NCBI GenBank assembly: GCA_029834535.1
Contig: JAQMWT010000050.1
Location: forward strand, 62,001-126,000
Direction: 5' to 3'
Source of the DNA: Chrysophaeum taylorii
Lineage: Eukaryota; Sar; Pelagophyceae; Pelagomonadales; Pelagomonadaceae
DNA: 64,000 bases
Each line of letters begins with the position of its first letter. The stretch's first letter is position 1. Below are positions 1 to 64,000 of the stretch, piece after piece. The translations under genes and the position numbers were made by a program. Below the pieces are notes generated by a model. That model did not search any database. It saw only the letters and a list, made by a program, of their open reading frames with translations, and had not been told where the DNA came from.

Positions 1-480
1 GTGGCCGTGCGACGGGTCGAGGTTGCGAAGACTTTAAGCTCGCGATCAAAGTCAGCATGCCGTTGGTTGTCAGGGAGTCGAAAACTCGACTGTAAAGAGC
101 GAGGCGTCGTCTTCCGACCCAACCTAGTCAGCCGAAAAGAACTCCGACGCCTCGTCTCCGGGAAAAAAAAGGCCGCGGTCATGCGCGCGTTGTCAGCATC
201 GACAACATCGTTTCGACGGGGCGTGAGAATGGCGCGCTGAAAGAGCCGCCGCGGGTCGTGGAAATAGTCTGCGAGGTCGCCGTAGACGGCTTGGAGGATC
301 ACTGTCTGGCTCTCGCGCCTACCTGATCCTTACTCTCGCGCCTACCTGATCCTTACCCTAAATCGACAGGGACATCCTTCATGCTCCCCACACACACCCC
401 CCCCTCTTAGCAGTCGACATTTAAAGACAGACAGACAGACAAACAAACAAACAAACAAACATCTGTCGATTAGTAGTTAA
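1..480 (+). mobile_element. Partial non-autonomous retroelement copy (block A joined to the 3-prime terminus)
   Basis: The first ~360 bases (block A) recur almost identically at 1109-1465 and, inverted, at about 50470-50780. Block A is joined directly to the family 3-prime terminus: a C-rich stretch, a TCGACATTTAAAGACAGACA motif, short GACA and AAAC runs, and a tail containing CGATTAGTAG near 470. The RT-coding part found after block A in the next copy is missing, so this is an internally deleted derivative, cut by the window edge. A 79-codon ORF at 1-240 lies in block A but has no recognisable domain and starts with GTG, so I do not call it a gene. Confidence 0.7.
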
Positions 481-489
481 GACAAGTGC

Positions 490-830
490 AGGCCAGTAAG
501 TTCACCTAGTCCCAATCTCTAACCCCAGTAAGTTCACCTTGTCCCAGTAAGTTCACCTGGTCAGTTAGTTCACCTAGTCCAAATCTCTAACCCCAGTAAG
601 TTCGGCGTAAACCCACTCGTGCTCACGCCCACTCCTTTGAGCTCGTCGCTCTCACCCCCGCCAATCCAAGCTGCTTTGATCCGCACGCGCCGCCAACCCT
701 TGAGTTTACTCTAAAACCCCAGTAAGTTCACCTGGTCCCAGTAAGTTCACCTGGTCACTCAGTTCACCTAGTCCCAATCTCCAACCCCAGTAAGTTCACC
801 TGGTCCCAGTAAGTTCACCTACAGTGCGCG
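490..830 (+). repeat. Direct-repeat array of AGTAAGTTCACCT-type units
   Basis: AGTAAGTTC occurs at about 496, 529, 546, 593, 721, 740, 789 and 808, with diverged units between, mostly followed by ACCTGGTCC or ACCTAGTCC. Spacing alternates between about 17-19 and 33 bp. The same array occurs inverted at 51040-51310, at the head of the other large copy, so it belongs to the element 5-prime region. Each unit contains GTAAGT, a consensus 5-prime splice site. Tandem 5-prime monomers act as promoters in some LINEs; whether that applies here is inference. Confidence 0.8.
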
Positions 831-1477
831 TGTAGACGCCGGGAGGGGGCTTATCGGTATTGCGCAGCACGTGTGGGGTAGGGTGGAGTCGTCGACTCAG
901 AAGAGCATATCCTCGGGGTTGCCGATCGACAGAGAGCCACGTAGAGCTGGACGTGACAGAAGACGGGCTTGGGCAAGAGGACGCCGACCTCGCGGGGCGT
1001 CTGGCCCTGGCTCTTGTTGATCGTTTGGCGTCGGCGGGCCTTAAGGGATACAGGTTGGAGGAGCCTCGGTGACACGACACGATCGATCATGTATCTGGTA
1101 CCGTTGCAGTGGCCGTGCGACGGGTCAAGGTTGCGAAGACTTTAAGCTCGCGATCAAAGTCAGCATCCCGTTGGTTGTCAGGGAGTCGAAAACTCGACTG
1201 TAAAGAGCGAGGCGTCGTCTTCCGACCCAACCTAGTCAGCCGAAAAGAACTCCGACGCCTCGTCTCCGGGAAAAAAAGGCCGCGGTCATGCGCGCGTTGT
1301 CAGCATCGACAACATCGTTTCGACGGGGCGTGAGAATGGCGCGCTGAAAGAGCCGCCGCGGCTCGTGGAAATAGTCTGCGAGGTCGCCGTAGACGGCTTG
1401 GAGGATCACTGTCTGGCTCTCGCGCCTACCTGATCCTTACTCTCGCGCCTACCTGATCCTTACCCTAAATCGAGGGA

Positions 1478-1869
1478 CAGTCAGACACTACGGCACCGTC
1501 GACGGCCTCGTCTTTGGTGCCTTCGGTGAGGCCAGCGCGGCGTGCCACGCTCTCGCCCAAACATGCGCAGAGCGCATCGCTGCGCGAACCTGGGTGACAA
1601 GCGGCTGCGCCAACTTCACAGAGGCAAAGGCGGCCCAAACTCGCCGCATCTACCGTGAGTGGGGGATCGCCAACGCATTAGGCCGGGCTCGCTGTGCCCT
1701 CACCGCCCTCACCCATGTCGCCGCCTCGGGGAACCCCGCCCAGGCCGCCCGATCCCAGCAGGACGTCGCCCTTCGTCGCACATACGTCCGGCGGCAGCAT
1801 GCGTACGACCTACGGGCGGGGCCCGTCCTCTCTTCGCCTGCCCCACGCCTCGGCGATGACCCCGACTAG
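1478..1869 (+). pseudogene. C-terminal fragment of the retroelement RT polyprotein
   Basis: One frame is open from about 1478 to the stop at 1867-1869. It matches, with only scattered substitutions, the C-terminal segment at 48291-47881 on the minus strand (shared motifs FGAFGEASAACH, RRIYREWGIANALG, GPVLSSPAPRLGDDP). The catalytic RT domain is absent, so this is a remnant. In the larger copy this segment lies downstream of the RT domain and could be its thumb or an element-specific C-terminal region. No start codon of its own is expected. Confidence 0.65.
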
Positions 1870-2057
1870 GTCCCGCGTACTTATCTCCGCCCGTCAGGCA
1901 CATCCCTCCTACCCCACAAACCCACCCACATCCTTCATGCTCCCCACACACACCCCCCCCTCTTAGCAGTCGACATTTAAAGACAGACAGACAGACAAAC
2001 AAACAAACAAACAAACATCTGTCGATTAGTAGTTAAGACTCCGTCGAATTTCTAGGA

Positions 2058-4499
2058 TTATGAGTCTCTGTCGTGGCCTAGTCTGTCAAGGTCCCGGACG
2101 CAGGCCCGCACGCGGGGCGCGATGTCGTCCTTCCAGGCCCGGTACTCGCTCCGCAAGACGCGGTACGAGTCGCCGGCCTTGGCGACGGCCAAGGCCTCGA
2201 GCCATGCCCGCTTCTGGCGCTGCCACGCCGTGAGCCGTGCCTCGAGCGCACGAATCAAAGCCCGCCTCGCACGCCGCCGCCGGGCGGCCGACACCCTCGC
2301 CGCGACGGCGGCCTCGACGGCAGCCTCGATCACCTCCTTGGCCGGCGGCTCCTCTCGGAAATCTTCCTTCTCGACCTGCGTGCTCGCCGTCGCGACCGCG
2401 GGCGCGGACGGAGCCGTCGTCGCGACCGAGGTGGCCTCCTCCTCGACGTCGAGGAGCTGCCGCCGCGCCCAGTCTGGTTTTCGGTCGGGGTAGAGCAGCG
2501 CGTCCGAGAGGCGTCGCGGCGCCGGCCGCTTCTTGGTCGTCGTCGCGGGGGGCGGCCGACGAGTCGCTATTTTCCGCCGCGCTGCCTCCGAAAACTCGGG
2601 GAGCGGCGGGGGGTCGCGCCTGGCGGCCTTGCGCCGCGCGACCTCGGCGCGCCAGCGCTGGGCGTACTTGGCCGCGAGCTCCATGTCGCGCACGGCGCGC
2701 TTGGCGCGCGCGGCGCGCTGCCTCGAGTCCCTCGCGGCGCGCGAGGCGTGCGAGGCCGCGAGGAACCGCGCGCAGCCCTCGCGCTGCAGCGCGACGCGGC
2801 GCGCCTCGATGGCGCGGCGGGCCTCGTCCCGCTTGCGCGCGCGCAGCCCGACGTAGCCTTTCAGCGCTGCCCAGCACTTTGCCTCGAGCGCGCGCGCCCA
2901 GTGGTGCAGCGCGAGCGCGAACCGCGAGCGATAACGCCGCGCGTCCTCGACCTCGCCCGCCCAGGCCGCGAGCGCCCGCCGCGCTCGAGACGCGTCCCGC
3001 GCGGCGTCGAGGTCGCGGATGCGCCGCACCAGAGCCGCGTGACCGCGCCACGTCGAGAGCGCCCGTCGCGCGGTTTCCGCCTCGCGTCGCGCGCGAGCCG
3101 ACCGAAACAGCTCGTCGACGAGCGCGCGGCCCCGACACCCCTCGACCCACGCGGCGACCGCCCGGCGCGTCGCGACGTGCGCGAACACGCGCGAAACGCG
3201 CCGGGCTCCGGCGCGTCGCCGCCATCGCCGGATCATCCGCGCCGCCGCGGCGAGGCGCGCCTCCTCGCGCCGCGCGACCGCTTCCGCGCGCAGCCGCCGG
3301 AACGCGCGTCGAACAAGCGCCGCCCGCGCGGCGCCGCGGGCTTCTCTTTCCGCGCGCCGCAGCGCCGCGAACCCGAGCCGCAGCCTCCGCGCGGCGATCG
3401 CTCCTCGCGTCTCGTCCGCTTCTCTCCGGAGCGCGACCCACGCCCGCGACGCCAGCCGGCCGTCGCGGTGCGTCACCGCCGCGCGAAACCGCGTCGCTTC
3501 CTCGGCAGCCTCGACCAGTCGCGCCACCGCCGCGAACCGCTCCTCGTCGCGCCGAGCCTCCTCGGCATCGACGCCTGCCTGAGACGACGACACCCGAGCA
3601 TCCGGAGCATCCTCTTGTTCGGGCGTCTCGCGCCGAGCCTCCTCGGCATCGACGCCCGCCTGCGACGACGTTACCGGAGCATCCTTGGACGACGACACCG
3701 GGGCATCCTCATCATCCTCCTCCTCCTCTGGTTCGGGCGTCTCCCCCCGAGCCTCCTCGGGATCGACGGAACCACGCGCCGGAGGATCCGGAGCATCCTC
3801 TATAGGAGGCGGCGGCGGCGGCGGCGGCACCTCGTGAAGACGCGATCGTGGCGCGGTAAGCGGCGACCCTTCGCGCGTCGTCGACCACGGCGCCTCGCGG
3901 CCCCAAGCGTCGTCGTCGTCGTCGTCGTCGTCTTTTGGTTGCGGCTCAGCACGGGGTTGCTCCGCTTCGAGCGTCGCCTGGGCCAGAGCAGCGGCTTCGG
4001 GCGTCGTCGACGCCGGCTCGGGCGTTGGCTTTACGACGGCGGCCATATCGTCGTCGTCGTCGTCGTCGTCCAACAGCGGCGGGCGCGCATAAGCTTCACG
4101 CAGCGGCGGCGTCTCTCCTCCCGGCACCAATGAAGGTGGCCGCAGCTCTTCGAGCCGTACCCATTCTCCAGATAATTCCGGTAACGCCGGTGCGTCCTCT
4201 GGCGCATCGCGGTGCGACGCTTCGAGGTCCTCTTCGAAGACAGGCGGCGGCTCGTGCCCTTGGAGCGTTTCATCGGCGGCGGCGCCGAGATCGTCGTTGT
4301 GCCACGACACGAGGGCCTGTTGCGTGTTCCACCACCACGCAGTAGTCTCCTCCGAAAGCTTCGGCGGCCAGGAGTTTTGCCCCGATGGCAGAGGTGCTGG
4401 CGTGGGTAGTTCCGTGTCGAGGGACGTGAGGTCGTAGACGCCGTCGGCTAGCTCGAGGACGACGAGATTTGGGCGGTCGTCCATGCAACAACAACTCAT
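2058..4499 (-). CDS. SFI1-like centrin-binding repeat protein
   Basis: An 813-residue protein. The first ~330 residues are low complexity and acidic, with several Asp runs and Pro/Glu segments. From about 330 to 650 is an Arg/Ala-rich helical array in which a Trp or Leu-x2-Trp recurs about every 30 residues (RRAVAAWVEGC, RRALSTWRGHA, RRALAAWAGEV, ALHHWARAL). This is the SFI1 centrin-binding pattern, and such proteins form filaments at spindle pole bodies, centrioles and basal bodies. The ATG at 4499 is chosen because the open frame upstream offers only a TTG. The next gene upstream on this strand stops at 4520, 20 bp away. An alternative is a generic coiled-coil protein, but the spaced Trp residues favour SFI1. 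Confidence 0.7.
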   Translation of the reverse strand: MSCCCMDDRPNLVVLELADGVYDLTSLDTELPTPAPLPSGQNSWPPKLSEETTAWWWNTQQALVSWHNDDLGAAADETLQGHEPPPVFEEDLEASHRDAPEDAPALPELSGEWVRLEELRPPSLVPGGETPPLREAYARPPLLDDDDDDDDMAAVVKPTPEPASTTPEAAALAQATLEAEQPRAEPQPKDDDDDDDDAWGREAPWSTTREGSPLTAPRSRLHEVPPPPPPPPIEDAPDPPARGSVDPEEARGETPEPEEEEDDEDAPVSSSKDAPVTSSQAGVDAEEARRETPEQEDAPDARVSSSQAGVDAEEARRDEERFAAVARLVEAAEEATRFRAAVTHRDGRLASRAWVALRREADETRGAIAARRLRLGFAALRRAEREARGAARAALVRRAFRRLRAEAVARREEARLAAAARMIRRWRRRAGARRVSRVFAHVATRRAVAAWVEGCRGRALVDELFRSARARREAETARRALSTWRGHAALVRRIRDLDAARDASRARRALAAWAGEVEDARRYRSRFALALHHWARALEAKCWAALKGYVGLRARKRDEARRAIEARRVALQREGCARFLAASHASRAARDSRQRAARAKRAVRDMELAAKYAQRWRAEVARRKAARRDPPPLPEFSEAARRKIATRRPPPATTTKKRPAPRRLSDALLYPDRKPDWARRQLLDVEEEATSVATTAPSAPAVATASTQVEKEDFREEPPAKEVIEAAVEAAVAARVSAARRRRARRALIRALEARLTAWQRQKRAWLEALAVAKAGDSYRVLRSEYRAWKDDIAPRVRACVRDLDRLGHDRDS

Positions 4500-4519
4500 A
4501 TTAATAATATTATTTTTTT

Positions 4520-6049
4520 TCAAAGTTGTCCGTTAAAAAGCCTAATATCGTCGCCGTCGGAGGGGTCGGAATCCCCCCCCTCGATGACGCCGTGGTCGTA
4601 AAAGTTGCGGATGCGGAGGACGTCGGTGCGCGTGATAATGCCGAGGAGCGTGTGGTCGTCGTCGACCACGGGGAGCCGGCCCGTGGACTGGAGCATGGCC
4701 TCGATTTGGGCGAGGGTCGCACGGGGTGAGATGGTCGGGACCAGGGTGCGCATCCAGCCGCGGACGCCCTCGTGGGCCTTGCGGTGCTTCTCGGCCTTGA
4801 CGACATCGCACAACTTGAGGAGACCGCGGAGGCGCCTCGTGTCGGCGTCGACGACCGGGATGCTCTTGAGGTCGTTCTCGGCGAGGGCTCTCCTCGCGTC
4901 GGCGATCGTCGAATTGGAAGGTACCACGACGAGATTGCGGGTCATGAAGCGCGCCGCGCGGACCTCGCCGGGGATCTGGGCTTGGACGAGAGCGCGGGCT
5001 TCCTCGAGGACGGCGTCGGCGCTCCGGGAGTTAGCGACGGGCGCGGCGGCCGCCCGCGCGTGACCGCCGCCGCCAAAGTGCTTCATGACGTTCCTCAGGT
5101 CGACGTCGACGGCCCGCGGCCTCGCGCGGCCGATGAGGTCGATCCAGGTGCGCTTCTTCTCGTCCTGCACGACGGCAGCGAGCAGCAACACGTCGGCGGC
5201 CGTGAGCGCGAGAAGTTCTTCGGCAATTTGCGCGAGGCCGCTCACGTAGCGCTCGGTGCGCACCGCCACTGTTGCGATCTCGATGCCGCGGTAGGCCTCC
5301 GCCCTGACCTCGGGCAGGGCGGCGGCGAGGGCCTCGCGCTGCGCGACGCCGACGCGATCGAGCGAGAACTCGGCCACCGCCGACTGCGAGGCTCCGCACT
5401 TGAGTAGCCAGCAGAGCGCCTCGGCGTCCCGGAGGGTCGTCGACTCGTACGCGAGGCCCCCCGTGTCCGCGCGGATCCCCAGCACGTAGAGCGTCGCGCG
5501 CGCGGGCCCGGGGACGACCCCCTCGTCCCGCAGCTTCTCGACCATCATCGTCGTCGTGCTTCCGACGGCTTCCACGACGTACTCGTTCGCGAGCGACGAC
5601 AGTCCCCCGCCGCTCTCGATGTGGTGGTCGAACACGTGCACCGACTCGGCCTTGTCTATCCACCGCGTGGCGCGACCGAGCCTCGCCGCGTTCGACGCGT
5701 CCACCACGCCCAACGCCCTCACGTCGTCGCCGTCGATAGTCTTAAACCCTCGCACCGGCAGCACGTGCTTGTGGTAGGCCAGAAACCTCGCGACCGACGG
5801 CAAAGCCCCGCGCGGCAGCACCACGTGCGTCGGCACGGCGCTGAAGGGCTCTCGCTGCGACCATAGTTCGGCGAGCGCACACGCGGCGGCCAGGCTGTCG
5901 AAATCGGCGTTTGTCGTCGTCAGGACCACGTTGCACGGCTCGGCCAGCGACTCCTCGATCGTTGCGCCGCGGGGCAATCGGGTCACGGGGCGCCAGGGCA
6001 CGACCCACCCGCTCGCGCCGCACACCACAATGGCGAGCCGCGCGCGCAT
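4520..6049 (-). CDS. DHH/DHHA1 phosphoesterase-like protein with a CBS pair
   Basis: A 509-residue protein. Residues ~40-145 carry DHH-family metal motifs: NADFDS (47-52), VVDAS (115-119) and FDHH (140-143). A DHHA1 region follows, with the glycine-rich HFGGGGHARAAAA. Residues ~360-500 form two CBS motifs, which usually bind adenosine nucleotides. DHH proteins hydrolyse phosphodiesters (RecJ, oligoribonucleases, pyrophosphatases). A DHH+CBS module also sits at the head of some bacterial CCA-adding enzymes, but no nucleotidyltransferase domain is present, so substrate is unknown. The ATG at 6049 opens a short hydrophobic segment containing CGASGW, which resembles the cleavage motif of stramenopile plastid signal peptides; plastid location is inference. 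The longer frame upstream lacks a good ATG. Confidence 0.8.
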   Translation of the reverse strand: MRARLAIVVCGASGWVVPWRPVTRLPRGATIEESLAEPCNVVLTTTNADFDSLAAACALAELWSQREPFSAVPTHVVLPRGALPSVARFLAYHKHVLPVRGFKTIDGDDVRALGVVDASNAARLGRATRWIDKAESVHVFDHHIESGGGLSSLANEYVVEAVGSTTTMMVEKLRDEGVVPGPARATLYVLGIRADTGGLAYESTTLRDAEALCWLLKCGASQSAVAEFSLDRVGVAQREALAAALPEVRAEAYRGIEIATVAVRTERYVSGLAQIAEELLALTAADVLLLAAVVQDEKKRTWIDLIGRARPRAVDVDLRNVMKHFGGGGHARAAAAPVANSRSADAVLEEARALVQAQIPGEVRAARFMTRNLVVVPSNSTIADARRALAENDLKSIPVVDADTRRLRGLLKLCDVVKAEKHRKAHEGVRGWMRTLVPTISPRATLAQIEAMLQSTGRLPVVDDDHTLLGIITRTDVLRIRNFYDHGVIEGGDSDPSDGDDIRLFNGQL

Positions 6050-6698
6050 CCCCCCGCCCCAACACAACGGAAGTTTTTTTTTCGTTCTGATGATGAAATG
6101 ATACACGATACTAGGCGATATTCCCGACACAGACAGACTACTTATCTCCGCCCGTCAGGCACATCCCTCATACCCCACAAACCCACCCACATCCTTCATG
6201 CTCCCCACACACACCCCCCTCTTAGCAGTCGACATTTAAAGACAGACACCCACACCGCCCCCCCCCCTCTTAGCAGTCGACATTTAAAGACAGACAGAGA
6301 GCAGAGTCTCTCTCTCTCTATAGCTCCTCCGGAGAGTAGTGCCGATGCGACCGACCATATAAAGTCGGCGTAATAAGTAGTACTAAGTGCGATGTGTAAC
6401 AGGCAGAGAGACAGACAGACGATGACACATTAGGAGCGAGGGTGATGGGGTGGCCGCGCAGTGCCGCGGCCGGGCGGCGGTCTAATTTTTTCCGGCGCGT
6501 CGGAAATGGAGAGGTCGCTTGCGACCCAGGGTGTTTTATTTTTTGTCGCAACGGCGGCGGCGGCGGCGGCGGCGAGGAAAGTTTCGGGGGCAGAGCGCCA
6601 GGTAGTTGTAGGTCGTTGGTCCCCGGCGGCGTATAATTTATTCTTGTCAGGGGCATCGTCGTCGTCGTCGTCGACATTGTCGTCGTCGTCGGTGGCAT
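6050..6698. other. Intergenic region with retroelement 3-prime fragments and simple repeats
   Basis: Holds two retroelement 3-prime fragments (about 6138-6297), a CT run near 6307-6318, a short GACA run near 6410-6421 and GGC- and GTC-rich triplet runs at 6550-6690. The triplet runs lie just past the stop of the minus-strand gene at 6699. No gene seen. Confidence 0.6.
6138..6297 (+). mobile_element. Solo 3-prime-end fragments of the retroelement family
   Basis: From about 6138 the sequence matches the 3-prime UTR of the copy ending at 2040 (TACTTATCTCCGCCCGTCAG, the CACACACCCCCC stretch, then GTCGACATTTAAAGACAGAC). A second, shorter tandem piece repeats the last ~45 bases at 6255-6297. This is a 5-prime-truncated insertion with no coding part, as expected for target-primed reverse transcription. 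It lies between the 5-prime end of the DHH/CBS gene and the 3-prime end of the glycosyltransferase-like gene. Confidence 0.7.
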
Positions 6699-7625
6699 TC
6701 AGGAGACGGTCGTCGGCTGGGGCGTGAGCATCATCGTTGGAATCAGGGTCGTATTCCCTCCCGCGAGGTTGGTGGCGTTGAAGAATTGTCTCGGCGGGTG
6801 TCGTCTTCTATGGCGTCGCATCGCGTCTCGGCGGCGGCGGCGTCGCTGGGCACCCGCGAGGGTTTTCCCCTTGTGCCCCCTGTACTTCCTCCCGCACGGA
6901 ACGAAATGGTTCTGGAAGCCGAAGGAGGCCTTGAGGCCCATGTAGTAGTGCAACAAGCGCTCGCCGACGAGCTGGTTTTGGAACAGAGTCCAATTGTGCG
7001 ACATGTTTGCCCAAATCGCCGAGAGGTCGGGGAAGATGTTCATGTAAATGTCCATGGCCCTCGAGGTCCCGACGGCATATTTGTCCGAGACCTGGATGAG
7101 GGGCTGGATGCTGGAGATAGCCTGGGAGAAGTCTACGCGTCTTTCCAAAACGCTCTCGACCGCCGCCACGAATTCGGGGCCAAGCTTGCCGCGGAGGGGC
7201 TTGCAGAACTTGGAGTCCGGGCGCATCTTGATGACGGCGTCGTACCGGCAGCCGGTCGAGCGTTCGTGTCTTCGGCGCGCGTTGTCGCAGCGGTGCATCC
7301 GTTGAAAGTTTGGAAGCGTGCTGCGGTGGTACGCGGGCTCCCTGCGGCGCACCTCGTCGGGCAAGACGACGGTGTCCAAAGCTAGGGAGACGTTGCTCGG
7401 GTCGCGCTCCACGTGGACCAAGGCGAGATTGTCGCCGTAGGCCTCCGCGATGCGCGCGAGGACCGTGGGGGTCGACTCCAAGGGGAGCGCCGTGTCGACG
7501 AAGACGTCGACGCGCCACTGCGGGTGGTTGAGGAAGCTGTTGCGGATGGCGCCCGCGATGCCGCCCTCGAAGTGGTCGCGGAGCTCGCCGACGAGGCACA
7601 GAGCGAGGACGTGGCTGACTGGCAT
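6699..7625 (-). CDS. Putative glycosyltransferase-like protein of algae
   Basis: A 308-residue protein starting at the ATG at 7625; upstream in frame is only GTG. It opens with a strand-turn of the type seen in nucleotide-sugar transferases (ALCLVGELRDHF), then DVFVDTALPL, and has YDAVIKMRPDSKF near the middle, a motif I associate with uncharacterised algal and viral proteins of GT-A type. There is no signal peptide. Near the C-terminus an Arg-rich GACGCCGCC-type run (about 6790-6850) interrupts an otherwise ordinary sequence and could be an unspliced short intron. It is head-to-head with the coiled-coil gene starting at 7700. Substrate unknown. Confidence 0.55.
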   Translation of the reverse strand: MPVSHVLALCLVGELRDHFEGGIAGAIRNSFLNHPQWRVDVFVDTALPLESTPTVLARIAEAYGDNLALVHVERDPSNVSLALDTVVLPDEVRRREPAYHRSTLPNFQRMHRCDNARRRHERSTGCRYDAVIKMRPDSKFCKPLRGKLGPEFVAAVESVLERRVDFSQAISSIQPLIQVSDKYAVGTSRAMDIYMNIFPDLSAIWANMSHNWTLFQNQLVGERLLHYYMGLKASFGFQNHFVPCGRKYRGHKGKTLAGAQRRRRRRDAMRRHRRRHPPRQFFNATNLAGGNTTLIPTMMLTPQPTTVS

Positions 7626-7699
7626 AGGGTCCACCCACCGGTAGCCTTACCACCCTCCTCCCCGTTAGTTAGCTGTTGTTCCACGACGACGACGACGAC

Positions 7700-9940
7700 A
7701 TGGAGGAGGAGGAGGAGGAGGAGGAGTTGGGGTCGCTGTCGTCGCGGCCCGACACGGGTCGGCGGCTCTTTTCGTCGTCGTCGTCGTCGGATGAGGAGGA
7801 GGGGTTGTCTTTGTTATCGGCGAGCGCGACGACCCCCACGCTGTCGCTGCCCGAGTCGGGGCCGTCCGGTGATGTCATAGTGAAACCCGCGCGGTGCGAC
7901 GAGATTTCGCGCTTGATGGGTCGAATCGCCGAGCTCGAGGCGCAGGTCGCGCAGGCGCGGGTCGCGCTCCGGGAGCGCCGGGACGTCATCGAGGCCGGGT
8001 TCCGGGACGGTTTGATGGCGAGGGAGGGCGGCCCGATCGACGAGCTCAGGGAACGGCCGACGGAGGAGCTCACGCTGCGCGAGCTGGCCTCGGTGCGCGT
8101 CGGGGACGCGGTGCGGCACGTCAAGGGCGAAGCGGCGGCGGCGCGTGCGGGCGCCGAGGAGGCCGAGCGGCTGCGGCGAGAGGCCGAAAGTCGGGCGCGA
8201 TCGGCAGAAGATTTGAGGGACGCGGCGTCGCGACGCGAGACGTCGCTCCGGAACGAGATAGGTCGGCTCGAGGCCGAGGCAAACGAGATGCGGCGGGTCG
8301 ACGCGGCGCGCCGCGAGGCGTTGAGCGCAGCGCGCGAGGACCGCGCGGCGTTGGCCGTTCTCGAAGCGGAGGGTTCGAGGCGGGAGAGCGAGATGGAGGC
8401 GGCGCGCGAGCAGTCGAGCCGGGCGGCTTCAGCCCTCGAGCGCGCCGCGAATATCGAGGCGACCTGCGGCGCCAAGGTGGCCGACGCCGAGGCGGCCGCA
8501 CGCATCGCGCGCTCCGACGCCGCGCACGCGGCGGCGGCCGCGGGCGCCGAAGCGCGTCGCGCCGACCTCGCCGAACTCCGAGCCGAGCGAGCCGAGCTGG
8601 ACCTCGCCGAGCGCCGCGAAAAGGTCAAAGACCTCGAGGCGCGGCTCGTGCGGGTCGCCGACGAGTACGACGCCAAGCTCGCGCGCAAGACGAGCGATGT
8701 CGAGGCCGCGGCCAAGCGCGAGATCGACGCGCTCCGGGAACAGCGCCGCGACCTCGACCGCTCGGAGCTCGAAGCGCTCCGCGAGGCTCGCCGCGACGCC
8801 GTCGCTGCCCTCGACCGCGAAGCCGACCGCCGCCGCGACCTCGAGCGCGACCTCGACATCGCGCGGAAAGAACGCGACGACGCCCAAGCCCGCAGGCTCG
8901 CGACGACGGCCGACCTCAACGCCGACGCGAAGCTCGCGAATTTCGAGCTCGCGACCGCGCGCGCGGCCCTCGAGGACGTCCGCGCCGATCTCCGCGAGAC
9001 CAAGGCCGAAGCTTCCGTGCTCCGCGAGCAGCTCGACGTCGCCGAGCGCGAACACGCGGCCGTCCTCGCCGACGCGGCCGCGTCCGATCGCGCGTCGCGC
9101 TCGGAGATCGACTCGCTCCGTTTTAAAGTAGCCGCGTACGAACAGCTCGAGCTCGAGTTGGACGCGGCCGTCTTGCGCTGCGCCGACGCGGCCACTGTGG
9201 CCGCCGGCCTCTCGCGCCCCGAGCGCCGCGTCAAGCACGCTGTGTTGCTCGCCCAAAAGCTCCTAAACACCGAGGCCGACTGCTCGAGGCTCGCTCTCGA
9301 AAAGGATCGCGCCGAGGCTCAAGCTGCCGCGGCCCGGGCCGCCCTCGCGAGAGCCAACGCCCGTCTCCTCGACGCCTCCAAGCCCGCGAGGTACCTCCTC
9401 GACGCCCTTTCCAAGCGCGACGCCGACGTCGCCGACCTCAGACGCAAGCTCGACGACGCGCGATCGAACGCCGAGGCTGCCGCGTCCAGGGCCAAGGACG
9501 CGGCCGACCATTCCGACGCCCTCCAGGCCGAGGTCCACCGCCTCCTCAAGCACCGCGCCGAGCTCGCGCAGCTCAAGACCCTCCTTTCACACCTGCGTTC
9601 CGATCCCGCCGCCCTCCCGCCGCCTCGCCCATCAACGACGACGACGACGACGACGACGATGATGCCTCCGCATCAGTTGCCTCCGATGATGACGATGATG
9701 ATGCCTCCAAATCCGAATCCGTCTCCGATGATGATGATGCCTCCGAATCCGAATCCGAATCCGTCTCCGATGATGCCGCCGCCTGTGCGCCCAATGCCAC
9801 CACCCGGCGCCGCCGCCGCCGCCGCGATGCCCGCCGCGCCCCTCGCCTCGCACACGACCTACGCCGCGCCGCCCGCCCCCGCGCTGCCCTCGTCCTCGGG
9901 CTGGCACTCCAAACAGGCGCGCGTCGGCGAAGTCTGCTGA
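7700..9940 (+). CDS. Large coiled-coil protein with Pro/Met-rich tail
   Basis: A 746-residue protein. The ATG at 7700 is preferred over the upstream in-frame TTG at 7676. Residues 1-60 are acidic and Ser-rich. Residues ~75-630 are an almost uninterrupted Ala/Glu/Arg/Asp heptad-rich helix (for example DLEARLVRVADEYDAKL), typical of structural coiled coils of the centrosome, Golgi or cytoskeleton. The last ~110 residues are a Thr/Met/Pro/Asn repeat (MMPPNPNPSP repeated). No catalytic domain is seen. A 533-codon antisense ORF inside it is a codon-bias shadow. The nearby SFI1-like gene makes a basal-body role tempting, but that is only inference. Confidence 0.75.
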   Translation: MEEEEEEEELGSLSSRPDTGRRLFSSSSSSDEEEGLSLLSASATTPTLSLPESGPSGDVIVKPARCDEISRLMGRIAELEAQVAQARVALRERRDVIEAGFRDGLMAREGGPIDELRERPTEELTLRELASVRVGDAVRHVKGEAAAARAGAEEAERLRREAESRARSAEDLRDAASRRETSLRNEIGRLEAEANEMRRVDAARREALSAAREDRAALAVLEAEGSRRESEMEAAREQSSRAASALERAANIEATCGAKVADAEAAARIARSDAAHAAAAAGAEARRADLAELRAERAELDLAERREKVKDLEARLVRVADEYDAKLARKTSDVEAAAKREIDALREQRRDLDRSELEALREARRDAVAALDREADRRRDLERDLDIARKERDDAQARRLATTADLNADAKLANFELATARAALEDVRADLRETKAEASVLREQLDVAEREHAAVLADAAASDRASRSEIDSLRFKVAAYEQLELELDAAVLRCADAATVAAGLSRPERRVKHAVLLAQKLLNTEADCSRLALEKDRAEAQAAAARAALARANARLLDASKPARYLLDALSKRDADVADLRRKLDDARSNAEAAASRAKDAADHSDALQAEVHRLLKHRAELAQLKTLLSHLRSDPAALPPPRPSTTTTTTTTMMPPHQLPPMMTMMMPPNPNPSPMMMMPPNPNPNPSPMMPPPVRPMPPPGAAAAAAMPAAPLASHTTYAAPPAPALPSSSGWHSKQARVGEVC

Positions 9941-10300
9941 GTCACCACCTTATTATCATGGAGATCACGAGACTATAATATGATTGATAGAAAAATAAAT
10001 ACGCCATCATCCTCGTCGTAACAGAGGAGAGGCGACGGCACTGGTGGGTCCTTCTTCATTCGGCCACTTTATGAGGTGAAGCGAAAGAGAGAGCGGGCTT
10101 GACATGTGACACGTCCACCACGACACTGGTGTTGTTGTTGTTTTTTCTGGAGATGCGGCGTAGAAGTGCTTGATCTGACCTTGGCGCGAGCTCGCTCGTG
10201 CTCGATCTCTCACTCTCACTCTCACTCTCTCTCGAGGAGGGTACTACTTTTGAGGACCAACCAACCAACCAAGAAAAAATATGGTGCGGCAGACACCACC

Positions 10301-10331
<31 letters not shown>

Positions 10332-10537
10332 GCATGGTAGAGGCGCGTCCAACGCGACGTGCCTCGGGCGACGACGGCGCGGCGACAGCACGAGCGCGCC
10401 CGAGGCAATAATACTGGGAGAAAGCTGTCTGCGTGTCGTAGGGAGCGGAGCGAAAGGCGACGACGGCGCGCGACGAGTGCGTCGCACAAAGAGGAATAGC
10501 TAAAAGCGAAAAGAGGAGAATCACAACGAGCGGCGAC
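9941..10537. other. Intergenic region between convergent genes
   Basis: About 600 bp between the 3-prime ends of the coiled-coil and HSF genes. It contains a CT-rich run near 10204-10234, a GGTT/AACC-type run near 10256-10270 and a CAA/CAC triplet run at 10296-10332. No gene seen; probably two 3-prime UTRs. Confidence 0.6.
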
Positions 10538-13280
10538 CTAGCGAGGACCGAATCCAAAGGCCTGGTTCGAAGCCTCAAACGAGTTCTGAGCCTCGAAGAT
10601 TCCTTCAATCTCGTGGCGCTCGAGGCCGTCGTTCGTCGGCGGCGGCGCGTAGTGGTCGTTGTGGACCGGACTTCTCCCGAAATTGGCGAGCGTATTGACA
10701 ACCTCGGCCGTGTCGTCGAAGCCGCGCGCCCAGTCGTCGCTCGAGAGCGAGATGCTGCGGCGGAGCAGGCTCGTCTCGTCCTCCGAGTTTAGGCGGTTGA
10801 ACGACCGAGGTCTGCCGTGCGACGTCGCCGACGGCGGCTGCGACACGTCGGGCGCGAAGGTCACGTGGGCGTCCCCCTTGGATGCCTCGCTCGGAACTGT
10901 CTCCGACGCCACCTTGCCGTCGCTACGCTTGGGCGTTCGTCGCTTGGCCCGTTGCTTTGGCGGCGACCGTTGCGGCCGCGCGTACGCATACGCCCGCGGC
11001 AAGTAGTACGGATACAAGGCCTGCTCGTCCGGCGCGCCACCCTGGCTGAGCCCCTCGAGGTGCTCCGGCTGGTAGAACCGCGGCTGCTGCGGCGGGCCTC
11101 GCTGCCGAGACGACGTCGACGTCGCCGACGGAGGCAACGAGAACGCGTTGCTCGCCGACGCGGCCGCCGCGGCGCGCGACGCGTCCTCGGGCGCCGCGCC
11201 GTCGAAACAGAACGATGGTAAGCTATAGAGCGAAGCCGTCGGCGAGATAGGATGCTGGAAGAACGTCTCGGCCCGGGCGAGGTCGCTGTTGGTTGGGCTT
11301 ATGCCGTTAGGAATCGACGTCGGCGTGAGGCCCAACGGCACGGCAAAGTCGTGCTGTCGCTCGCCCGCCGGCGTCTCGTTCCGCTCGTCCTCCTCCCCAT
11401 ACTGCTGCTCCCCATATCGCTGCTCCGCATACTGCTCCTGTTGCTGCTGCTGCGCGTTGAACGTGATGGGGCCGACCTTGCTGGGTCCCGACGGCCGGCC
11501 GCCATTCTGGGCGCGCTTTCCGCCGGCCGCCTGCTTGGCGGCCGGCCTCTTGTTCGACGACGACGCGCCGTTCGACGACATGTCCAACATGTAGGGCCGG
11601 TCGATACTTTGGTGTTGTTGCCCCCACTGCGCGGTCGACGGCGGCGCCACCATTTCGCCGTCGCCGGTCTGCGGCATGTCCCCGCCGCCCCACGCGGCCT
11701 GCGCGAGGCCGGGATACGGCTGGTACGGTCGCCCGTACGCGTCGCGCCGGCCGTACTGGTACGAGCCGAGATTGGGCATCGAAGCCGTTCGCTCGAGCGG
11801 CCGGTCTCGCCCGTAGGCCGCCGTAGTCATGGGGGGACCTCCCCACGGGACCGCCGCGCGCATTCCGCCCTGAAGCGTCGCGGCCGCAGACTTCTCGTCG
11901 GGACGCAGATTCGCGTACAAGCCCTCGACCTTCGTCGGCGGGTACCCCACCAATTGCTGCTGCTGCTGTTGCGACGACGACGACGACGACTCCTCCCGCG
12001 CCTGGTCGCGGGCCTCTGGCAACGGGTACATCTGCTGCTGTTCCAGGTAAGGTTGCAGTTGCCATTCGTCGCCCGGGCGCCGACGCTCGCCCTTGAGCTG
12101 CTTGCCGCCGCGTTTTGTCGCCGAAGATGCGTTCTTCTGGATCGCCCGCGGCTCCTTGCCATCTCCCATCTTGGACGAAAAATCGCCCTCGACAGCCTGC
12201 TGCGCGCGATGTCACAACACTGCTCCAGAGGGACTCGAGGTACTGACCATGTACGCGGGAGCCGGGCTGTTCGACGGGAACGGCATGGCCATCTTCTGCA
12301 CGACCGGCATACGGTGCGGCTCGTACCGGCCGTGGTCGCCCAAGCTCCAGTGCGCCTCGGCACCTTGATGTTGCGGCTGCACACACAATGGGAGGCGTCT
12401 CAAGAATGTATTGCTTGTTAGGGTGGTTTGTTTGCGTTGGACTCGATCGCTCTTACCGGCGGCGGGTGCGCGAATCGTTGCCGCTTTATGTCGTGGGTCT
12501 CGTACTCGCCCGGCAACGCGTGCGGCGCAGTCGAATAGGGTCGCTTGTTCGTGGGTGACGTGCGAGAGGGCGCGTTCTTGAGCTGCTGCGGCCGCACGGA
12601 AAAGTTGTCGACGCAATCCTTCTTGACGTCGGCCGAATCGATCGAGGCCTTCTTCGCGCGCGACCCCGTCTTACTTGGTTGGGGCGACCGTTGGACTCGC
12701 CTGAGGCGGCCAAAAAAAAGGTTACGGCCACTTCAACGACACACTCACGTCAAGAGCTCGGGCATCTCTCGGACGAAAAACTTGTGTTCAAAGGCGCCCG
12801 ACTCGTTCTTTCGAAACCCGTACAGGTTGAGTTGGCGCTGAAAACTCGCGTAGCGCGAGTGTCGGAAGTATTTGACCAGCGTGTTGGCGATGAACGAGCT
12901 CAAGTCCGATATCATCTGAGTGTGGCGATGAGATGAGTCGACTTTCGACTTTCGACGACATTCGATCGCGACGACGAAAAAATTGCGTCGCGCGGGTCAA
13001 ACAACACAAAGAGAAACACGGGAGTACCCACGAAAGCGCGGCCCTCCTGAGTCCAGTGGATGATGTCCTTGGATTCGCGCTCGAGCATCAAAAAAAGGAG
13101 ATGCGGAAAAGCTTGTGGAGCGCCGCGTTTGCCCGTTCGCGGAAGTTCCTTGAGATTTAGCAGGGACGTTTCGCGACGATCGGGCGGGTCCGTCTTGCCC
13201 GGCTCGGGAATCTTGGCATTGGTGAGCCACGGTAGAGCAATCTTGGCCGCGGCGGGGGGCTCCGCCGGCTCCTCGGACAT
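10538..13280 (-). CDS. Heat-shock-factor-type transcription factor, five exons
   Basis: Exons 13280-13032, 12915-12749, 12700-12457, 12376-12248 and 12196-10538 give 815 residues. All four introns (116, 48, 80 and 51 bp) are GT-AG with matching phase. Exon 1 ends in the first half of an HSF DNA-binding domain (FPHLLFLMLE, IIHWTQEGRAF). Exon 2 supplies the second half (LVKYFRHSRYASFQRQLNLY, then GFRKNESGAFEHKFF); the spacing across the junction matches the family exactly. HSFs bind nGAAn repeats through this winged helix, and the family is expanded in diatoms and relatives. The remaining ~650 residues are low complexity, rich in Gln, Pro, Ser and Tyr. I see no clear heptad oligomerisation region, as is common for stramenopile HSFs. 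Confidence 0.9.
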
Positions 13281-13870
13281 ACTATACTCCTGCGGTCGTG
13301 AAAATTAACTAGTCCGACAAGCCTGTACTCTCTGACACGCAAGTTTTTGCAACGAACCCCCGAATTACAGCCCGTACTTGAAGATACACAACTCGATCGC
13401 TAGGATAGTTTGTCTTGCCTTCGAATCTTAGGGGAATGCTGCCCTCGAAGCCGACAAAGAAGAGATACGTATCTTGAACCAGCAAAAGTTTTGCTAGAGG
13501 GCAGTGGCACACAAGGTCGGACCCTTCTGAACCCTAATGATCGTTGTCTTATCTTTCTGTTCCTTACCCTTCTTCAACTCGCGGTTCATTTCCTTTTCTT
13601 TTCTGATCAGATTCTTCTTCTTCTACTAGTCTACAACTTCCTTCCGGGGGGTGGCTGCGGCAGCAAAGGAGCCACGAGAAGGGGTTAAATCCGAAGTCAA
13701 CGCCAAACCGCCGCTCGGGCGCACGATGTACGCGGCCGAAAAAAGCAAAGCCCCACGTTCGACCCCGAGAATCATGCATACTATCCCCATACTAGGAACC
13801 CCGACAAAAAAACTCCAGAAAGGCGCCGTCGCCAGATGTCCTTCCTTCCTCCCTTCCTTCCTTCCTTCCT
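13281..13870. other. Intergenic region between HSF and TRAPPC2 genes
   Basis: About 590 bp upstream of the HSF start and downstream of the TRAPPC2 stop. It has a CTTC-rich stretch at 13570-13625 and a CCTT tetranucleotide run at 13839-13871 that ends at the TRAPPC2 stop codon. No supported ORF; it likely holds the HSF promoter. Confidence 0.5.
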
Positions 13871-14444
13871 TCAAAAGTACCGTCTCGCGATAGCCTGGAT
13901 GCGCTGGTCGAAGGAGGCGGACATAATGGGTGTGTCGTAGGTGTAGAACGGGTTCATGAGGAGCTGCGCGCAGCGTGACAATGACCACTTTACAACGTAC
14001 CCTGACGTAGGCCTCGTAAACTTCCTGGAAGAAGCTCCGAACCTGGTCCTCGTTGCGGCCCTCGTGGAGCAAAAGAAACCTTATGTTTCCGGCGGTTATC
14101 TGCGTCGACGCTCTCCGCTCGCAGCAGCGCAGAGAGACGACGCACGAAAGCAAATACGTTCTGGTCGTTGAAGCGGTCGACGATCTTGAGGTACATGTTG
14201 TTGGTCGACTCGGAGGCTTCGTCGACCATGTCCATCGCCGAGTGCAGGATGAACTGGTTGAGATGGGCGGTGTCTTCCGACTGGGGACGACGACCTCACG
14301 GCGAACACGCTCGCGGCGCGCACCTTAGGCTGCGCCGTACCGGTCGAAAACTCGGCCTCGTACCTGCGCCTTGCTTATTACGAGGTCTGTGCGAGACCCC
14401 ACGCACAGCGGCTCCTTGGAGCCTACGATAAGCAGCATCGGCAT
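13871..14444 (-). CDS. TRAPPC2: TRAPP complex subunit 2 (sedlin), five exons
   Basis: Exons 14444-14407, 14363-14324, 14280-14146, 14099-14001 and 13963-13871 join in phase to a 134-residue protein, close to the ~140 residues of animal sedlin. The longin-like fold is recognisable: MLLIVG start, YEAEFSTGTA, EDTAHLNQFILHSAMDMVDE, NNMYLKIVDRFN, ITAGNIRFLLLHEG, FFQEVYEAYV and MNPFYTYDTPIMSASFD. TRAPPC2 is a core subunit of the TRAPP tether, the GEF for Rab1/Ypt1 in ER-Golgi traffic. The four introns are only 43, 43, 46 and 37 bp, with GTGCG or GTACG donors. The first junction is fixed by requiring LYEAEF, which a GTGCGT donor provides. Confidence 0.93.
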
Positions 14445-14519
14445 GAAGACAGAACTCCTCAAAACCTTGCCCTCAATTCCAGCCCAAACCCTATATTTGT
14501 TTCCACAACGGGTCGAAGA

Positions 14520-14557
14520 TGGAGCTCATTACTGAGGCGAAGAATGCGATGCACTTC

Positions 14558-14591
<34 letters not shown>

Positions 14592-15507
14592 GCCAACAAC
14601 GTGCGGAGTCGGCAAGAGGTGTTCACGCTCGAGCACGAGATGCTGCGGTGGGTCGCCGACGTCGCCGGCGTGTGGCGGCCTCGTAACGATTGGCGCTGGG
14701 GAGCGTGGCAAGTCGTCGTGTTTTCGTCGTCGTTGTTTTTCTTCTTGCTAAGCGTCTTTCAGGCCTTGTCGAGGCTCACGGTCCGGGCTGGGGTCAGCAT
14801 CACGAATTGGGGCGGCGGCAGCCACGCGGTCGTCTTGACGCCGGAGCTCGCGATGGATTGCGCGCCCACCATATCTTTTATTCGTTCCGTCTATTACCTC
14901 CGCGACCAACAACACCTCGACACCAACATAGCCGTGCTCGCAGGCAAAGGTTGTGGATCGAACGTGTGGTTGAGGAGGTTCTTCGCGGGGCGCGTGCGAC
15001 GCCACGCGAACGTCCTCGTCGCGGGCCACATCTCGTCACGATCGGCGCCATCATTGTCAAATATGGGACCCAGAACCCATCCTGGTATTTACCAATTTTG
15101 TTTGTGCAGGAGTTTCTGTGGTTCGTTCCCGTCGTCGCGTTCGCAGCCCTGTTCGTGACGATATTCGAGGCCCGCGCCGCTTACGAACTGGGAGCTCGGT
15201 GGTCGAGTTGAGAGACGTCGAGAATTTTTTTGAGCTGAGCGACCTCCGCCTCGCCGCCAACGAATTTTCGCAGGGGGGGATCAAAGAATCGACCCACCGG
15301 TTCCGGTTCTTCATCGCGTTCCAGCAGCTCACTATCCGAGCGTGCTCCCTCGCTCTTCTCCTCTTCGTCGACGCGTTTCACGGCCACTTCGACGACCTCG
15401 TCACCAAGATATTAGTGGTGGCTCCCCTGCGCCATTTCCTTTCTCGTCATCGCGAATTCAATCACTTTCCTCGCCGCCGCCGCCGCGCGCGTGACGGCCA
15501 AGTTTGA
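14520..15507 (+). CDS. Multi-exon membrane protein, gene model unresolved
   Basis: Membrane-protein-like stretches appear in different plus frames and are split by probable short introns. They include an early segment with LEHEMLRWVADVAGVWRP; WYLPILFVQEFLWFVPVVAF followed by AALFVTIFEA (about 15085-15175); and RDVENFFELSDLRLAANEFS, then FRFFIAFQQLTIRACSLALL (about 15210-15360). Polypyrimidine-AG acceptors are visible at about 14761, 14942 and 15109. I could not join the exons with consistent phase. A CAG run at 14558-14588 encodes polyGln or polyAla depending on frame. The start, the end and even the strand of the first part are uncertain, and the family is not recognised. Confidence 0.4.
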
Positions 15508-15573
15508 CGCGCTATCTAGGTCAGAATATCGACGCTCATCCTCCTCGGGGCCGGCCGTCCAGAGATGCGGATT

Positions 15574-16077
15574 TTATAGTGATAACCGCCAGCCTAGGAG
15601 CTCGTTCTCTTCGGTCGCCACGACGAGGGCCGCCCACGACGACGACGACGACGACGACACTGACGACGACGACACTGACGACGGCTCTCCTACAATGGTA
15701 ATCTCGAGCGAGTTTCGCGGGGGGAGCGCGCCGGAACCGTCGCCCGCGATCTTAAACATCTCCCTTCCGGGGCCGACGATTTCGGCTTTGAAGGCCACCC
15801 AGGTCGGCTCGCGGTTCTCGACGCGAACCACCGGGCCTGGCACCACCTTGGCCTGCGACCAATCCTCGACCCTCGCCCGCGCGAGGAGTCGGTCGAGGAC
15901 CGGTGGTGTGTTCCGAGCGGCCTCCGTCGTCGGGGTCGAAGCGTAGTCGGCTCCCGCCAGAGATTGGGCGTCGGGGGCGCCAAAGTCGTACTTACCGCCG
16001 TGCTGGTTCCCGACGTAGTCGCGGATGTTGGAGAAGGCCACAACCACAACAGAGGTCGCGTAGATGTAGGCGTACAT
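15574..16077 (-). CDS. Hypothetical protein with N-terminal hydrophobic segment
   Basis: Starting at the ATG at 16077 this frame gives 167 residues. It has a hydrophobic N-terminus (YIYATSVVVVAFSN), then a soluble region containing NIRDYVGNQHGGKYDFG, a beta-rich part (WVAFKAEIVGP, NSLEITIVG), and a Ser-rich end that may be intron read-through. The start codon is only 9 bp from the ATG of the divergent SAPS gene at 16087. The frame runs on upstream across that gene, but that part is a codon-bias shadow. Family not recognised; more exons downstream are possible. Confidence 0.45.
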   Translation of the reverse strand: MYAYIYATSVVVVAFSNIRDYVGNQHGGKYDFGAPDAQSLAGADYASTPTTEAARNTPPVLDRLLARARVEDWSQAKVVPGPVVRVENREPTWVAFKAEIVGPGREMFKIAGDGSGALPPRNSLEITIVGEPSSVSSSSVSSSSSSSWAALVVATEENELLGWRLSL

Positions 16078-16086
16078 ACTATAAAG
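16078..16086. promoter_or_regulatory. Nine-base gap between divergent start codons
   Basis: The minus-strand ATG (16075-16077) and plus-strand ATG (16087-16089) are separated by ACTATAAAG, a TATA-like sequence on the plus strand. If both starts are right, each promoter must lie within the neighbouring coding region or transcription must start at or near the ATG. One start may instead belong to an unrecognised upstream exon. Confidence 0.35.
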
Positions 16087-17361
16087 ATGCTGTTCAGTTT
16101 TCAGGAGAGCGGCGTCCAGAACATCCTCGAGGAGTACAAGAAGGGTATCGTGGAGGCGAAGAACGCTCTGAGGTCGCTCGTCTGCGATTCCGAAGTGCTT
16201 CAGGAGCTGAAACGACGCGACGAGGAGCTCATCAATTTTCTCGCCGCGAACGTTGCGGGCCTCGTCGCTACCATCGCCGACGGGAGCGACGAGGAGGCCC
16301 AGACCGCCGTGGAGATCTTGTGTTCGGAGCACGAGGAAATCTCGCGGGGTCTAACGCACCATCTCGACGCCGTGTTCGAGGGGTTACTCAAAGAACGACG
16401 ACGCGAGGGCGCGTTCGAGCGCGTCGCGGCCGTCGTTTCTCGCCGCCACCGCGCGTCGCTCGTCAAGTGGGTCCCGCCCGCGCTCTTCAAAGACCTCGCG
16501 CAACACGTCGAGCGACAGTGTGTAGCGCGCACGCTGAGTCTCGTATTTGGGTGCGCCGTCCGACCGCTCCGAGTAGACTCGACGATTCTCGTCGGACGGC
16601 TCGGCGATCCCTCGGCGACCGAAGCGGCGGCGGCCTCGGTGCTGTTGGGGCTCTTCAAACGAAACCCCCCGCCCCCCGAGATCATCCTCGAGGTCCTCGA
16701 CGTGGTCGACCCCGCCGAGGATCCGGAGGAAGAAGCGCGCGCCGCGGCCGCTTTCGACGTCGCCATAAGTCTTATCCCTCGCGCCTCCGATCGACACCTC
16801 GACCACCTCGCCCCGCGCCTCTGCGACCTCTTGCGCCTGCGACCTCGCGTTGGCGCCCACGGCGTCAAGGCCGCGGCCTTCGTGGCGGATGTCCTCCGGA
16901 CGAGGCCTTCTTTGGACTACGACAAACCGCTTGCCGCGGCGATCGATCTCTTCTTCGCCTTTCCCGACCACTCGCTCTTGCACCGCGTCGTGGCGACCTG
17001 TCTGATCGACGTCGTCCGCATCGACCCGGACGCCGCCCTCCGCTTCGCACTCCTCGACCGACTCCCGAAGGCCGTTCTCTCGCCACTCCCGACCTCCCTC
17101 AAAGCCCACGCGATTCTCGTCTGCGAGGCTCTCGCCGCCGCGCTCTACGCGGCGCTCCCGATCAACCCGGCCTTTCGACCTGTCGCGGTGGTGCGGGATG
17201 CGCCTCCCCCGCCGCCGATGAGGAAACAAGACGACCTTATGCTTTTTCTCGACTTCCTCGCCTTGGTCGTTTCGACGGAAACGGCCAACAAGCAGCCTCC
17301 TCTTCCCGACTCGGAAGCCGGCGGCCCGGGCACCGCCCCGGCAGGGACTAGAGTATCATGA
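16087..17361 (+). CDS. SAPS-domain protein, PP6 regulatory subunit-like
   Basis: A 424-residue protein starting at the ATG at 16087. The N-terminus follows the SAPS/PPP6R pattern: a short helix (VQNILEEYKKG), then VLQELKRRDEELINFLAANV, matching the VLQECK..N.KLLEFL block of PP6R proteins, then VEILCSE and repeated helices. SAPS proteins bind the PP6/Sit4 catalytic phosphatase and help choose its targets. Residues 150-400 look like further HEAT-like helices (LLGLFKRN, LHRVVATCLIDVVRIDP). It is shorter than animal PP6R (~800-900 residues), so 3-prime exons may be missing or the C-terminal region reduced. PP4R3-like proteins are the main alternative. Confidence 0.65.
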   Translation: MLFSFQESGVQNILEEYKKGIVEAKNALRSLVCDSEVLQELKRRDEELINFLAANVAGLVATIADGSDEEAQTAVEILCSEHEEISRGLTHHLDAVFEGLLKERRREGAFERVAAVVSRRHRASLVKWVPPALFKDLAQHVERQCVARTLSLVFGCAVRPLRVDSTILVGRLGDPSATEAAAASVLLGLFKRNPPPPEIILEVLDVVDPAEDPEEEARAAAAFDVAISLIPRASDRHLDHLAPRLCDLLRLRPRVGAHGVKAAAFVADVLRTRPSLDYDKPLAAAIDLFFAFPDHSLLHRVVATCLIDVVRIDPDAALRFALLDRLPKAVLSPLPTSLKAHAILVCEALAAALYAALPINPAFRPVAVVRDAPPPPPMRKQDDLMLFLDFLALVVSTETANKQPPLPDSEAGGPGTAPAGTRVS

Positions 17362-18212
17362 TGATGATGATGATGCCTGCACATCGTCGTCGTCGTCGTC
17401 GTACGGCTGGATCGTCATACTCTGCGTATCACTCCTCCTCCCAGCATAATAACAGAAAAAAGAAATGACCTTGGGGGGTACTTTTGGGACGCTGTCGCGA
17501 ATTTCGGCATCGGGGTGCGTCACCTGCTTCTTCTTCTTCTTTTTTATCCCTGCCTGCGTCTCGAGGATACGACGCCCCCGCTGCGCTCGAGGTCCGCGAA
17601 TCGCGCGCGCGCATCGACGCTGCGATCGTTTCGTCGGTTGGAAAGAAAGAGCGTTTCCTTGTGGCGATGAGAAGACAGACTCCAAGGGTCCTCCTGGTCG
17701 CAAGAGCCCCGTGTGTCTCGCACGACGTGAACCGCGCGCGCAGCCCAAAAGTGCTCTCGTAGCCTCGCACCTCGGGGGTCGTCAATCCTAAGGCCGACCC
17801 GAGACTCGGGCTCGACGAACAAACACCGAGGCTTCAAGTGCTTGCGCCCGCGGGCTTTGACCTCATCCACCTGCCATGGCAGGGGCGGCGCCCCCCGCCG
17901 ACGAACGAACCCTCCCTCGCGTTTTGCCTTCTTAAAACGAACGAACGAACGAACGAACGAACGAACGAACGAACGCTCGATTCTTCTTTGCCTACCCACT
18001 AATAACCCAACTTGGTTGAGGTCAACTTCTACTCACCACAGTTCTCCTTTCCGCTTGACGCTCGGACTCCCGCCAATCTAAGCTGCTTTTATTCGGCGCA
18101 CCCCTTAGAGTTAACTAACTCACTCTACTGTCACTCACTCACCAAAACTTGGTTTTCGGCATTGTCAATTTTCGGGGGTCATGTCACCAGTGGCCCAGAT
18201 CTCGCTGCCGTT
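17362..18212. other. Intergenic region with tetranucleotide repeat
   Basis: About 850 bp between convergent genes. It includes ATG/GAT and CGT triplet runs at 17358-17402, a CTT run near 17528-17543, and a (GAAC)n run of nine to ten units at 17937-17975. The ORFs in the region are short and low complexity. No gene seen. Confidence 0.5.
17937..17975 (+). repeat. (GAAC)n microsatellite
   Basis: About ten tandem GAAC/ACGA units. Tetranucleotide tracts (GACA, AAAC, GAAC, CCTT) are common in the intergenic DNA of this window. Confidence 0.9.
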
Positions 18213-19319
18213 TCAAAACGTTGTTCCACACAACCCCAGATAGCACATTGTTTCTGCACATATCCCCTGCTTGGACGCGGGCCCACTATCAGCGGGGACG
18301 CTGCTGTCGCCGCCAAACCACCTTTTCGCCCCAAGGGGGGGCGTTTGTGACGAGGCGTGCTTCTCATTGTCCTTGTCCATGAAATTGTAGATCATGGCGC
18401 CCACCGCGAGGACAAGGCCGAAGGCCTGCTCGAGGGAGAGGGGGTGCGAGTAGATGATGATGGAGGCGACGAGGGTGGTGATTTTTCTGTCGAGGCCAAT
18501 GAGAGAGCACACGAGCGCGCCGAACTGGGCGATGGTAACGAAGATGAAGACCTGTCCGGCCGCGCCCGCGAGGCCGAGGACGAGCAACACGGGTCCCGTC
18601 TCAACACACATCTGAAAGAAGTAGTCGATTTCTTTGAGAAAGACTAAGCCCATCAAGGCGACGATCATTTTGCTGCGTTGGATGTTGAACATGAGTTCGA
18701 AGGGGCCCACGTGGTAGTTCGCCATGATTTTGTCCTCGTAGGCCCCGCAGGCTCCGTCGAAGGAAAGGGAGATGAACAACATGACACATCCGACGAGCAT
18801 CAAGATGTTACTGCCGGAATCTTTGTCCGCTTTCTTCCCGCCGCTCGAGCCGCCCCCCACGAAGAGCGCGACCCCGATCGTGATGACAACGACGTTGACG
18901 TATTTTTTCATCGGGTACCTCTTTCCCAAGAGAGCGCCCACGATCATGACCGGTATGGGCTTGCAGGACTTTGCGAGCACCTGGACGGGAAAGGGGACGT
19001 ACCTCAGGCTTCGGACGGAAAAGAAGGTCGATCCGATCGAGAATATCGCGACGCAAAAAAATTTGTAGGTGGGGACCGTCGTCGGCTGCTCCCCGCGCAC
19101 CATCTTGCCGACGTATGCCGTGCACGTGTACAAGGAACTCGTCACGAATATAAGGCTCAGTTCGTGGAGTTTCCGATCCCCCGACGTCGCGTACTCCATA
19201 ACGAGACCGTAGAAGATGAAGGAGAACATGATCCCGGAGAACGAGATGGACAGCTGGACCCAGTACTTGGCGCCATCGCTCGGCGTCAGCTGCTGCGCCA
19301 CATGCGGCGAGGGGCTCAT
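18213..19319 (-). CDS. Nucleotide-sugar transporter, SLC35B1/HUT1-like
   Basis: A 368-residue, ten-helix membrane protein of the drug/metabolite transporter clan, starting at the ATG at 19319. Typical SLC35B features are FYGLVMEYAT at the start of the transport domain, a lysine-rich loop (LLGKRYPMKKY), the signature FDGACGAYEDKIM, and a late VCSLIGLDRKITTLVASII helix. Human SLC35B1 and yeast Hut1 sit in the ER; they were first linked to UDP-galactose, and human SLC35B1 was later reported as an ATP/ADP exchanger. The last ~45 residues after NFMDKDNEK are unusual (Cys- and Gly-containing) and may be read-through past a missed splice site. Confidence 0.85.
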   Translation of the reverse strand: MSPSPHVAQQLTPSDGAKYWVQLSISFSGIMFSFIFYGLVMEYATSGDRKLHELSLIFVTSSLYTCTAYVGKMVRGEQPTTVPTYKFFCVAIFSIGSTFFSVRSLRYVPFPVQVLAKSCKPIPVMIVGALLGKRYPMKKYVNVVVITIGVALFVGGGSSGGKKADKDSGSNILMLVGCVMLFISLSFDGACGAYEDKIMANYHVGPFELMFNIQRSKMIVALMGLVFLKEIDYFFQMCVETGPVLLVLGLAGAAGQVFIFVTIAQFGALVCSLIGLDRKITTLVASIIIYSHPLSLEQAFGLVLAVGAMIYNFMDKDNEKHASSQTPPLGAKRWFGGDSSVPADSGPASKQGICAETMCYLGLCGTTF

Positions 19320-22249
19320 CGGGCGGGCGAGTTATTTACTTCTTCAAGCATTTTCGAGACCATAATCTCGCGAAATCTGGTGGAATTTTGTGATAATTCA
19401 GACTTAAATTATGTTCTTGGGCGTGCGTCCCCAGGAGGTGCGTGGCGACTCTTGAGGCGGGGTCGTCTGTTGGGCTAGCTGTTTGAAAGTGTTGGCCATG
19501 AGGTGCATCGTATGATATTCAGTGCACGACCATCCCGGGTCTGATGGGAGGTGGAGCGCAACGTTGTTTTGAGCATCAAAGTCGTCGGCGAGCTCAGTGC
19601 GGCAATACCTCCTGTCCAGGACGTCTCACCCTTACTCATCGACCTTGCCTTTTAGAGGAGAACCCATCCTCAGAACTCCTGTTGTTTTCTTCCGAACTAC
19701 AGTTCTCAGCCATCTTCTCACATCTTACCATCGACTTGACATCAGCTGGCTTCAACTTCTTGACCGAGAGGCAACAATAGAGTTGGGGTGACGCCAAGGC
19801 ATCTTCGAGATCCTCCGGTCGGCGTTCTACGAGGCGCCGAGGTCCAAGGCCGTGCCGGAGTGAGTAAGGTGTTGTACCGCCACAGAGAGGGGTGGAGAAC
19901 ACACACCGGGTGATCGTTATAAATATCAGCACCCTGTAGTTCACTCCGACAACAACTTCTTCCGCATCAAGGACAGCGGATCCGAATCTGAGAGAACATC
20001 GTCACTAACGGGCACTGCTTCCGCGGCTTGATCACCCGTGGCATCGCAAGTGTCAAGAATCTAGTGAGAAGCGAACGAGCGGTCGACGAGGACCGTCGCG
20101 TACGAGGGGAGGCGACAAATCGCGAGTCGCCGAGTTGCTCCGGGAGAGGCCACCCAGAGCGAGAAGTCGCGTGCATCGCGGCTGCGAGGAACGCAGCCAG
20201 GTCGGGCGACACGAAGGAAATCGACACCGACACGAGGGACGAAGGTCGATAAACCTGCAAAGGAGCACGGGAACCACCGCGCGCAAAGAATCGTATCGAG
20301 ATCTCCTAGACGAAGAAGTAGGCCATCGGAAAAAGAGGAGCCAAAGAAGGCTGAACCAAAATCAAAACGAGCGACCACTCGGACCTCACGCGAACAGCGA
20401 CGTGGCAGAGACGTGATGGGCGACTAGTTCCTGGACGAGACGACGTCATGGACGAGCCTGACGAGAAGAAGGAAGATGCGACTCAAGAGATGCCGGCGAC
20501 CTTTGCCACAGCAGCACGAAAAGGAGTAGCGGCGCCTGTACTCCCGACTGCAACCTCCGCTCCAGCATCCTCCAAGCAGAGACGACGGCGGCGAGCACGA
20601 CGGTGATGATCTGGGAATCTTGAAACGCCAACGAGCCAAAACGCAGGCGACCCAGGTCCAGCAAGCGAGAGAAGTGGCCCACAGACGGCGAGACAGAGCG
20701 GAATACGACGACCAACGACGACAGCTAGAGGAGGATCGTCGAGAAATGGAACGCGGGAGAGCCGTCGCCGTCGAAGAACTTCAACGGGTCCGGTCCGAGA
20801 TGGGCCCAGGGGTCATAACTGCCGCAAGCGAATCTACAGCGAGCACTTTAGCTCAAGAGATCGCCGGAGCGTTGCGCACCTCCCGATCGACGAGTAAGCG
20901 GCAGCCCCGTATCAAATTGGAAGCTTACGGTAGACGTGACTCGGAACCAACCAACCAACCGGAGTTTGATCTCGTTGCGCAGACCCATGCGGAACTTTGA
21001 TTTGCACAAGGCTCTTCTTGGATCCCGAGATGATGCGCGTGGTGTTGCCTATTTTCGAGGAGTACACGGGAGCAGCGCGAGAGTTTTGGGGTCGAACCAG
21101 ACAGTCAGGATGGAAGAAGAAGAAGAAAATGAAGAAAGGTATGAAAGATCTTCGAGCGTTCGACTTGCCGTACCTTCGGCGAATGTTCCTGCGGCTACGC
21201 GATACGCGCAAAAAAAATCCAAGCTGACACACCAAGCAGGAGCTCCCCATCCATCAAGATGAGCTGGACCCGTCGACGGGAAAAGCCATCTTCAGACCTA
21301 TTTGCCATTGCAACGCATTTCAGAAAGCGGCCACTCCTTATTGCGCTGAGAACAACAACTCGTCCATCGACGACGACACCATGATTTTTGAGCTGTCTGT
21401 GGATCAGAGCGAAGGACTTCGTGCACGTACGCCTAGACAATTCGAGGGCGGACCTTTGAGGGCCAATACGAGACCTTCGCGGCTGTTCAAGAGCTCGCAC
21501 TCTGCCATGATGTCAACTACCGCCGGTCCGATTTGTTGCGCGCGAACAGAAAACGCGCCGCGCAACACGGCCATATATCGTCGTCCCGGAGATAAGGGTG
21601 AAAAAGGACGCGCCGTTCCTTACGACGTGTCAGAAAGAATTTGAATCAAAGAAAATGTTTCCGGGAATGTGGCAGGATTGTCCTCTGTGGGCATCGAATA
21701 ACTGCACTAGGCGCGTTTGCCGTCGATATTGATTTCTTTCTTGAACGTCGTCGGCGCTATCATAATCGCCCAGTACTGCAAAATGAGGTCAGGCGAAATC
21801 GTCCTCGACGGAGAAAGTCTTGCGTTTCAGGTCCGCGAGGTGCCAGAGGAAGCGCGCAGGGTCGTTGGTTGCTTGATGCAACGCCTCCGAGAGAAGTTCG
21901 CGGCGGCGACAGCCCTAATCCTTACGCTCGGGCCTACGTCGTAAGTTAGTTAGTTATTAGCTCGAGTGGAAAATTTCGGACGAACTTTGTGCACATTTAA
22001 ATAAATTTTCTTATCTTACCGTCAAAAATGTCTCGCTCTTCAAATGATGTGCGGTTTCCCTTGTTTGCCACGATGCAGGAAAACTAAATTAAGGCCGGAT
22101 TCCCAGATGCAAGTTGAGAAGTACTGATCATCCAGGTGACTCGAAGGTGCGATGCAAGTTCAAGGTAATCAATCAATCATCGTGCTGAGGGATCGGTGGT
22201 GTTGGTGTACTCGACCTGAGAGGCCGTCGAAGGAAGCACGCAACGCGCT
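19320..22249. other. Gene-poor 2.9 kb region with coding-like patches
   Basis: The longest stretch without a confident gene. Between 20448 and 21950 the plus strand has ORF fragments in changing frames: a 52-codon ORF at 20448 (MDEPDEKKED start), a charged helix-rich segment to ~20930 (RRQLEEDRREMERG), LDPEMMRVVLPIFEEYTGAA near 21018, and DDDTMIFELSVDQSEG near 21370. A GTAGAC donor near 20930 and a GCGCAG acceptor near 20982 would make one short intron. The pattern fits a decayed multi-exon gene or transposable-element ORF, or a fast-evolving gene. No domain is recognised. Confidence 0.4.
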
Positions 22250-23360
22250 ATGTTATCGTATTGTTATCGGTCCAATGTCGCCGGGTCCCAGGCCGAGCCC
22301 CAGAAGAGCATGTTTGACATGTCGTCGGCGGCGGCCTTCTGCGCGTCGATGGAAGAGATCGGACTCGCGGCCATGGTGTTGAATCTCGTCGGCCTCGGCG
22401 AAGAGCTCGACCTGTTCAAGAAGCTCGTCAATGGCCCGATGAAGACGACCGAACTCGCTGCTGCGGCCGGCTGTGACAACCGATACGTGAAGGAGTGGTG
22501 CTTGTCGATGCTAAGCGTGGGCGTGCTCGCGTACGACGACGGCAAGTACTCCATCCCAAAGTCGATCACAGATGCCGTCACGGCGGAGACGACCTCCTTT
22601 TACGCGACATTTTTTGCTGTCGTCTGCGGCGACCGCGCCAAGCTCGCAAGTGCGTTTAAGACCGGAGACGGCATCGACTCGCGCGACCGCGATCCCCGAG
22701 TGGCCAAGTGTTGGTGCACGTTCTTCAAACCGCTTTACGAAAGGCTCCTCGTGCCGTGTCTCACCCCGGAGATCAAGGCCAAGCTTGAGGCGGGCGGACG
22801 CATCGCGGACGTCGGGTGCGGCCTGGGCGTGTCGGCTTGCATCCTCGCCGAGGCCTTTCCCAAAGCCGAGGTCCGCGGTATCGATTATTGCGCCACGTCG
22901 ATCGAGCAAGCCAAGACACTCGCAGTTACCAAACAGCTCACCAACGTCTCGTTCTCGGTCGACTCCGCAGACTCGTTTGGTCCTTCTTTGACCAAGGACG
23001 ACGTCGTGAGCTTCCTCGACGTGTTCCACGATCTTTGCGTCGCCACCAAGGCTGCCTGCCGTACACGCCTACAACAAGCTCAACGACGGTGGCTTCGTCC
23101 TTCTGGTCGAGCCCCTCGCCGCCGAGAACGATGACCCGCTCGAACAGGTCGCCCTTCCCACCGCCCACATCTTCTTGCCCGCCTCGGTCTCGCTTTGCTT
23201 GCCGTGCGCCAAGATGAACGGTGGAGACGGCCTCGGTACCGTCACGCCCACGGTCAAGTTCCGCACGATCTTTCTCGGAGCTGGTTTCTCGACGTTTGAG
23301 TCGGTGCCCTGCGCAATGAACGCCGACGGCTTCCGCTTGTTTGTCGCCAAGAAGGAGTAA
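22250..23360 (+). pseudogene. Winged-helix SAM-dependent methyltransferase with a frameshift
   Basis: The frame from the ATG at 22250 (or 22310, MFDMSS) has an N-terminal dimerisation/winged-helix region (ELAAAAGCDNRYVKEWCLSM) and a class I methyltransferase motif I (GRIADVGCGLGVSACILAE), then DYCATSIEQAK. It resembles the two-domain methyltransferase family that includes mycobacterial Rv2258c; substrates are unknown. At 23053-23060 TGCC is tandemly duplicated and the frame is lost. The next frame continues with the expected final strands (NKLNDGGFVLLVEPLAAEND near 23075-23130 and FESVPCAMNADGFRLFVAKK) to a stop at 23358-23360. This is either a true 4-bp insertion making a pseudogene or an assembly error. 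Confidence 0.75.
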
Positions 23361-23628
23361 GGCACTCACTGCTGGATGGCTACCCCAATGATAAAGTGCG
23401 CGCTCGCTGTTCGTCCACATATCTACCAGTCTCCATCTCCTAGGAGATCGTGCTTCCTATGTGCCCATATAAGTCCCGTAGTAACACCTACGGCCTTGCC
23501 CGTCGTCTTTTTGACCTTGCGGTCCAACGTAGCACGCAAACAACAGGGACTCGAGGGGTTGCGCGACGACGACGACGACGACGACGGCGGGCCCGCCCGC
23601 AAGAGTGCGAGCACCTCCCAAGAGGGAA

Positions 23629-24072
23629 TCACCGAATGGGCATCACTCCGCTCTTGAGCTGGAGCTGCCTGGCCTGGGCCTTGCGGATGATGGCCGCGGC
23701 CTGGCCCTTGACAGCCTCGCCCTTGGGTGGGTTCCCGCGATGTTTGCGCCACGTGCGTACTCGGCTAAACATCGGCGCCTTCTTTAGCATCGTCGGGAAC
23801 ACAAAGAACGAGATTTGCGATCCTCGGATAAAAATATGTTCGATCTGCGATTTTTTGCCGTCAGCGCTCGTCTTGGTGACGTCCTTGAGAATGCAGTTCA
23901 TGTTATCTGCCTACAACGTCACGAAGCACACATGCTACCTATCACCTTCGGTTTCGTCCAGGAACCCCCGATACATGTCGCCGTTCTTGCACTCAACGGT
24001 CACGATTGTCCCCTCGCCGTCGTGCATCAAGATCACGGGGACTCCGACTCCTCTCTTCCCCGTCACCGACAT
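23629..24072 (-). CDS. SNRPD3: Small nuclear ribonucleoprotein Sm D3, two exons
   Basis: Exons 24072-23946 and 23906-23629 join in phase across a 39-bp GT-AG intron (GTGATA donor) to 134 residues. Exon 1 has the Sm1 motif (GVPVILMHDGEGTIVTVECK, then NGDMYRGFLDE). Exon 2 starts with DNMNCILKDVT and has the Sm2 motif (IEHIFIRGSQISFFVFPTML). Sm D3 is one of the seven Sm proteins forming the ring on U1, U2, U4 and U5 snRNAs. Methylated Arg-Gly tails are usual in metazoan D3; here the C-terminal tail is basic but has no RG repeats. It is convergent with the methyltransferase at 22250-23360. Confidence 0.95.
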
Positions 24073-25206
24073 CGCGACAAGGGGTAAGGTGTGTGTGTGT
24101 GTAAAAACCAGAAGAAATGAAATGATGGACTGGACTGGACTGGACTGGGGGGGAAGCTAGTAAGGATTCCCATTGTCGGCGCAGCAGCTTAAGGCCCTCC
24201 GCGGGAAGGCGATGCGTTGATCGACGAGAATGGTGTTCCAACGGTGGCGATTTCGTGACTTCAGAGCCGCGCGTCTTCACGCACGCTAATGATTTCTTTC
24301 CTTTTTTTTTTCGGCGAAAGCAATAACAACACGATAATTTTTTATTGTCGATGCCACACACAGCAACATCAATTTAGCTTCTTGGCCGGACGGACGACGG
24401 CAATTCGCGCAGCATGCTCACAGCGTAGATCTGCTGAATGAAGGAATTTGTTGAGCTCGTATTAGGACTGGTTTCTTCGGCGGCGACACTCTTTTTACCG
24501 GCGTTGCGTCTCTGCCAGATCGCCGCTACTTCCGTTCGGATCTAGCCACGAGCCTTTTGTTGTATATACTCGTTCAATGACAACTCGGAAGGTGAAAAGG
24601 ACGACGTGACACCAGCGTTAGCATCAAGCCCAAGGCCGTTGGTTTCGTCTGAGATACTACTACGTAGATCATGCGTATGATTGTCCGCGGCCAGGCAAGC
24701 GCCCCGACGTTGGTTTAGACGACGGAAATTTGCGGCGTAGTCGAAATGCCTGACTTGTCCGGAGCTTTTCAGTCGCCGGCACTACAACATTGAAGTGGCC
24801 GACTCTGCGGCGCTCATTTTTTTCTCCCGAGATGGTGATTTGGCCATCCGCGATGCTGAAAAAATGGCCACAGCCTTGGGCGTTGCGGCGAGGTCGAGTG
24901 TGAGGGTTCGACGGCCCGCGGCACCGTCGTGCTAAGCCTCGCGCTATTCCTTCCTTCCTCCCTTCCTTCGTTCGTCCGAAGGGGTGCGGGAATTCCGCCG
25001 GAGCGCGACGTGCTTTGACTGCTTTTTGGCTGCAGCGGCCCTGTCCTCATGAAGTCGCACAGGTTATTTCCCACTCCACAAGGGAAGAAATCAGTCCTCT
25101 CTCGAGATGTGCTGCGCCGCCGTCTCTAGGAGGACGATGCGCCAGAAACGCAAGCTCGGTGGCCTATCTCTCATCTACCCAGGGGTAGGTATATAAAGAA
25201 AGAAAA
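24073..25206. other. Intergenic region, no gene seen
   Basis: About 1.1 kb upstream of Sm D3 and downstream of the ubiquitin-like gene. It contains GT and GGACT short runs at 24087-24145 and CCTT-rich sequence near 24949-24972. Base composition is lower in GC than in the genes. I find no conserved protein segment or structured RNA. Confidence 0.4.
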
Positions 25207-26433
25207 TCATACGTCATCCTCGTCTTCGTCGTCTTCCTCATCGTACTCCTCGTCGTCATCTTCTTCGTACTCGTCGTCGTCGTCATCTTCTTCGTCCTCC
25301 TCCTCCTCGTCGTCGTCGTAATCCTCATCGTCGTCGTCCTCCTCCTCTTCATCGTACTCGGCATCGTCCTCCTCGTCGTAGTCCTCCTCGTCTTCCTCGT
25401 ATTCGTCCGCCTCGAAGTCGCCTTCGTCGTCATCATCCTCGTCGAGATTCGGCACCTCGTCGTCGTCGTCGTCGTCGTGGGAAACAACAAGGTCGCGAGG
25501 GTGGTCGAGGTCCGAGGTGGGGAGGAGCGCGAAGAAGCGCGTCTTGAAGACAGGCTTGCGGACGGGGGCGGCGGGTCGGTAGAGGAGGTCGTAGTAATCG
25601 TTGGCGTTGAGGGAGAGCATAAGCTGCTGGGGGGCGCCGAAGAAGGCGGAAAAAAAGGAGTTGTCGGGGATGGTGGGGAGGGCGTACCAGAGCATTTTTG
25701 CGACAAAGCGAACGTGCCTGGTCTGAGCGAGAAGGACGGCAGGAACCATCGAGGCGAAGACGAGCTTCCGGAAGGAGTCGTTGGCCCCAAACTTCGCCGC
25801 CGCGACGAGGGCGAGGACGACCTTGGCAGTCTCGCGCCAGTGGACGTTGAGAGTCACGGCGAGGGTCTCGTGCCAGGGGGGTATGCGTCTCGCGCCGTCG
25901 AGACCGGTTCGCACGGCGCCGGAAACGACGGCTCGCTCTTGACGATCGAGGTCGGCTGCGAGCGTGTCGTCCAGCAAGGCTCTCTCGAGGTCCCGGAGGT
26001 CGTCGACGAGGTGCGCGCACCGCATTTCGTCGTCGTCGTCGTCGTTGGCGGGACCTCCTCTCAGGAGCCGGAACGAGTATTCGAGAGCCACGACCTCGGC
26101 GACGTATGCGCGAACGCGCTCGGCCGTGTCGTCGGGGGCGCGGCCGGTCGAGCTGATGGGGGGCACCATGTCCAAAAAAATCAGCTCGCCCTCGATGCCA
26201 GCGTCGTCGTCGGCGAGATGCTGGGACCCAGCGAAGAGTCGTTGCAGCGACCGCGGCGGGTTCCCCGGGAACTCCTTTTCGAGAATTCCCTTGAGATCGC
26301 CGACGGTGGTGTCGGAATCGACCTCCACGTCGAGCCTTTTGTCGAGGTACCGACTCCCGGCGACCGTCGATACCCTCAGGTCGATCGCCGCCGCCGGGAC
26401 CAAGGCGAAGACCCACACTATCATCATCATCAT
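25207..26433 (-). CDS. Secretory protein with ubiquitin-like domain and long acidic tail
   Basis: A 408-residue protein starting at the ATG at 26433. Residues 1-16 are a likely signal peptide (MMMMIVWVFALVPAAA). Residues ~17-95 resemble a ubiquitin fold (DVEVDSDTTVGDLKGILEKE, LFAGSQHLADDDAGIEGEL). The middle has hydrophobic helices (VVLALVAAAKFG, LVFASMVPAVLLAQT) and an aromatic region (WYALPTIPDNSFF). The last ~85 residues are almost only Asp, Glu and Tyr. Acidic tails occur in low-affinity Ca2+-binding ER proteins and chaperones; that function is inference. The start is 15 bp from the divergent galectin gene. Family not recognised. Confidence 0.6.
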   Translation of the reverse strand: MMMMIVWVFALVPAAAIDLRVSTVAGSRYLDKRLDVEVDSDTTVGDLKGILEKEFPGNPPRSLQRLFAGSQHLADDDAGIEGELIFLDMVPPISSTGRAPDDTAERVRAYVAEVVALEYSFRLLRGGPANDDDDDEMRCAHLVDDLRDLERALLDDTLAADLDRQERAVVSGAVRTGLDGARRIPPWHETLAVTLNVHWRETAKVVLALVAAAKFGANDSFRKLVFASMVPAVLLAQTRHVRFVAKMLWYALPTIPDNSFFSAFFGAPQQLMLSLNANDYYDLLYRPAAPVRKPVFKTRFFALLPTSDLDHPRDLVVSHDDDDDDEVPNLDEDDDDEGDFEADEYEEDEEDYDEEDDAEYDEEEEDDDDEDYDDDEEEEDEEDDDDDEYEEDDDEEYDEEDDEDEDDV

Positions 26434-26448
26434 AACCCTTGTACATAA

Positions 26449-27488
26449 ATGATCGAGAATTTGGTGAGGGGGTGGGCGGCGTGCCAGGCGGCGGCGTTGG
26501 AGCAGGAGAAGGAAAACGAGGAGGGGGAGGGGCGCACGGCCGCCGAGGCCGAGCTCCTCGAGTGCTACGAGGAGGAGGCGAAGAAGGCGAGCGTCGTGCC
26601 GGCGGCGGAGAAGGCTTCGGGGACACACCATAAGCTCGATCTCGCCCCGACGAACAACACCAAATCCCAGCAGCCGAGGGCCACCAAGCCCCTCGCCAAT
26701 CTCGGCGGCGTCGCTATCCGCGACGACACCACCATTACCGAAAGGAAGGTGGTCTCGGAGGACCGACCGTCGGACCGGCCGTCCGCGCCGAGCGTCTCCG
26801 TGCCGAAACGGGCAAAGAAAACGACGGGCGGTGGTGCCCCCGAGCCCGTGGACGCGCGCGCCGTCGCGGCCCCCGGCGGACCTCTGCCCGAGGAGGGCCT
26901 CGTGTCGCGCCTCAGACACGACGACTCCGAGCCGCCTTGGCCGTCGTGGACTTCCAACGTCGAGGTCGTCCTCCCAAACTACACGCCGGTCACCGGGAAC
27001 CAGACGGCGCTTTTGACGGTCAGCGTCGAGGCGGATGCGGAGCGGTGGGCGATTAACGTGCTGCCCTCGGACCACGACGACGCCGCGACCGTCTACTTCC
27101 ACTTTAATCCTCGCAAGGAGAGGCGCGGGATCCTCATCGTCAACGACCGCTTCGGCGACGACTGGGGAAAGTTCCAGCGATTTCACCTCGACACGCTCCC
27201 GCCGCTCTTCGGCCTCGACAACGCCGAGCTCGCGATTCAATTCGACGCCCCGCGCGACTCTTCAGAAACAACAATATTCGTTTCTGTCAACAGAAAACCC
27301 GTTACGAGCTGGACCCTCCGCTGTCCCTCGCCGCCTCCTTCCACCGTGCGACCGTCTTGCTTTTTTTCGCCGGAAATATATCCTCGCCGCAGGACCTCGC
27401 GCTCTCCGCGCAAGCCCACGACGACTTTGGCAACGACGAGCGCATCACCATCCATTCCATTTGGTGGGGCTGGCTCCCCCCCATCTGA
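26449..27488 (+). CDS. Galectin-domain protein, with probable frameshift near the 3-prime end
   Basis: The ATG at 26449 opens a ~150-residue charged low-complexity region followed by a galectin fold: VYFHFNPRKERRGILIVND, WGKFQRFHLDTLPPLFGLDN, IFVSVNRKPVTSW. HFNPR, the N of the next strand and WG match the galectin sugar-binding signature; galectins bind beta-galactosides. After about 27315 the expected final strands (LSLAASFHRATVLLFFAGNI, ERITIHSIWWGWLPPI) are in another frame, stopping at 27486-27488, while the original frame runs on to 27588 without galectin character. This implies a one-base indel (real or assembly) near 27310-27335, or an unrecognised intron. There is no signal peptide, as is usual for galectins. 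Confidence 0.7.
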
Positions 27489-28094
27489 TGACGTGTACCA
27501 TCGACGGACGACGGACGTCGTCCGGGAGACGACGATTTTTTTTCTACATCATAGGGGCTCGCATCCTCCTAGTCTAGAGGGGCTTTGAATCGAACGACGA
27601 AGGGGCACTTTGTGTTAAGTCGGAAATACATGGTCGCGCAGCTGACAGCTCGCTCTCGACGATGGATAATAATAAGTCAAGATCAAATGGGGGGAATGGG
27701 GGGGGGCTACAGGGGTTAAGAAGGCCCCGCCAGCGCGTCCCCTCCATCCTCGACGTCCCGAGAGCTGGTGGGGCGCTACACGCGCGTTCGCCATCGCCGC
27801 ACCTGCCTACGTCGTTAGGGCCCTGGCTGGCGTCAAGCCAAGTTCTTAGACGCATGATGACTGCAGGCGGCCAAATCAATGGTGTTAAGTAAAGTCAATA
27901 TAATATGGATAGGCAAAAGTCTGATTTCCTCGACGTGTAACGAACTAGAGGAGGCATTTGTGACCAGCGGAAAACCGGAAATTCACGGAAAGCACGCGAA
28001 ATGTTCTGTCGGTTACGTTCATTGAAGCCATTTCCTGGAACGTTTAGGATTCGCGCAAATCATCCTTCGGCTTTTTATTGACAGGATAGGGATC
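27489..28094. other. Intergenic region upstream of the G8-domain gene
   Basis: About 600 bp between the galectin stop and the ATG at 28095. It is AT-richer after 27890, with no repeat or ORF of note. It presumably carries the promoter of the G8 gene. Confidence 0.45.
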
Positions 28095-31000
28095 ATGGCG
28101 ATAATGTCCAAGATGCTGTTGACGCTCTACGTTCTTGTTGTCCGGGTTGCTGCTGCTGGTGCTCAGTGCGTTGTAGAATCATCACCACCAGGGGTGCCGG
28201 TGGAAGACAGTTCGATCCAGAATCCGAGCGTCGAGCGCATCATTACACGCGACACGAACTCGGAGCTCGTGGACCTGGGTCATCCCGGGCACGCTTGGGC
28301 CGCCGCGAGCCAATCAAACTGCCCACACGACTGGCCTGGGTTGGAAATGTGGGAAGACCAAGGCTTTGGCGTCGGCACCGGCCAGGACGTCCAGCTCGCG
28401 GAAAACAAGCGCATCATCATCGCGTGCAACTCGATCGGCGACGACGAGCAGTTTGGCGTGATCCGTATCCCGTCGACAAGCGAGCTAATTATCGCCGACG
28501 AGCCGATCTCATTAAACGTCCGAGGCATCCGCGTCTACGGCGCGCTGCGCGCGGGCAGCGAGACGTGTCGCCTCAACGCGCAGATCAGCATCACGCTCCG
28601 CGGAAATCGGCCGTCGAGCATCTCCGACACCCAAAACACCTGGTTCAAGGGCATCGACGTCAACACCGGCACTATTGATATTCACGCGGCCGAGTACTAC
28701 CAGACCTGGAGTCGACTCGCCGTCGCCGCGCGCGCGGGCGACAACGTGCTCTTCCTCCAGGACAAGGTGAATTGGGAGGCCGGGATGTCGATCGTGCTGA
28801 CCACGACGCAACTCAAGGACGCGCGCGACTTCCACCAGAACGAAGTGTTGCAGGTCGTCTCCGTCAAGGGCGCCGGCCACCTCGGCACGAACGTGACGGC
28901 AGCGTACGTGACGCCGTCGCTCAAGTACGACCACTGGGCCGGCGACGAGTACCAGCCCGAAGTCGGTTTGCTGTCGCGCCGCTTCAAGATCCAAGGCGAT
29001 TCAGCGTCCGAGCCATCGGACACGAGCCCGCTCGGCTGCTCGGATGGAAAGTACGCGTCGTACCCGTGCGAGAACCACAACACCGGATTCGGCGGACACG
29101 TTATCGTCCAAAACCCGGGCGCCGTCGCGAAGATTTCGGGCGTCGAGTTTTACCGGATGGGTCAGACGAACTTCGAAGGCCGCTACCCGATCCACTGGCA
29201 TCTCACCGGCGACGCGCCCGACTCGTATGTCCAGGATTCGTCCTTTCACCGCTCCTTCTTCAAATGTGTCACGCTCCACGGCGCTAACAAGGTTCGCGTC
29301 TCCCGGAACGTTGCCTTCGTGAGTACTCTGCGCGAATGTGTGTGTTATGCAAGGGGGGGTGAGAGACCACAACCAACCACCGCCGCGCAGGATATCATCG
29401 GGCACTGCGTCTATCTCGAGGACGGCGTCGAAAAGAACAACGTCATCGAGTACAACATGGCCGCACACGTCCATCCCATGGGCAAACCGCCGGGTGCCGG
29501 CGGCAGTTCACAGGGCCTCGATTACATCTACGACTCGGAAACGCTCTCGACAGCGGCCGACGCGACTGCGAGCGGTTTCTACATCTCGAATGCGTACAAC
29601 AGGGTTCGCGGCAACGCGGCCGTCGGCGGCTACGCGGGGTATCAGTTCCCCATCTTCGAAGAGCCTCTCGGACTGCACCGCGACGCGCCGATCTACCCGC
29701 GGATGTCGCAAACGCTCGAGTTCGACGGCAATTCGTGTCGCTCGTCCGGTTTTTGGTGGGGCCACGCGGGCTGCATATACGTCGGCGGCGAGTTCCGGCA
29801 CTTGAACGAGAACTCCCGCCTGCCGATGCGTTACAACCCAGGCCGCACGATCAACGGGTGGCGGTCGTGCGAGAAGGACGACCGCGGGTCGCCGTGGTGT
29901 GACCGCTGGGACCAAGCCGGCTGCAGCGGCACATACCCTGTAGCTTGTTTCGCTTACCTCGTCGTTACCAATTTCAAAGCGAGCTTGACCTCGCTGGGAC
30001 TCATGAACTGGGGCAACCGCGCCCGCATGCACAAGATCGAAGTGCACGACTTCGTCGGTGGACCAGCCGCAGAGCTTTTTGGCGATAACGACGTGGACCA
30101 AATCCTCGTTACGTGTCGCACCGAGAATTTCCCGTCCGAGCCGACGCACTGCGGTACGTCGACGGTTGAGCACGAGGGCCATCAGGCTTTCGTTGATTGC
30201 GAACGGTGGGACAAGCGCGCCTGGGAACAGCAAACAAAGGTCGGTCGTCACCAGTGTCGAGGAGCGCGCCGGAGAATTTTTGAATCAATTTCGCGCGCTG
30301 ATCGGATGTGACTGAAGCCTCCTAGTCATCATCACTCTCGGTTCTCTTCGCAGGTGATCACGTGGTACGACACCAATATGAACACGGTTGTGACGAACGC
30401 GACTGTGCGATCCTGCGACCCGACGGCCTGGGAGAATTGCAAATATAGCTGCGAGCAGTCGTCCGTCTTCCAATTGACAGCCCATTCCGACCAATTCTTG
30501 CCCGAGTTCATGTCGCTGACTGCCGACTTTCGGTTCGAGAAGGATACCACGATCCGTGACCACGTCGTTGAATTCTCAACACGATCAGAGTCGATCTCGG
30601 GCCGATTTTCCGGATGGCTCGACGTCGACGGCACGGCCTGCCTTTCCGATAAAGGACCGATGGTCATCGGCAGCAATAACGATGCCGGCCAATGGTGGCG
30701 GCTCGACGAAGACTGCGAAACAATCGGTCTCAACGACTTGATGTGGTGTTGCCAAGCCAAGGGCCGCTGGCTCGCGAGCTTCAGCGCCGAATGGGACTCG
30801 GCTTTGACTTCGCAGCTCGCCGGGGAAGGCGGCACGCGGTGTAACAACGACTTCGCGGGCGGATCGCCGTGCGATCGAGTCGGCTTCCTCTCCAAATTCG
30901 GCGATACTTCCCTTGCCACACAAGCCGTCAAGATCATGGAACGTGCCGAAGTCGTCGGCGCCGTGCCGGGCTCGACCTCACCCGAGGGATTTGGGTGGTA

Positions 31001-33184
31001 TTTGTGAGATTGCAACTCGTTGTTGTTGTGTGCTTAGTTGGTATTGTCGCCAACAACTACTGGAACGTAGGTGGCTGGACAAGGGTGCGCCGAGGCTGCT
31101 CACGCTCAAGCTGCTCCAGGTCCACCACGACGCGCGGCTCGTGCTAGCGATCACGTACCCGAAGGGCACAACGTTCACCATAACGATGGAGGCGGTGAGC
31201 TGGTGCAACCCGGAGCGGGACGGGCTCTGCGAAATCACGTACGACGAAGCGGACTCGCTCGCCGAGTTGCTCGAGCCGGCAGGCAGTAAGAAGTACTATG
31301 TCAAAGATCACTCTGATGCGTCGACTCTGTTCTTGCGCGTCGTCCAGCGCCGCGATCGCCGTCTCGGCAAGGAGGACGCTCAGGACGAGTGGGACGATAA
31401 CTTCCAAGTGCCGCTATTCACGAACAACTATCTCGAACGACTCCACGGACCAGACATGGGCCTGCCATACCGCTTTGGCGATCCCCAAATTCACATCAAT
31501 GCCAACTGCCCAGGCACTGGTGCCTACTGCCAAGGTGGCGCGCAGCCGCAGTACATTCCGCAACTGCTGTGGTCGGGGCGCCCGACGCCGCGTCCGACGT
31601 CGCGCCCGACGGTTGATAGGGGCGATTGTGTCAAGATCGTCGACGGGGCTCCAGATAACGAGATTGACAGGTGCCCAAACAGTATGTTTTCGGACACGAG
31701 CGACGCCGACGTCCTGGTCGTCGATCCTGACGAGGCCGTCGCGGGCATTCGCTGCTGCGATGATGAAGGCAACGGTTACAGCTACTGCGAGGCGAACTGC
31801 CAGTTGGTGGCGTTCCAACAAGCCAAGGCGACGTGCGAAAGCCACTCACAACGTCTGTGCACTCCCCAAGAACTCCTCGACGGAAAGACAGATGGAACCG
31901 GTTGCCTCTACGACTCGTTGCACGTTTGGACCAGCGAGAGAACGGATTGTCCGAAGCGAAGCTGCGCGACGATCGTCGACGGCTACGCTGCCAACGAGAG
32001 GGAAAATATATGTCCCAACACGCCGTTCTCGGACGTCATGGACCCCGACGTCTTGCACGTTGCCTCGGACACGAAGGTTGCGGGCGTCCGCTGCTGCGAC
32101 GACGCGGGTGGAGGGAAGAGCATGTGCGAAACGGGCTGCGAAGTCACGGGTGCGTGCGTGTCTCTCGTCGCGTTGACGCCGTCTCACCACCTTCGTTTCC
32201 AGATCTCCTCACCGCGAACGCTCGATGCGAAGCAGAAGGCATGCGATTGTGCACGACGGCCGAGCTCCTCTCGGGACAAGCGGCAGGCACCGGTTGCAAG
32301 TGAGCGATCACTTCTTCTTCTTCTTCTTTGTGAAATAAGACGATCGAATCTCCGCAGTTACGACAGCGTTCACGTGTGGAGCTCCGATGCCGTTGACGAC
32401 TGCGAGTGCAAAGCCATCGTCGACGGAAACAAGGACAACGAAGAAACCGCGACGTGCGCGAACACTCCGTTCTCTGACGCCGCTGACCCGGACGTAATGT
32501 ACGTCGGAGCCAACGAAGCGTTGGCTGGCGTCCGTTGCTGCGACGAGCACGGTGGCGCAGCGAGTCCCTGTGACGCGGCGTGCGAGCTCGTCGACTTCGC
32601 TACGGCGCAAGCAAAGTGCGATGCCATCGACATGAGGCTCTGCACGACAGCAGAGATTCTATCGTTGCAGACGGTAGGTACTGGCTGTCTATACGATTTC
32701 ATGCACGTCTGGGCTGCCGAATCGATGTGTTCGCCGCCAACGCCACGACCCTCGTTTAGCCCCACGCTTCGCCCGAGTGCCAAACCGACGTCCGATCTCG
32801 ACGCGGTATGTCTCGGCAACTGGCAGCAATGTGGCCACGCGCAAGGACTCTCGGAATGCTGCGCATCGGATGGGTACGAGTGTTATCGCAGGCACGCGCT
32901 GTACAGTCAGTGCCGCCCGAGCTGTCCGGATGAAACGTGGTCGTGTTGGTACGATCCTCCCCGAGGCGAATGCAGCCCAGATTGGGGCCGCTGCGGCGCG
33001 GAACACGGCTTGCCAGACGCGTGCTGCCACGGCTATTTCCAATGCTACCGCCAAAACGAAAATTGGTCCCAGTGCCGCGATTCGTGCCCCGACGACCCCA
33101 CGTGCGTCGTCGCCGCCGCCAAATCACCCTTAACATAATCTTCTTCCATATAGGTGGGACTGCAACAACAACAACAACTCATGA
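28095..33184 (+). CDS. Secreted G8/parallel-beta-helix protein with Cys-rich repeats and CBM1-like modules, seven exons
   Basis: Exons 28095-29318, 29391-30239, 30354-31003, 31071-32149, 32203-32299, 32358-33101 and 33154-33184 join in phase to about 1557 residues. Signal peptide (LLTLYVLVVRVAAAGAQ). Residues ~50-230 are a G8-type domain and ~280-650 a right-handed beta-helix region as in CEMIP and PKHD1L1 (HWHLTGDAPDSYVQDSSFHR, VTLHGANKVRVSRNVAF). Three ~95-residue Cys-rich repeats follow (IVDG..DNE, VAGIRCCDDEG, RLCTPQELL, TGCLYDSLHVW). Two CBM1-like modules end the protein (WGRCGAEHGLPDACC, NENWSQC). CEMIP binds hyaluronan and CBM1 binds cellulose or chitin, so an extracellular or cell-wall polysaccharide role is likely. 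Intron 1 (72 bp) has no in-frame stop, so retention would be silent to an ORF finder. Confidence 0.85.
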
Positions 33185-33260
33185 GACGTGCTCTCCATCC
33201 ACCATATTGCGTTCCCCCGAGAACCGCGCCGCGAGACCGGCAATCAAATCATCGCCTTGG

Positions 33261-33261
<1 letters not shown>

Positions 33262-33294
<33 letters not shown>

Positions 33295-33378
33295 TCATCG
33301 ACAGCCTGCGTCTCATCAAAAAATACCACTTGGCGGGAGCCCCACTACAGTACAGTACAGTACAGTACAGTACAGTAC
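33262..33378. repeat. (GAT)n and (AGTAC)n microsatellites
   Basis: A GAT triplet run at about 33264-33292 and, at 33345-33378, about six tandem copies of the pentanucleotide AGTAC. They lie between the G8 gene and the WW-domain methyltransferase gene. Confidence 0.9.
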
Positions 33379-33473
33379 TTCGTAATCGTGTCGTCACTTT
33401 GTTGTATTATTAATTTGCGGTGGGAACTAATGCTCGTCGTCCGTCGCCTGGTGAGGTCCCCGCCCTCCTGACG

Positions 33474-34415
33474 ATGGCTCCGCCCAAGCCCGAGGTGGTG
33501 CTGCCGTTGGGGTGGGAATGCCTGCTGAGTGCAAAGTTCGACACGTGGTATTACCACCACAAAGAGAGTGGGAAGAGCCAGTGGGTGCCCCCCGAGATTG
33601 AGGAAAAAGGCGATGAGTCGTCGTCACCACCGTTGAAAAAAGCCAAGGGCGGGTCGGGGGACTTTGCAGCCCCGGGACCGCACGGCGGGGCGATCCACGA
33701 GCCGTCTCCGCTGGAGCCACTGAGGATCGTGGCCAAGCACCCGGAACCGTCGCACAAGAGCGTGTGGTTCTGTACGGAGCTCATGCCGAACGAAATTATT
33801 CGCGAGATCTACAGGACGGAGAGGGTGAGAGACGCCGCCGGAAACGAACACAAGTTCCGCGACGGGGTGAATCCCGCCGAGGGCATGCACATCTACAACT
33901 GCGTGCGGACGAATAGCCTCACTTCGACGCTCGAGGTCGGGTGCGCGATGGGCACGAGCGCTCTCTACATTTGCCAGGCGATGAAGGACGGCGCGGGTGG
34001 GGTGCACGTTGCGATCGATCCGAACCAGGACACGCAGTACAAGTCGATCGCGAGGGCGAATATCTCGCGCGCGGGCTTAGACGATCACTTCGAGCTAATT
34101 CGAGAGACGTCCTACGCGGCGATGCCGCACCTTCTCCGGAACGGCCGCAAGTTCCACCTCATATTCATCGACGGTTGGCATACCTTCGACTATACCTTGA
34201 TGGACTTTTTTTTCGCCGATTTGCTCCTCCAAGTCAACGGCCTCATCTTGCTGGACGACATCAACCACAAGGGCGTTCAGAAGTGCCTGAAGTATGTCCG
34301 CACGAACTGGCCCCACTACGAGTACGTCGCGGACACACCCGCGGCCGCCACCATGGCCACCTTCCGCAAGCTCTCCCACGACAAGCGCGACTGGAACGCC
34401 CACGTCAATTTTTGA
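33474..34415 (+). CDS. WW-domain class I methyltransferase
   Basis: A 313-residue protein starting at the ATG at 33474 (the open frame upstream begins with GTG). Residues ~5-45 are a WW domain (LPLGWECLLSAKFDTWYYHH, then SQWVPP), followed by an acidic, Lys-rich linker. Residues ~105-310 are a Rossmann methyltransferase of the Methyltransf_24 type: motif I STLEVGCAMGTSALYICQ, motif II HVAIDPNQD, IFIDGWHTFDYTLMD and LILLDDINHKG. WW domains bind Pro-rich ligands, here presumably bringing the enzyme to a partner. The aspartate pairs are like those of metal-dependent O-methyltransferases. Substrate unknown. Confidence 0.8.
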   Translation: MAPPKPEVVLPLGWECLLSAKFDTWYYHHKESGKSQWVPPEIEEKGDESSSPPLKKAKGGSGDFAAPGPHGGAIHEPSPLEPLRIVAKHPEPSHKSVWFCTELMPNEIIREIYRTERVRDAAGNEHKFRDGVNPAEGMHIYNCVRTNSLTSTLEVGCAMGTSALYICQAMKDGAGGVHVAIDPNQDTQYKSIARANISRAGLDDHFELIRETSYAAMPHLLRNGRKFHLIFIDGWHTFDYTLMDFFFADLLLQVNGLILLDDINHKGVQKCLKYVRTNWPHYEYVADTPAAATMATFRKLSHDKRDWNAHVNF

Positions 34416-34527
34416 CCCCAGTTTAATAAATAATAATAATTAAACGCCAGCAGCAGCTCGCGCTTATTTCCCCCCCTCCCCCCCTCTCCAGGAAAATATC
34501 GAAGCAACAGCAAAAGACTCGTTGTGT

Positions 34528-35640
34528 TCAGTGGTAGCCCTTGGCGAGGACGAAGTGGCCGCCGACGCGGTACTGGTGGAGGTAGGAGAAGGCGGCCTTT
34601 TCGATAGGGGTGGGTACGACGTCGAGATCAGCAAAGGTGAGGGCCTGGGTGTCGGGGGCAAGGACCGTGTCTTTCTGGGCAAGGATGACGTCGTCGCGGG
34701 TCCAGAGGGGGGCCGGAAGAAACTCGATCAATCCCGCGGCGAAATTGGCCGCGAAGGCGGGGGTGTCGAGGAGGGTGACGCGCTGCTTGGTGATATCAAA
34801 GGTGAACTCCGCGAGCTCGCGGAGCGTATACTCGGCCGGGCCGGCGAGCTCGAAAACCTTGCCCTTGTAGGGCTCGGGGTCCTTGCAGATGGCAGCGACG
34901 GCCTTGGCGACGTCCAAGACGTAAACCGGTTGCTTGAGTGCGGCGCCGTCTTCGACGAGCGGCACGAAACCTCCCGAGATCTGGGCCATCGTCGCGAACC
35001 AGTTTAGGAAGCGGTCCTCGTGGCCGAACATGACACCGGGACGGATAATAGTCGCAGTGGGAAACTCCTCGAGCACGGCCTTCTCGCCGAGGGCCTTGGA
35101 GGCCGCGTACCGGGACTCGGACGCTTCGTCCGCCGCGAGGTCGGACACGTGAACGAACGTCTCGCAGCCCTTCTCGCGCGCCGCCTTGGCAAACTTCCGG
35201 GCGGTGTCGACGTGGAGTTCCTCGAAGGAGTAGTTGACCGTCGAGAGCGAGCGCCAGGACGCGCCGCGGCGCGTCGGGAGGGCGTTGCCCGACTCGTAGT
35301 ACGACTCCTCGAGGTTAACGACCGTCGACATTCGTCCAATAACTGCCGCTATCGAGGCTTCGTCCCGCGGCGAATAGTACGGCGCGGTGAACTGCCCGAG
35401 GTCGAAGCTCACCTTGAGGTGCCGCGCATCCATCTCGTCGCCGCGGTTACCGGCGCGAACCCGCGAACCCTCGCGCCCGAGCTCGCTGCACACGTACCGA
35501 CCTAGGAACCCCGTCGCCCCGAACACCGCCGCGTGGACCCCCGACACGCTGCTCCGCCCTCCGAGCCCATACTCGAGGAGTCCCGACCCGCGGCACCGGA
35601 AGGGAGCTCGCAGCCGGAGCTGGTGCGTGGCGCCCAGCAT
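34528..35640 (-). CDS. NDUFA9: NADH dehydrogenase (complex I) 39-kDa subunit, NDUFA9-like
   Basis: A 370-residue atypical SDR starting at the ATG at 35640. It has a basic, Arg-rich N-terminus consistent with mitochondrial import (RLRAPFRCRGSG), then the dinucleotide-binding motif VFGATGFLGRYVCSELGREG. Further family features are FVHVSDLAADEASESRYAAS (modified YxxxK region), ATIIRPGVMFGHEDRFLNW and VYVLDVAKAVAAIC. NDUFA9 is an accessory complex I subunit with a tightly bound NADPH, located near the quinone site. Its length agrees with the family. It is head-to-head with the small gene at 35676; 35 bp separate the starts. Confidence 0.93.
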   Translation of the reverse strand: MLGATHQLRLRAPFRCRGSGLLEYGLGGRSSVSGVHAAVFGATGFLGRYVCSELGREGSRVRAGNRGDEMDARHLKVSFDLGQFTAPYYSPRDEASIAAVIGRMSTVVNLEESYYESGNALPTRRGASWRSLSTVNYSFEELHVDTARKFAKAAREKGCETFVHVSDLAADEASESRYAASKALGEKAVLEEFPTATIIRPGVMFGHEDRFLNWFATMAQISGGFVPLVEDGAALKQPVYVLDVAKAVAAICKDPEPYKGKVFELAGPAEYTLRELAEFTFDITKQRVTLLDTPAFAANFAAGLIEFLPAPLWTRDDVILAQKDTVLAPDTQALTFADLDVVPTPIEKAAFSYLHQYRVGGHFVLAKGYH

Positions 35641-35675
35641 TTTTTTGTTCCGGTACACTTTTTGGTTGAAGAAAG

Positions 35676-36104
35676 ATGTTGCTCCTCGTTGCGCTAGGCG
35701 CGGCCTTGGCGCCACCGCAGCAGGTTATCAAGGCATCGATCGCTCCCGAGCAAAAGATGGTCTCTCTCGCGCTCCCGATGGCCGACGCCTCGAGAGCCGT
35801 CCTCGCTGTTCCCCGGACCGCCTGCCGGACTCTCGCCGACGACTGCAACACCCTCATCGCGAGCTTCAAGGCGATCCAGGCGCGAACGGCGGCCAGGGAA
35901 CCCCCCAACCGCGAGCCCTCCCTCGACTTCGTTCACGACGCGAACTTGCGCCTCGACCTCGAGTGCAACCCCAACATCTACCCCGACCCCTTCAAGGCGC
36001 GCGTCTCCGTGAGAATCCGCGCGGCAGACATCGACGTCACCTCGGAGGTCGCCCTCACCACCCTCGTCGACGCCCTCCGCAACGCCCTCGCCGATAACAA
36101 CTAA
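35676..36104 (+). CDS. Small signal-peptide protein, unknown
   Basis: A 142-residue protein from the ATG at 35676. Residues 1-14 are a short signal peptide (MLLLVALGAALAPPQQ). The GAALAP site resembles stramenopile plastid presequences, in which a bulky residue follows the signal cleavage. The mature part has Arg/Ala helices (VLAVPRTACRTLADDC) and a conserved-looking C-terminal part (FVHDANLRLDLECNPNIYPD, RVSVRIRAADIDV). No family recognised. A plastid-directed or secreted role is inference. Confidence 0.55.
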   Translation: MLLLVALGAALAPPQQVIKASIAPEQKMVSLALPMADASRAVLAVPRTACRTLADDCNTLIASFKAIQARTAAREPPNREPSLDFVHDANLRLDLECNPNIYPDPFKARVSVRIRAADIDVTSEVALTTLVDALRNALADNN

Positions 36105-37081
36105 CTAACTAACCAACCTGGGCTCATACTGCTGCCGTTAGATTCTTTCAAGTTGCTTCCCACGAGTGCGCGAGCTCGCACGCAAACAGCAGAAGTGCCT
36201 CGCTGGCTGGCTGGCTGTTTCGCTTTTTTTTACATTTCATCTCCCGCGGTGATGTCCTTTCTACTGGCGATGCGCGCGAAAACTAAACTGTGAAGTTCGC
36301 GTGAATAACAACTCTTTTTTTATTCACCAGAGTGACACGATCGCGATCTCTCGAGGAGTGGTAGCACGCAATTTATTTTTTTTGCGCCGCCCTTCTTCGA
36401 TCGTCCTTGGCAAGCGTCGTCGTCACCCCTCTTTCACCAACGCGCGGTCAATAATATCACTATGTATAATGGCGTGAAGACGACTTCCGAGTTCCTCTAA
36501 TAATCGCGTTCAAGGGTGTACTTCCGACCACGGACTGATTTGATTGCCTACTCCTCCTCCTCCGTCTCGGTGAACTGCAGTCTGGTCGGTGAACTACCTG
36601 CAGTCTGGTCGGTGAACTACCTGCAGTCTGGTCGGTGAACTACAATCTGGGCGGCTCACCTTGGGACTTTTTTCATTCGACGATCTCTTGCCTGCGGAAC
36701 TCCCCTGCCGACCTCGACTTGGCTGAGTTGGCTCTGCGGCCCGACGAGGCGTCGAGGGATTGTTTGCCAGCAGACCGGCATGTTGTTCGCTCCTGACGCA
36801 GCTTCGGGATGGGACTTTCGACTCGACATGGCCATTGCCAACAAACAACCTGGGGAGCGCTTCACTGCTCTATGGGAGAGCTGGGACAGCGCCTCTCGCG
36901 AGACTAGGGCTGGACTGGACCGTCGCAAGACACACTTTCCTCGTTGGATGAACCCCATGATCTTCAACTCAAGGGACATTGATACTCCCCAATCGAAAAT
37001 TTAAATGTACGTAGAATCCGTCCTCGTAATTGCTACATACCGAAGCGGTGCTCATCAGAGTAATAATTGTGCTCTCACACA
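36105..37081. other. Intergenic region with a 23-bp tandem repeat
   Basis: About 980 bp of lower GC with several T/A runs (36220-36390). Three copies of a 23-bp unit containing GCAGTCTGGTCGGTGAACTA lie at 36578-36648. No gene is supported, though 36780-37004 has a short ORF of unknown meaning. Confidence 0.5.
36578..36648 (+). repeat. Tandem repeat, three 23-bp units
   Basis: The unit CTGCAGTCTGGTCGGTGAAC plus a three-base spacer is repeated three times with near-perfect identity; the third copy degenerates at its end. Confidence 0.85.
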
Positions 37082-38859
37082 ATGTTCCAAACCTCGGCGC
37101 TGGTGGCCGACGTCGAGGTGCGACTCGCAGAGAGGCGCGTTCACAGCGTGCGCAGGATCAAAAGGAAGAAGATCTCGAGCTCGTTTGGCGCGACGTGAGA
37201 TTCGAGGTGCCCGGGAAGGTTATTCTCGACAACTTATGGGGCTCAGCGTCTGCGGGTCGCGTGACGGCGATCATGGGGCCTTCTGGGTGTGGGAAAACGA
37301 CGCTCCTCGATTTCCTCGCGCAGCGGATTGACACGAAGAAGCGCGGTCGCTCGGTGAGCGGGTCGATAACCCTTGTTGGCGCCAAGGCGCGTGCCGCGTA
37401 CGTGCAACAGGAGGATGCGCTGGTGGGCGTCCTGACGGTCGCCGAGACGCTCGCGGTAGCAGCGGCGTTCGCGGGGGCACCAAGATCGAGAGCGGACGAG
37501 TTGGTGCGGGAGTTTGGGCTCGAGAGCGCGAAAGATACCATGGTTGGCACAATCTTCCAAAAGGGTATCAGCGGTGGCCAGAAGAGGCGTCTCTCGATCG
37601 CGGTGGAACTAGTCGCGCGACCGCGACTCGTGCTGCTCGACGAGCCTACCTCGGGCCTCGACTCGGCGTCTGCACTCGCCGTCATCACCCAGCTCTCGCA
37701 GATCGCCGGTGCCATTGATCAGTGCAAGGAATGCAAGCGCGTCGCTGTCGCGTGCACGCTCCACCAGCCGTCCAACGCAGTCTGGGCGCTCGTGGACCGC
37801 GTCTGCTTCCTCGCCGCGGGCAAGCTCGTGTATTTCGGGGGTACCCAAGCTGAACTGCTGGACTTCTTCAATCGCTGCGAACACCCCGTCCCACAATACG
37901 CCAACGTCGCCGACTACGTGTTGTCCCTCATCAACCAGGACTTCCCGGGACACGCCGACGTCGACAAGATCGTCGCAGCCTTCGCGTTCGACCCGCCCGA
38001 GGTGCCACCACAACTCGTGGTTCCCGACGTCACTCCGCCGCGCGCCGGTGGTTTCTCGCGCTTTATCACGCTCTGCGGGCGCGGCTTCAAAGAACTCTCC
38101 CGTGATGTGGGCATCATCGGCGTCCGCCTCGCGATGTACACCATGCTCTCCGCGTTGATCGCGATCGAGTACCTCAACCTCGGAGACAAGAAGGGCGACA
38201 CCGACGTCAATGCACGCGTCTCAGTCTTGTTTTATGTCCATGCATTCCTGGTGTTTATGTCGGTCGCGGTACTCCCTTTTTACATCATTCAGCGCGCCGT
38301 GTTCATCAAAGAACGGTGCAATGGCGCCTACGGCGTCCCGGAGTACGTCGCTGCCAAGTTCGTCGTTGCCTTGCCCGGTGTCTTTCTCATCGCTATCGTC
38401 TCGAGCGTCTTGGTCGTCTTCCCGGCCAAGCTCAACGGCTTCCCAATCTACTTCCTCGACCTCTTTGTCTCTTTGCTCATCGCAGAAAGCTTCATGGCAT
38501 TCATCGCGGCCATCGTCCCTCACTTCATTGTCGGCATCGCCCTCGCCGCCGGCATCTTTGGTTTCAACATGCTCGTCGAGGGATTCTTCCTATTCAAGCA
38601 CGACATCCCCGTGTATCTCATCTGGGGCTACTACTACGCTTTCCACACGTACACCTTCCGAGTCTTCATGCACAACGAGTTTAATCCCATCAACGACTTC
38701 AACGGCCCCCAATTCCGAGACGGCAAACAAGTGCTCCGCTTCTACGACATGGGCAATGTGAACGTCACGCACGATTTTGCCGTCCTCATCGCGTGGATCG
38801 TCTTCTTCCAAATTTGCTACACGATGGTGCTGTACTTCTACCATACTGGACGCCGTTAG
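37082..38859 (+). CDS. ABCG-type half-transporter, copy 1, two exons
   Basis: A 12-codon first exon (37082-37117) and exon 2 (37156-38859) flank a 38-bp intron (GTGCGA donor, GCGCAG acceptor), giving 579 residues. Exon 2 has a complete nucleotide-binding domain: Walker A GPSGCGKTT, Q-loop YVQQED, signature ISGGQKRR, Walker B LVLLDEPTSGLDS, switch His TLHQPS. About six membrane helices follow. NBD-before-TMD order and length match ABCG half-transporters, which dimerise to export lipids, sterols or xenobiotics. Without the intron the frame upstream of exon 2 has no ATG. The adjacent tandem copy keeps the same structure. Confidence 0.9.
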
Positions 38860-40444
38860 TCTGCAGTTACAGATCATCTCGCTTTATGTGTTGCTTCAAC
38901 GGCCCGTGTATCCTCTTTGCGTGCATTACCGATCAAGTTCTTATGGTGCGGCTTGCCACAACAGGCTGACAAACCGCGGGATTGCTATTTTCGTCAATCT
39001 ATGGTCAGACTTTCCGTGGTTATAAGAGTCCAGCAACACTCAAGCCAGACGCCAAGTCAGACTCGAGCCAGATCAGCCTCAAGCGAGACTTCGGGTCAGA
39101 CTCCATGCAGGCACCTGACTGAAATTGTTAAATCACCCGCGAATCCAGTTCGGATGTCGACCAGTTCACTAAGGAGCAATCTGGTGTGGCATATTTTTTG
39201 CCATTGCAGATCAGACGTGCTGATGTTTTTTACCCTGGCCGTACTCTTGAGTGGCAGCAGCATCTTTTGACCTCGTATTTACGTTCGTGTTTGCTCTGCG
39301 TTCGTGACCGTGTCCTTTCTGATGAAGATGCGTTCACCATTCCAGACTCGTAGGACTGGCCGGTTTTGCAGCTATCTCTTCGCTCTGTGTCCCCCGCGCA
39401 TAATTGACGGTCTGCCTCCCTGTCGGTTCCGCCGCCTACGTGTTCGTGTCGGACAGCTTGCCCGCGAGGCTTGTTGCCGAGCTCCTTGCCGCTGATGCAG
39501 ATTCAAATAATATGTGGTTCAACGTGTGGTCGCTGCTTTCGCCCATCTGGCGCGGGATGAATTACTTGTGCTCCGTACGGACAGGGTGGCTTCGCGCTCC
39601 TTCTCCCCCCGATTGCTCCTGCTACTTTTCTCGGCACATCTTCTGTTCTACCCCCATGTATAATTTTGTAACCTAAACTAGCCGCGACTCGACGCGACTC
39701 TCTAAGCCTATGGCTGGGCTGCATCGTCGCCGAAGTGGAGTGATGAACGGCAATTTGACTAAACTACCAAACTAGGCATCATACAAGTCTTCGACCCTAC
39801 CTTCGCTTTGTGGGATCGTACGCACTCATGGTAGTCTTTTGCTGTTCCATTTAAGATTTCGCATCTATGGCAGCCTTGTGAAGTTGCATTCAGATCATGT
39901 TCTTGCCCGCACCCATGTTAGCCGAAGGCTGCTGCTTTTCAGATTCCGCATCCAATGGCGGCATGGTGCTGTAGCAAAACAAACTGTGTTTTTGTGCGCA
40001 CAGCAGGCATCCTTGTGCTGTGGCACTTCAGATCACGCATCCTCGAAAGCTTGTGCGATGGCACTTCAATTTACCCACAAGCCGCGCTGCGAAAGACAGC
40101 ATGATCATAGCGCTACCATCATTATCGCAGTCTCGTTGAATCCTGTTAAAATGCAGCGCTGGGATATTACCACCCACATGGAGGAAACAGTCGCTAGACT
40201 GCCGTCAACACGAGCGGCAGCACGATTCGACAGTTCGAGAATCATGTGACAATTTTTTAACGAGGCGCACAACGCCGCCGACACCTGACCTGACTCTCAC
40301 GGCAGGAAACTCGGACGCTCGTTCGTCGCAATGTTCTGGATGGCTCTAAAGTCTGGGACAACTGAACTATGTATGGACAGAGTATCTCTCTTTTACCACA
40401 ACCGTTCGTTTTGCATACATACTGAACATCTCACAACATCGGCA
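38860..40444. other. Spacer between the tandem ABCG genes
   Basis: About 1.6 kb of lower GC with no confident gene. It includes a degenerate CAGACTC/GCCAGA short-repeat patch at 39040-39110 and a region at 39840-40070 in which GCACTTCAGAT/TTCGCATC-like motifs recur loosely. It presumably includes the promoter of the second copy. Confidence 0.5.
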
Positions 40445-42207
40445 ATGTACGACGAGGACGCCGAGGTACGGCTCGCAGAGAGGCGCGTTCACAGCGTGCG
40501 CAGGATCAAAAGGAAGAAGATCTCGAGCTCGTTTGGCGCGACGTGAGATTCGAGGTGCCCGGGAAGGTTATTCTCGACAACTTATGGGGCTCAGCGTCTG
40601 CGGGTCGCGTGACGGCGATCATGGGGCCTTCTGGGTGTGGGAAAACGACGCTCCTCGATTTCCTCGCGCAGCGGATTGACACGAAGAAGCGCGGTCGCTC
40701 GGTGAGCGGGTCGATAACCCTTGTTGGCGCCAAGGCGCGTGCCGCGTACGTGCAACAGGAGGATGCGCTGGTGGGCGTCCTGACGGTCGCCGAGACGCTC
40801 GCGGTAGCAGCGGCGTTCGCGGGGGCACCAAGATCGAGAGCGGACGAGTTGGTGCGGGAGTTTGGGCTCGAGAGCGCGAAAGATACCATGGTTGGCACAA
40901 TCTTCCAAAAGGGTATCAGCGGTGGCCAGAAGAGGCGTCTCTCGATCGCTGTGGAACTTGTCGCGCGACCGCGACTCGTGCTGCTCGACGAGCCTACCTC
41001 GGGCCTCGACTCGGCGTCTGCACTCGCCGTCATCACCCAGCTCTCGCAGATCGCCGGTGCCATTGATCAGTGCAAGGAATGCAAGCGCGTCGCTGTCGCG
41101 TGCACGCTCCACCAGCCGTCCAACGCAGTCTGGGCGCTCGTGGACCGCGTCTGCTTCCTCGCCGCGGGCAAGCTCGTGTATTTCGGGGGTACCCAAGCTG
41201 AACTGCTGGACTTCTTCAATCGCTGCGAACACCCCGTCCCACAATACGCCAACGTCGCCGACTACGTGTTGTCCCTCATCAACCAGGACTTCCCGGGACA
41301 CGCCGACGTCGACGAGATCGTCGCAGCCTTCGCGTTCGACCCGCCCGAGGTGCCACCACAACTCGTGGTTCCCGACGTCACTCCGCCGCGCGCCGGTGGT
41401 TTCTCGCGCTTTATCACGCTCTGCGGGCGCGGCTTCAAAGAACTCTCCCGTGATGTGGGCATCATCGGCGTCCGCCTCGCGATGTACACCATGCTCTCCG
41501 CGTTGATCGCACTCATGTTTCTCGACCTCGGAGACAAGAAGGGCGACACCGACGTCAATGCACGCGTCTCAGTCTTGTTTTATGTCGCAGCATTCATGGT
41601 GTTCATGTCGGTCGCGGTGCTCCCTTTTTACGTCATTCAGCGCGCCGTGTTCGTAAAGGAACGGTGCAACGGCGCCTACGACGTCCCGGAATATGTCGCC
41701 GCCAAGTTCGTTGTCGCCTTACCCGGTGTCTTTCTCATTGCTATCGTCTCGAGCGTCTTAATTGTCTTCCCGGCCAAACTCAACGGCTTCCCAGTCTACT
41801 TCCTCGACCTCTTTGTCTCGTTGCTCGTCGCAGAAAGCTTCATGGCTTTCGTCGCGGCCATCGTCCCCCACTTCATTGTCGGCATCGCCCTCGCCGCCGG
41901 CATCTTTGGTTTCAACATGCTCGTCGAGGGATTCTTCCGAGTCAAGCACGACATCCCGGTGTATCTCATCTGGGGCTATTACTACGCTTTCCACACGTAC
42001 ACCTTCCGAGTTTTCATGCACAACGAGTTTAACCCCATCAGCAAGTTCAACGGCCCCCAATTCCGCGACGGCAAACAAGTGCTCCGCTTCTACGACATGG
42101 GCAATGTGAACGTCACGCACGATTTTGCCGTCCTCATCGCGTGGATCGTCTTCTTCCAAATTTGCTACACGATGGTGCTGTACTTCTACCATACTGGACG
42201 CCGCTAG
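40445..42207 (+). CDS. ABCG-type half-transporter, copy 2, two exons
   Basis: A 7-codon first exon (40445-40465), a 38-bp intron (GTACGG donor) and exon 2 (40504-42207, exactly as long as in copy 1) give 574 residues. The NBD is nearly identical to copy 1, with all ABC motifs intact. Differences cluster in the membrane domain, for example IEYLNLGD in copy 1 against LMFLDLGD here, and FFLFKHDIPV against FFRVKHDIPV. Homology begins around 40456, inside exon 1, so the short N-termini (MFQTSALVADVE and MYDEDAE) and the promoters differ. This looks like a recent tandem duplication, with possibly different regulation. Confidence 0.9.
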
Positions 42208-42962
42208 TCTCCTGCCAAGTTGCGTTGTTCGCCACTTCCGCAGCCAAAACATTCCGGCTCATCTAATCATTACTTTCTGGCAACGAGCCGCTGGCGACTT
42301 TCTCTGCCGGAGCTCCGGCCCCCGCGCATATATTATTACTACGGTATGCAACTCCCATGCCCCAAGAGCCAGGATACACGAGCGCAGGGAAGAAGGACGC
42401 AGCAAAAATACAAATAACCATGCTTGCGCCACCACACCTCTCCTTGCCACGCGCAGTCCTTCCGGCAAAAAAAAAAAAGAAGGGCCTTCAAAAGACCAAG
42501 GTGGTGGTTGGTGGTGGTTGATAGTATATTGGCGGAGGCAGTAAAGGTAAGGGGTTGTTGCTGCGCCGCCATCAAGTGTGTGGGATATCATCAAAATGCA
42601 GAGGAGGAGAATCTCGGAGGTGTGTGAGTGATCGATCCTAAGCGAAGTGGGCATTAGTGTTCATCCACATTCATTGAACGGCGAAAAGCGCCCGATGGAT
42701 GACGTGGCGGTGGAAGGCAACAAGGTTGAATCGGGGGTAAAAGTAAGTAACTAACGGGTCTAAAATTCGATCATTCGGGGCAAAGAAGAATGAATCTCAG
42801 GAGGGCGTCGGAAAGGTTGAAGTTTCCACGTGGTTACTCTTAGCGGAATGTGGGGAATGTCAGGTCGCCACGGCAGCACATCAAGGATCGCGAGAATTCG
42901 CGTACGCTTTCTCTGTCCCCGTTTCTTGACCTATTCTTGACACCCCGCGATCAAGAGTCAAT
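42208..42962. other. Intergenic region, no gene seen
   Basis: About 750 bp after the second ABCG gene with a poly-A run near 42468-42480 and a GGT-rich patch near 42501-42520. No supported gene; probably holds the promoter of the next ORF. Confidence 0.45.
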
Positions 42963-43451
42963 ATGTCCAAGCCATATCACCACGCGCTCGACATTACCGG
43001 GACCTACAATCACCACGCGCTGTTGTTCGACAAATGGCTCGGGAGGCGGACCAACAAAACTCCGCGGTGTGCTTGGGCTGAGACGAGAAATGGCAAGTTC
43101 GCATGGCAGCCGCAGCAAAGCGTTGACTCGGAGCTGTACGCGTGGCAGTTGAGCATGCTGCAACGGGCGCGAAGTTACTGGCCCCGGAGCAAGTGCATGT
43201 TGTGCCAGAAGAGGAAGTGTTCGCGGCGGTGTGAGTTGAACGAGGACGCGAGTCCGAGGTACAGTCCTAGATGCGAGAAAGTTGTCTCGGCGAGCGAAGA
43301 GAAGGTGCCTCCCAAGTCGGGCGCGATCACTCCCACGAGCTCATGCAGTGGAGATTGTACGCCGCTCATCCTGGGCCACATTCCGGCGGGAGACAAGCTT
43401 TTGTTGTGGGGCTTGCACGCGCACGACCACTGGGCTTGCGACAGCGACTGA
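42963..43451 (+). CDS. Small Cys/His-rich orphan protein
   Basis: A 162-residue ORF with a good ATG. It is rich in His, Trp and Cys, with CMLCQKRKCSRRCEL in the middle, which could bind zinc, and LLLWGLHAHDHWACD at the end. No family recognised. GC and codon use are less biased than in the neighbours, so it could be a young gene or a chance ORF. Confidence 0.4.
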   Translation: MSKPYHHALDITGTYNHHALLFDKWLGRRTNKTPRCAWAETRNGKFAWQPQQSVDSELYAWQLSMLQRARSYWPRSKCMLCQKRKCSRRCELNEDASPRYSPRCEKVVSASEEKVPPKSGAITPTSSCSGDCTPLILGHIPAGDKLLLWGLHAHDHWACDSD

Positions 43452-43824
43452 CAAATCGGGGTGATTTGATTTTTGCTTGCTTTTTTTCTTCCCACTCTCT
43501 TCCTGCCGGTTTCGGAGGAGGAGGAGTGCTTGTTTGTGCTCGCTCGCTCCGGCAGCAGCTGGTGTGCCATGATGTTTGTCGCGGTGGATCCCCCCTTTTA
43601 TTGTTTACGAGACGACGACGACGATACGAGGCGGAGTCACCACCACCACCACCACCACCACACTCCATGTGCGTACATAGTCCCACGCCCCTGAGACAGA
43701 CAGACAGACAGACAGACAGAGAACGTTCGGAAATCAAAGAGAAAACGCGCCCCGTATATCATTCAGCCGTGATCGAGGTAATGTTCGTTCCGAGAGAAAC
43801 ATATGGCTCCCCTCCCTCACGTTG
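43452..43824. other. Intergenic region with microsatellites
   Basis: About 370 bp between convergent genes, with a CAC triplet run near 43638-43663 and a (GACA)n run at about 43693-43720. The GACA run is the same tetranucleotide found near the retroelement 3-prime end, but the rest of that terminus is absent here. Confidence 0.55.
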
Positions 43825-45486
43825 TTAGACATTGGCCTTTCGGTCTTGTTTTGTGAGGAGGCCCTTGGGGGCGGAGACTTGGACGTCGGTGACGGCGTGG
43901 TTTACGCGAAGGGTGGTCGCGATTTGGTCGGCGTACTTGCCTTGGACCATGATGGACCAGAATTGCTTGCCAGTGCGGTTGTCCTCGGTGCCTTTCCGCG
44001 GGGCGACGGAGGCAGACGCCGCGAAGCGAGACCGGAAGGTAGCCGCGATCGCGCGCAGATCCTTCTCGGAGAAACCCCAGGAATCAAGACCGTCGACGAA
44101 GGTGCAGTTGTTGTTCCGTACCCTCCTCACCGAGACGGTGACCCTGTGACCGCGCTTGGTGGCCTTCTTCGTCGTAGTATCTTCCGGGACAGTAGTAAGA
44201 TCGAGGGGTTCGAAGTCCGGGGCTCGCGACCAGTCGACGTCGACGATTTCGGTCACGCCAGGACTCAATTCCCTCGTCACGAGCGCATCACTCACTTCAT
44301 CGACAAACCTCGCTGCCTTCTTCCATCGCGTGTCTTTCACGTTTATGGTGCCGAGCTTGGCGGTTGCTGCAAAGATCTCGTTGAGGCGCGCGGATTTCTT
44401 TTTGCCACGAAAAGCGCCAGAAAGCACCGTGAAGAACGCGTCGCGGAAGCGAACGTCGACATCCTCTGGGGGTGATGGTTCCTCCGAGGACCGAGGTTCC
44501 TCCAGTGGCGGCGGCGCTTCGGGTGGCAGCGTCGTTTCGGCGGCGTCGTCATCATCATCATCATCATCATCGTCATCATCATCGAGGAGCGCGTCGGCCA
44601 AGCGAGCGTCCGCGACGGCGAGGTCCGCTCTGGTCGCGTCTTCGCGATCCAGCTTCGCGCGCTGATCCTCGTTGAGTGGTGGTGGTCTCTCCTTGAGGTC
44701 GTCGATGGCGCGGAGCGTTTTTTCGAGACGACGCTTGTCTTTGCGAAGCCCCTCGAGGGCCCGCGCGGCGGCGACCGCTTCCTCGGCCCGGAAGCGATCG
44801 GATTCGAGAACTACGCGGTCTCTGGTACGTCGTAAGAGACCATCGAGCGACGGAAGATCGCCGGCCGGCATCGTGTCGCCATTCCGGGAAATGACCTCGA
44901 CGGCGACCCCGCGCAATCCCTCCTCGACCATGGCGTCGTCAGATTTAGCAAACTTGCCGAGTGCGAAGGGCATCCATTCGGTCGTCTCGACGAGCGCGAC
45001 GAGCTCGCCCTTGGCGAAGGGGCCGCCGCAGAGGTCTCGTGCCCAGGAGGGCGGGGCGGGCTCGGGGATGGCCGCCGCCCCGAGGATCCCGGGGGCGAAG
45101 AGCTCGGCACCGCGGACGATCGCGGCCCGAGCCTGATCGCCGACTACGAGTTGTCGCACGAGCCACGGGCACGCCCGCAGCGCGCAGAGCGTCGGGACGA
45201 GTTCGCCGTTCCGGCTCACGAACAAAGGCGCCTCGCCGTCAAAGAAGACGGTTTCGTGCCTTCCCCTCGCAACGCGGTCGGGGCTCACCTCGACACACGC
45301 GGGCGAGAAGGCGCGTTCCACTTCCTGGCGAAACTTGCGCTTCTCCGAGTCTTTCAGCAGCTTTTTGGGGGGCTGCTTCTCCGACAGTCGTCCGTCGAAG
45401 CAGCACGGCCGGCGACGGGACGCCTCGGCGCGCTGCAGACATCGGACGACGTCCTCTGAAAGCCATCGCCTCCGACCGTCCACCAT
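43825..45486 (-). CDS. EIF2D: Translation initiation factor eIF2D (ligatin)-like
   Basis: A 553-residue protein with the ATG at 45486; the open frame to 45525 starts at GTG. The N-terminal region has the DUF1947/PUA pair (KFRQEVERAFSP, GEAPLFVSRNGELVPTLCAL, FAPGILGAAAIPEP, KGELVALVETTEWMPFALG). A coiled coil and an Asp run follow, then a winged-helix region (RLNEIFAATAKLGTINVKDT) and a C-terminal SUI1 domain (NNNCTFVDGLDSWGFSEKDL, KQFWSIMVQGKYADQIATTL). eIF2D recycles 40S subunits and can deliver initiator tRNA without eIF2 GTP. It is head-to-head with the SHIPPO gene, 32 bp between the ATGs. Confidence 0.9.
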   Translation of the reverse strand: MVDGRRRWLSEDVVRCLQRAEASRRRPCCFDGRLSEKQPPKKLLKDSEKRKFRQEVERAFSPACVEVSPDRVARGRHETVFFDGEAPLFVSRNGELVPTLCALRACPWLVRQLVVGDQARAAIVRGAELFAPGILGAAAIPEPAPPSWARDLCGGPFAKGELVALVETTEWMPFALGKFAKSDDAMVEEGLRGVAVEVISRNGDTMPAGDLPSLDGLLRRTRDRVVLESDRFRAEEAVAAARALEGLRKDKRRLEKTLRAIDDLKERPPPLNEDQRAKLDREDATRADLAVADARLADALLDDDDDDDDDDDDDAAETTLPPEAPPPLEEPRSSEEPSPPEDVDVRFRDAFFTVLSGAFRGKKKSARLNEIFAATAKLGTINVKDTRWKKAARFVDEVSDALVTRELSPGVTEIVDVDWSRAPDFEPLDLTTVPEDTTTKKATKRGHRVTVSVRRVRNNNCTFVDGLDSWGFSEKDLRAIAATFRSRFAASASVAPRKGTEDNRTGKQFWSIMVQGKYADQIATTLRVNHAVTDVQVSAPKGLLTKQDRKANV

Positions 45487-45518
45487 TACCCTCTTTGTAT
45501 CTTCGTGGATATAGTTCG

Positions 45519-46355
45519 ATGACACCCGACTTTGGGCCCTGCGACCCGCTGCGGCCCCACGACCCCCGGCCGCGACGACGCGTCGTGACGCCGGGGCCGG
45601 GGGCCTACGATTCGCCCATCGTCAAATTCAAGAAACTCGGGGCCGCCACCTTTGGGGAGAGCCTGAGATTTGGAGGCAAGGCAAAATCAACGACTGGGGC
45701 GACTTTCAGATACGCTGCCGTCGGGACTCAAGTCTCCTCGAGGAACTCGACAGCTCCAAGGGCTACGTTTGCGAGAGCGAACCGTATCTCCCGAGATCGT
45801 CGGACGCCGGGCCCCGGCGACTATTTTTCTTCTTCGACCGCTCGCGTCGTCGACACCCCCTCGTACTCCTTTTCGGGGGGGGCGGACGAGCGGTTTGTGG
45901 GCACCACCCACGTCTCCCCGGGTCCAAGTTACTACGACGTCTCGCCTTCACACCGCGTTGCCGCGCCTCTTATGGGCACCTCGGCCCGTTTTATGACGCC
46001 GAACTCGTTTTGTCGGCTCCACCGCGCGCGTCCGGGCCCCGGGGCCTACCGCAGCGTCTCCTCCTTTGGGAAACAGGTTGCCTCCGTCAACCGCACCTCC
46101 ATTTCCTGCGCCTTTGGCTCCGACGCGCGCTACAAGGTCGCATCCACGACCTCCCCAGGCCCGGGCGACTACGGCGCGCGCACCTACTTTGGCAGACAGC
46201 CACACTCCCGCGTGCGCACGGCCCCGCAATTTCGATTTGGCACCTCCAAACGTGCGTCTCCTCTCACCTTCGAGATGAGTCTCGAGTCTGTTCCCCCCGC
46301 AGGCCTCGCCGGAAATTCATATTCTTCTTCTTCTGCTTCGAGCCGGCGTTGCTAA
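45519..46355 (+). CDS. SHIPPO / sperm-tail PG-rich repeat protein
   Basis: A 278-residue protein starting at the ATG at 45519. It carries at least five PGPGxY-type repeats: VTPGPGAYDS, TPGPGDYFSS, SPGPSYYDVS, RPGPGAYRSV, SPGPGDYGAR. These define the STPG/SHIPPO (ODF3-like) family, whose members are microtubule inner or flagellum-associated proteins. Its presence suggests a flagellate stage. The frame extends upstream across the eIF2D gene, but the repeats only start after this ATG. The last ~20 residues are Ser-rich. Confidence 0.85.
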   Translation: MTPDFGPCDPLRPHDPRPRRRVVTPGPGAYDSPIVKFKKLGAATFGESLRFGGKAKSTTGATFRYAAVGTQVSSRNSTAPRATFARANRISRDRRTPGPGDYFSSSTARVVDTPSYSFSGGADERFVGTTHVSPGPSYYDVSPSHRVAAPLMGTSARFMTPNSFCRLHRARPGPGAYRSVSSFGKQVASVNRTSISCAFGSDARYKVASTTSPGPGDYGARTYFGRQPHSRVRTAPQFRFGTSKRASPLTFEMSLESVPPAGLAGNSYSSSSASSRRC

Positions 46356-46410
46356 CACCTTTTGACCCCCCTCCCCCTATTCTCATTACTTCTGGCGGAC
46401 TACTACTACG

Positions 46411-46560
46411 ATGTCTGTCTTTAAATGTCGACTGCTAAGAGGGGGGGGTGTGTGTGGGGAGCATGAAGGATGCGGGTGGGTTTGTGGGGTAGGAGGGATG
46501 TGCCTGACGGGCGGAGATAAGTACGCGGGACCTAGTCGGGGTCATCGCCGAGGCGTGGGG
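46411..46560 (-). mobile_element. Solo 3-prime-end fragment of the retroelement, abutting the ROK gene
   Basis: Read on the minus strand from 46560, this starts in the last codons of the retroelement C-terminal ORF (matching LGDDPD and its stop), runs through the 3-prime UTR and ends in TAAAGACAGACA near 46411. It is a 5-prime-truncated insertion in minus orientation. Its truncation point lies directly against the ATG of the ROK kinase at 46561. On the plus strand it is open and in frame with the kinase, adding 50 artefactual codons to a longest-ORF call. Confidence 0.75.
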
Positions 46561-47541
46561 ATGTCTGCCTCCTCCTACTACTACTACCTAGGGCTCGACC
46601 TCGGTGCGACGAACGCCAAGGCGGCCGTCGTTGGCGGGAGCGGCGATGTGGTCGGGTTCACGCAGCTCGCGTTGAACGATGAGGTGTGCACGTCGTCGAC
46701 GCTGGCACCAGAGACGGTCGTGGCGCGGTTGGTCGAGTGCGCCGACCTCGCACTCGCGACGGCCTACGTCGAGTGGACCGAGGTGCACGGCGTCGGCGTC
46801 GGAACCCCGGGAGCAGTCGAGGACGGGGTGGTTATCGCGGCGGCGAACCTGTTCGCGGGTCACTCGCGCGTGCCCTTGCGAAAGTTGCTGGCCGAGGCGA
46901 TCGCCGCCAAGCGCGGCGGCGACTCTGTGTCGATTTGCCTGGTCAACGACGCCGACGCGGCCCTCCTCGCCGAGCTTTGGATCGGCGCGGCGCGCAGCCG
47001 AGGAAACGTGGCCATGCTGACGCTCGGCTCTGGGATCGGCTGCGCGGCCGCTTTGGAGGGCCGCGTCCTCCGCGGTGCTCTGGAAGGCGGCCACATGATC
47101 GTCAACAGCGCCGAAAACGCGCGTTCGTGTACTTGCGGTAGCAGGGGCTGCCTCGAGGCCTACGCGTCGGCCAACTCGATCGTCCGAATGTACGAGGAGG
47201 CCGGTGGTCCCAGCCGAACGTGCGAGGCTATTTTTGAACTCGCTCGAGACGGCCGAGACAAACGCGCTAGTCAGGTCGTCGACGTCGCGATGCGTCACGT
47301 CGCTCTCGGCGCGATCAACCTTATCCGCATTCTCGATCCCGCCCTCGTCGTCCTCGCCGGGGGCGTCGTTGCCGGCGGAACCGTCTTTCTTTCGAGGCTG
47401 AGAGATACCATGGATTCCCTCGACTGGACCTGCCTCCCCCGCCGCTCCGACCGCGTCGTCCTCGCCGCCGCCGGCCTTGTCACCGGCTGCGTCGGCGCCG
47501 CTAAAGCGGCCCTCGACCACACCACTCCTCCTGTGCGATGA
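46561..47541 (+). CDS. ROK-family sugar kinase
   Basis: A 326-residue protein. The ATG at 46561 is chosen because all upstream codons are retroelement sequence. ATP-binding phosphate-1 motif LGLDLGATNAKAAVVGG, connect region VGVGTPGAVEDG, catalytic NDADAALLAELWIGAA, phosphate-2 LTLGSGIGCAAALEGRVLRG, and the ROK zinc motif with CTCGSRGCLEAYAS. ROK proteins are glucokinases, fructokinases or ManNAc/GlcNAc kinases. Here the ROK signature and lack of a DNA-binding domain mean an enzyme, most likely a glucokinase-type hexokinase. ROK glucokinases are mainly bacterial but also occur in algae and other protists, so transfer is possible but not shown by base composition. Confidence 0.9.
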   Translation: MSASSYYYYLGLDLGATNAKAAVVGGSGDVVGFTQLALNDEVCTSSTLAPETVVARLVECADLALATAYVEWTEVHGVGVGTPGAVEDGVVIAAANLFAGHSRVPLRKLLAEAIAAKRGGDSVSICLVNDADAALLAELWIGAARSRGNVAMLTLGSGIGCAAALEGRVLRGALEGGHMIVNSAENARSCTCGSRGCLEAYASANSIVRMYEEAGGPSRTCEAIFELARDGRDKRASQVVDVAMRHVALGAINLIRILDPALVVLAGGVVAGGTVFLSRLRDTMDSLDWTCLPRRSDRVVLAAAGLVTGCVGAAKAALDHTTPPVR

Positions 47542-47629
47542 CTACCAATTGTTTGTTTTATTAACGCCGAGACTCGGCGCCCTTTTTCTGCGTTTTCGTT
47601 TCTTTTCTACTAATCGGCAGATGTTTGTT

Positions 47630-47767
<138 letters not shown>

Positions 47768-47880
47768 TAAAAGGTCGACTGCTAAGAGGGGGGTGTGTGT
47801 GTGGTGCATGAAGGATGTGGGTGGTTTTGTGGGGTAGGAGGGATGTGCCTGACGGGCGTAGCTAGGTATGCGGGACCTAC

Positions 47881-50420
47881 CTAGTTGGGGTCATCGCCGA
47901 GTCGTGGGGCAGGCGAAGAGAGGACGGGCCCCGCCCGTGGGTCGTACGCACGCTGCCGCCGGACGTATGTGCGACGAAGGGTGACGTCCTGGTGGGATCG
48001 GGCGACCTGGGTGAAGCTCCCCGAGGCGGCGACATGGGTGAGGGCGGTGAGGGCACAGCGAGCCCGGCCTAATGCGTTGGCGATCCCCCACTCACGGTAG
48101 ATGCGGCGAGTTTGGGCCGCCTTTGCCTCTGTGAAGCTGGCGCAGCCGCTTGACACCCAGGTTCGCGCACCGATGTGCTCTGCGCATGTTTGGGCGAGGG
48201 TGTGGCACGCTGCGCTGGCCTCACCGAAGGCACCGAAGACGAGGCCGGCGACGGTGCCGTAGCTACGTAGCCGCTGTTCGACAGGGCCCAAGAAGCCAGG
48301 CGGTGGTGCTGTGCCCGGCTGGGGGATGATGGCGTCGATGCCGCGGGCGTGAGCGAGGTATTCGGAGTGGACTTGCGCTGCGCGCCGATCGACAGGCGAG
48401 GGAGGGATGGAGGGCGTGGGCGGTGTATAACGAACCCCAAGCGAGAGTTTTCAGGTCGTAGAGTTGTTCCTTGTTGTCGAGCGTGGTGAGGATGTCTGGG
48501 ACGACTTGGCGTCGGGCGAGATTGCCTCGGTACCGGCCGTAGAGGCGCGTGCGAATGGTAGGGGCGACGACGTCAGCAAAGATGCAGAAAACCTCGGACA
48601 GGGCTGAGATGCCGGCCTCTTTGACGATGCAGAGGACGCACTCGAGAAGGCCGTCGTGCCAGGTGGTCCGCGCTCCTCCGCGGTTGACAAGGTTGGCCTG
48701 CGTGAGAAGCACCTTGCCGTGAGCGTCGAGAACGACGTCAGTGCTCAGAATGCGAGTGCCCACGAGGCCCGAACAAGCTGGAGAGGGGTAGCCAAAGTAC
48801 TGGGCACACATCTCGGCCCAGCAGCGGTTGGGGATTTGAAGGGAGGAGCTGGGCCACGAGCTGATGAACGTGGTCGAGAAGCGATCCCATGAGGACGCCG
48901 CTACTCGAAGTGCATCGGTGATGGGAAGGGTGGCCGCAAGGCGCTGGAGTGCAGTGGCCCAAGCTGTCTCGCGCTGGGAGGTTAGAGCACGCTGGAGTTG
49001 GGGTATGAGCACGAGTGTCGAGATGGTGGGGTCGACGAGGACGCCCATGGAGACGAATTCGAGGGAGAGAGGACCGTCGACGAGATGAACGTTGGCGGGG
49101 TCGCCGGAACCAGCGCCGCCGCGGGAAGCCAGCGTGGTACGGAGATCAGCCCGAAGTCCGTCCCACGCAGTCTCAAGTGCTCGCCCCAGGCGGCAACCGG
49201 ATGCGAGGAGGTGGTGCCAACGGTGCAACTCGTTACCTGTGCGAAAAGAAGTGGCACCCAGGACCGAGGCGAGGCGGGGGAGGTAGCCAGGGACCTCCAC
49301 GGCACCCGTAGGATCGCGAAGGTCGACGAGGTGTGGGAGGGCCTGGGCCGCCGTGCCAACAAAGGCGGCGGGGCTGAGGTCGGCGCAGGAGCGAATGCCG
49401 CCACCCCCACTTCGAGCAGGAAGGCAGAGGCGTTGGAGGACGATGCCGGTGGAGTCAAAAACCTGACGCGGCTCAGCGCCAAGTGCTGTGGCGACGAAGC
49501 TGAGGACGGCAACGTCGAAGCGGCGGAGCGCGCTCAAGGCATTGGTGGGGTAGCAGTGTTGCACGAGGTAGTCCATGCGCGGGGCGATGCAGTAGCGGCC
49601 CAACGAGTACATGCAGTGGAGGGAGACGTTCTGGAGCTTGGTGCGAATACGGCTCATGTAGCTCACTTGAGCGTCAACCTCGCGTTGCAAGGAAGCTTCG
49701 ACATAAGCATCTCCGGCGTGTCCGGGGGAGCCGATGGGCACACCGTAGATTACGAGGCCGTCGGCGACAACGGGGATACCAGCTCTTGAAGAGTGCGCGT
49801 GCCGTCCTGCGCAACTTGGACGTGGTCTTGAACATCGGGGTGATCGAGAAGACCCATGCCAAGTGCCGGACAGAACGCCACGCGCTTGTCGAGGCGGAGC
49901 TCCTCGCCGCTAGCTTGGATGTCGCGGGCGTACTGCAGGAGGGCGTCGACAACCTCACGAGGGGAACCAGAGATGACGCCGTCGTCCATGCCAAATCGTG
50001 CGTAGCCGGCACAGGAACGTAAGCGGGTGTCAAGGGCCTGTGCGGCGTCATGCGTTGCCAGACAGAACGCCGGTGGATAGGTGGGGTCGCCTTGCTGGCC
50101 GCCTTCTTGAGAGTCGAAGGGGCGAGGCCGGTGGGGCCACGGAGGGCCACCCAGGATGCCGGCCGTAATTGCTTGAACACGAAGTGGCCAAAGGCACGCA
50201 GCTTAGCGTTGGCGTGGTTTGCGAGTTTGTCCACGACGGTCCGGCGATTGAGCTCTTTGAAGGCGTTGCGTTTGTCCAGCTTGATGATGACCTGGTCGGG
50301 GTACTACTCCGCGTGGGTGCGGACGCCAAAGACGAGGCGCGATGGGCCGCCCTTGACCCCGACGGCAACGTTGATCGGGTACAGTGCCTCGGAGATCTCG
50401 GAGTGGAGGCTACGCACAAG
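47881..50420 (-). pseudogene. Reverse transcriptase of the retroelement, frameshifted
   Basis: RT motifs are split over several minus frames. LDKRNAFKELNRR (near 50260) matches the LDxxNAFN motif of algal RT-like proteins. PTYPPAFCL (near 50065) follows a GDP motif. FGMDDGVISGS (near 49990) is the catalytic xxDD motif, with Gly where Tyr or Phe is usual. The long segment 49741-48263 (MYSLGRYCIAPRMDYLVQHC region) is the thumb/C-terminal part, and 48291-47881 is the conserved end also present at 1478-1869. At least three frame changes (near 50090, 49785 and 48300) imply an inactive copy. No endonuclease domain is recognised, and the 5-prime part of the ORF is missing. Confidence 0.75.
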
Positions 50421-51039
50421 GCACCGTCTGTCTTTAAAGGTCGACTGCTAAGAGGGGGGTGTGTGGGTGGCGCACGGCGACCTCGCAGACTATTTCCACG
50501 ACCCGCGGCGGCTCTTTTAGCCAGCGCGCCATTCTCACGCCCCGTCGAAACGATGTCGTCGATGCTGACAACGCGCGCATGACCGCGGCCTTTTTTTCCC
50601 GGAGACGAGGCGTCGGAGTTCTTTTCGGCCGACTAGGTTGGGTCGGAAGACGACGCCTCGCTCTCAAGAGTCGAGTTTTGAACTCCCTGACAACCAACGG
50701 CATGCTGACTTTGATCGCGAGCTTAAAGTCTTCGCAATCTCGACCCGTTGCATGGCCACTGCAACGGTACCAGATACATGATCGATCGTGTCCTGTCACC
50801 GAGGCTCCTCCAACCTGTATCCCTCAAGCCCCACCGACGCCAAACGATCAACAAGAGCCAGAGGCAGACGCCCCGCAAGGTCGGCGTCCTCTTGCCCAAG
50901 CCTGTCTTCTGCCACGTCCAGCTCTACGTGGCTCTCTGTCGATCGGCAACCCCGAGGATATCCTCTTCTGAGTCGACGACTCCACCCTAACCCACACGTG
51001 CTGCGCAATACCGATAAGCACCCTCCCGGCGTCTACACG

Positions 51040-51310
51040 CGCACGGTAGGTGAACTTACTGGGACCTGGTGAACTTACTGGGACCAGGTGAACATACTGG
51101 GGTTTTCAGAGTAAAGTTTTTAGAGTAAACTCAAAGGTTGGCGGCGCGTGCGGATCAAAGCAGCTTAGATTGGCGGAGGCGAGAGCGACGAGCTCGAAGG
51201 AGTGGGTGTGAGCTAGGTGAACTTACTGACCAGGTGAACTTATATGAAACTTACTGGGATTAGGTGAACTTACTGGGGTTAGAGATTGGGACTAGGTGAA
51301 CTTACTGGCC
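51040..51310 (-). repeat. Inverted copy of the 5-prime direct-repeat array
   Basis: At least six GGTGAACTTACT units (reverse complement of AGTAAGTTCACC) with spacing like the array at 490-830, including the same interspersed unique piece (AAGCAGCTTAGATTGGCGGA near 51156, matching inverted sequence near 665). Confidence 0.8.
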
Positions 51311-51399
51311 TGCACTTGTCTCGTTTAAAGACGGTTCTTTTTTGCCCCTTTTTTTGTCGTTGCAAGAGCAGCAAGAGAATTATTAATTATTCCCGGACA

Positions 51400-52959
51400 T
51401 AGACGGGGACGGATCCTGCAACGGCTCGAATATTGCAGGACTTTGAAAGATGTTGAGCCGATAGATGCCGTTCCGGTCCAAAAAACTCCAGAGATGACTT
51501 CATGGATTCGCTGGCGGCGGGTGATCGAGAAAGTCGCCGACGCGTGAGCATTTCCTTGGTGCGTCGCTGACCAGAACGTCGCAGGCGACGGCAACGGCGC
51601 GGTTACACGGCGCACGAACTGGCGCAGCTCAACAGCAACCTCTTAGAACTCGAGAAAAAATGGAAGCAGTCGCTCAAGTTCAAGGTGCGGCGAATCCTGT
51701 GGATCATGGCCAACGATTCGCGCGAAGAGAAAGTGCCTTCGCTGGGGGTTCGCCACGACGCGGCGGTGACGTCGACGACGACGACGATTCAGACGTTTCC
51801 AAATATGCTAGAGAGGAATCGAGTCTTGCCCACTCTCTTAAAAACGCTCCACTACTTGAGCTCTAAAGAGACCTTGTCGCTCGGCGATGCGGTGACCTGC
51901 TTGTTCGCGGGGACCGTCATCAAGACCCTCCTCAACATCCCCGGCGGACTTTCGATCCTGCTCTCCGCGTCGCGCGAGCGCCTCGCCTTTCGCGAGATGT
52001 GCGTCTCGGCGCTCCGGTGCCGCGTACCCCTCTTCACAACTCGAATCCTCGAGCTCCTGGCAGCTCTCGTGCTGCTGCCGGAGGAATTGGAGGGCTACAG
52101 GATGGCCCGGAGCGTCCTACGCGAAGTAGACAAAATCGCCAGCTCCTGGGGCGTCCGCGTCTGCGCCCGCACCCCGCTGACGCCGACCGCGGAGGCGCGG
52201 TCGAACGCGCCGCCGCCGGCGTTTTCGGCCCTCGCGCAGCTGCTCGTCGAAAGCACGAACGAGCTGCGCGTCGCCGTGGTGGTCCTCTTCACGGCGCTTT
52301 GCAACTCGGTCCAACGAGGCCAGGGTCGCCGCGCGGCCCTCTGGCTTCAGGTGCAGATTTTCCACGCGATTCGCGTGGTGGTGCCAGCGAGCGACAAGGA
52401 AAAAAAAAAAAAAACTCGTGCGCATGCGGCGCGCCGCCGACGATCGTCTCCGTCTGCCCTGCGCCGCGTCAACACCGTCTCCACGATAACCACCGACGCG
52501 AACGACGACGAAGTCTGCGAAGTCGCCTCGGTCAACGACGCGGATTACGATGCGCGGGGCACCCTGTGCCAGCCACTCGTGGACTTGCTCGACGAGTGCG
52601 AGACGAGCTCCAGCGTAAGCTCCAAGCTGCTCAAGCACACCCTCGAGCGGTTCCTCGACGGCTGGGACGCGCGCGAGCTCAACGAGGCAGAGGACTGTGA
52701 CGCGGAGATCATTGGCTCGGTAGTGCGGGTGGAGATCTTGACGAGCCGGATCCGCCGAGCGGCCCTGCTCTTGGCGCACGCCGACGTCGACGCCGTGCTC
52801 GATGTCTTGGGCCGCGAGCTCGAGCTCGCCAGCGCGAAGCCCGTCCGCCGCGACGGCGGCGATGACGTGCCGCTCAGCCTGGATATGCATTCGACGCTGA
52901 CTGCGCTTAACCGCCTTCAATCCAAGAACGTCCGGCTTGTGCGTCGGCTTCACGAATGA
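51400..52959 (+). pseudogene. Truncated formin paralogue (GBD/FH3 part only)
   Basis: Exon 51585-52959, preceded by an exon ending at 51543 and a 41-bp intron, copies exons 3 and 4 of the formin at 53778-58293, including the intron position and phase (codon split GC|G, then RRQRRGYTAHELAQLNS). Similarity runs to LTALNRLQSKN, then a stop at 52957-52959. The CCDC53-like repeats and FH2 domain are absent, as are exons 1-2; upstream lies the retroelement (from ~51320). A poly-A run at about 52400-52413 keeps the frame. It is probably a broken tandem duplicate, though it could encode an N-terminal regulatory fragment if transcribed. Confidence 0.75.
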
Positions 52960-53777
52960 ATGCCGTTCGTTCGACGACCACCAACCACCCGGAAGAACAT
53001 AGACTACGACGACGCTCGCTCGTTGTATCGAACGTGCAGGAGCCGGGCTGCTGCCTGCCAGAATCCAGGGCTACTACAGCTGCGGTGGATTGAAACCATG
53101 CTTGTGGACGCAGGAAAAATAATGTTAGCTTTTTCGTGCGTGTGCGTCATCAACTTGCGGGTGCCAGTCTTGCTCCCCCCGTCCTAATTCACTGCCGCGA
53201 TTTACTGACTATAGGCCAGCCCAGTGCATGGGGCGTAGGCTTATAATCCCAGCGCTGTGGCGCGTGGTATCAGAGTTGCGGGGCCGAGAGACGAGGGGCG
53301 TTGGAAGGAGCGGATTTTGGGGAGGTTTGAATTCTGTCGTCGCCGTGGGACGCTGAGACCGCGATTTGACTAACGTTAACGTTTTTCCTTCTGCGTCCCC
53401 GGCCATAACCCGTCCCGCTGCGAACGTTCCGACTTCCAACCGGGATGCTACGCCGGGAGGACGGATGCCCTCGCAAGAAAGAAGGCGCAGGTTCAGAACC
53501 TACGTTCGGCGGTTAGCATCCGGGATTCTACCAAGAGAATTCATTCATTGATTGAATTAATTAATTAATTAATTCCAGAGAAGACAGACAAATTGTTTCT
53601 TCTCAAAGTAGGATCGAGAATTATTGCAAATTATTATTAAAGTGTAGGACGATGACGCGAAGACCGGCGTATCCCGGAACGGAAACTCTTGTGCAATCCA
53701 CTTGTTCTCACCGGATATGTGTAACACTAGGTGCAGTACCGCAAGTTATTAGTTCTGCGAGGTGGAGAACCGAGAGA
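52960..53777. other. Spacer between formin paralogues
   Basis: About 820 bp with an (AATT)n run at 53556-53574 and no supported gene. It should contain the promoter of the intact formin. I checked for a tRNA near 53320 (GGTTTGAATTC) and found no cloverleaf. Confidence 0.5.
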
Positions 53778-56700
53778 ATGCCAACAACACGCGGGCGGAG
53801 GTGGTCTCCTGTTGAAGGCAAGATCGATTGGACGTGCGAACTCTACGTGTACAAGCACTTCGGGTGGGTGGCTCGCGAACTGTGAGCATACATTAAGTAA
53901 CTTGGTGGTTTCGTTCGCAGTCTCAAGATATTGGGTGGAAAGTGGGTGTCAGTTCGTGCGAGTTTTCAGGGGCCGCGTATCTACCTGCAGTCGACGGGCA
54001 AAGAAAAATATGAAAAGACGATCCACATCACGCGGAAGACAAGCATCGAAGCCGCGCCTCAGCCCGGGCGGTTCGTCGTCGCGATCAACGGGTTCAACGG
54101 GACGCTCAAGACGAGACGGCTCCTCGATTGTAAGACGCAGGAGCAGCTGGATCAAGTAAAGAAGCACGTGAACGAGGCTATTGCGCTCGGCAACGACAAG
54201 CCGGCAATCGTCTCTTCAGGTAGGTGCTCCTCGAGGCTGTCACGACTCGATTGACTCGCGCCCGCTTCAGGACGCCACATGAAGGACAATCGACCTCATG
54301 CCTACACGAGCCCTGTCGTGCTGGAGCAGGACAACGAAGAAGCCGAGGACATTCGACCCCAGGAATGGCGCGTGAGCGAGGTTGGGGCGACGAATCTGCA
54401 TCGGGTGATGGCGCAAGTCACCAAGGAGGTGGCCGACGCGTGAGCTCTCTATGCGTCATCTCTCGTTTCGCGAGACGTCTTACCGCAGGCGACGGCGACG
54501 ACGCGGGTATACGGCGCACGAGTTAGCGCAGCTCAATAGCGAATTGCTCGAGCTCGAAAAACAATCCAAAAAGACGCTCAAGTTCAAAGTCCGTCGGATC
54601 CTGCGTCTCATGGCAAAGGAGGGGAAAGACGCGCGGAACTCGGTGTCGACGATCGACGAGAGGGGCTCGATGATTGGGGGACGTGCCTTCAGAGCTTTCA
54701 GCCAGCACGCGCGGCAGCACGGGATGACGCTGGGTGCGTCATCGTCGCATCATGACTCGCAGAACTTGGCAAACTCGTCGATTGTGGAGACGCTGCCGAG
54801 CCTGCTCGAAAAGAACCGCGTGCTCCCGACTCTCGTGACGACGCTTCACTACTTGAGCCGCAAGGAGAAGCTGACGCTCCACGACGCCGTGACCTGCCTG
54901 TTCACGGGGACCGTCATCAAGACCCTCCTGAACATTACGGGTGGGCTTTCGATCCTGCTTTCGCTGCCACGCGAGCGCCACGCCTTCCGCAAGCTGTGCG
55001 TCTCGGCGCTTCAGTGCCGCGTGCCCGTTTTCACGATCCGAATCCTCGAGCTCCTGGCCGCCCTCGTGCTCCTGCCAGACAATGTCGAGGGCTATAGGAT
55101 GGCACGAAGCGTACTGCGGGAGGTGGACAAAAACGCTAGCTGGGGTCACTGCCTCTGCGCCAGCACCCCGCTGACGCCGACCGCGGAGGCGCGGTCGAAC
55201 GAGCAACCGCCGCCGTTTTCGGCGCTCGCGCAGCTGCTCATCGACGGCACCAACGAGCTCCGCGTCGCCGTGATGTCGCTCTTTACGGCGCTCTGCAACT
55301 CGCTTCACCAGAACCAGGGTCGCGAGTCGGCCCTCTGGCTTCAGGTGCAGATATTTCACGCGATTCGCGTCGTGGTGCCGATTCGAACGAGGGAGAGCGA
55401 AAGCGGCTCGCAGGGACCACGGAAACGACGAGCTTCGTCGTCAGCCCTGCGCCGGGCCGGTGCCCCGGGCATGACCGTCGCCGACAGCAAGGAAGACGAC
55501 ACCTCTGAAGCCGCGTCCATCGACGACTCGGAGGAGAAACAAGGTACCCTGTGCCAGCCGCTCATCGATTTGCTCGACGAATGCGAGACATCTCCGAGCG
55601 ATAGCTCCAAGCTGCTCAAGCACACCCTCGAGCGGTTCCTCGACAGCTGGGACGCGCGCGAGCTCGACGAGGCGGAAGACTGCGAAAATGAAATCGTTGG
55701 CTCGGCGATGCGGGTAGAGATCCTGGCCAGCCGAATTCGGCGGGCGGCGCTGCTGCTCGCTCACGCCGACGTCGACGGCATGCTCGACGTCCTCGGCCAC
55801 GAGCTCGAGCTCGCGAGCGCGAAGCCCATCTGCCGCGACGGCGGCGACGACATACCGTTGAGCCTGGACGTGCACTCGACGGTGACTGCGCTCTACCGCC
55901 TTCAATCCAAGGACGGGAATCGCGGCGCGGCGCCGCGGCCCGCGGGCGTCGGGCCCCTCAAAGGCATTACGGGCACCAAGAACGCGCTCAACGACATGCT
56001 TCGAAAGACGCGCCCGTCGTTTCCTTCGGCACCCGACGACAAAAAAGCTGCTGCTGCTGCCCCTGCTGCGGCGGCGGGTCCGGTGGCGCTCAAGGACGAC
56101 CCGACGTACGCCAAGTTTTTTAAGATGATTCGCATGCACGTACCCAAGACTGCGGTCGCGCTCAAGATGTCTGCCGAGGGTCTCGACCCCGCAATCCTCG
56201 ACATGAACGTTAACGAGCCCGCGCCCGAGGCAAAGCCAGCGACGAAGATGATGGAAGAGAGGGCGCTCGAGGACGACCCGACGTACGCCAAGTATTTCAA
56301 GATGCTTCGGATGCACGTTCCCAAAGAAGCCGTCATCAACAAGATGACGACGGACGGGCTCGACCCGTCGGTGCTCGCGCTGGACCCCGACGGACCGGTT
56401 CCGTCGACGAGTACCAAGCCCAAAAAGCCCCCCCCGCCATTGGCGCGCGGCCCGCCTCTCGAGGACGATCCTAAGTATGCCAAATTTTTTAAGATGCTCA
56501 AGCTCCACGTCCCCAAGATGGCGGTGGCGGCCAAGATGGCGGCCGAGAACCTCGACGCCGCCGTTCTTGACCTCGATCCGGAGAAACCAATGCCGGTGGA
56601 CCGCGTGGCCGGCGGCGCCGGGGCAGCGGCGGCGGCGAAAAGTCTCGACGTCGCGGAGAAGCCGGCGGGGCCGCCGGTTTATTGCGCGCACGCGCCCACG

Positions 56701-58293
56701 GCCAAGGTGCGCAAGGTGTTTTTGGATCTCATCACCGATGGCTCGGGGACTTGGTGGGTGCCAGACGGCGAGGACGAGAGCGCGAAGCGGAAAAAAAAGC
56801 AGCAGCAGCAGCAGCAGCAGCACCGTCGAGAAGACGTGGTGGTGCTCGAGGACGGCGCTCTCAAAGATCTCGAGTCGGTGTTCTTGGTGCCGCCGCGGAG
56901 GGGCAAGCTCGCGAACGAGGATGCAAAGGCGGCGGCGGTGGCGGCCGTGAGCGACATGCAGCAGAGCGAGCTCGAGGCGCTGACGAAGAAAAAAAAAAAG
57001 AAGGAGATGCGGTCGCCGGTAACCGAGGCGTGCGGCGGGAAGAGGAGTTTCGAGCTGAGCGTCCTCTTTCCGGGGCTCAAGATACCAACCCCCGAGCTCG
57101 CCGGCGCGCTGGCATTGTTGGATCCCGATGCCAAGCTCGCCGCCAACCCGACGTCCCTCTCGATCCTCTACGACATGCTCCTGCGCAAGCTCCAGCGCGA
57201 GGAGGTCGAAAAGTTGTCGCGCCTCGTCTCGCGACACCCCGCGAACGAGGACGTGCTGCTCGACGACGTCTCGCTTTTCTTCGCTCAGTTGCTCCGGGTG
57301 GTGCGGCGGCCGCGCGAGAAGGTGGTCTTCCTCTGGTTTCGCACGACGCTCGAGGACCGCTTCAACGAGCTCGCCGCGCACGTCGAGGCCTTCGAGCGCG
57401 CGGCCGTCAGCGTTCGCGACTCCGAGGCGCTCAAGAAGCTCCTACGGTTTACGCTCGCCATCTCGAACTTTCTCAACTTTGGCACGGCGCGCGCGAACGT
57501 TCCCGGCATCAAGATCTCGTCGCTTCTCAAGCTGCGCGAGACCAAGACGACCAAGACCGACAACTACAAGAACCTTCTCGCCTACACGGCCAAGCACGCG
57601 GGCGTCGAGCCCAAAGACCTCCGTGCCGAGCTGCCGGAGGACCTCCTGAGTGCGGTCTACCTCAGCCCCCCGCGGTCCGACTTGAAGCGTCTCATCGTCG
57701 AACTCAAAACCGAGTGCGACCAGGCCGCGAGGGAGCAGCACGCGCTCTCCGAGGACGCCGATCGCGCCGACCTCGCGGCCGATGCCATGCACGCGGCTGC
57801 CGCCAGGGCCGACGATTTCGCCACCAAAGCCAAGGACGCCCTCACGCGCCTCGACAAGCTCTACGTGGCCATGGAGGAGACGGTCGACAAGACTTTGGCG
57901 CTCTACGGCGAGCCGCCGACGATCGACGCCGAGGACTGGGTCAAGGATATCGACCGGTTCTGCGCCCAGTACGAGACCGAGCACAAGGAGCTCACCGACG
58001 CCATCGCTCGGAAGCGAAAGCGCGAGGCTCTCGAAAAGAAACGCGCGCTCCGCGAGTCGGAGTGCCAAGCGATGCATAAGAGCCACCTCCACGACGACGC
58101 CAAAAAAGTCACGGCCAGGGGCCAGGTCAACAGGATCATGACCGACATCGCCTCGGGCGCCGCCCTCGAGAGTCAGGGGGGAGGCATGTCGATGAAAGAT
58201 CACGCCGACAGTTGGGCCAAGAAGCTTCGCGCCCACCACAAAAGCCACGACGACGACGACGCCGACGACGACGAGTTCGACTTTGAAGACTAG
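53778..58293 (+). CDS. Formin with PH-like, GBD/FH3, three CCDC53-like repeats and FH2, four exons
   Basis: Exons 53778-53881, 53921-54219, 54271-54439 and 54489-58293 join in phase to 1458 residues; introns are 39, 51 and 49 bp. Residues ~20-130 are PH-like (ELLKILGGKWVSVRASFQGP, IYLQSTGKEKYEKTIHI). Residues ~195-660 are a GBD/FH3 armadillo region. Three ~40-residue repeats at ~720-890 (DPTYAKFFKMIRMHVPK, AKYFKMLRMHVPKEAV, AKFFKMLKLHVPKMAV) match the WASH-subunit CCDC53 motif seen in protist formins. A very short FH1 (KPPPPLARGPP) lies between them. The FH2 domain (~920-1380) contains FELSVLFPGLKIPTPELAG and LAISNFLNFGTARANVPGIK. Formins nucleate and elongate actin filaments. The tail is an acidic run (DDDDADDDEFDFED). 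Confidence 0.9.
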
Positions 58294-58669
58294 CTACTTT
58301 TATTACGTCCCGTGGCACGCGAAAACAAGCCCGGACAAATACGCACGCCTTTCTCCTTTCACAGCATATTTCTCACCGCCGCGGTTCTTTGCTCTCAACA
58401 CCCGCGGCGATGTCGTCAATTTCCCCGTCTTCCTTCCTTCTTTTTCCTTCCTTCCACACCGGCGGCGAGTCCGACCTCCCCAGGCACGCGCGAAAGAATA
58501 GAAGAATGTTTTCGGGCGCCAAGCCAGACAGACAGACAGACAGATTCCCTTCATAAACGTGCTGCTCCGTCCGCGCCGAGAAATCATCATCGCTTGCCCG
58601 AGAGGAAAAAAAAACTAAAACCGCATGGAAGGGCAATGTTTATTATTATTATTTACGGGTTGAAGAAGA
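58294..58669. other. Intergenic region
   Basis: About 380 bp with CTTCC-rich sequence at 58430-58460 and a short (GACA)n run at 58528-58544. No gene seen. Confidence 0.5.
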
Positions 58670-59089
58670 ATGGTCGTCTCATCGAGGTCGTCGCCTCGGC
58701 GGCGCGGTGTCGCCCTCGCGTGCATGGTGGGCATCCAAGTCGCGGCGATCCGGTACGATCTCGCGGTGCCGGCATTCATAGTCCTCTCGATTGTCGCGCT
58801 CGTGTTGTTTGGGACACGCGAGAAATGGGACGGTGAGGCATCTGCGTACTCGGTGTGTAACAATGGCCGACGGCTCCCGGGTCAGTTTACGGCGGAGCAG
58901 TTCGATGCGCAGCTGCGCGGTATTCCCCCGCCGGACGACGCGATGATGTTAGGACGACCAGAGACCAAAGCAGCAAGAAAACCTGTTGCTGTTGCGAGCG
59001 AGGAAGAGCGAGAGGCAAGACGAAGGCTTCGGGCCGCCGCCGCCGAACAACGCTCAAAGACCACCACCACCACCCCCCCAAAGTTGTGA
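58670..59089 (+). CDS. SAYSD1: SAYSvFN-domain protein, SAYSD1-like
   Basis: A 139-residue protein from the ATG at 58670. It has hydrophobic segments (LACMVGIQVAAI, VPAFIVLSIVALVLFG) followed by the family signature GEASAYSVCNNGRRLPGQFT and AEQFDAQLRG, then a charged Arg/Ala tail. In animals SAYSD1 sits at the ER membrane, binds UFMylated ribosomes and helps clear stalled translocation products. The usual F of SAYSVF is Cys here. The stop is 23 bp from the convergent TrpRS stop. Confidence 0.8.
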   Translation: MVVSSRSSPRRRGVALACMVGIQVAAIRYDLAVPAFIVLSIVALVLFGTREKWDGEASAYSVCNNGRRLPGQFTAEQFDAQLRGIPPPDDAMMLGRPETKAARKPVAVASEEEREARRRLRAAAAEQRSKTTTTTPPKL

Positions 59090-59112
59090 TGCGGACGATA
59101 ATGTACTTGTTT

Positions 59113-60936
59113 TTATTTTCGGGGGGGGGGCGTTTTAAGGGGCCGGATGGCCATCCACTCGTCGAGGTCGGCTCGGGAGACCTGAGCGCGGCGATGCTGG
59201 TGGGTTGCCACGAGGTCCTTCAGGACGTCGATGAGCTTGGCCTTGACCGCGGCCGTGTTCCAGTAATCACCCTGGCCTGACCCGTAGGAGCGCGCGATGC
59301 GGTCGAGCTCGTCGTCGTCCTCCATGAAGAAGCGGAGCCACTGGAAGGAAACGTCGGCGTCGAGGTCGGCGCCCTTGGCCCTTTGTTCCTTGGCGGTCTC
59401 TCGGCCGCCAGAAAAGGCGTGGGCCTTGATTTTGCGCTCGATGTCCTCGGGGGTGTCCGTGAGGAAGACGGCGGAATTTTCGTCGCTCGACGACATCTTG
59501 CCGGCGGCACCCTGAAGCGGGGGAAAGAACTTGGAGTGGAGGAGGGCGGGCTTGCCGCCGAGCTTGTGGCTCGAGGGCGCGAGCTTGTGCGCGACATCTC
59601 TCGTGACTCGGAAATAAGGGTCCTGGTCGATCGCGCACGGGATCAAGCACGCGGCCAACGGGAGGTTCGGGATATTGGAGAGGGGCACGGGAAAACTCGT
59701 GGAGAAAGAGGGGGCGGCCTGGATCGCGGGAAAGGCCGACTGTCCGATGTTCGATTGGCCGTCGAACCCAAAGGCCGCGCGCACTTGCGAGTAAGTCACC
59801 GATTTCCATATTTTCGCGATGTTCGGGTACATGTGACCCACGTACTCGACGTCAGAGAATATGAAGGTCTTGTCCTTGTCGAAGCCGCAAGCTACGATGT
59901 CTTTGGCGTTTTCGCGGGTTAAGCCCCGATAATAGTCCAAGTTGTAGTCCGAGCCGTCGTAGACGCCCTTCCACAGAAACTTTTCGTCGTCTGTCATCTG
60001 GACCACCAACGGCACACCAAACGCCTCCTGGAGCCACTGGGTCATCATGAACGGAACGAGGTGGCCCAGATGCATGGCCGAGCTCGACGGACCGCGGCCC
60101 GTGTAAAGATAGAACGGGTCGCCGCGCTCGGCGCACTCGCATATCTTGTGAAGATCGCGGTGCGAAAAGAAGATTCCGCGCCGCAAAAATCGGTGCAAGG
60201 GTCCCTGCGCGCATCGTTCGAGCCGCGCGAGCAACTCTCCGTCGAGGACCTGGCTCCCAAACTTGGACACGAGCTTATCGTAGTCCACTTTTCCCACCAC
60301 CTGAAACGGGTCCACGACCATCTCTTCTTCCTCCTCTTTTCGGGTCTCCTCTTTTACTGCCACGCTCTCGTCGAGATCGACGACCTCTTCGAGAACCTTG
60401 GCGCGCGAGGCCTCCAACAACGCCGTCGCGTCCTCGTCCGCCGACGGAGCCTCTTCCTCGGTCGTAACGCTTTCGTCGACGCGAAACTTGACTGTCACCT
60501 GCCGCTTCTTCCCGACCAGCACAATCTCGGCCTTTTTCCCGCGCACGAGAGATACGCGCCCGACGCTCGCGAGCACGGGATGTTCGGATTCGACGAGAAC
60601 TCCGCCCACGACGCCGTAACGTTTAGTCTCCGCGACAGCGATCCGCACCGGAGACTCGCACAATGCCGAAACCTCGCGCTCCAGCATGTCCAACAGCTTC
60701 TCGTGCACCGCAGGATCCTTGGGGAAGGGCGACCGCCGCGACGCTTCGAGGCTCATCGTCAGTTTTCCGGTCCCGGCCTCGGTCACCCAAGTCGGCTGCA
60801 GCCCCACCATGCTCGTGTTCGGATCCAAACCGAACACCTTCCCAACCGCGACCCGCACCGCCAGCCCCGCCGTGTTCACGCTCGCCGGCGGCGGCGGCGG
60901 CCCGGGTCGCACCTTTTTCTCCTTCTTCTCCGCCAT
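59113..60936 (-). CDS. Cytosolic tryptophanyl-tRNA synthetase with N-terminal extension
   Basis: A 607-residue protein with the ATG at 60936; the upstream frame starts with TTG. The class I catalytic core begins around residue 235. It has the HIGH-like element in GPSSSAMHLGHLVPFMMTQW, QMTDDEKFLWKG, and the KMSKS-type GAAGKMSSSDENSAVFLTD of eukaryotic/archaeal TrpRS. The enzyme charges tRNA-Trp. The ~225-residue extension has two parts: an alpha/beta domain (NTAGLAVRVAVGKVFGLDPN, GVLVESEHPVLASVGRVSL) and an acidic linker. Apicomplexan TrpRS carries an AlaX-like N-terminal domain; this one may be related, but I see no HxxxH editing-site motif. Confidence 0.93.
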   Translation of the reverse strand: MAEKKEKKVRPGPPPPPASVNTAGLAVRVAVGKVFGLDPNTSMVGLQPTWVTEAGTGKLTMSLEASRRSPFPKDPAVHEKLLDMLEREVSALCESPVRIAVAETKRYGVVGGVLVESEHPVLASVGRVSLVRGKKAEIVLVGKKRQVTVKFRVDESVTTEEEAPSADEDATALLEASRAKVLEEVVDLDESVAVKEETRKEEEEEMVVDPFQVVGKVDYDKLVSKFGSQVLDGELLARLERCAQGPLHRFLRRGIFFSHRDLHKICECAERGDPFYLYTGRGPSSSAMHLGHLVPFMMTQWLQEAFGVPLVVQMTDDEKFLWKGVYDGSDYNLDYYRGLTRENAKDIVACGFDKDKTFIFSDVEYVGHMYPNIAKIWKSVTYSQVRAAFGFDGQSNIGQSAFPAIQAAPSFSTSFPVPLSNIPNLPLAACLIPCAIDQDPYFRVTRDVAHKLAPSSHKLGGKPALLHSKFFPPLQGAAGKMSSSDENSAVFLTDTPEDIERKIKAHAFSGGRETAKEQRAKGADLDADVSFQWLRFFMEDDDELDRIARSYGSGQGDYWNTAAVKAKLIDVLKDLVATHQHRRAQVSRADLDEWMAIRPLKTPPPRK

Positions 60937-62777
60937 CGCCGAAGGATGCAAGCAACCTTACTTGCAGTTAGTTCTTGATGGTCCACGTCAGAAAACTGTT
61001 GAAAATGAATCCTACTCTACCCCTTCGTGTTGGAAGATGATGTCTGATTCCGCCCCGATACGGCCTGCTCAAGAGAGTCGAGACTATCGCTCGTAGCGTG
61101 CTTTATCCGGGAACACATTCAAAACATGCATCAACGCTCGCGCCCCTCTTGCCGTGTGTCCATCCTCAATGCTCGTAGTCATCACGCCTCGAACACGCGT
61201 CACCTCCTCTCGCACGTCGATCTGAGCCGCGGCTGCAGCTGATTTGCTCTTTGTCTAGGCTTTCACTGATCCGGTGAGGCACCAGTGCCCCGAGCCCGTT
61301 CGACGTCTGGGCAATGCTCTTCGAGCAGCCACTCGAGCGTAATGTCCAAGAATTTGTGTACGCAACGCGTAGGTTGTCTGTCTCTTGTTGCAGCAGAAGA
61401 CAACACAGCCTGCTCTCGTTAGGGAAGGTCGACAAGAACAAACACGTCGACCCTTGTGACTTATTTAGAGAGCACATAAAGCGAGGCGCTGTGAGATTTC
61501 AGGACATACTTTTGCCAGGGGTGCAGCAGGACCTCGCAGCCCTCCGGAGGTGCGCTTGTTATCTGTGGGTTTTTTGAGGAGAAAGGAAAAGTTGCCATTT
61601 GAGCTCCTCCTGAACTCCGTGCTGTCTCGTTGCGGGTGAACAACCCCACCCGGTGGAAAACGCAGGAGCTCGAGCAAGGCGACATCTCCGAACGAGGTCG
61701 CCGTTTTGGTGCGGACGCGATGATGGATGATGATGCACAAGCTTATGCGCTTTTTACAATAATCTTTCCTGCTTCATGCTTCCGTCTGTTCTTCTATGTT
61801 CTGCTGTTGTGCTATCATCTCGTCCCTTACCCCGCGCGAACCTCGCGTGGGCAACAGGACGGACGTCTATTGACTTTTGAGGAACGTGGTGGAGAGACGT
61901 CACCTATCTCAATTCAGCCCACCACACTGTGCGTGCCGGGGGGGGGGGGGGTTGTGTTTTTACAGTGAAGGTCAATCCGAGTCATGATCTTTGTTTTTGT
62001 TGGCTCCATGCAATCTCCGCAGAAAATTATAATTTCCCTCTACGCGGCTGTGTGCCCGTTGATCAACTATGACTCTCACTTGCGTCTAATGCATGTTTTC
62101 TCGCCGTCTTCATAATAAGCGCACAATGCGCATCCAAATTTTAATTCCAAACGCCCCATCGAGAAGGGCGCTTTGTTTGTCTAGCCCATCAAAGGTTACG
62201 AATACAAGCGTCGACGCACCATCCGTGCGCCTGGACCTTGACAGAGCACACACGCCCCGCGTCGCGCGCGTCAGAGCCCCTCCAGCGCTAAACATCTTCT
62301 TCCATGGAGCGACCGTTTATTCATTCATGAAGAAGATATCGACACCAGCTCGCATTCGGCATCCATATCCAACCGGACACATATGTTCGAAGAAGGATCA
62401 AAGCGGCAGGCAGACAGGTGACATGGAAGTGGCGGGCGTCCAGGTCCGCTCGAAGCAGGAATAATACCCATCATCAAAAGATATATCATTCTGGCATCCC
62501 AACGGACGCCTCCAAGTTCCACGCTGCTCCCAAAATAAACATTCAAAGCGCGCGCACGGGTCGGCGCGCGTCGACGTATGCCACGGCGCACGTTTGGCCA
62601 AGGCAACGAATGGCTCGCGTGCCCCCTTATAATTTGACTCGAGCGTGTTTGATTCGGGCGCCTGTCGGCTCGACCCCACAGTGATGATGATCCCCAGTCG
62701 TGACATCTACGAAAAAGACACCGCAAGGCTGGCAGCCAACAAGGCCCACGGTGCCCGATACCCACACTGACGAGGTC
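60937..62777. other. 1.8 kb region without a recognised gene
   Basis: Between the divergent TrpRS and FtsJ genes. GC is lower than in genes, and a poly-G run occurs at about 61940-61951. Several 60-120-codon ORFs exist on both strands, but none shows a domain. An unrecognised multi-exon or non-coding gene is possible given the density elsewhere. Confidence 0.4.
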
Positions 62778-63737
62778 ATGGGCCGAAAGTCGCGAGACAA
62801 GCGGGACATCTACTACCGGCTCGCCAAGGAGGAGGGGTTTCGCGCGCGCTCGGCGTACAAGCTGCTGCAGCTCGACGCGACGCTCGGGCTGTTCCGCGCG
62901 CCGATGCGGGTCGTCGACCTGTGCGCGGCGCCTGGAGGGTGGTCCCAGGTGGTCGCGCGCACGGGGTGTGCGTGCGTCGCGGTGGACTTGAAGGAGATGG
63001 CGCCGATTCCGGGGGTTTTCCGGGTCGTGGGCGACCTCACGGCGCGCGATACGGTCGAGCGGATCAAGGCGATGGGCGGGGCGGACGTAGTGCTGTGCGA
63101 CGGAGCCCCCGACGTGTACGGTCTCGGAGACATCGACGCGGCGCTCCAGCACAGACTCGTCGAGGTCGCGGTCGAGGTCGCGCGCGATCTCCTCGTGCCC
63201 GGCGGGGCGTTTGTCTCCAAGGTTTATCGCGGGCCCCGATCGGACCGAATATTCCGCGATCTGCGGCGACGTTTTTCGGACGTGGTGTGTGCCAAGCCCA
63301 AGTGCTCGCGCAACGCCTCCTTGGAGGCCTACGCTGTGGCCCGGGGGTTTGGGAGTCAAGACGCGCGAGGAGGCCGAGGCGTCGTCCCGTTCGTCGCGTG
63401 CGGCTTTGAGGATTTCGACGCCGACTCGTCCTACCCGCTCCGCCTTTTCCCCGACCGAGAATACGCATACCGAGACCCCGTCCAGATGCCCATCAACCCA
63501 ACACACCTCGCCGCCACCACGAGCCATCGCCGCCACATCCCCGACGAGGTCGAGCCGCTCGAAGAAACGGCAGCGCGGCCCTCGCCGCCGCCACCGCCGC
63601 GCAGACCGCCGGCGTCTAGTTCGGCCGTTGCACCGGCTCACGACGCCGCATCCCTCGCCGCCGCCCTGGGCCCAAAGAATAGCGATGGCGTCGTCTTCGA
63701 TGACGCCGCGGGCGCTCCGAGAGTCGCGGAAGAATAA
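62778..63737 (+). CDS. FtsJ-family tRNA 2'-O-methyltransferase, TRM7/FTSJ1-like
   Basis: A 319-residue protein from the ATG at 62778 (upstream frame starts with GTG). It starts MGRKSRDKRDIYYRLAKEEG, typical of Trm7/FTSJ1, then RARSAYKLLQLD (catalytic K), motif I VVDLCAAPGGWSQVVA, DVVLCDGAPDVYGLGDID (catalytic D), GGAFVSKVYRG (catalytic K) and ASLEAYAVARGF (catalytic E). These form the K-D-K-E tetrad. Trm7 methylates riboses 32 and 34 in the tRNA anticodon loop. The last ~80 residues are Pro/Ala-rich and low complexity. Its stop is 5 bp from the stop of the convergent gene at the window edge. Confidence 0.92.
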   Translation: MGRKSRDKRDIYYRLAKEEGFRARSAYKLLQLDATLGLFRAPMRVVDLCAAPGGWSQVVARTGCACVAVDLKEMAPIPGVFRVVGDLTARDTVERIKAMGGADVVLCDGAPDVYGLGDIDAALQHRLVEVAVEVARDLLVPGGAFVSKVYRGPRSDRIFRDLRRRFSDVVCAKPKCSRNASLEAYAVARGFGSQDARGGRGVVPFVACGFEDFDADSSYPLRLFPDREYAYRDPVQMPINPTHLAATTSHRRHIPDEVEPLEETAARPSPPPPPRRPPASSSAVAPAHDAASLAAALGPKNSDGVVFDDAAGAPRVAEE

Positions 63738-63742
63738 CATAA

Positions 63743-64000
63743 TTATGGCGGCTCGAAAATGCCGGTTGATCTCCGAGTTTCATCAGGAGGGCTCACTACA
63801 TCGATCCTCCCTATCTGGATCCAGGCGCAGACCTTGTTATCCGGCGCGATGATGTGGCCGTAGTAACCCTCCCAGGCGTCGAAAGAACCCCCGCAGGCGG
63901 GGCACTCGAGCTGACCGTTTGGGAGGACCACGGGAGGGAGCGAGGCCTGGGTCACGCGGGGGGCCACGATGCTCGCGGCCTCTTCGACGACGAGCGGAAG
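63743..64000 (-). CDS. Zinc-finger-like protein, C-terminal part, truncated by the window edge
   Basis: An open frame enters from the right edge and stops at 63743. The visible 85 residues include VVLPNGQLECPACGGSFDAW and YYGHIIAPDNKVCAWI, a CxxC...H...C arrangement that could bind one zinc. The start lies beyond 64000; the M at 63967 in a simple ORF call is a GTG. Family not recognised. Confidence 0.55.
   Translation of the reverse strand, partial: LPLVVEEAASIVAPRVTQASLPPVVLPNGQLECPACGGSFDAWEGYYGHIIAPDNKVCAWIQIGRIDVVSPPDETRRSTGIFEPP

Follow-up and report, generated by a model that had tools for sequence, protein, structure and literature searches.

What is the repeated sequence that opens this locus: one retroelement with an unusual modular layout and its own deletion derivatives, or different elements lying one inside the other? 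The window (the whole stretch of 64,000 nucleotides that was analysed, C50:62001-126000 of an assembly of 70.8 Mb in 697 contigs) contains two clusters of this sequence. Both clusters were re-read on both strands and divided into blocks R, B, A, RT 3' end, 3' UTR and tail T. The order R-B-A is found at 483-1470 (+) and at 51318-50474 (-); downstream of it comes either RT-derived sequence or the terminus directly, and there is one internal terminus per cluster. This is the arrangement described by the first-pass annotation (array, B, A, then RT end or terminus, with an internal terminus in both clusters), which saw in it a single retroelement family. We favour two unrelated nested elements, with a probability of about 0.92: a ~1-kb non-autonomous Helitron, and a LINE-like retrotransposon that lands in the microsatellite of the Helitron. 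The anatomy of the units, their ends, their empty sites, RepHel relatives with the same ends, a shared deletion junction and independent LINE junctions were all observed. The features of the window are as follows.

1..371, minus strand: block A of an upstream Helitron together with its first bases on the microsatellite side, 99% identical to block A of the following copy (R and B of this Helitron are in locus L017, beyond the left edge of the window)
372..427, plus strand: LINE 3' stub of ~56 bp, from position 4250 of the 4305 of the LINE reference, ending in TTTAAAGA
428..482, minus strand: (ACAG)n(ACAA)n microsatellite together with the 5' terminus of the Helitron (TCTTAACTACTAATCGACAGATG as reverse complement)
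483..2038, minus strand: whole non-autonomous Helitron with a LINE insertion, ends as in other copies; its 3' end (CTTG) at 483 abuts the 5' end of the previous copy at 482, and its own 5' end is at 2038
483..832, minus strand: array R, tandem ~19-bp repeats by the Helitron 3' end (TRF 493-603 and 718-820)
833..1107, minus strand: block B, remains of a helicase C-terminus (tblastn in frame -1, E 9e-37)
1108..1470, minus strand: block A, decayed helicase and the Helitron 5' segment beyond the deletion junction, with a 10-11 bp stem
1488..1983, plus strand: 5'-truncated LINE inside the microsatellite, last ~496 bp (ORF end, 3' UTR, TTTAAAGA), from reference position 3810, flanked by GGGACAGTCAGACA / CAGACAGACA
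1984..2038, minus strand: leftover microsatellite and Helitron 5' terminus
6139..6289, plus strand: two LINE 3' stubs, one stacked on the other, at a ACACAGACAGAC site that belongs to no Helitron
46418..46545, minus strand: LINE 3' stub outside any Helitron, CAGACAT on both sides
47602..51318, plus strand: Helitron copy of cluster 2 with LINE insertions, its 5' end approximate because the outermost bases (about 47602-47607) have diverged
47607..47763, plus strand: expanded (ACAG)n, 36 copies by TRF, and Helitron 5' terminus
47764..50429, minus strand: longer LINE copy, from reference position 1636, reading frame broken
50430..50470, minus strand: LINE 3' stub
50474..50760, plus strand: block A, cut at position 283 of 363
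50761..51035, plus strand: block B, 96% identical to the first copy (tblastn E 2e-32)
51036..51318, plus strand: array R

What had been called the internal 3-prime terminus is a LINE stub plus a Helitron 5' end in cluster 1, and a LINE stub alone in cluster 2. Elsewhere the window encodes eukaryote-type domains (CEMIP, G8, formin and CCDC53).

Other genomic copies were sought and are found in thousands. The R-start motif (at most two mismatches) occurs at 3,043 places genome-wide, the CATCTG terminus (at most two mismatches) at 2,797 and the A-end motif (one mismatch) at 2,585, with 0 places for each of the reversed control patterns. On contigs C1-C11, for 65 out of 98 exact R starts an exact A end lies on the same strand at a distance of 882-1072 bp downstream, against 18/98 for the same strand upstream and 1/98 for the opposite strand; the former control value is what tandem units would give. 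At ~1.03 kb each, the short units make up about 4% of the assembly. In 20 further loci fetched by place (L017-L036) we observed from one to about eight R-B-A units per locus, in direct order and sometimes inverted. The whole unit, R-B-A-(ACAG/ACAA)n-CATCTG, is a ~1-kb non-autonomous Helitron of which the first reading took the reverse strand; on the Helitron strand it reads TC[C/T]TAACTACTAATCGACAGATG - (TTTG/TCTG)n - ~26 bp of parent 5' region - A, B - R - CTTG.

Blocks A and B, described at first as having no recognisable coding or RNA identity, do have one, because tblastn matches in both clusters (E 9e-37 and 2e-32) identify them, on the opposite strand, as the broken C-terminus of a PIF1-type helicase. 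Their translation in the window, with stops and frameshifts, includes FPGDEASEFFSAD... and TINKSQGQT...VLLPKPVF...QLYVALCR. As to RNA the original statement agrees with our result: an Rfam search over the window gave no match at gathering scores. The near-identity of A and B between copies had been taken to suggest a cis-acting role. Among 65 copies of B the mean pairwise identity is 96% (lowest 71%), and the variant cells in the in-frame part of B are distributed over codon positions 1, 2 and 3 as 48/88/80, with no third-position excess. This similarity is best read as a sign of youth, since a recent amplification of one deletion derivative (one junction, found at 2,256 places) would account for it. 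The 10-11 bp stem held by block A, which is absent in the one relative compared, may have a cis role.

Relatives that encode the whole protein are found in the same genome. Of the 40 matches listed for the Rep domain (PF14214), 39 are above the cut-off, compared with 0/14 in control genomes. The domain is carried by four of the loci fetched (L040-L043); in L042 it is matched with E 8e-59, and the protein aligns with the solved Helraiser transposase (E 2.6e-151), including the HAH and Y..Y stretches (GLPHAH and VKYIHKYVYKG), which we take to contain the catalytic residues (HUH and two Tyr). Locus L033 is the 3' half of a RepHel element, with PIF1 (PF05970, E 4e-41) and Pif1_2B (PF21530, E 6e-19) domains and a match of its protein to Helraiser (E 2.7e-75). 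Its helicase frame runs on through sequences homologous to blocks B and A, and after the helicase 21 bp agree exactly with the 3' end of the short unit. This relative is 80-84% identical to the short element, and the Rep part of the same copy, on contig C650, is among the PF14214 matches listed. Measured from the Rep domain, the 3' end of the short unit is reached after 3,193 bp on C3 and 3,196 bp on C6 (exact motif positions), and after 3,203 bp on C650 (by subtraction of match positions).

On the 5' side, one parent end was read in letters, that of the RepHel element at C3 (L044): ATCGACAGATG, a TTTG/TCTG tract with a LINE stub inside, and 26 bp that reproduce the outer end of block A exactly, beyond which the sequence is new. 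The inner 11 bp of this end match the short unit and the outermost ~12 bp differ. The undeleted 5' junction is found at six places genome-wide; at five of them a Rep domain follows 2,815-3,082 bp downstream on the same strand, and for the sixth, on C557, no Rep is among the matches listed. The deleted junction is found at 2,256 places. On C105, a Rep-bearing span of 6,781 bp is bounded by exact head-to-tail junctions; this parent would have both ends, judged by pattern position and not by letters, and the case for an exact parent 5' end rests there. The RepHel parents are known from parts, Rep and helicase having been read in separate pieces. The first-pass annotation was right that a short array-B-A-terminus form (~1 kb, thousands of copies) lies beside RT sequence, but this form is a deletion derivative of a Helitron encoding Rep and helicase, not of a retroelement. 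An internal deletion of a RepHel Helitron of ~6.8 kb would have produced the ~1-kb short element, which the Rep-helicase of the parent would then have amplified to roughly 2,300-3,000 copies. We infer a single origin for the short element, its present activity and its mobilisation in trans.

The ends of the R-B-A copies are constant and their flanks variable. As reverse complement, the unit starts with TCC/TCTTAACTACTAATCGACAGATG and ends with ...GGCCTGCACTTG before a T. In the loci examined, 67 out of 75 distinct 5' ends have 5'-TC (the other eight diverge, the cluster-2 copy of the window among them), and 63 out of 65 distinct 3' ends have CTTG, which departs from the canonical 3'-CTRR. A T stands on the Helitron 3' side in 27 out of 28 distinct flanks outside the family (that is, an A beside CAAGTGC), and the 15 bp adjoining this side have 29% GC against 50% further out. 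On the 5' side the flanking base is A in 14/35 cases, so a strict A^T insertion rule does not seem to hold. We found no 3' subterminal hairpin in the last 60 nt of the short unit (198 out of 200 shuffled sequences fold as well or better). Among 38 distinct ends the lowest folding energy is -3.7 kcal/mol, and none has a stable 3' hairpin. The unit therefore lacks two hallmarks of classic Helitrons, the stable 3' hairpin and CTRR, in place of which there is CTTG.

Another possibility is an element of the Helentron type (a HINE, as DINE-1 or oyster Cg_HINE) instead of a classic Helitron. On paper the architecture is the same, with a short 5' module carrying a tetranucleotide (GTCY-like) microsatellite, tandem repeats and a short 3' module, as given in the available part of PMC7492417. 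However, no inverted repeat linking the two ends was found in the one intact copy tested (L025). The flanks are N^T and not T^T: the 5' flank base (as complement of the direct +1 base) is T in 5/35, which does not fit the insertion into TT of Helentrons. In addition, the match of the encoded protein is to Helraiser, which is a classic Helitron; no other transposase of this kind appeared in the PDB search. We consider a Helentron-type element improbable, although it is the most probable of the alternatives to a classic Helitron accompanied by a separate LINE.

Empty sites confirm where the unit ends. In L025, a complete R-B-A-microsatellite-CATCTG unit interrupts a LINE reading frame, and four other loci (L037, L011, L014 and L015) contain the matching LINE stretch uninterrupted; the joined flanks of L025 equal the empty site, with nothing gained or lost. 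Out of 27 flank pairs tested, four had true empty copies (L025, L033, L034 and L028), three matched the family itself only and 20 had no match. Target-site duplications, named by the first-pass annotation as a feature to look for, are absent at all four empty sites. At L034 and L028 a single base of the joint differs, the joined flanks having A where most of the empty copies have G, and there are small changes elsewhere. The Helitron would thus insert without target duplication, in front of a T.

The sequence labelled as RT end is the 3' part of a separate element, a LINE-like retrotransposon whose RT identity is weakly indicated. Its ORF, in L037, has 1,396 aa (LINE reference length 4305; 3' end TTTAAAGA). 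RVT_1 was matched on a LINE fragment with E 0.004 and 17.3 bits, compared with a cut-off of 29.6; the whole ORF gave no Pfam match at E 0.1, and its C-terminal part none either. Against PDB, the LINE protein matched nothing at E 1, and the fragment gave one unrelated match at E 2. The motifs AFNE, QQGDPTYPP and MDDG, read by eye, are presumably RT motifs. A VPD..YDIK stretch, also noticed by eye, is a candidate restriction-like endonuclease motif. The AlphaFold model of the 492-aa frame of the window LINE, made without alignment, has pLDDT 36, too low to be of use. A search for relatives in IMG/VR gave three pattern matches and 0 relatives.

The loci used contain 51 LINE 3' ends, three of which are cut by the locus end, leaving 48. 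The LINE start positions range from 1308 to 4268 of 4305 at a constant 3' end, as in 5' truncation, with a few starts counted twice and with the start in L010 being an interruption by a Helitron and not a truncation. Truncation of this kind is general for microsatellite-specific non-LTR elements. Of the 48, 17 LINE pieces follow the end of block A (with 14 different LINE start points), 29 have a CATCTG terminus at most 220 bp away and 35 are directly followed by CAGACA or CAAACA; these shares do not apply genome-wide, because the loci were mostly chosen for R-B-A content. In the loci that came from the RT search and have LINE 3' ends (L010-L012, L014-L016 and L037), the terminus is present in four out of seven. 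Genome-wide there are 3,371 LINE 3' ends (two mismatches), and the exact pattern LINE end-N(0-30)-CATCTG is found at 396 places (control 0), a lower bound that is not to be read as a share of the 3,371 because the two patterns differ in strictness. LINE copies without R-B-A exist too, including those at 6139-6289 and 46545-46418 of the window. Judged from the bases following the 3' ends and from these stubs outside Helitrons, the LINE favours CAGACA-like sites, of which the Helitron microsatellite is a dense supply.

These junctions bear on two further explanations. The one proposed originally is a single retroelement family, in which the LINE would have R-B-A as its 5' part and the short form would be a deletion derivative of it, mobilised by its RT; in many cases R-B-A does directly precede RT sequence, and the T terminus comes after either of them. 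Yet the 17 junctions after A represent 14 LINE start points, which argues that array-B-A-terminus is a Helitron, empty or with a LINE stub, and not a LINE deletion derivative. A and B are the remains of a helicase on the other strand, elements with Rep and helicase share the ends, the four empty sites lack target duplications and LINE pieces occur without A and B. We regard a single family as very improbable. The same holds for chimeric retrocopies, in which the LINE RT would switch template to the 3' end of R-B-A RNA and so fuse R-B-A to a 5'-truncated LINE. The model for such retrocopies is the template switch of the human L1 RT to U6, and it would account for an A end that stays constant while the LINE start points joined to it vary. 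But R-B-A units with an uninterrupted microsatellite and CATCTG exist, CATCTG also comes after LINE-containing units, and LINE-free R-B-A is cleanly inserted with duplication 0 (L025 against L037, and others).

Under the reading of a Helitron with a separate LINE, LINE RNA would be copied onto CAGACA/CAAACA sites, priming probably on the repeat and often ending 5'-truncated. With the (ACAG/ACAA)n tract as a ready-made landing pad, pieces of the LINE would accumulate in the interval from block A to the 5' terminus of the Helitron.

Many units are joined head to tail. The exact joint between the end of one unit and the start of the next is found at 526 places; for example, C11 has eight R starts in series, about 1 kb apart, and C20 has nine exact joints between 32 and 45 kb. 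Such strings could suggest a satellite or centromeric tandem repeat that hosts LINE insertions, as tandem units of ~1.03 kb are found in many contigs. Against this, the 20 loci fetched by place have one to about eight units with varied flanks, empty sites exist, the units contain the remains of a helicase, and their ends are shared by RepHel relatives; a satellite is the least probable of the explanations considered. Centromere clusters of the Zepp type were rejected, as the ends number thousands, with varied flanks and empty sites.

Two routes fit the tandem strings: read-through past the 3' end, or the landing of a new copy at the boundary of an old one. We favour read-through because the short unit is without a 3' hairpin. 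The copying machinery would overrun the 3' end and produce head-to-tail arrays, helped by the absence of the hairpin, and read-through would then be the source of the strings. In Helraiser the 3' hairpin is a terminator whose loss leads to read-through (available part of PMC4778049), and the accessible text of PMC4067079 explains tandem Helitrons by a stop that was bypassed.

A broader interpretation, which we offer tentatively and consider possible but more doubtful than not, is a two-tier parasitism. The LINE would have specialised on the Helitron as its main safe harbour, the Helitron would multiply the landing pad thousands-fold, and LINE 3' ends would add (ACAG)n pads of their own, giving stacked stubs. 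The hairpin-less Helitron, its 3' stop signal lost or replaced by the R array, would spread as strings carrying LINE pieces, and a cis role may have passed to the block-A stem. What seems most worth following is the way in which a simple-repeat LINE nests in a Helitron microsatellite, together with the hairpin-less, tandem-prone Helitron: an apparent modular retroelement of a eukaryote becomes a clear example of a transposon that feeds on another. With six undeleted junctions, 2,256 deleted junctions and 526 tandem joints, 3' stopping of a Helitron without a hairpin can be counted directly. The case also calls for caution, as simple-repeat 'tails' common to two elements can mimic one family.

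Several components are of kinds already known: RepHel Helitrons, deletion derivatives, tandem Helitrons (PMC4067079) and microsatellite-specific LINEs (PMC4640811), to the extent that the accessible parts of these sources describe them. A literature search that covered few subscription papers gave no title on a LINE targeting a Helitron microsatellite, which does not establish absence. Among the features tested, the unit departs from known Helitrons in ending with CTTG, in lacking a 3' hairpin and in having a loosely constrained 5' flank.

Among the closest systems is Helraiser (bat Helibat1), which, by the available part of PMC4778049, has in common an HUH Rep with two Tyr, a PIF1 helicase, 5'-TC, a T on the 3' side and no target duplication; the same part reports CTTG-3' ends for some hairpin- or RTS-deleted Helraiser insertions and for maize. 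Compared with Helraiser, the short unit has no 3' hairpin, has CTTG as a rule and a 5' flank that is not strictly A, its tandem-repeat array reaches the 3' end, and head-to-tail joints are many. With HINE, DINE-1 and Cg_HINE it shares being gene-less and very abundant, with an end microsatellite and tandem repeats, and tandem Helitron strings are also mentioned there (PMC4067079 and PMC7492417, both in the sections available). In contrast to these, no subterminal inverted repeats (in the one copy tested) or 3' palindrome were found in the short unit, and its gene-bearing relatives are of the Helitron type by protein match.

As for the LINE, insertion into simple repeats is shared with non-LTR elements that are specific for microsatellites and carry a restriction-like endonuclease, for example Togen on (TG)n and several of the HERO families (available part of PMC4640811), and RTE elements generate microsatellites in Lepidoptera (available part of PMC2887409). 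In contrast to Togen and HERO, the repeat here is (ACAG/ACAA)n on a Helitron, and the endonuclease of the LINE is putative. A LINE whose usual target is a DNA transposon is Tx1L of Xenopus, which targets Tx1D; unlike the target of Tx1L, that of the present LINE is a Helitron microsatellite together with loose CAGACA sites, and not one unique sequence.

A stem of 10–11 bp in block A, the part of the ~1-kb non-autonomous Helitron that combines a decayed helicase segment with a Helitron 5' segment, is found in the majority of the short copies: 22 to 24 out of 29 distinct copies have at least 8–9 of 11 paired (8 of 11 in two copies, 9 in five, 10 in 14 and 11 in three), and the other five have 0–1 of 11 paired. 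The stem of the window copy has a z of -2.93, and it is absent from the corresponding stretch (7876–7949; z +0.51) of L033, a helicase-encoding Helitron relative and the sole relative compared. The stem and several ORFs lie in the window as follows.

1196–1270: block A stem
28095–33138: ORFs with G8 and CEMIP domains
54451–58293: 1,280-aa ORF matching WASH-complex subunit CCDC53 and a formin FH2 domain

Three arrangements involve the separate LINE-like element. At L021 (contig C6, 2166–4648), at least six LINE 3' stubs are stacked head-to-tail, as if each had been inserted into the (ACAG)n tail of the preceding one. Two Helitron–LINE clusters at L020 (contig C226, 1305–8413) form a near-perfect inverted pair with identical LINE start points in both arms, either a palindrome or an assembly fold-back. 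The Helitron-carrying LINE itself may have been copied or duplicated, as the Helitron insertion point within the LINE frame is identical on two contigs (L010 and L025).
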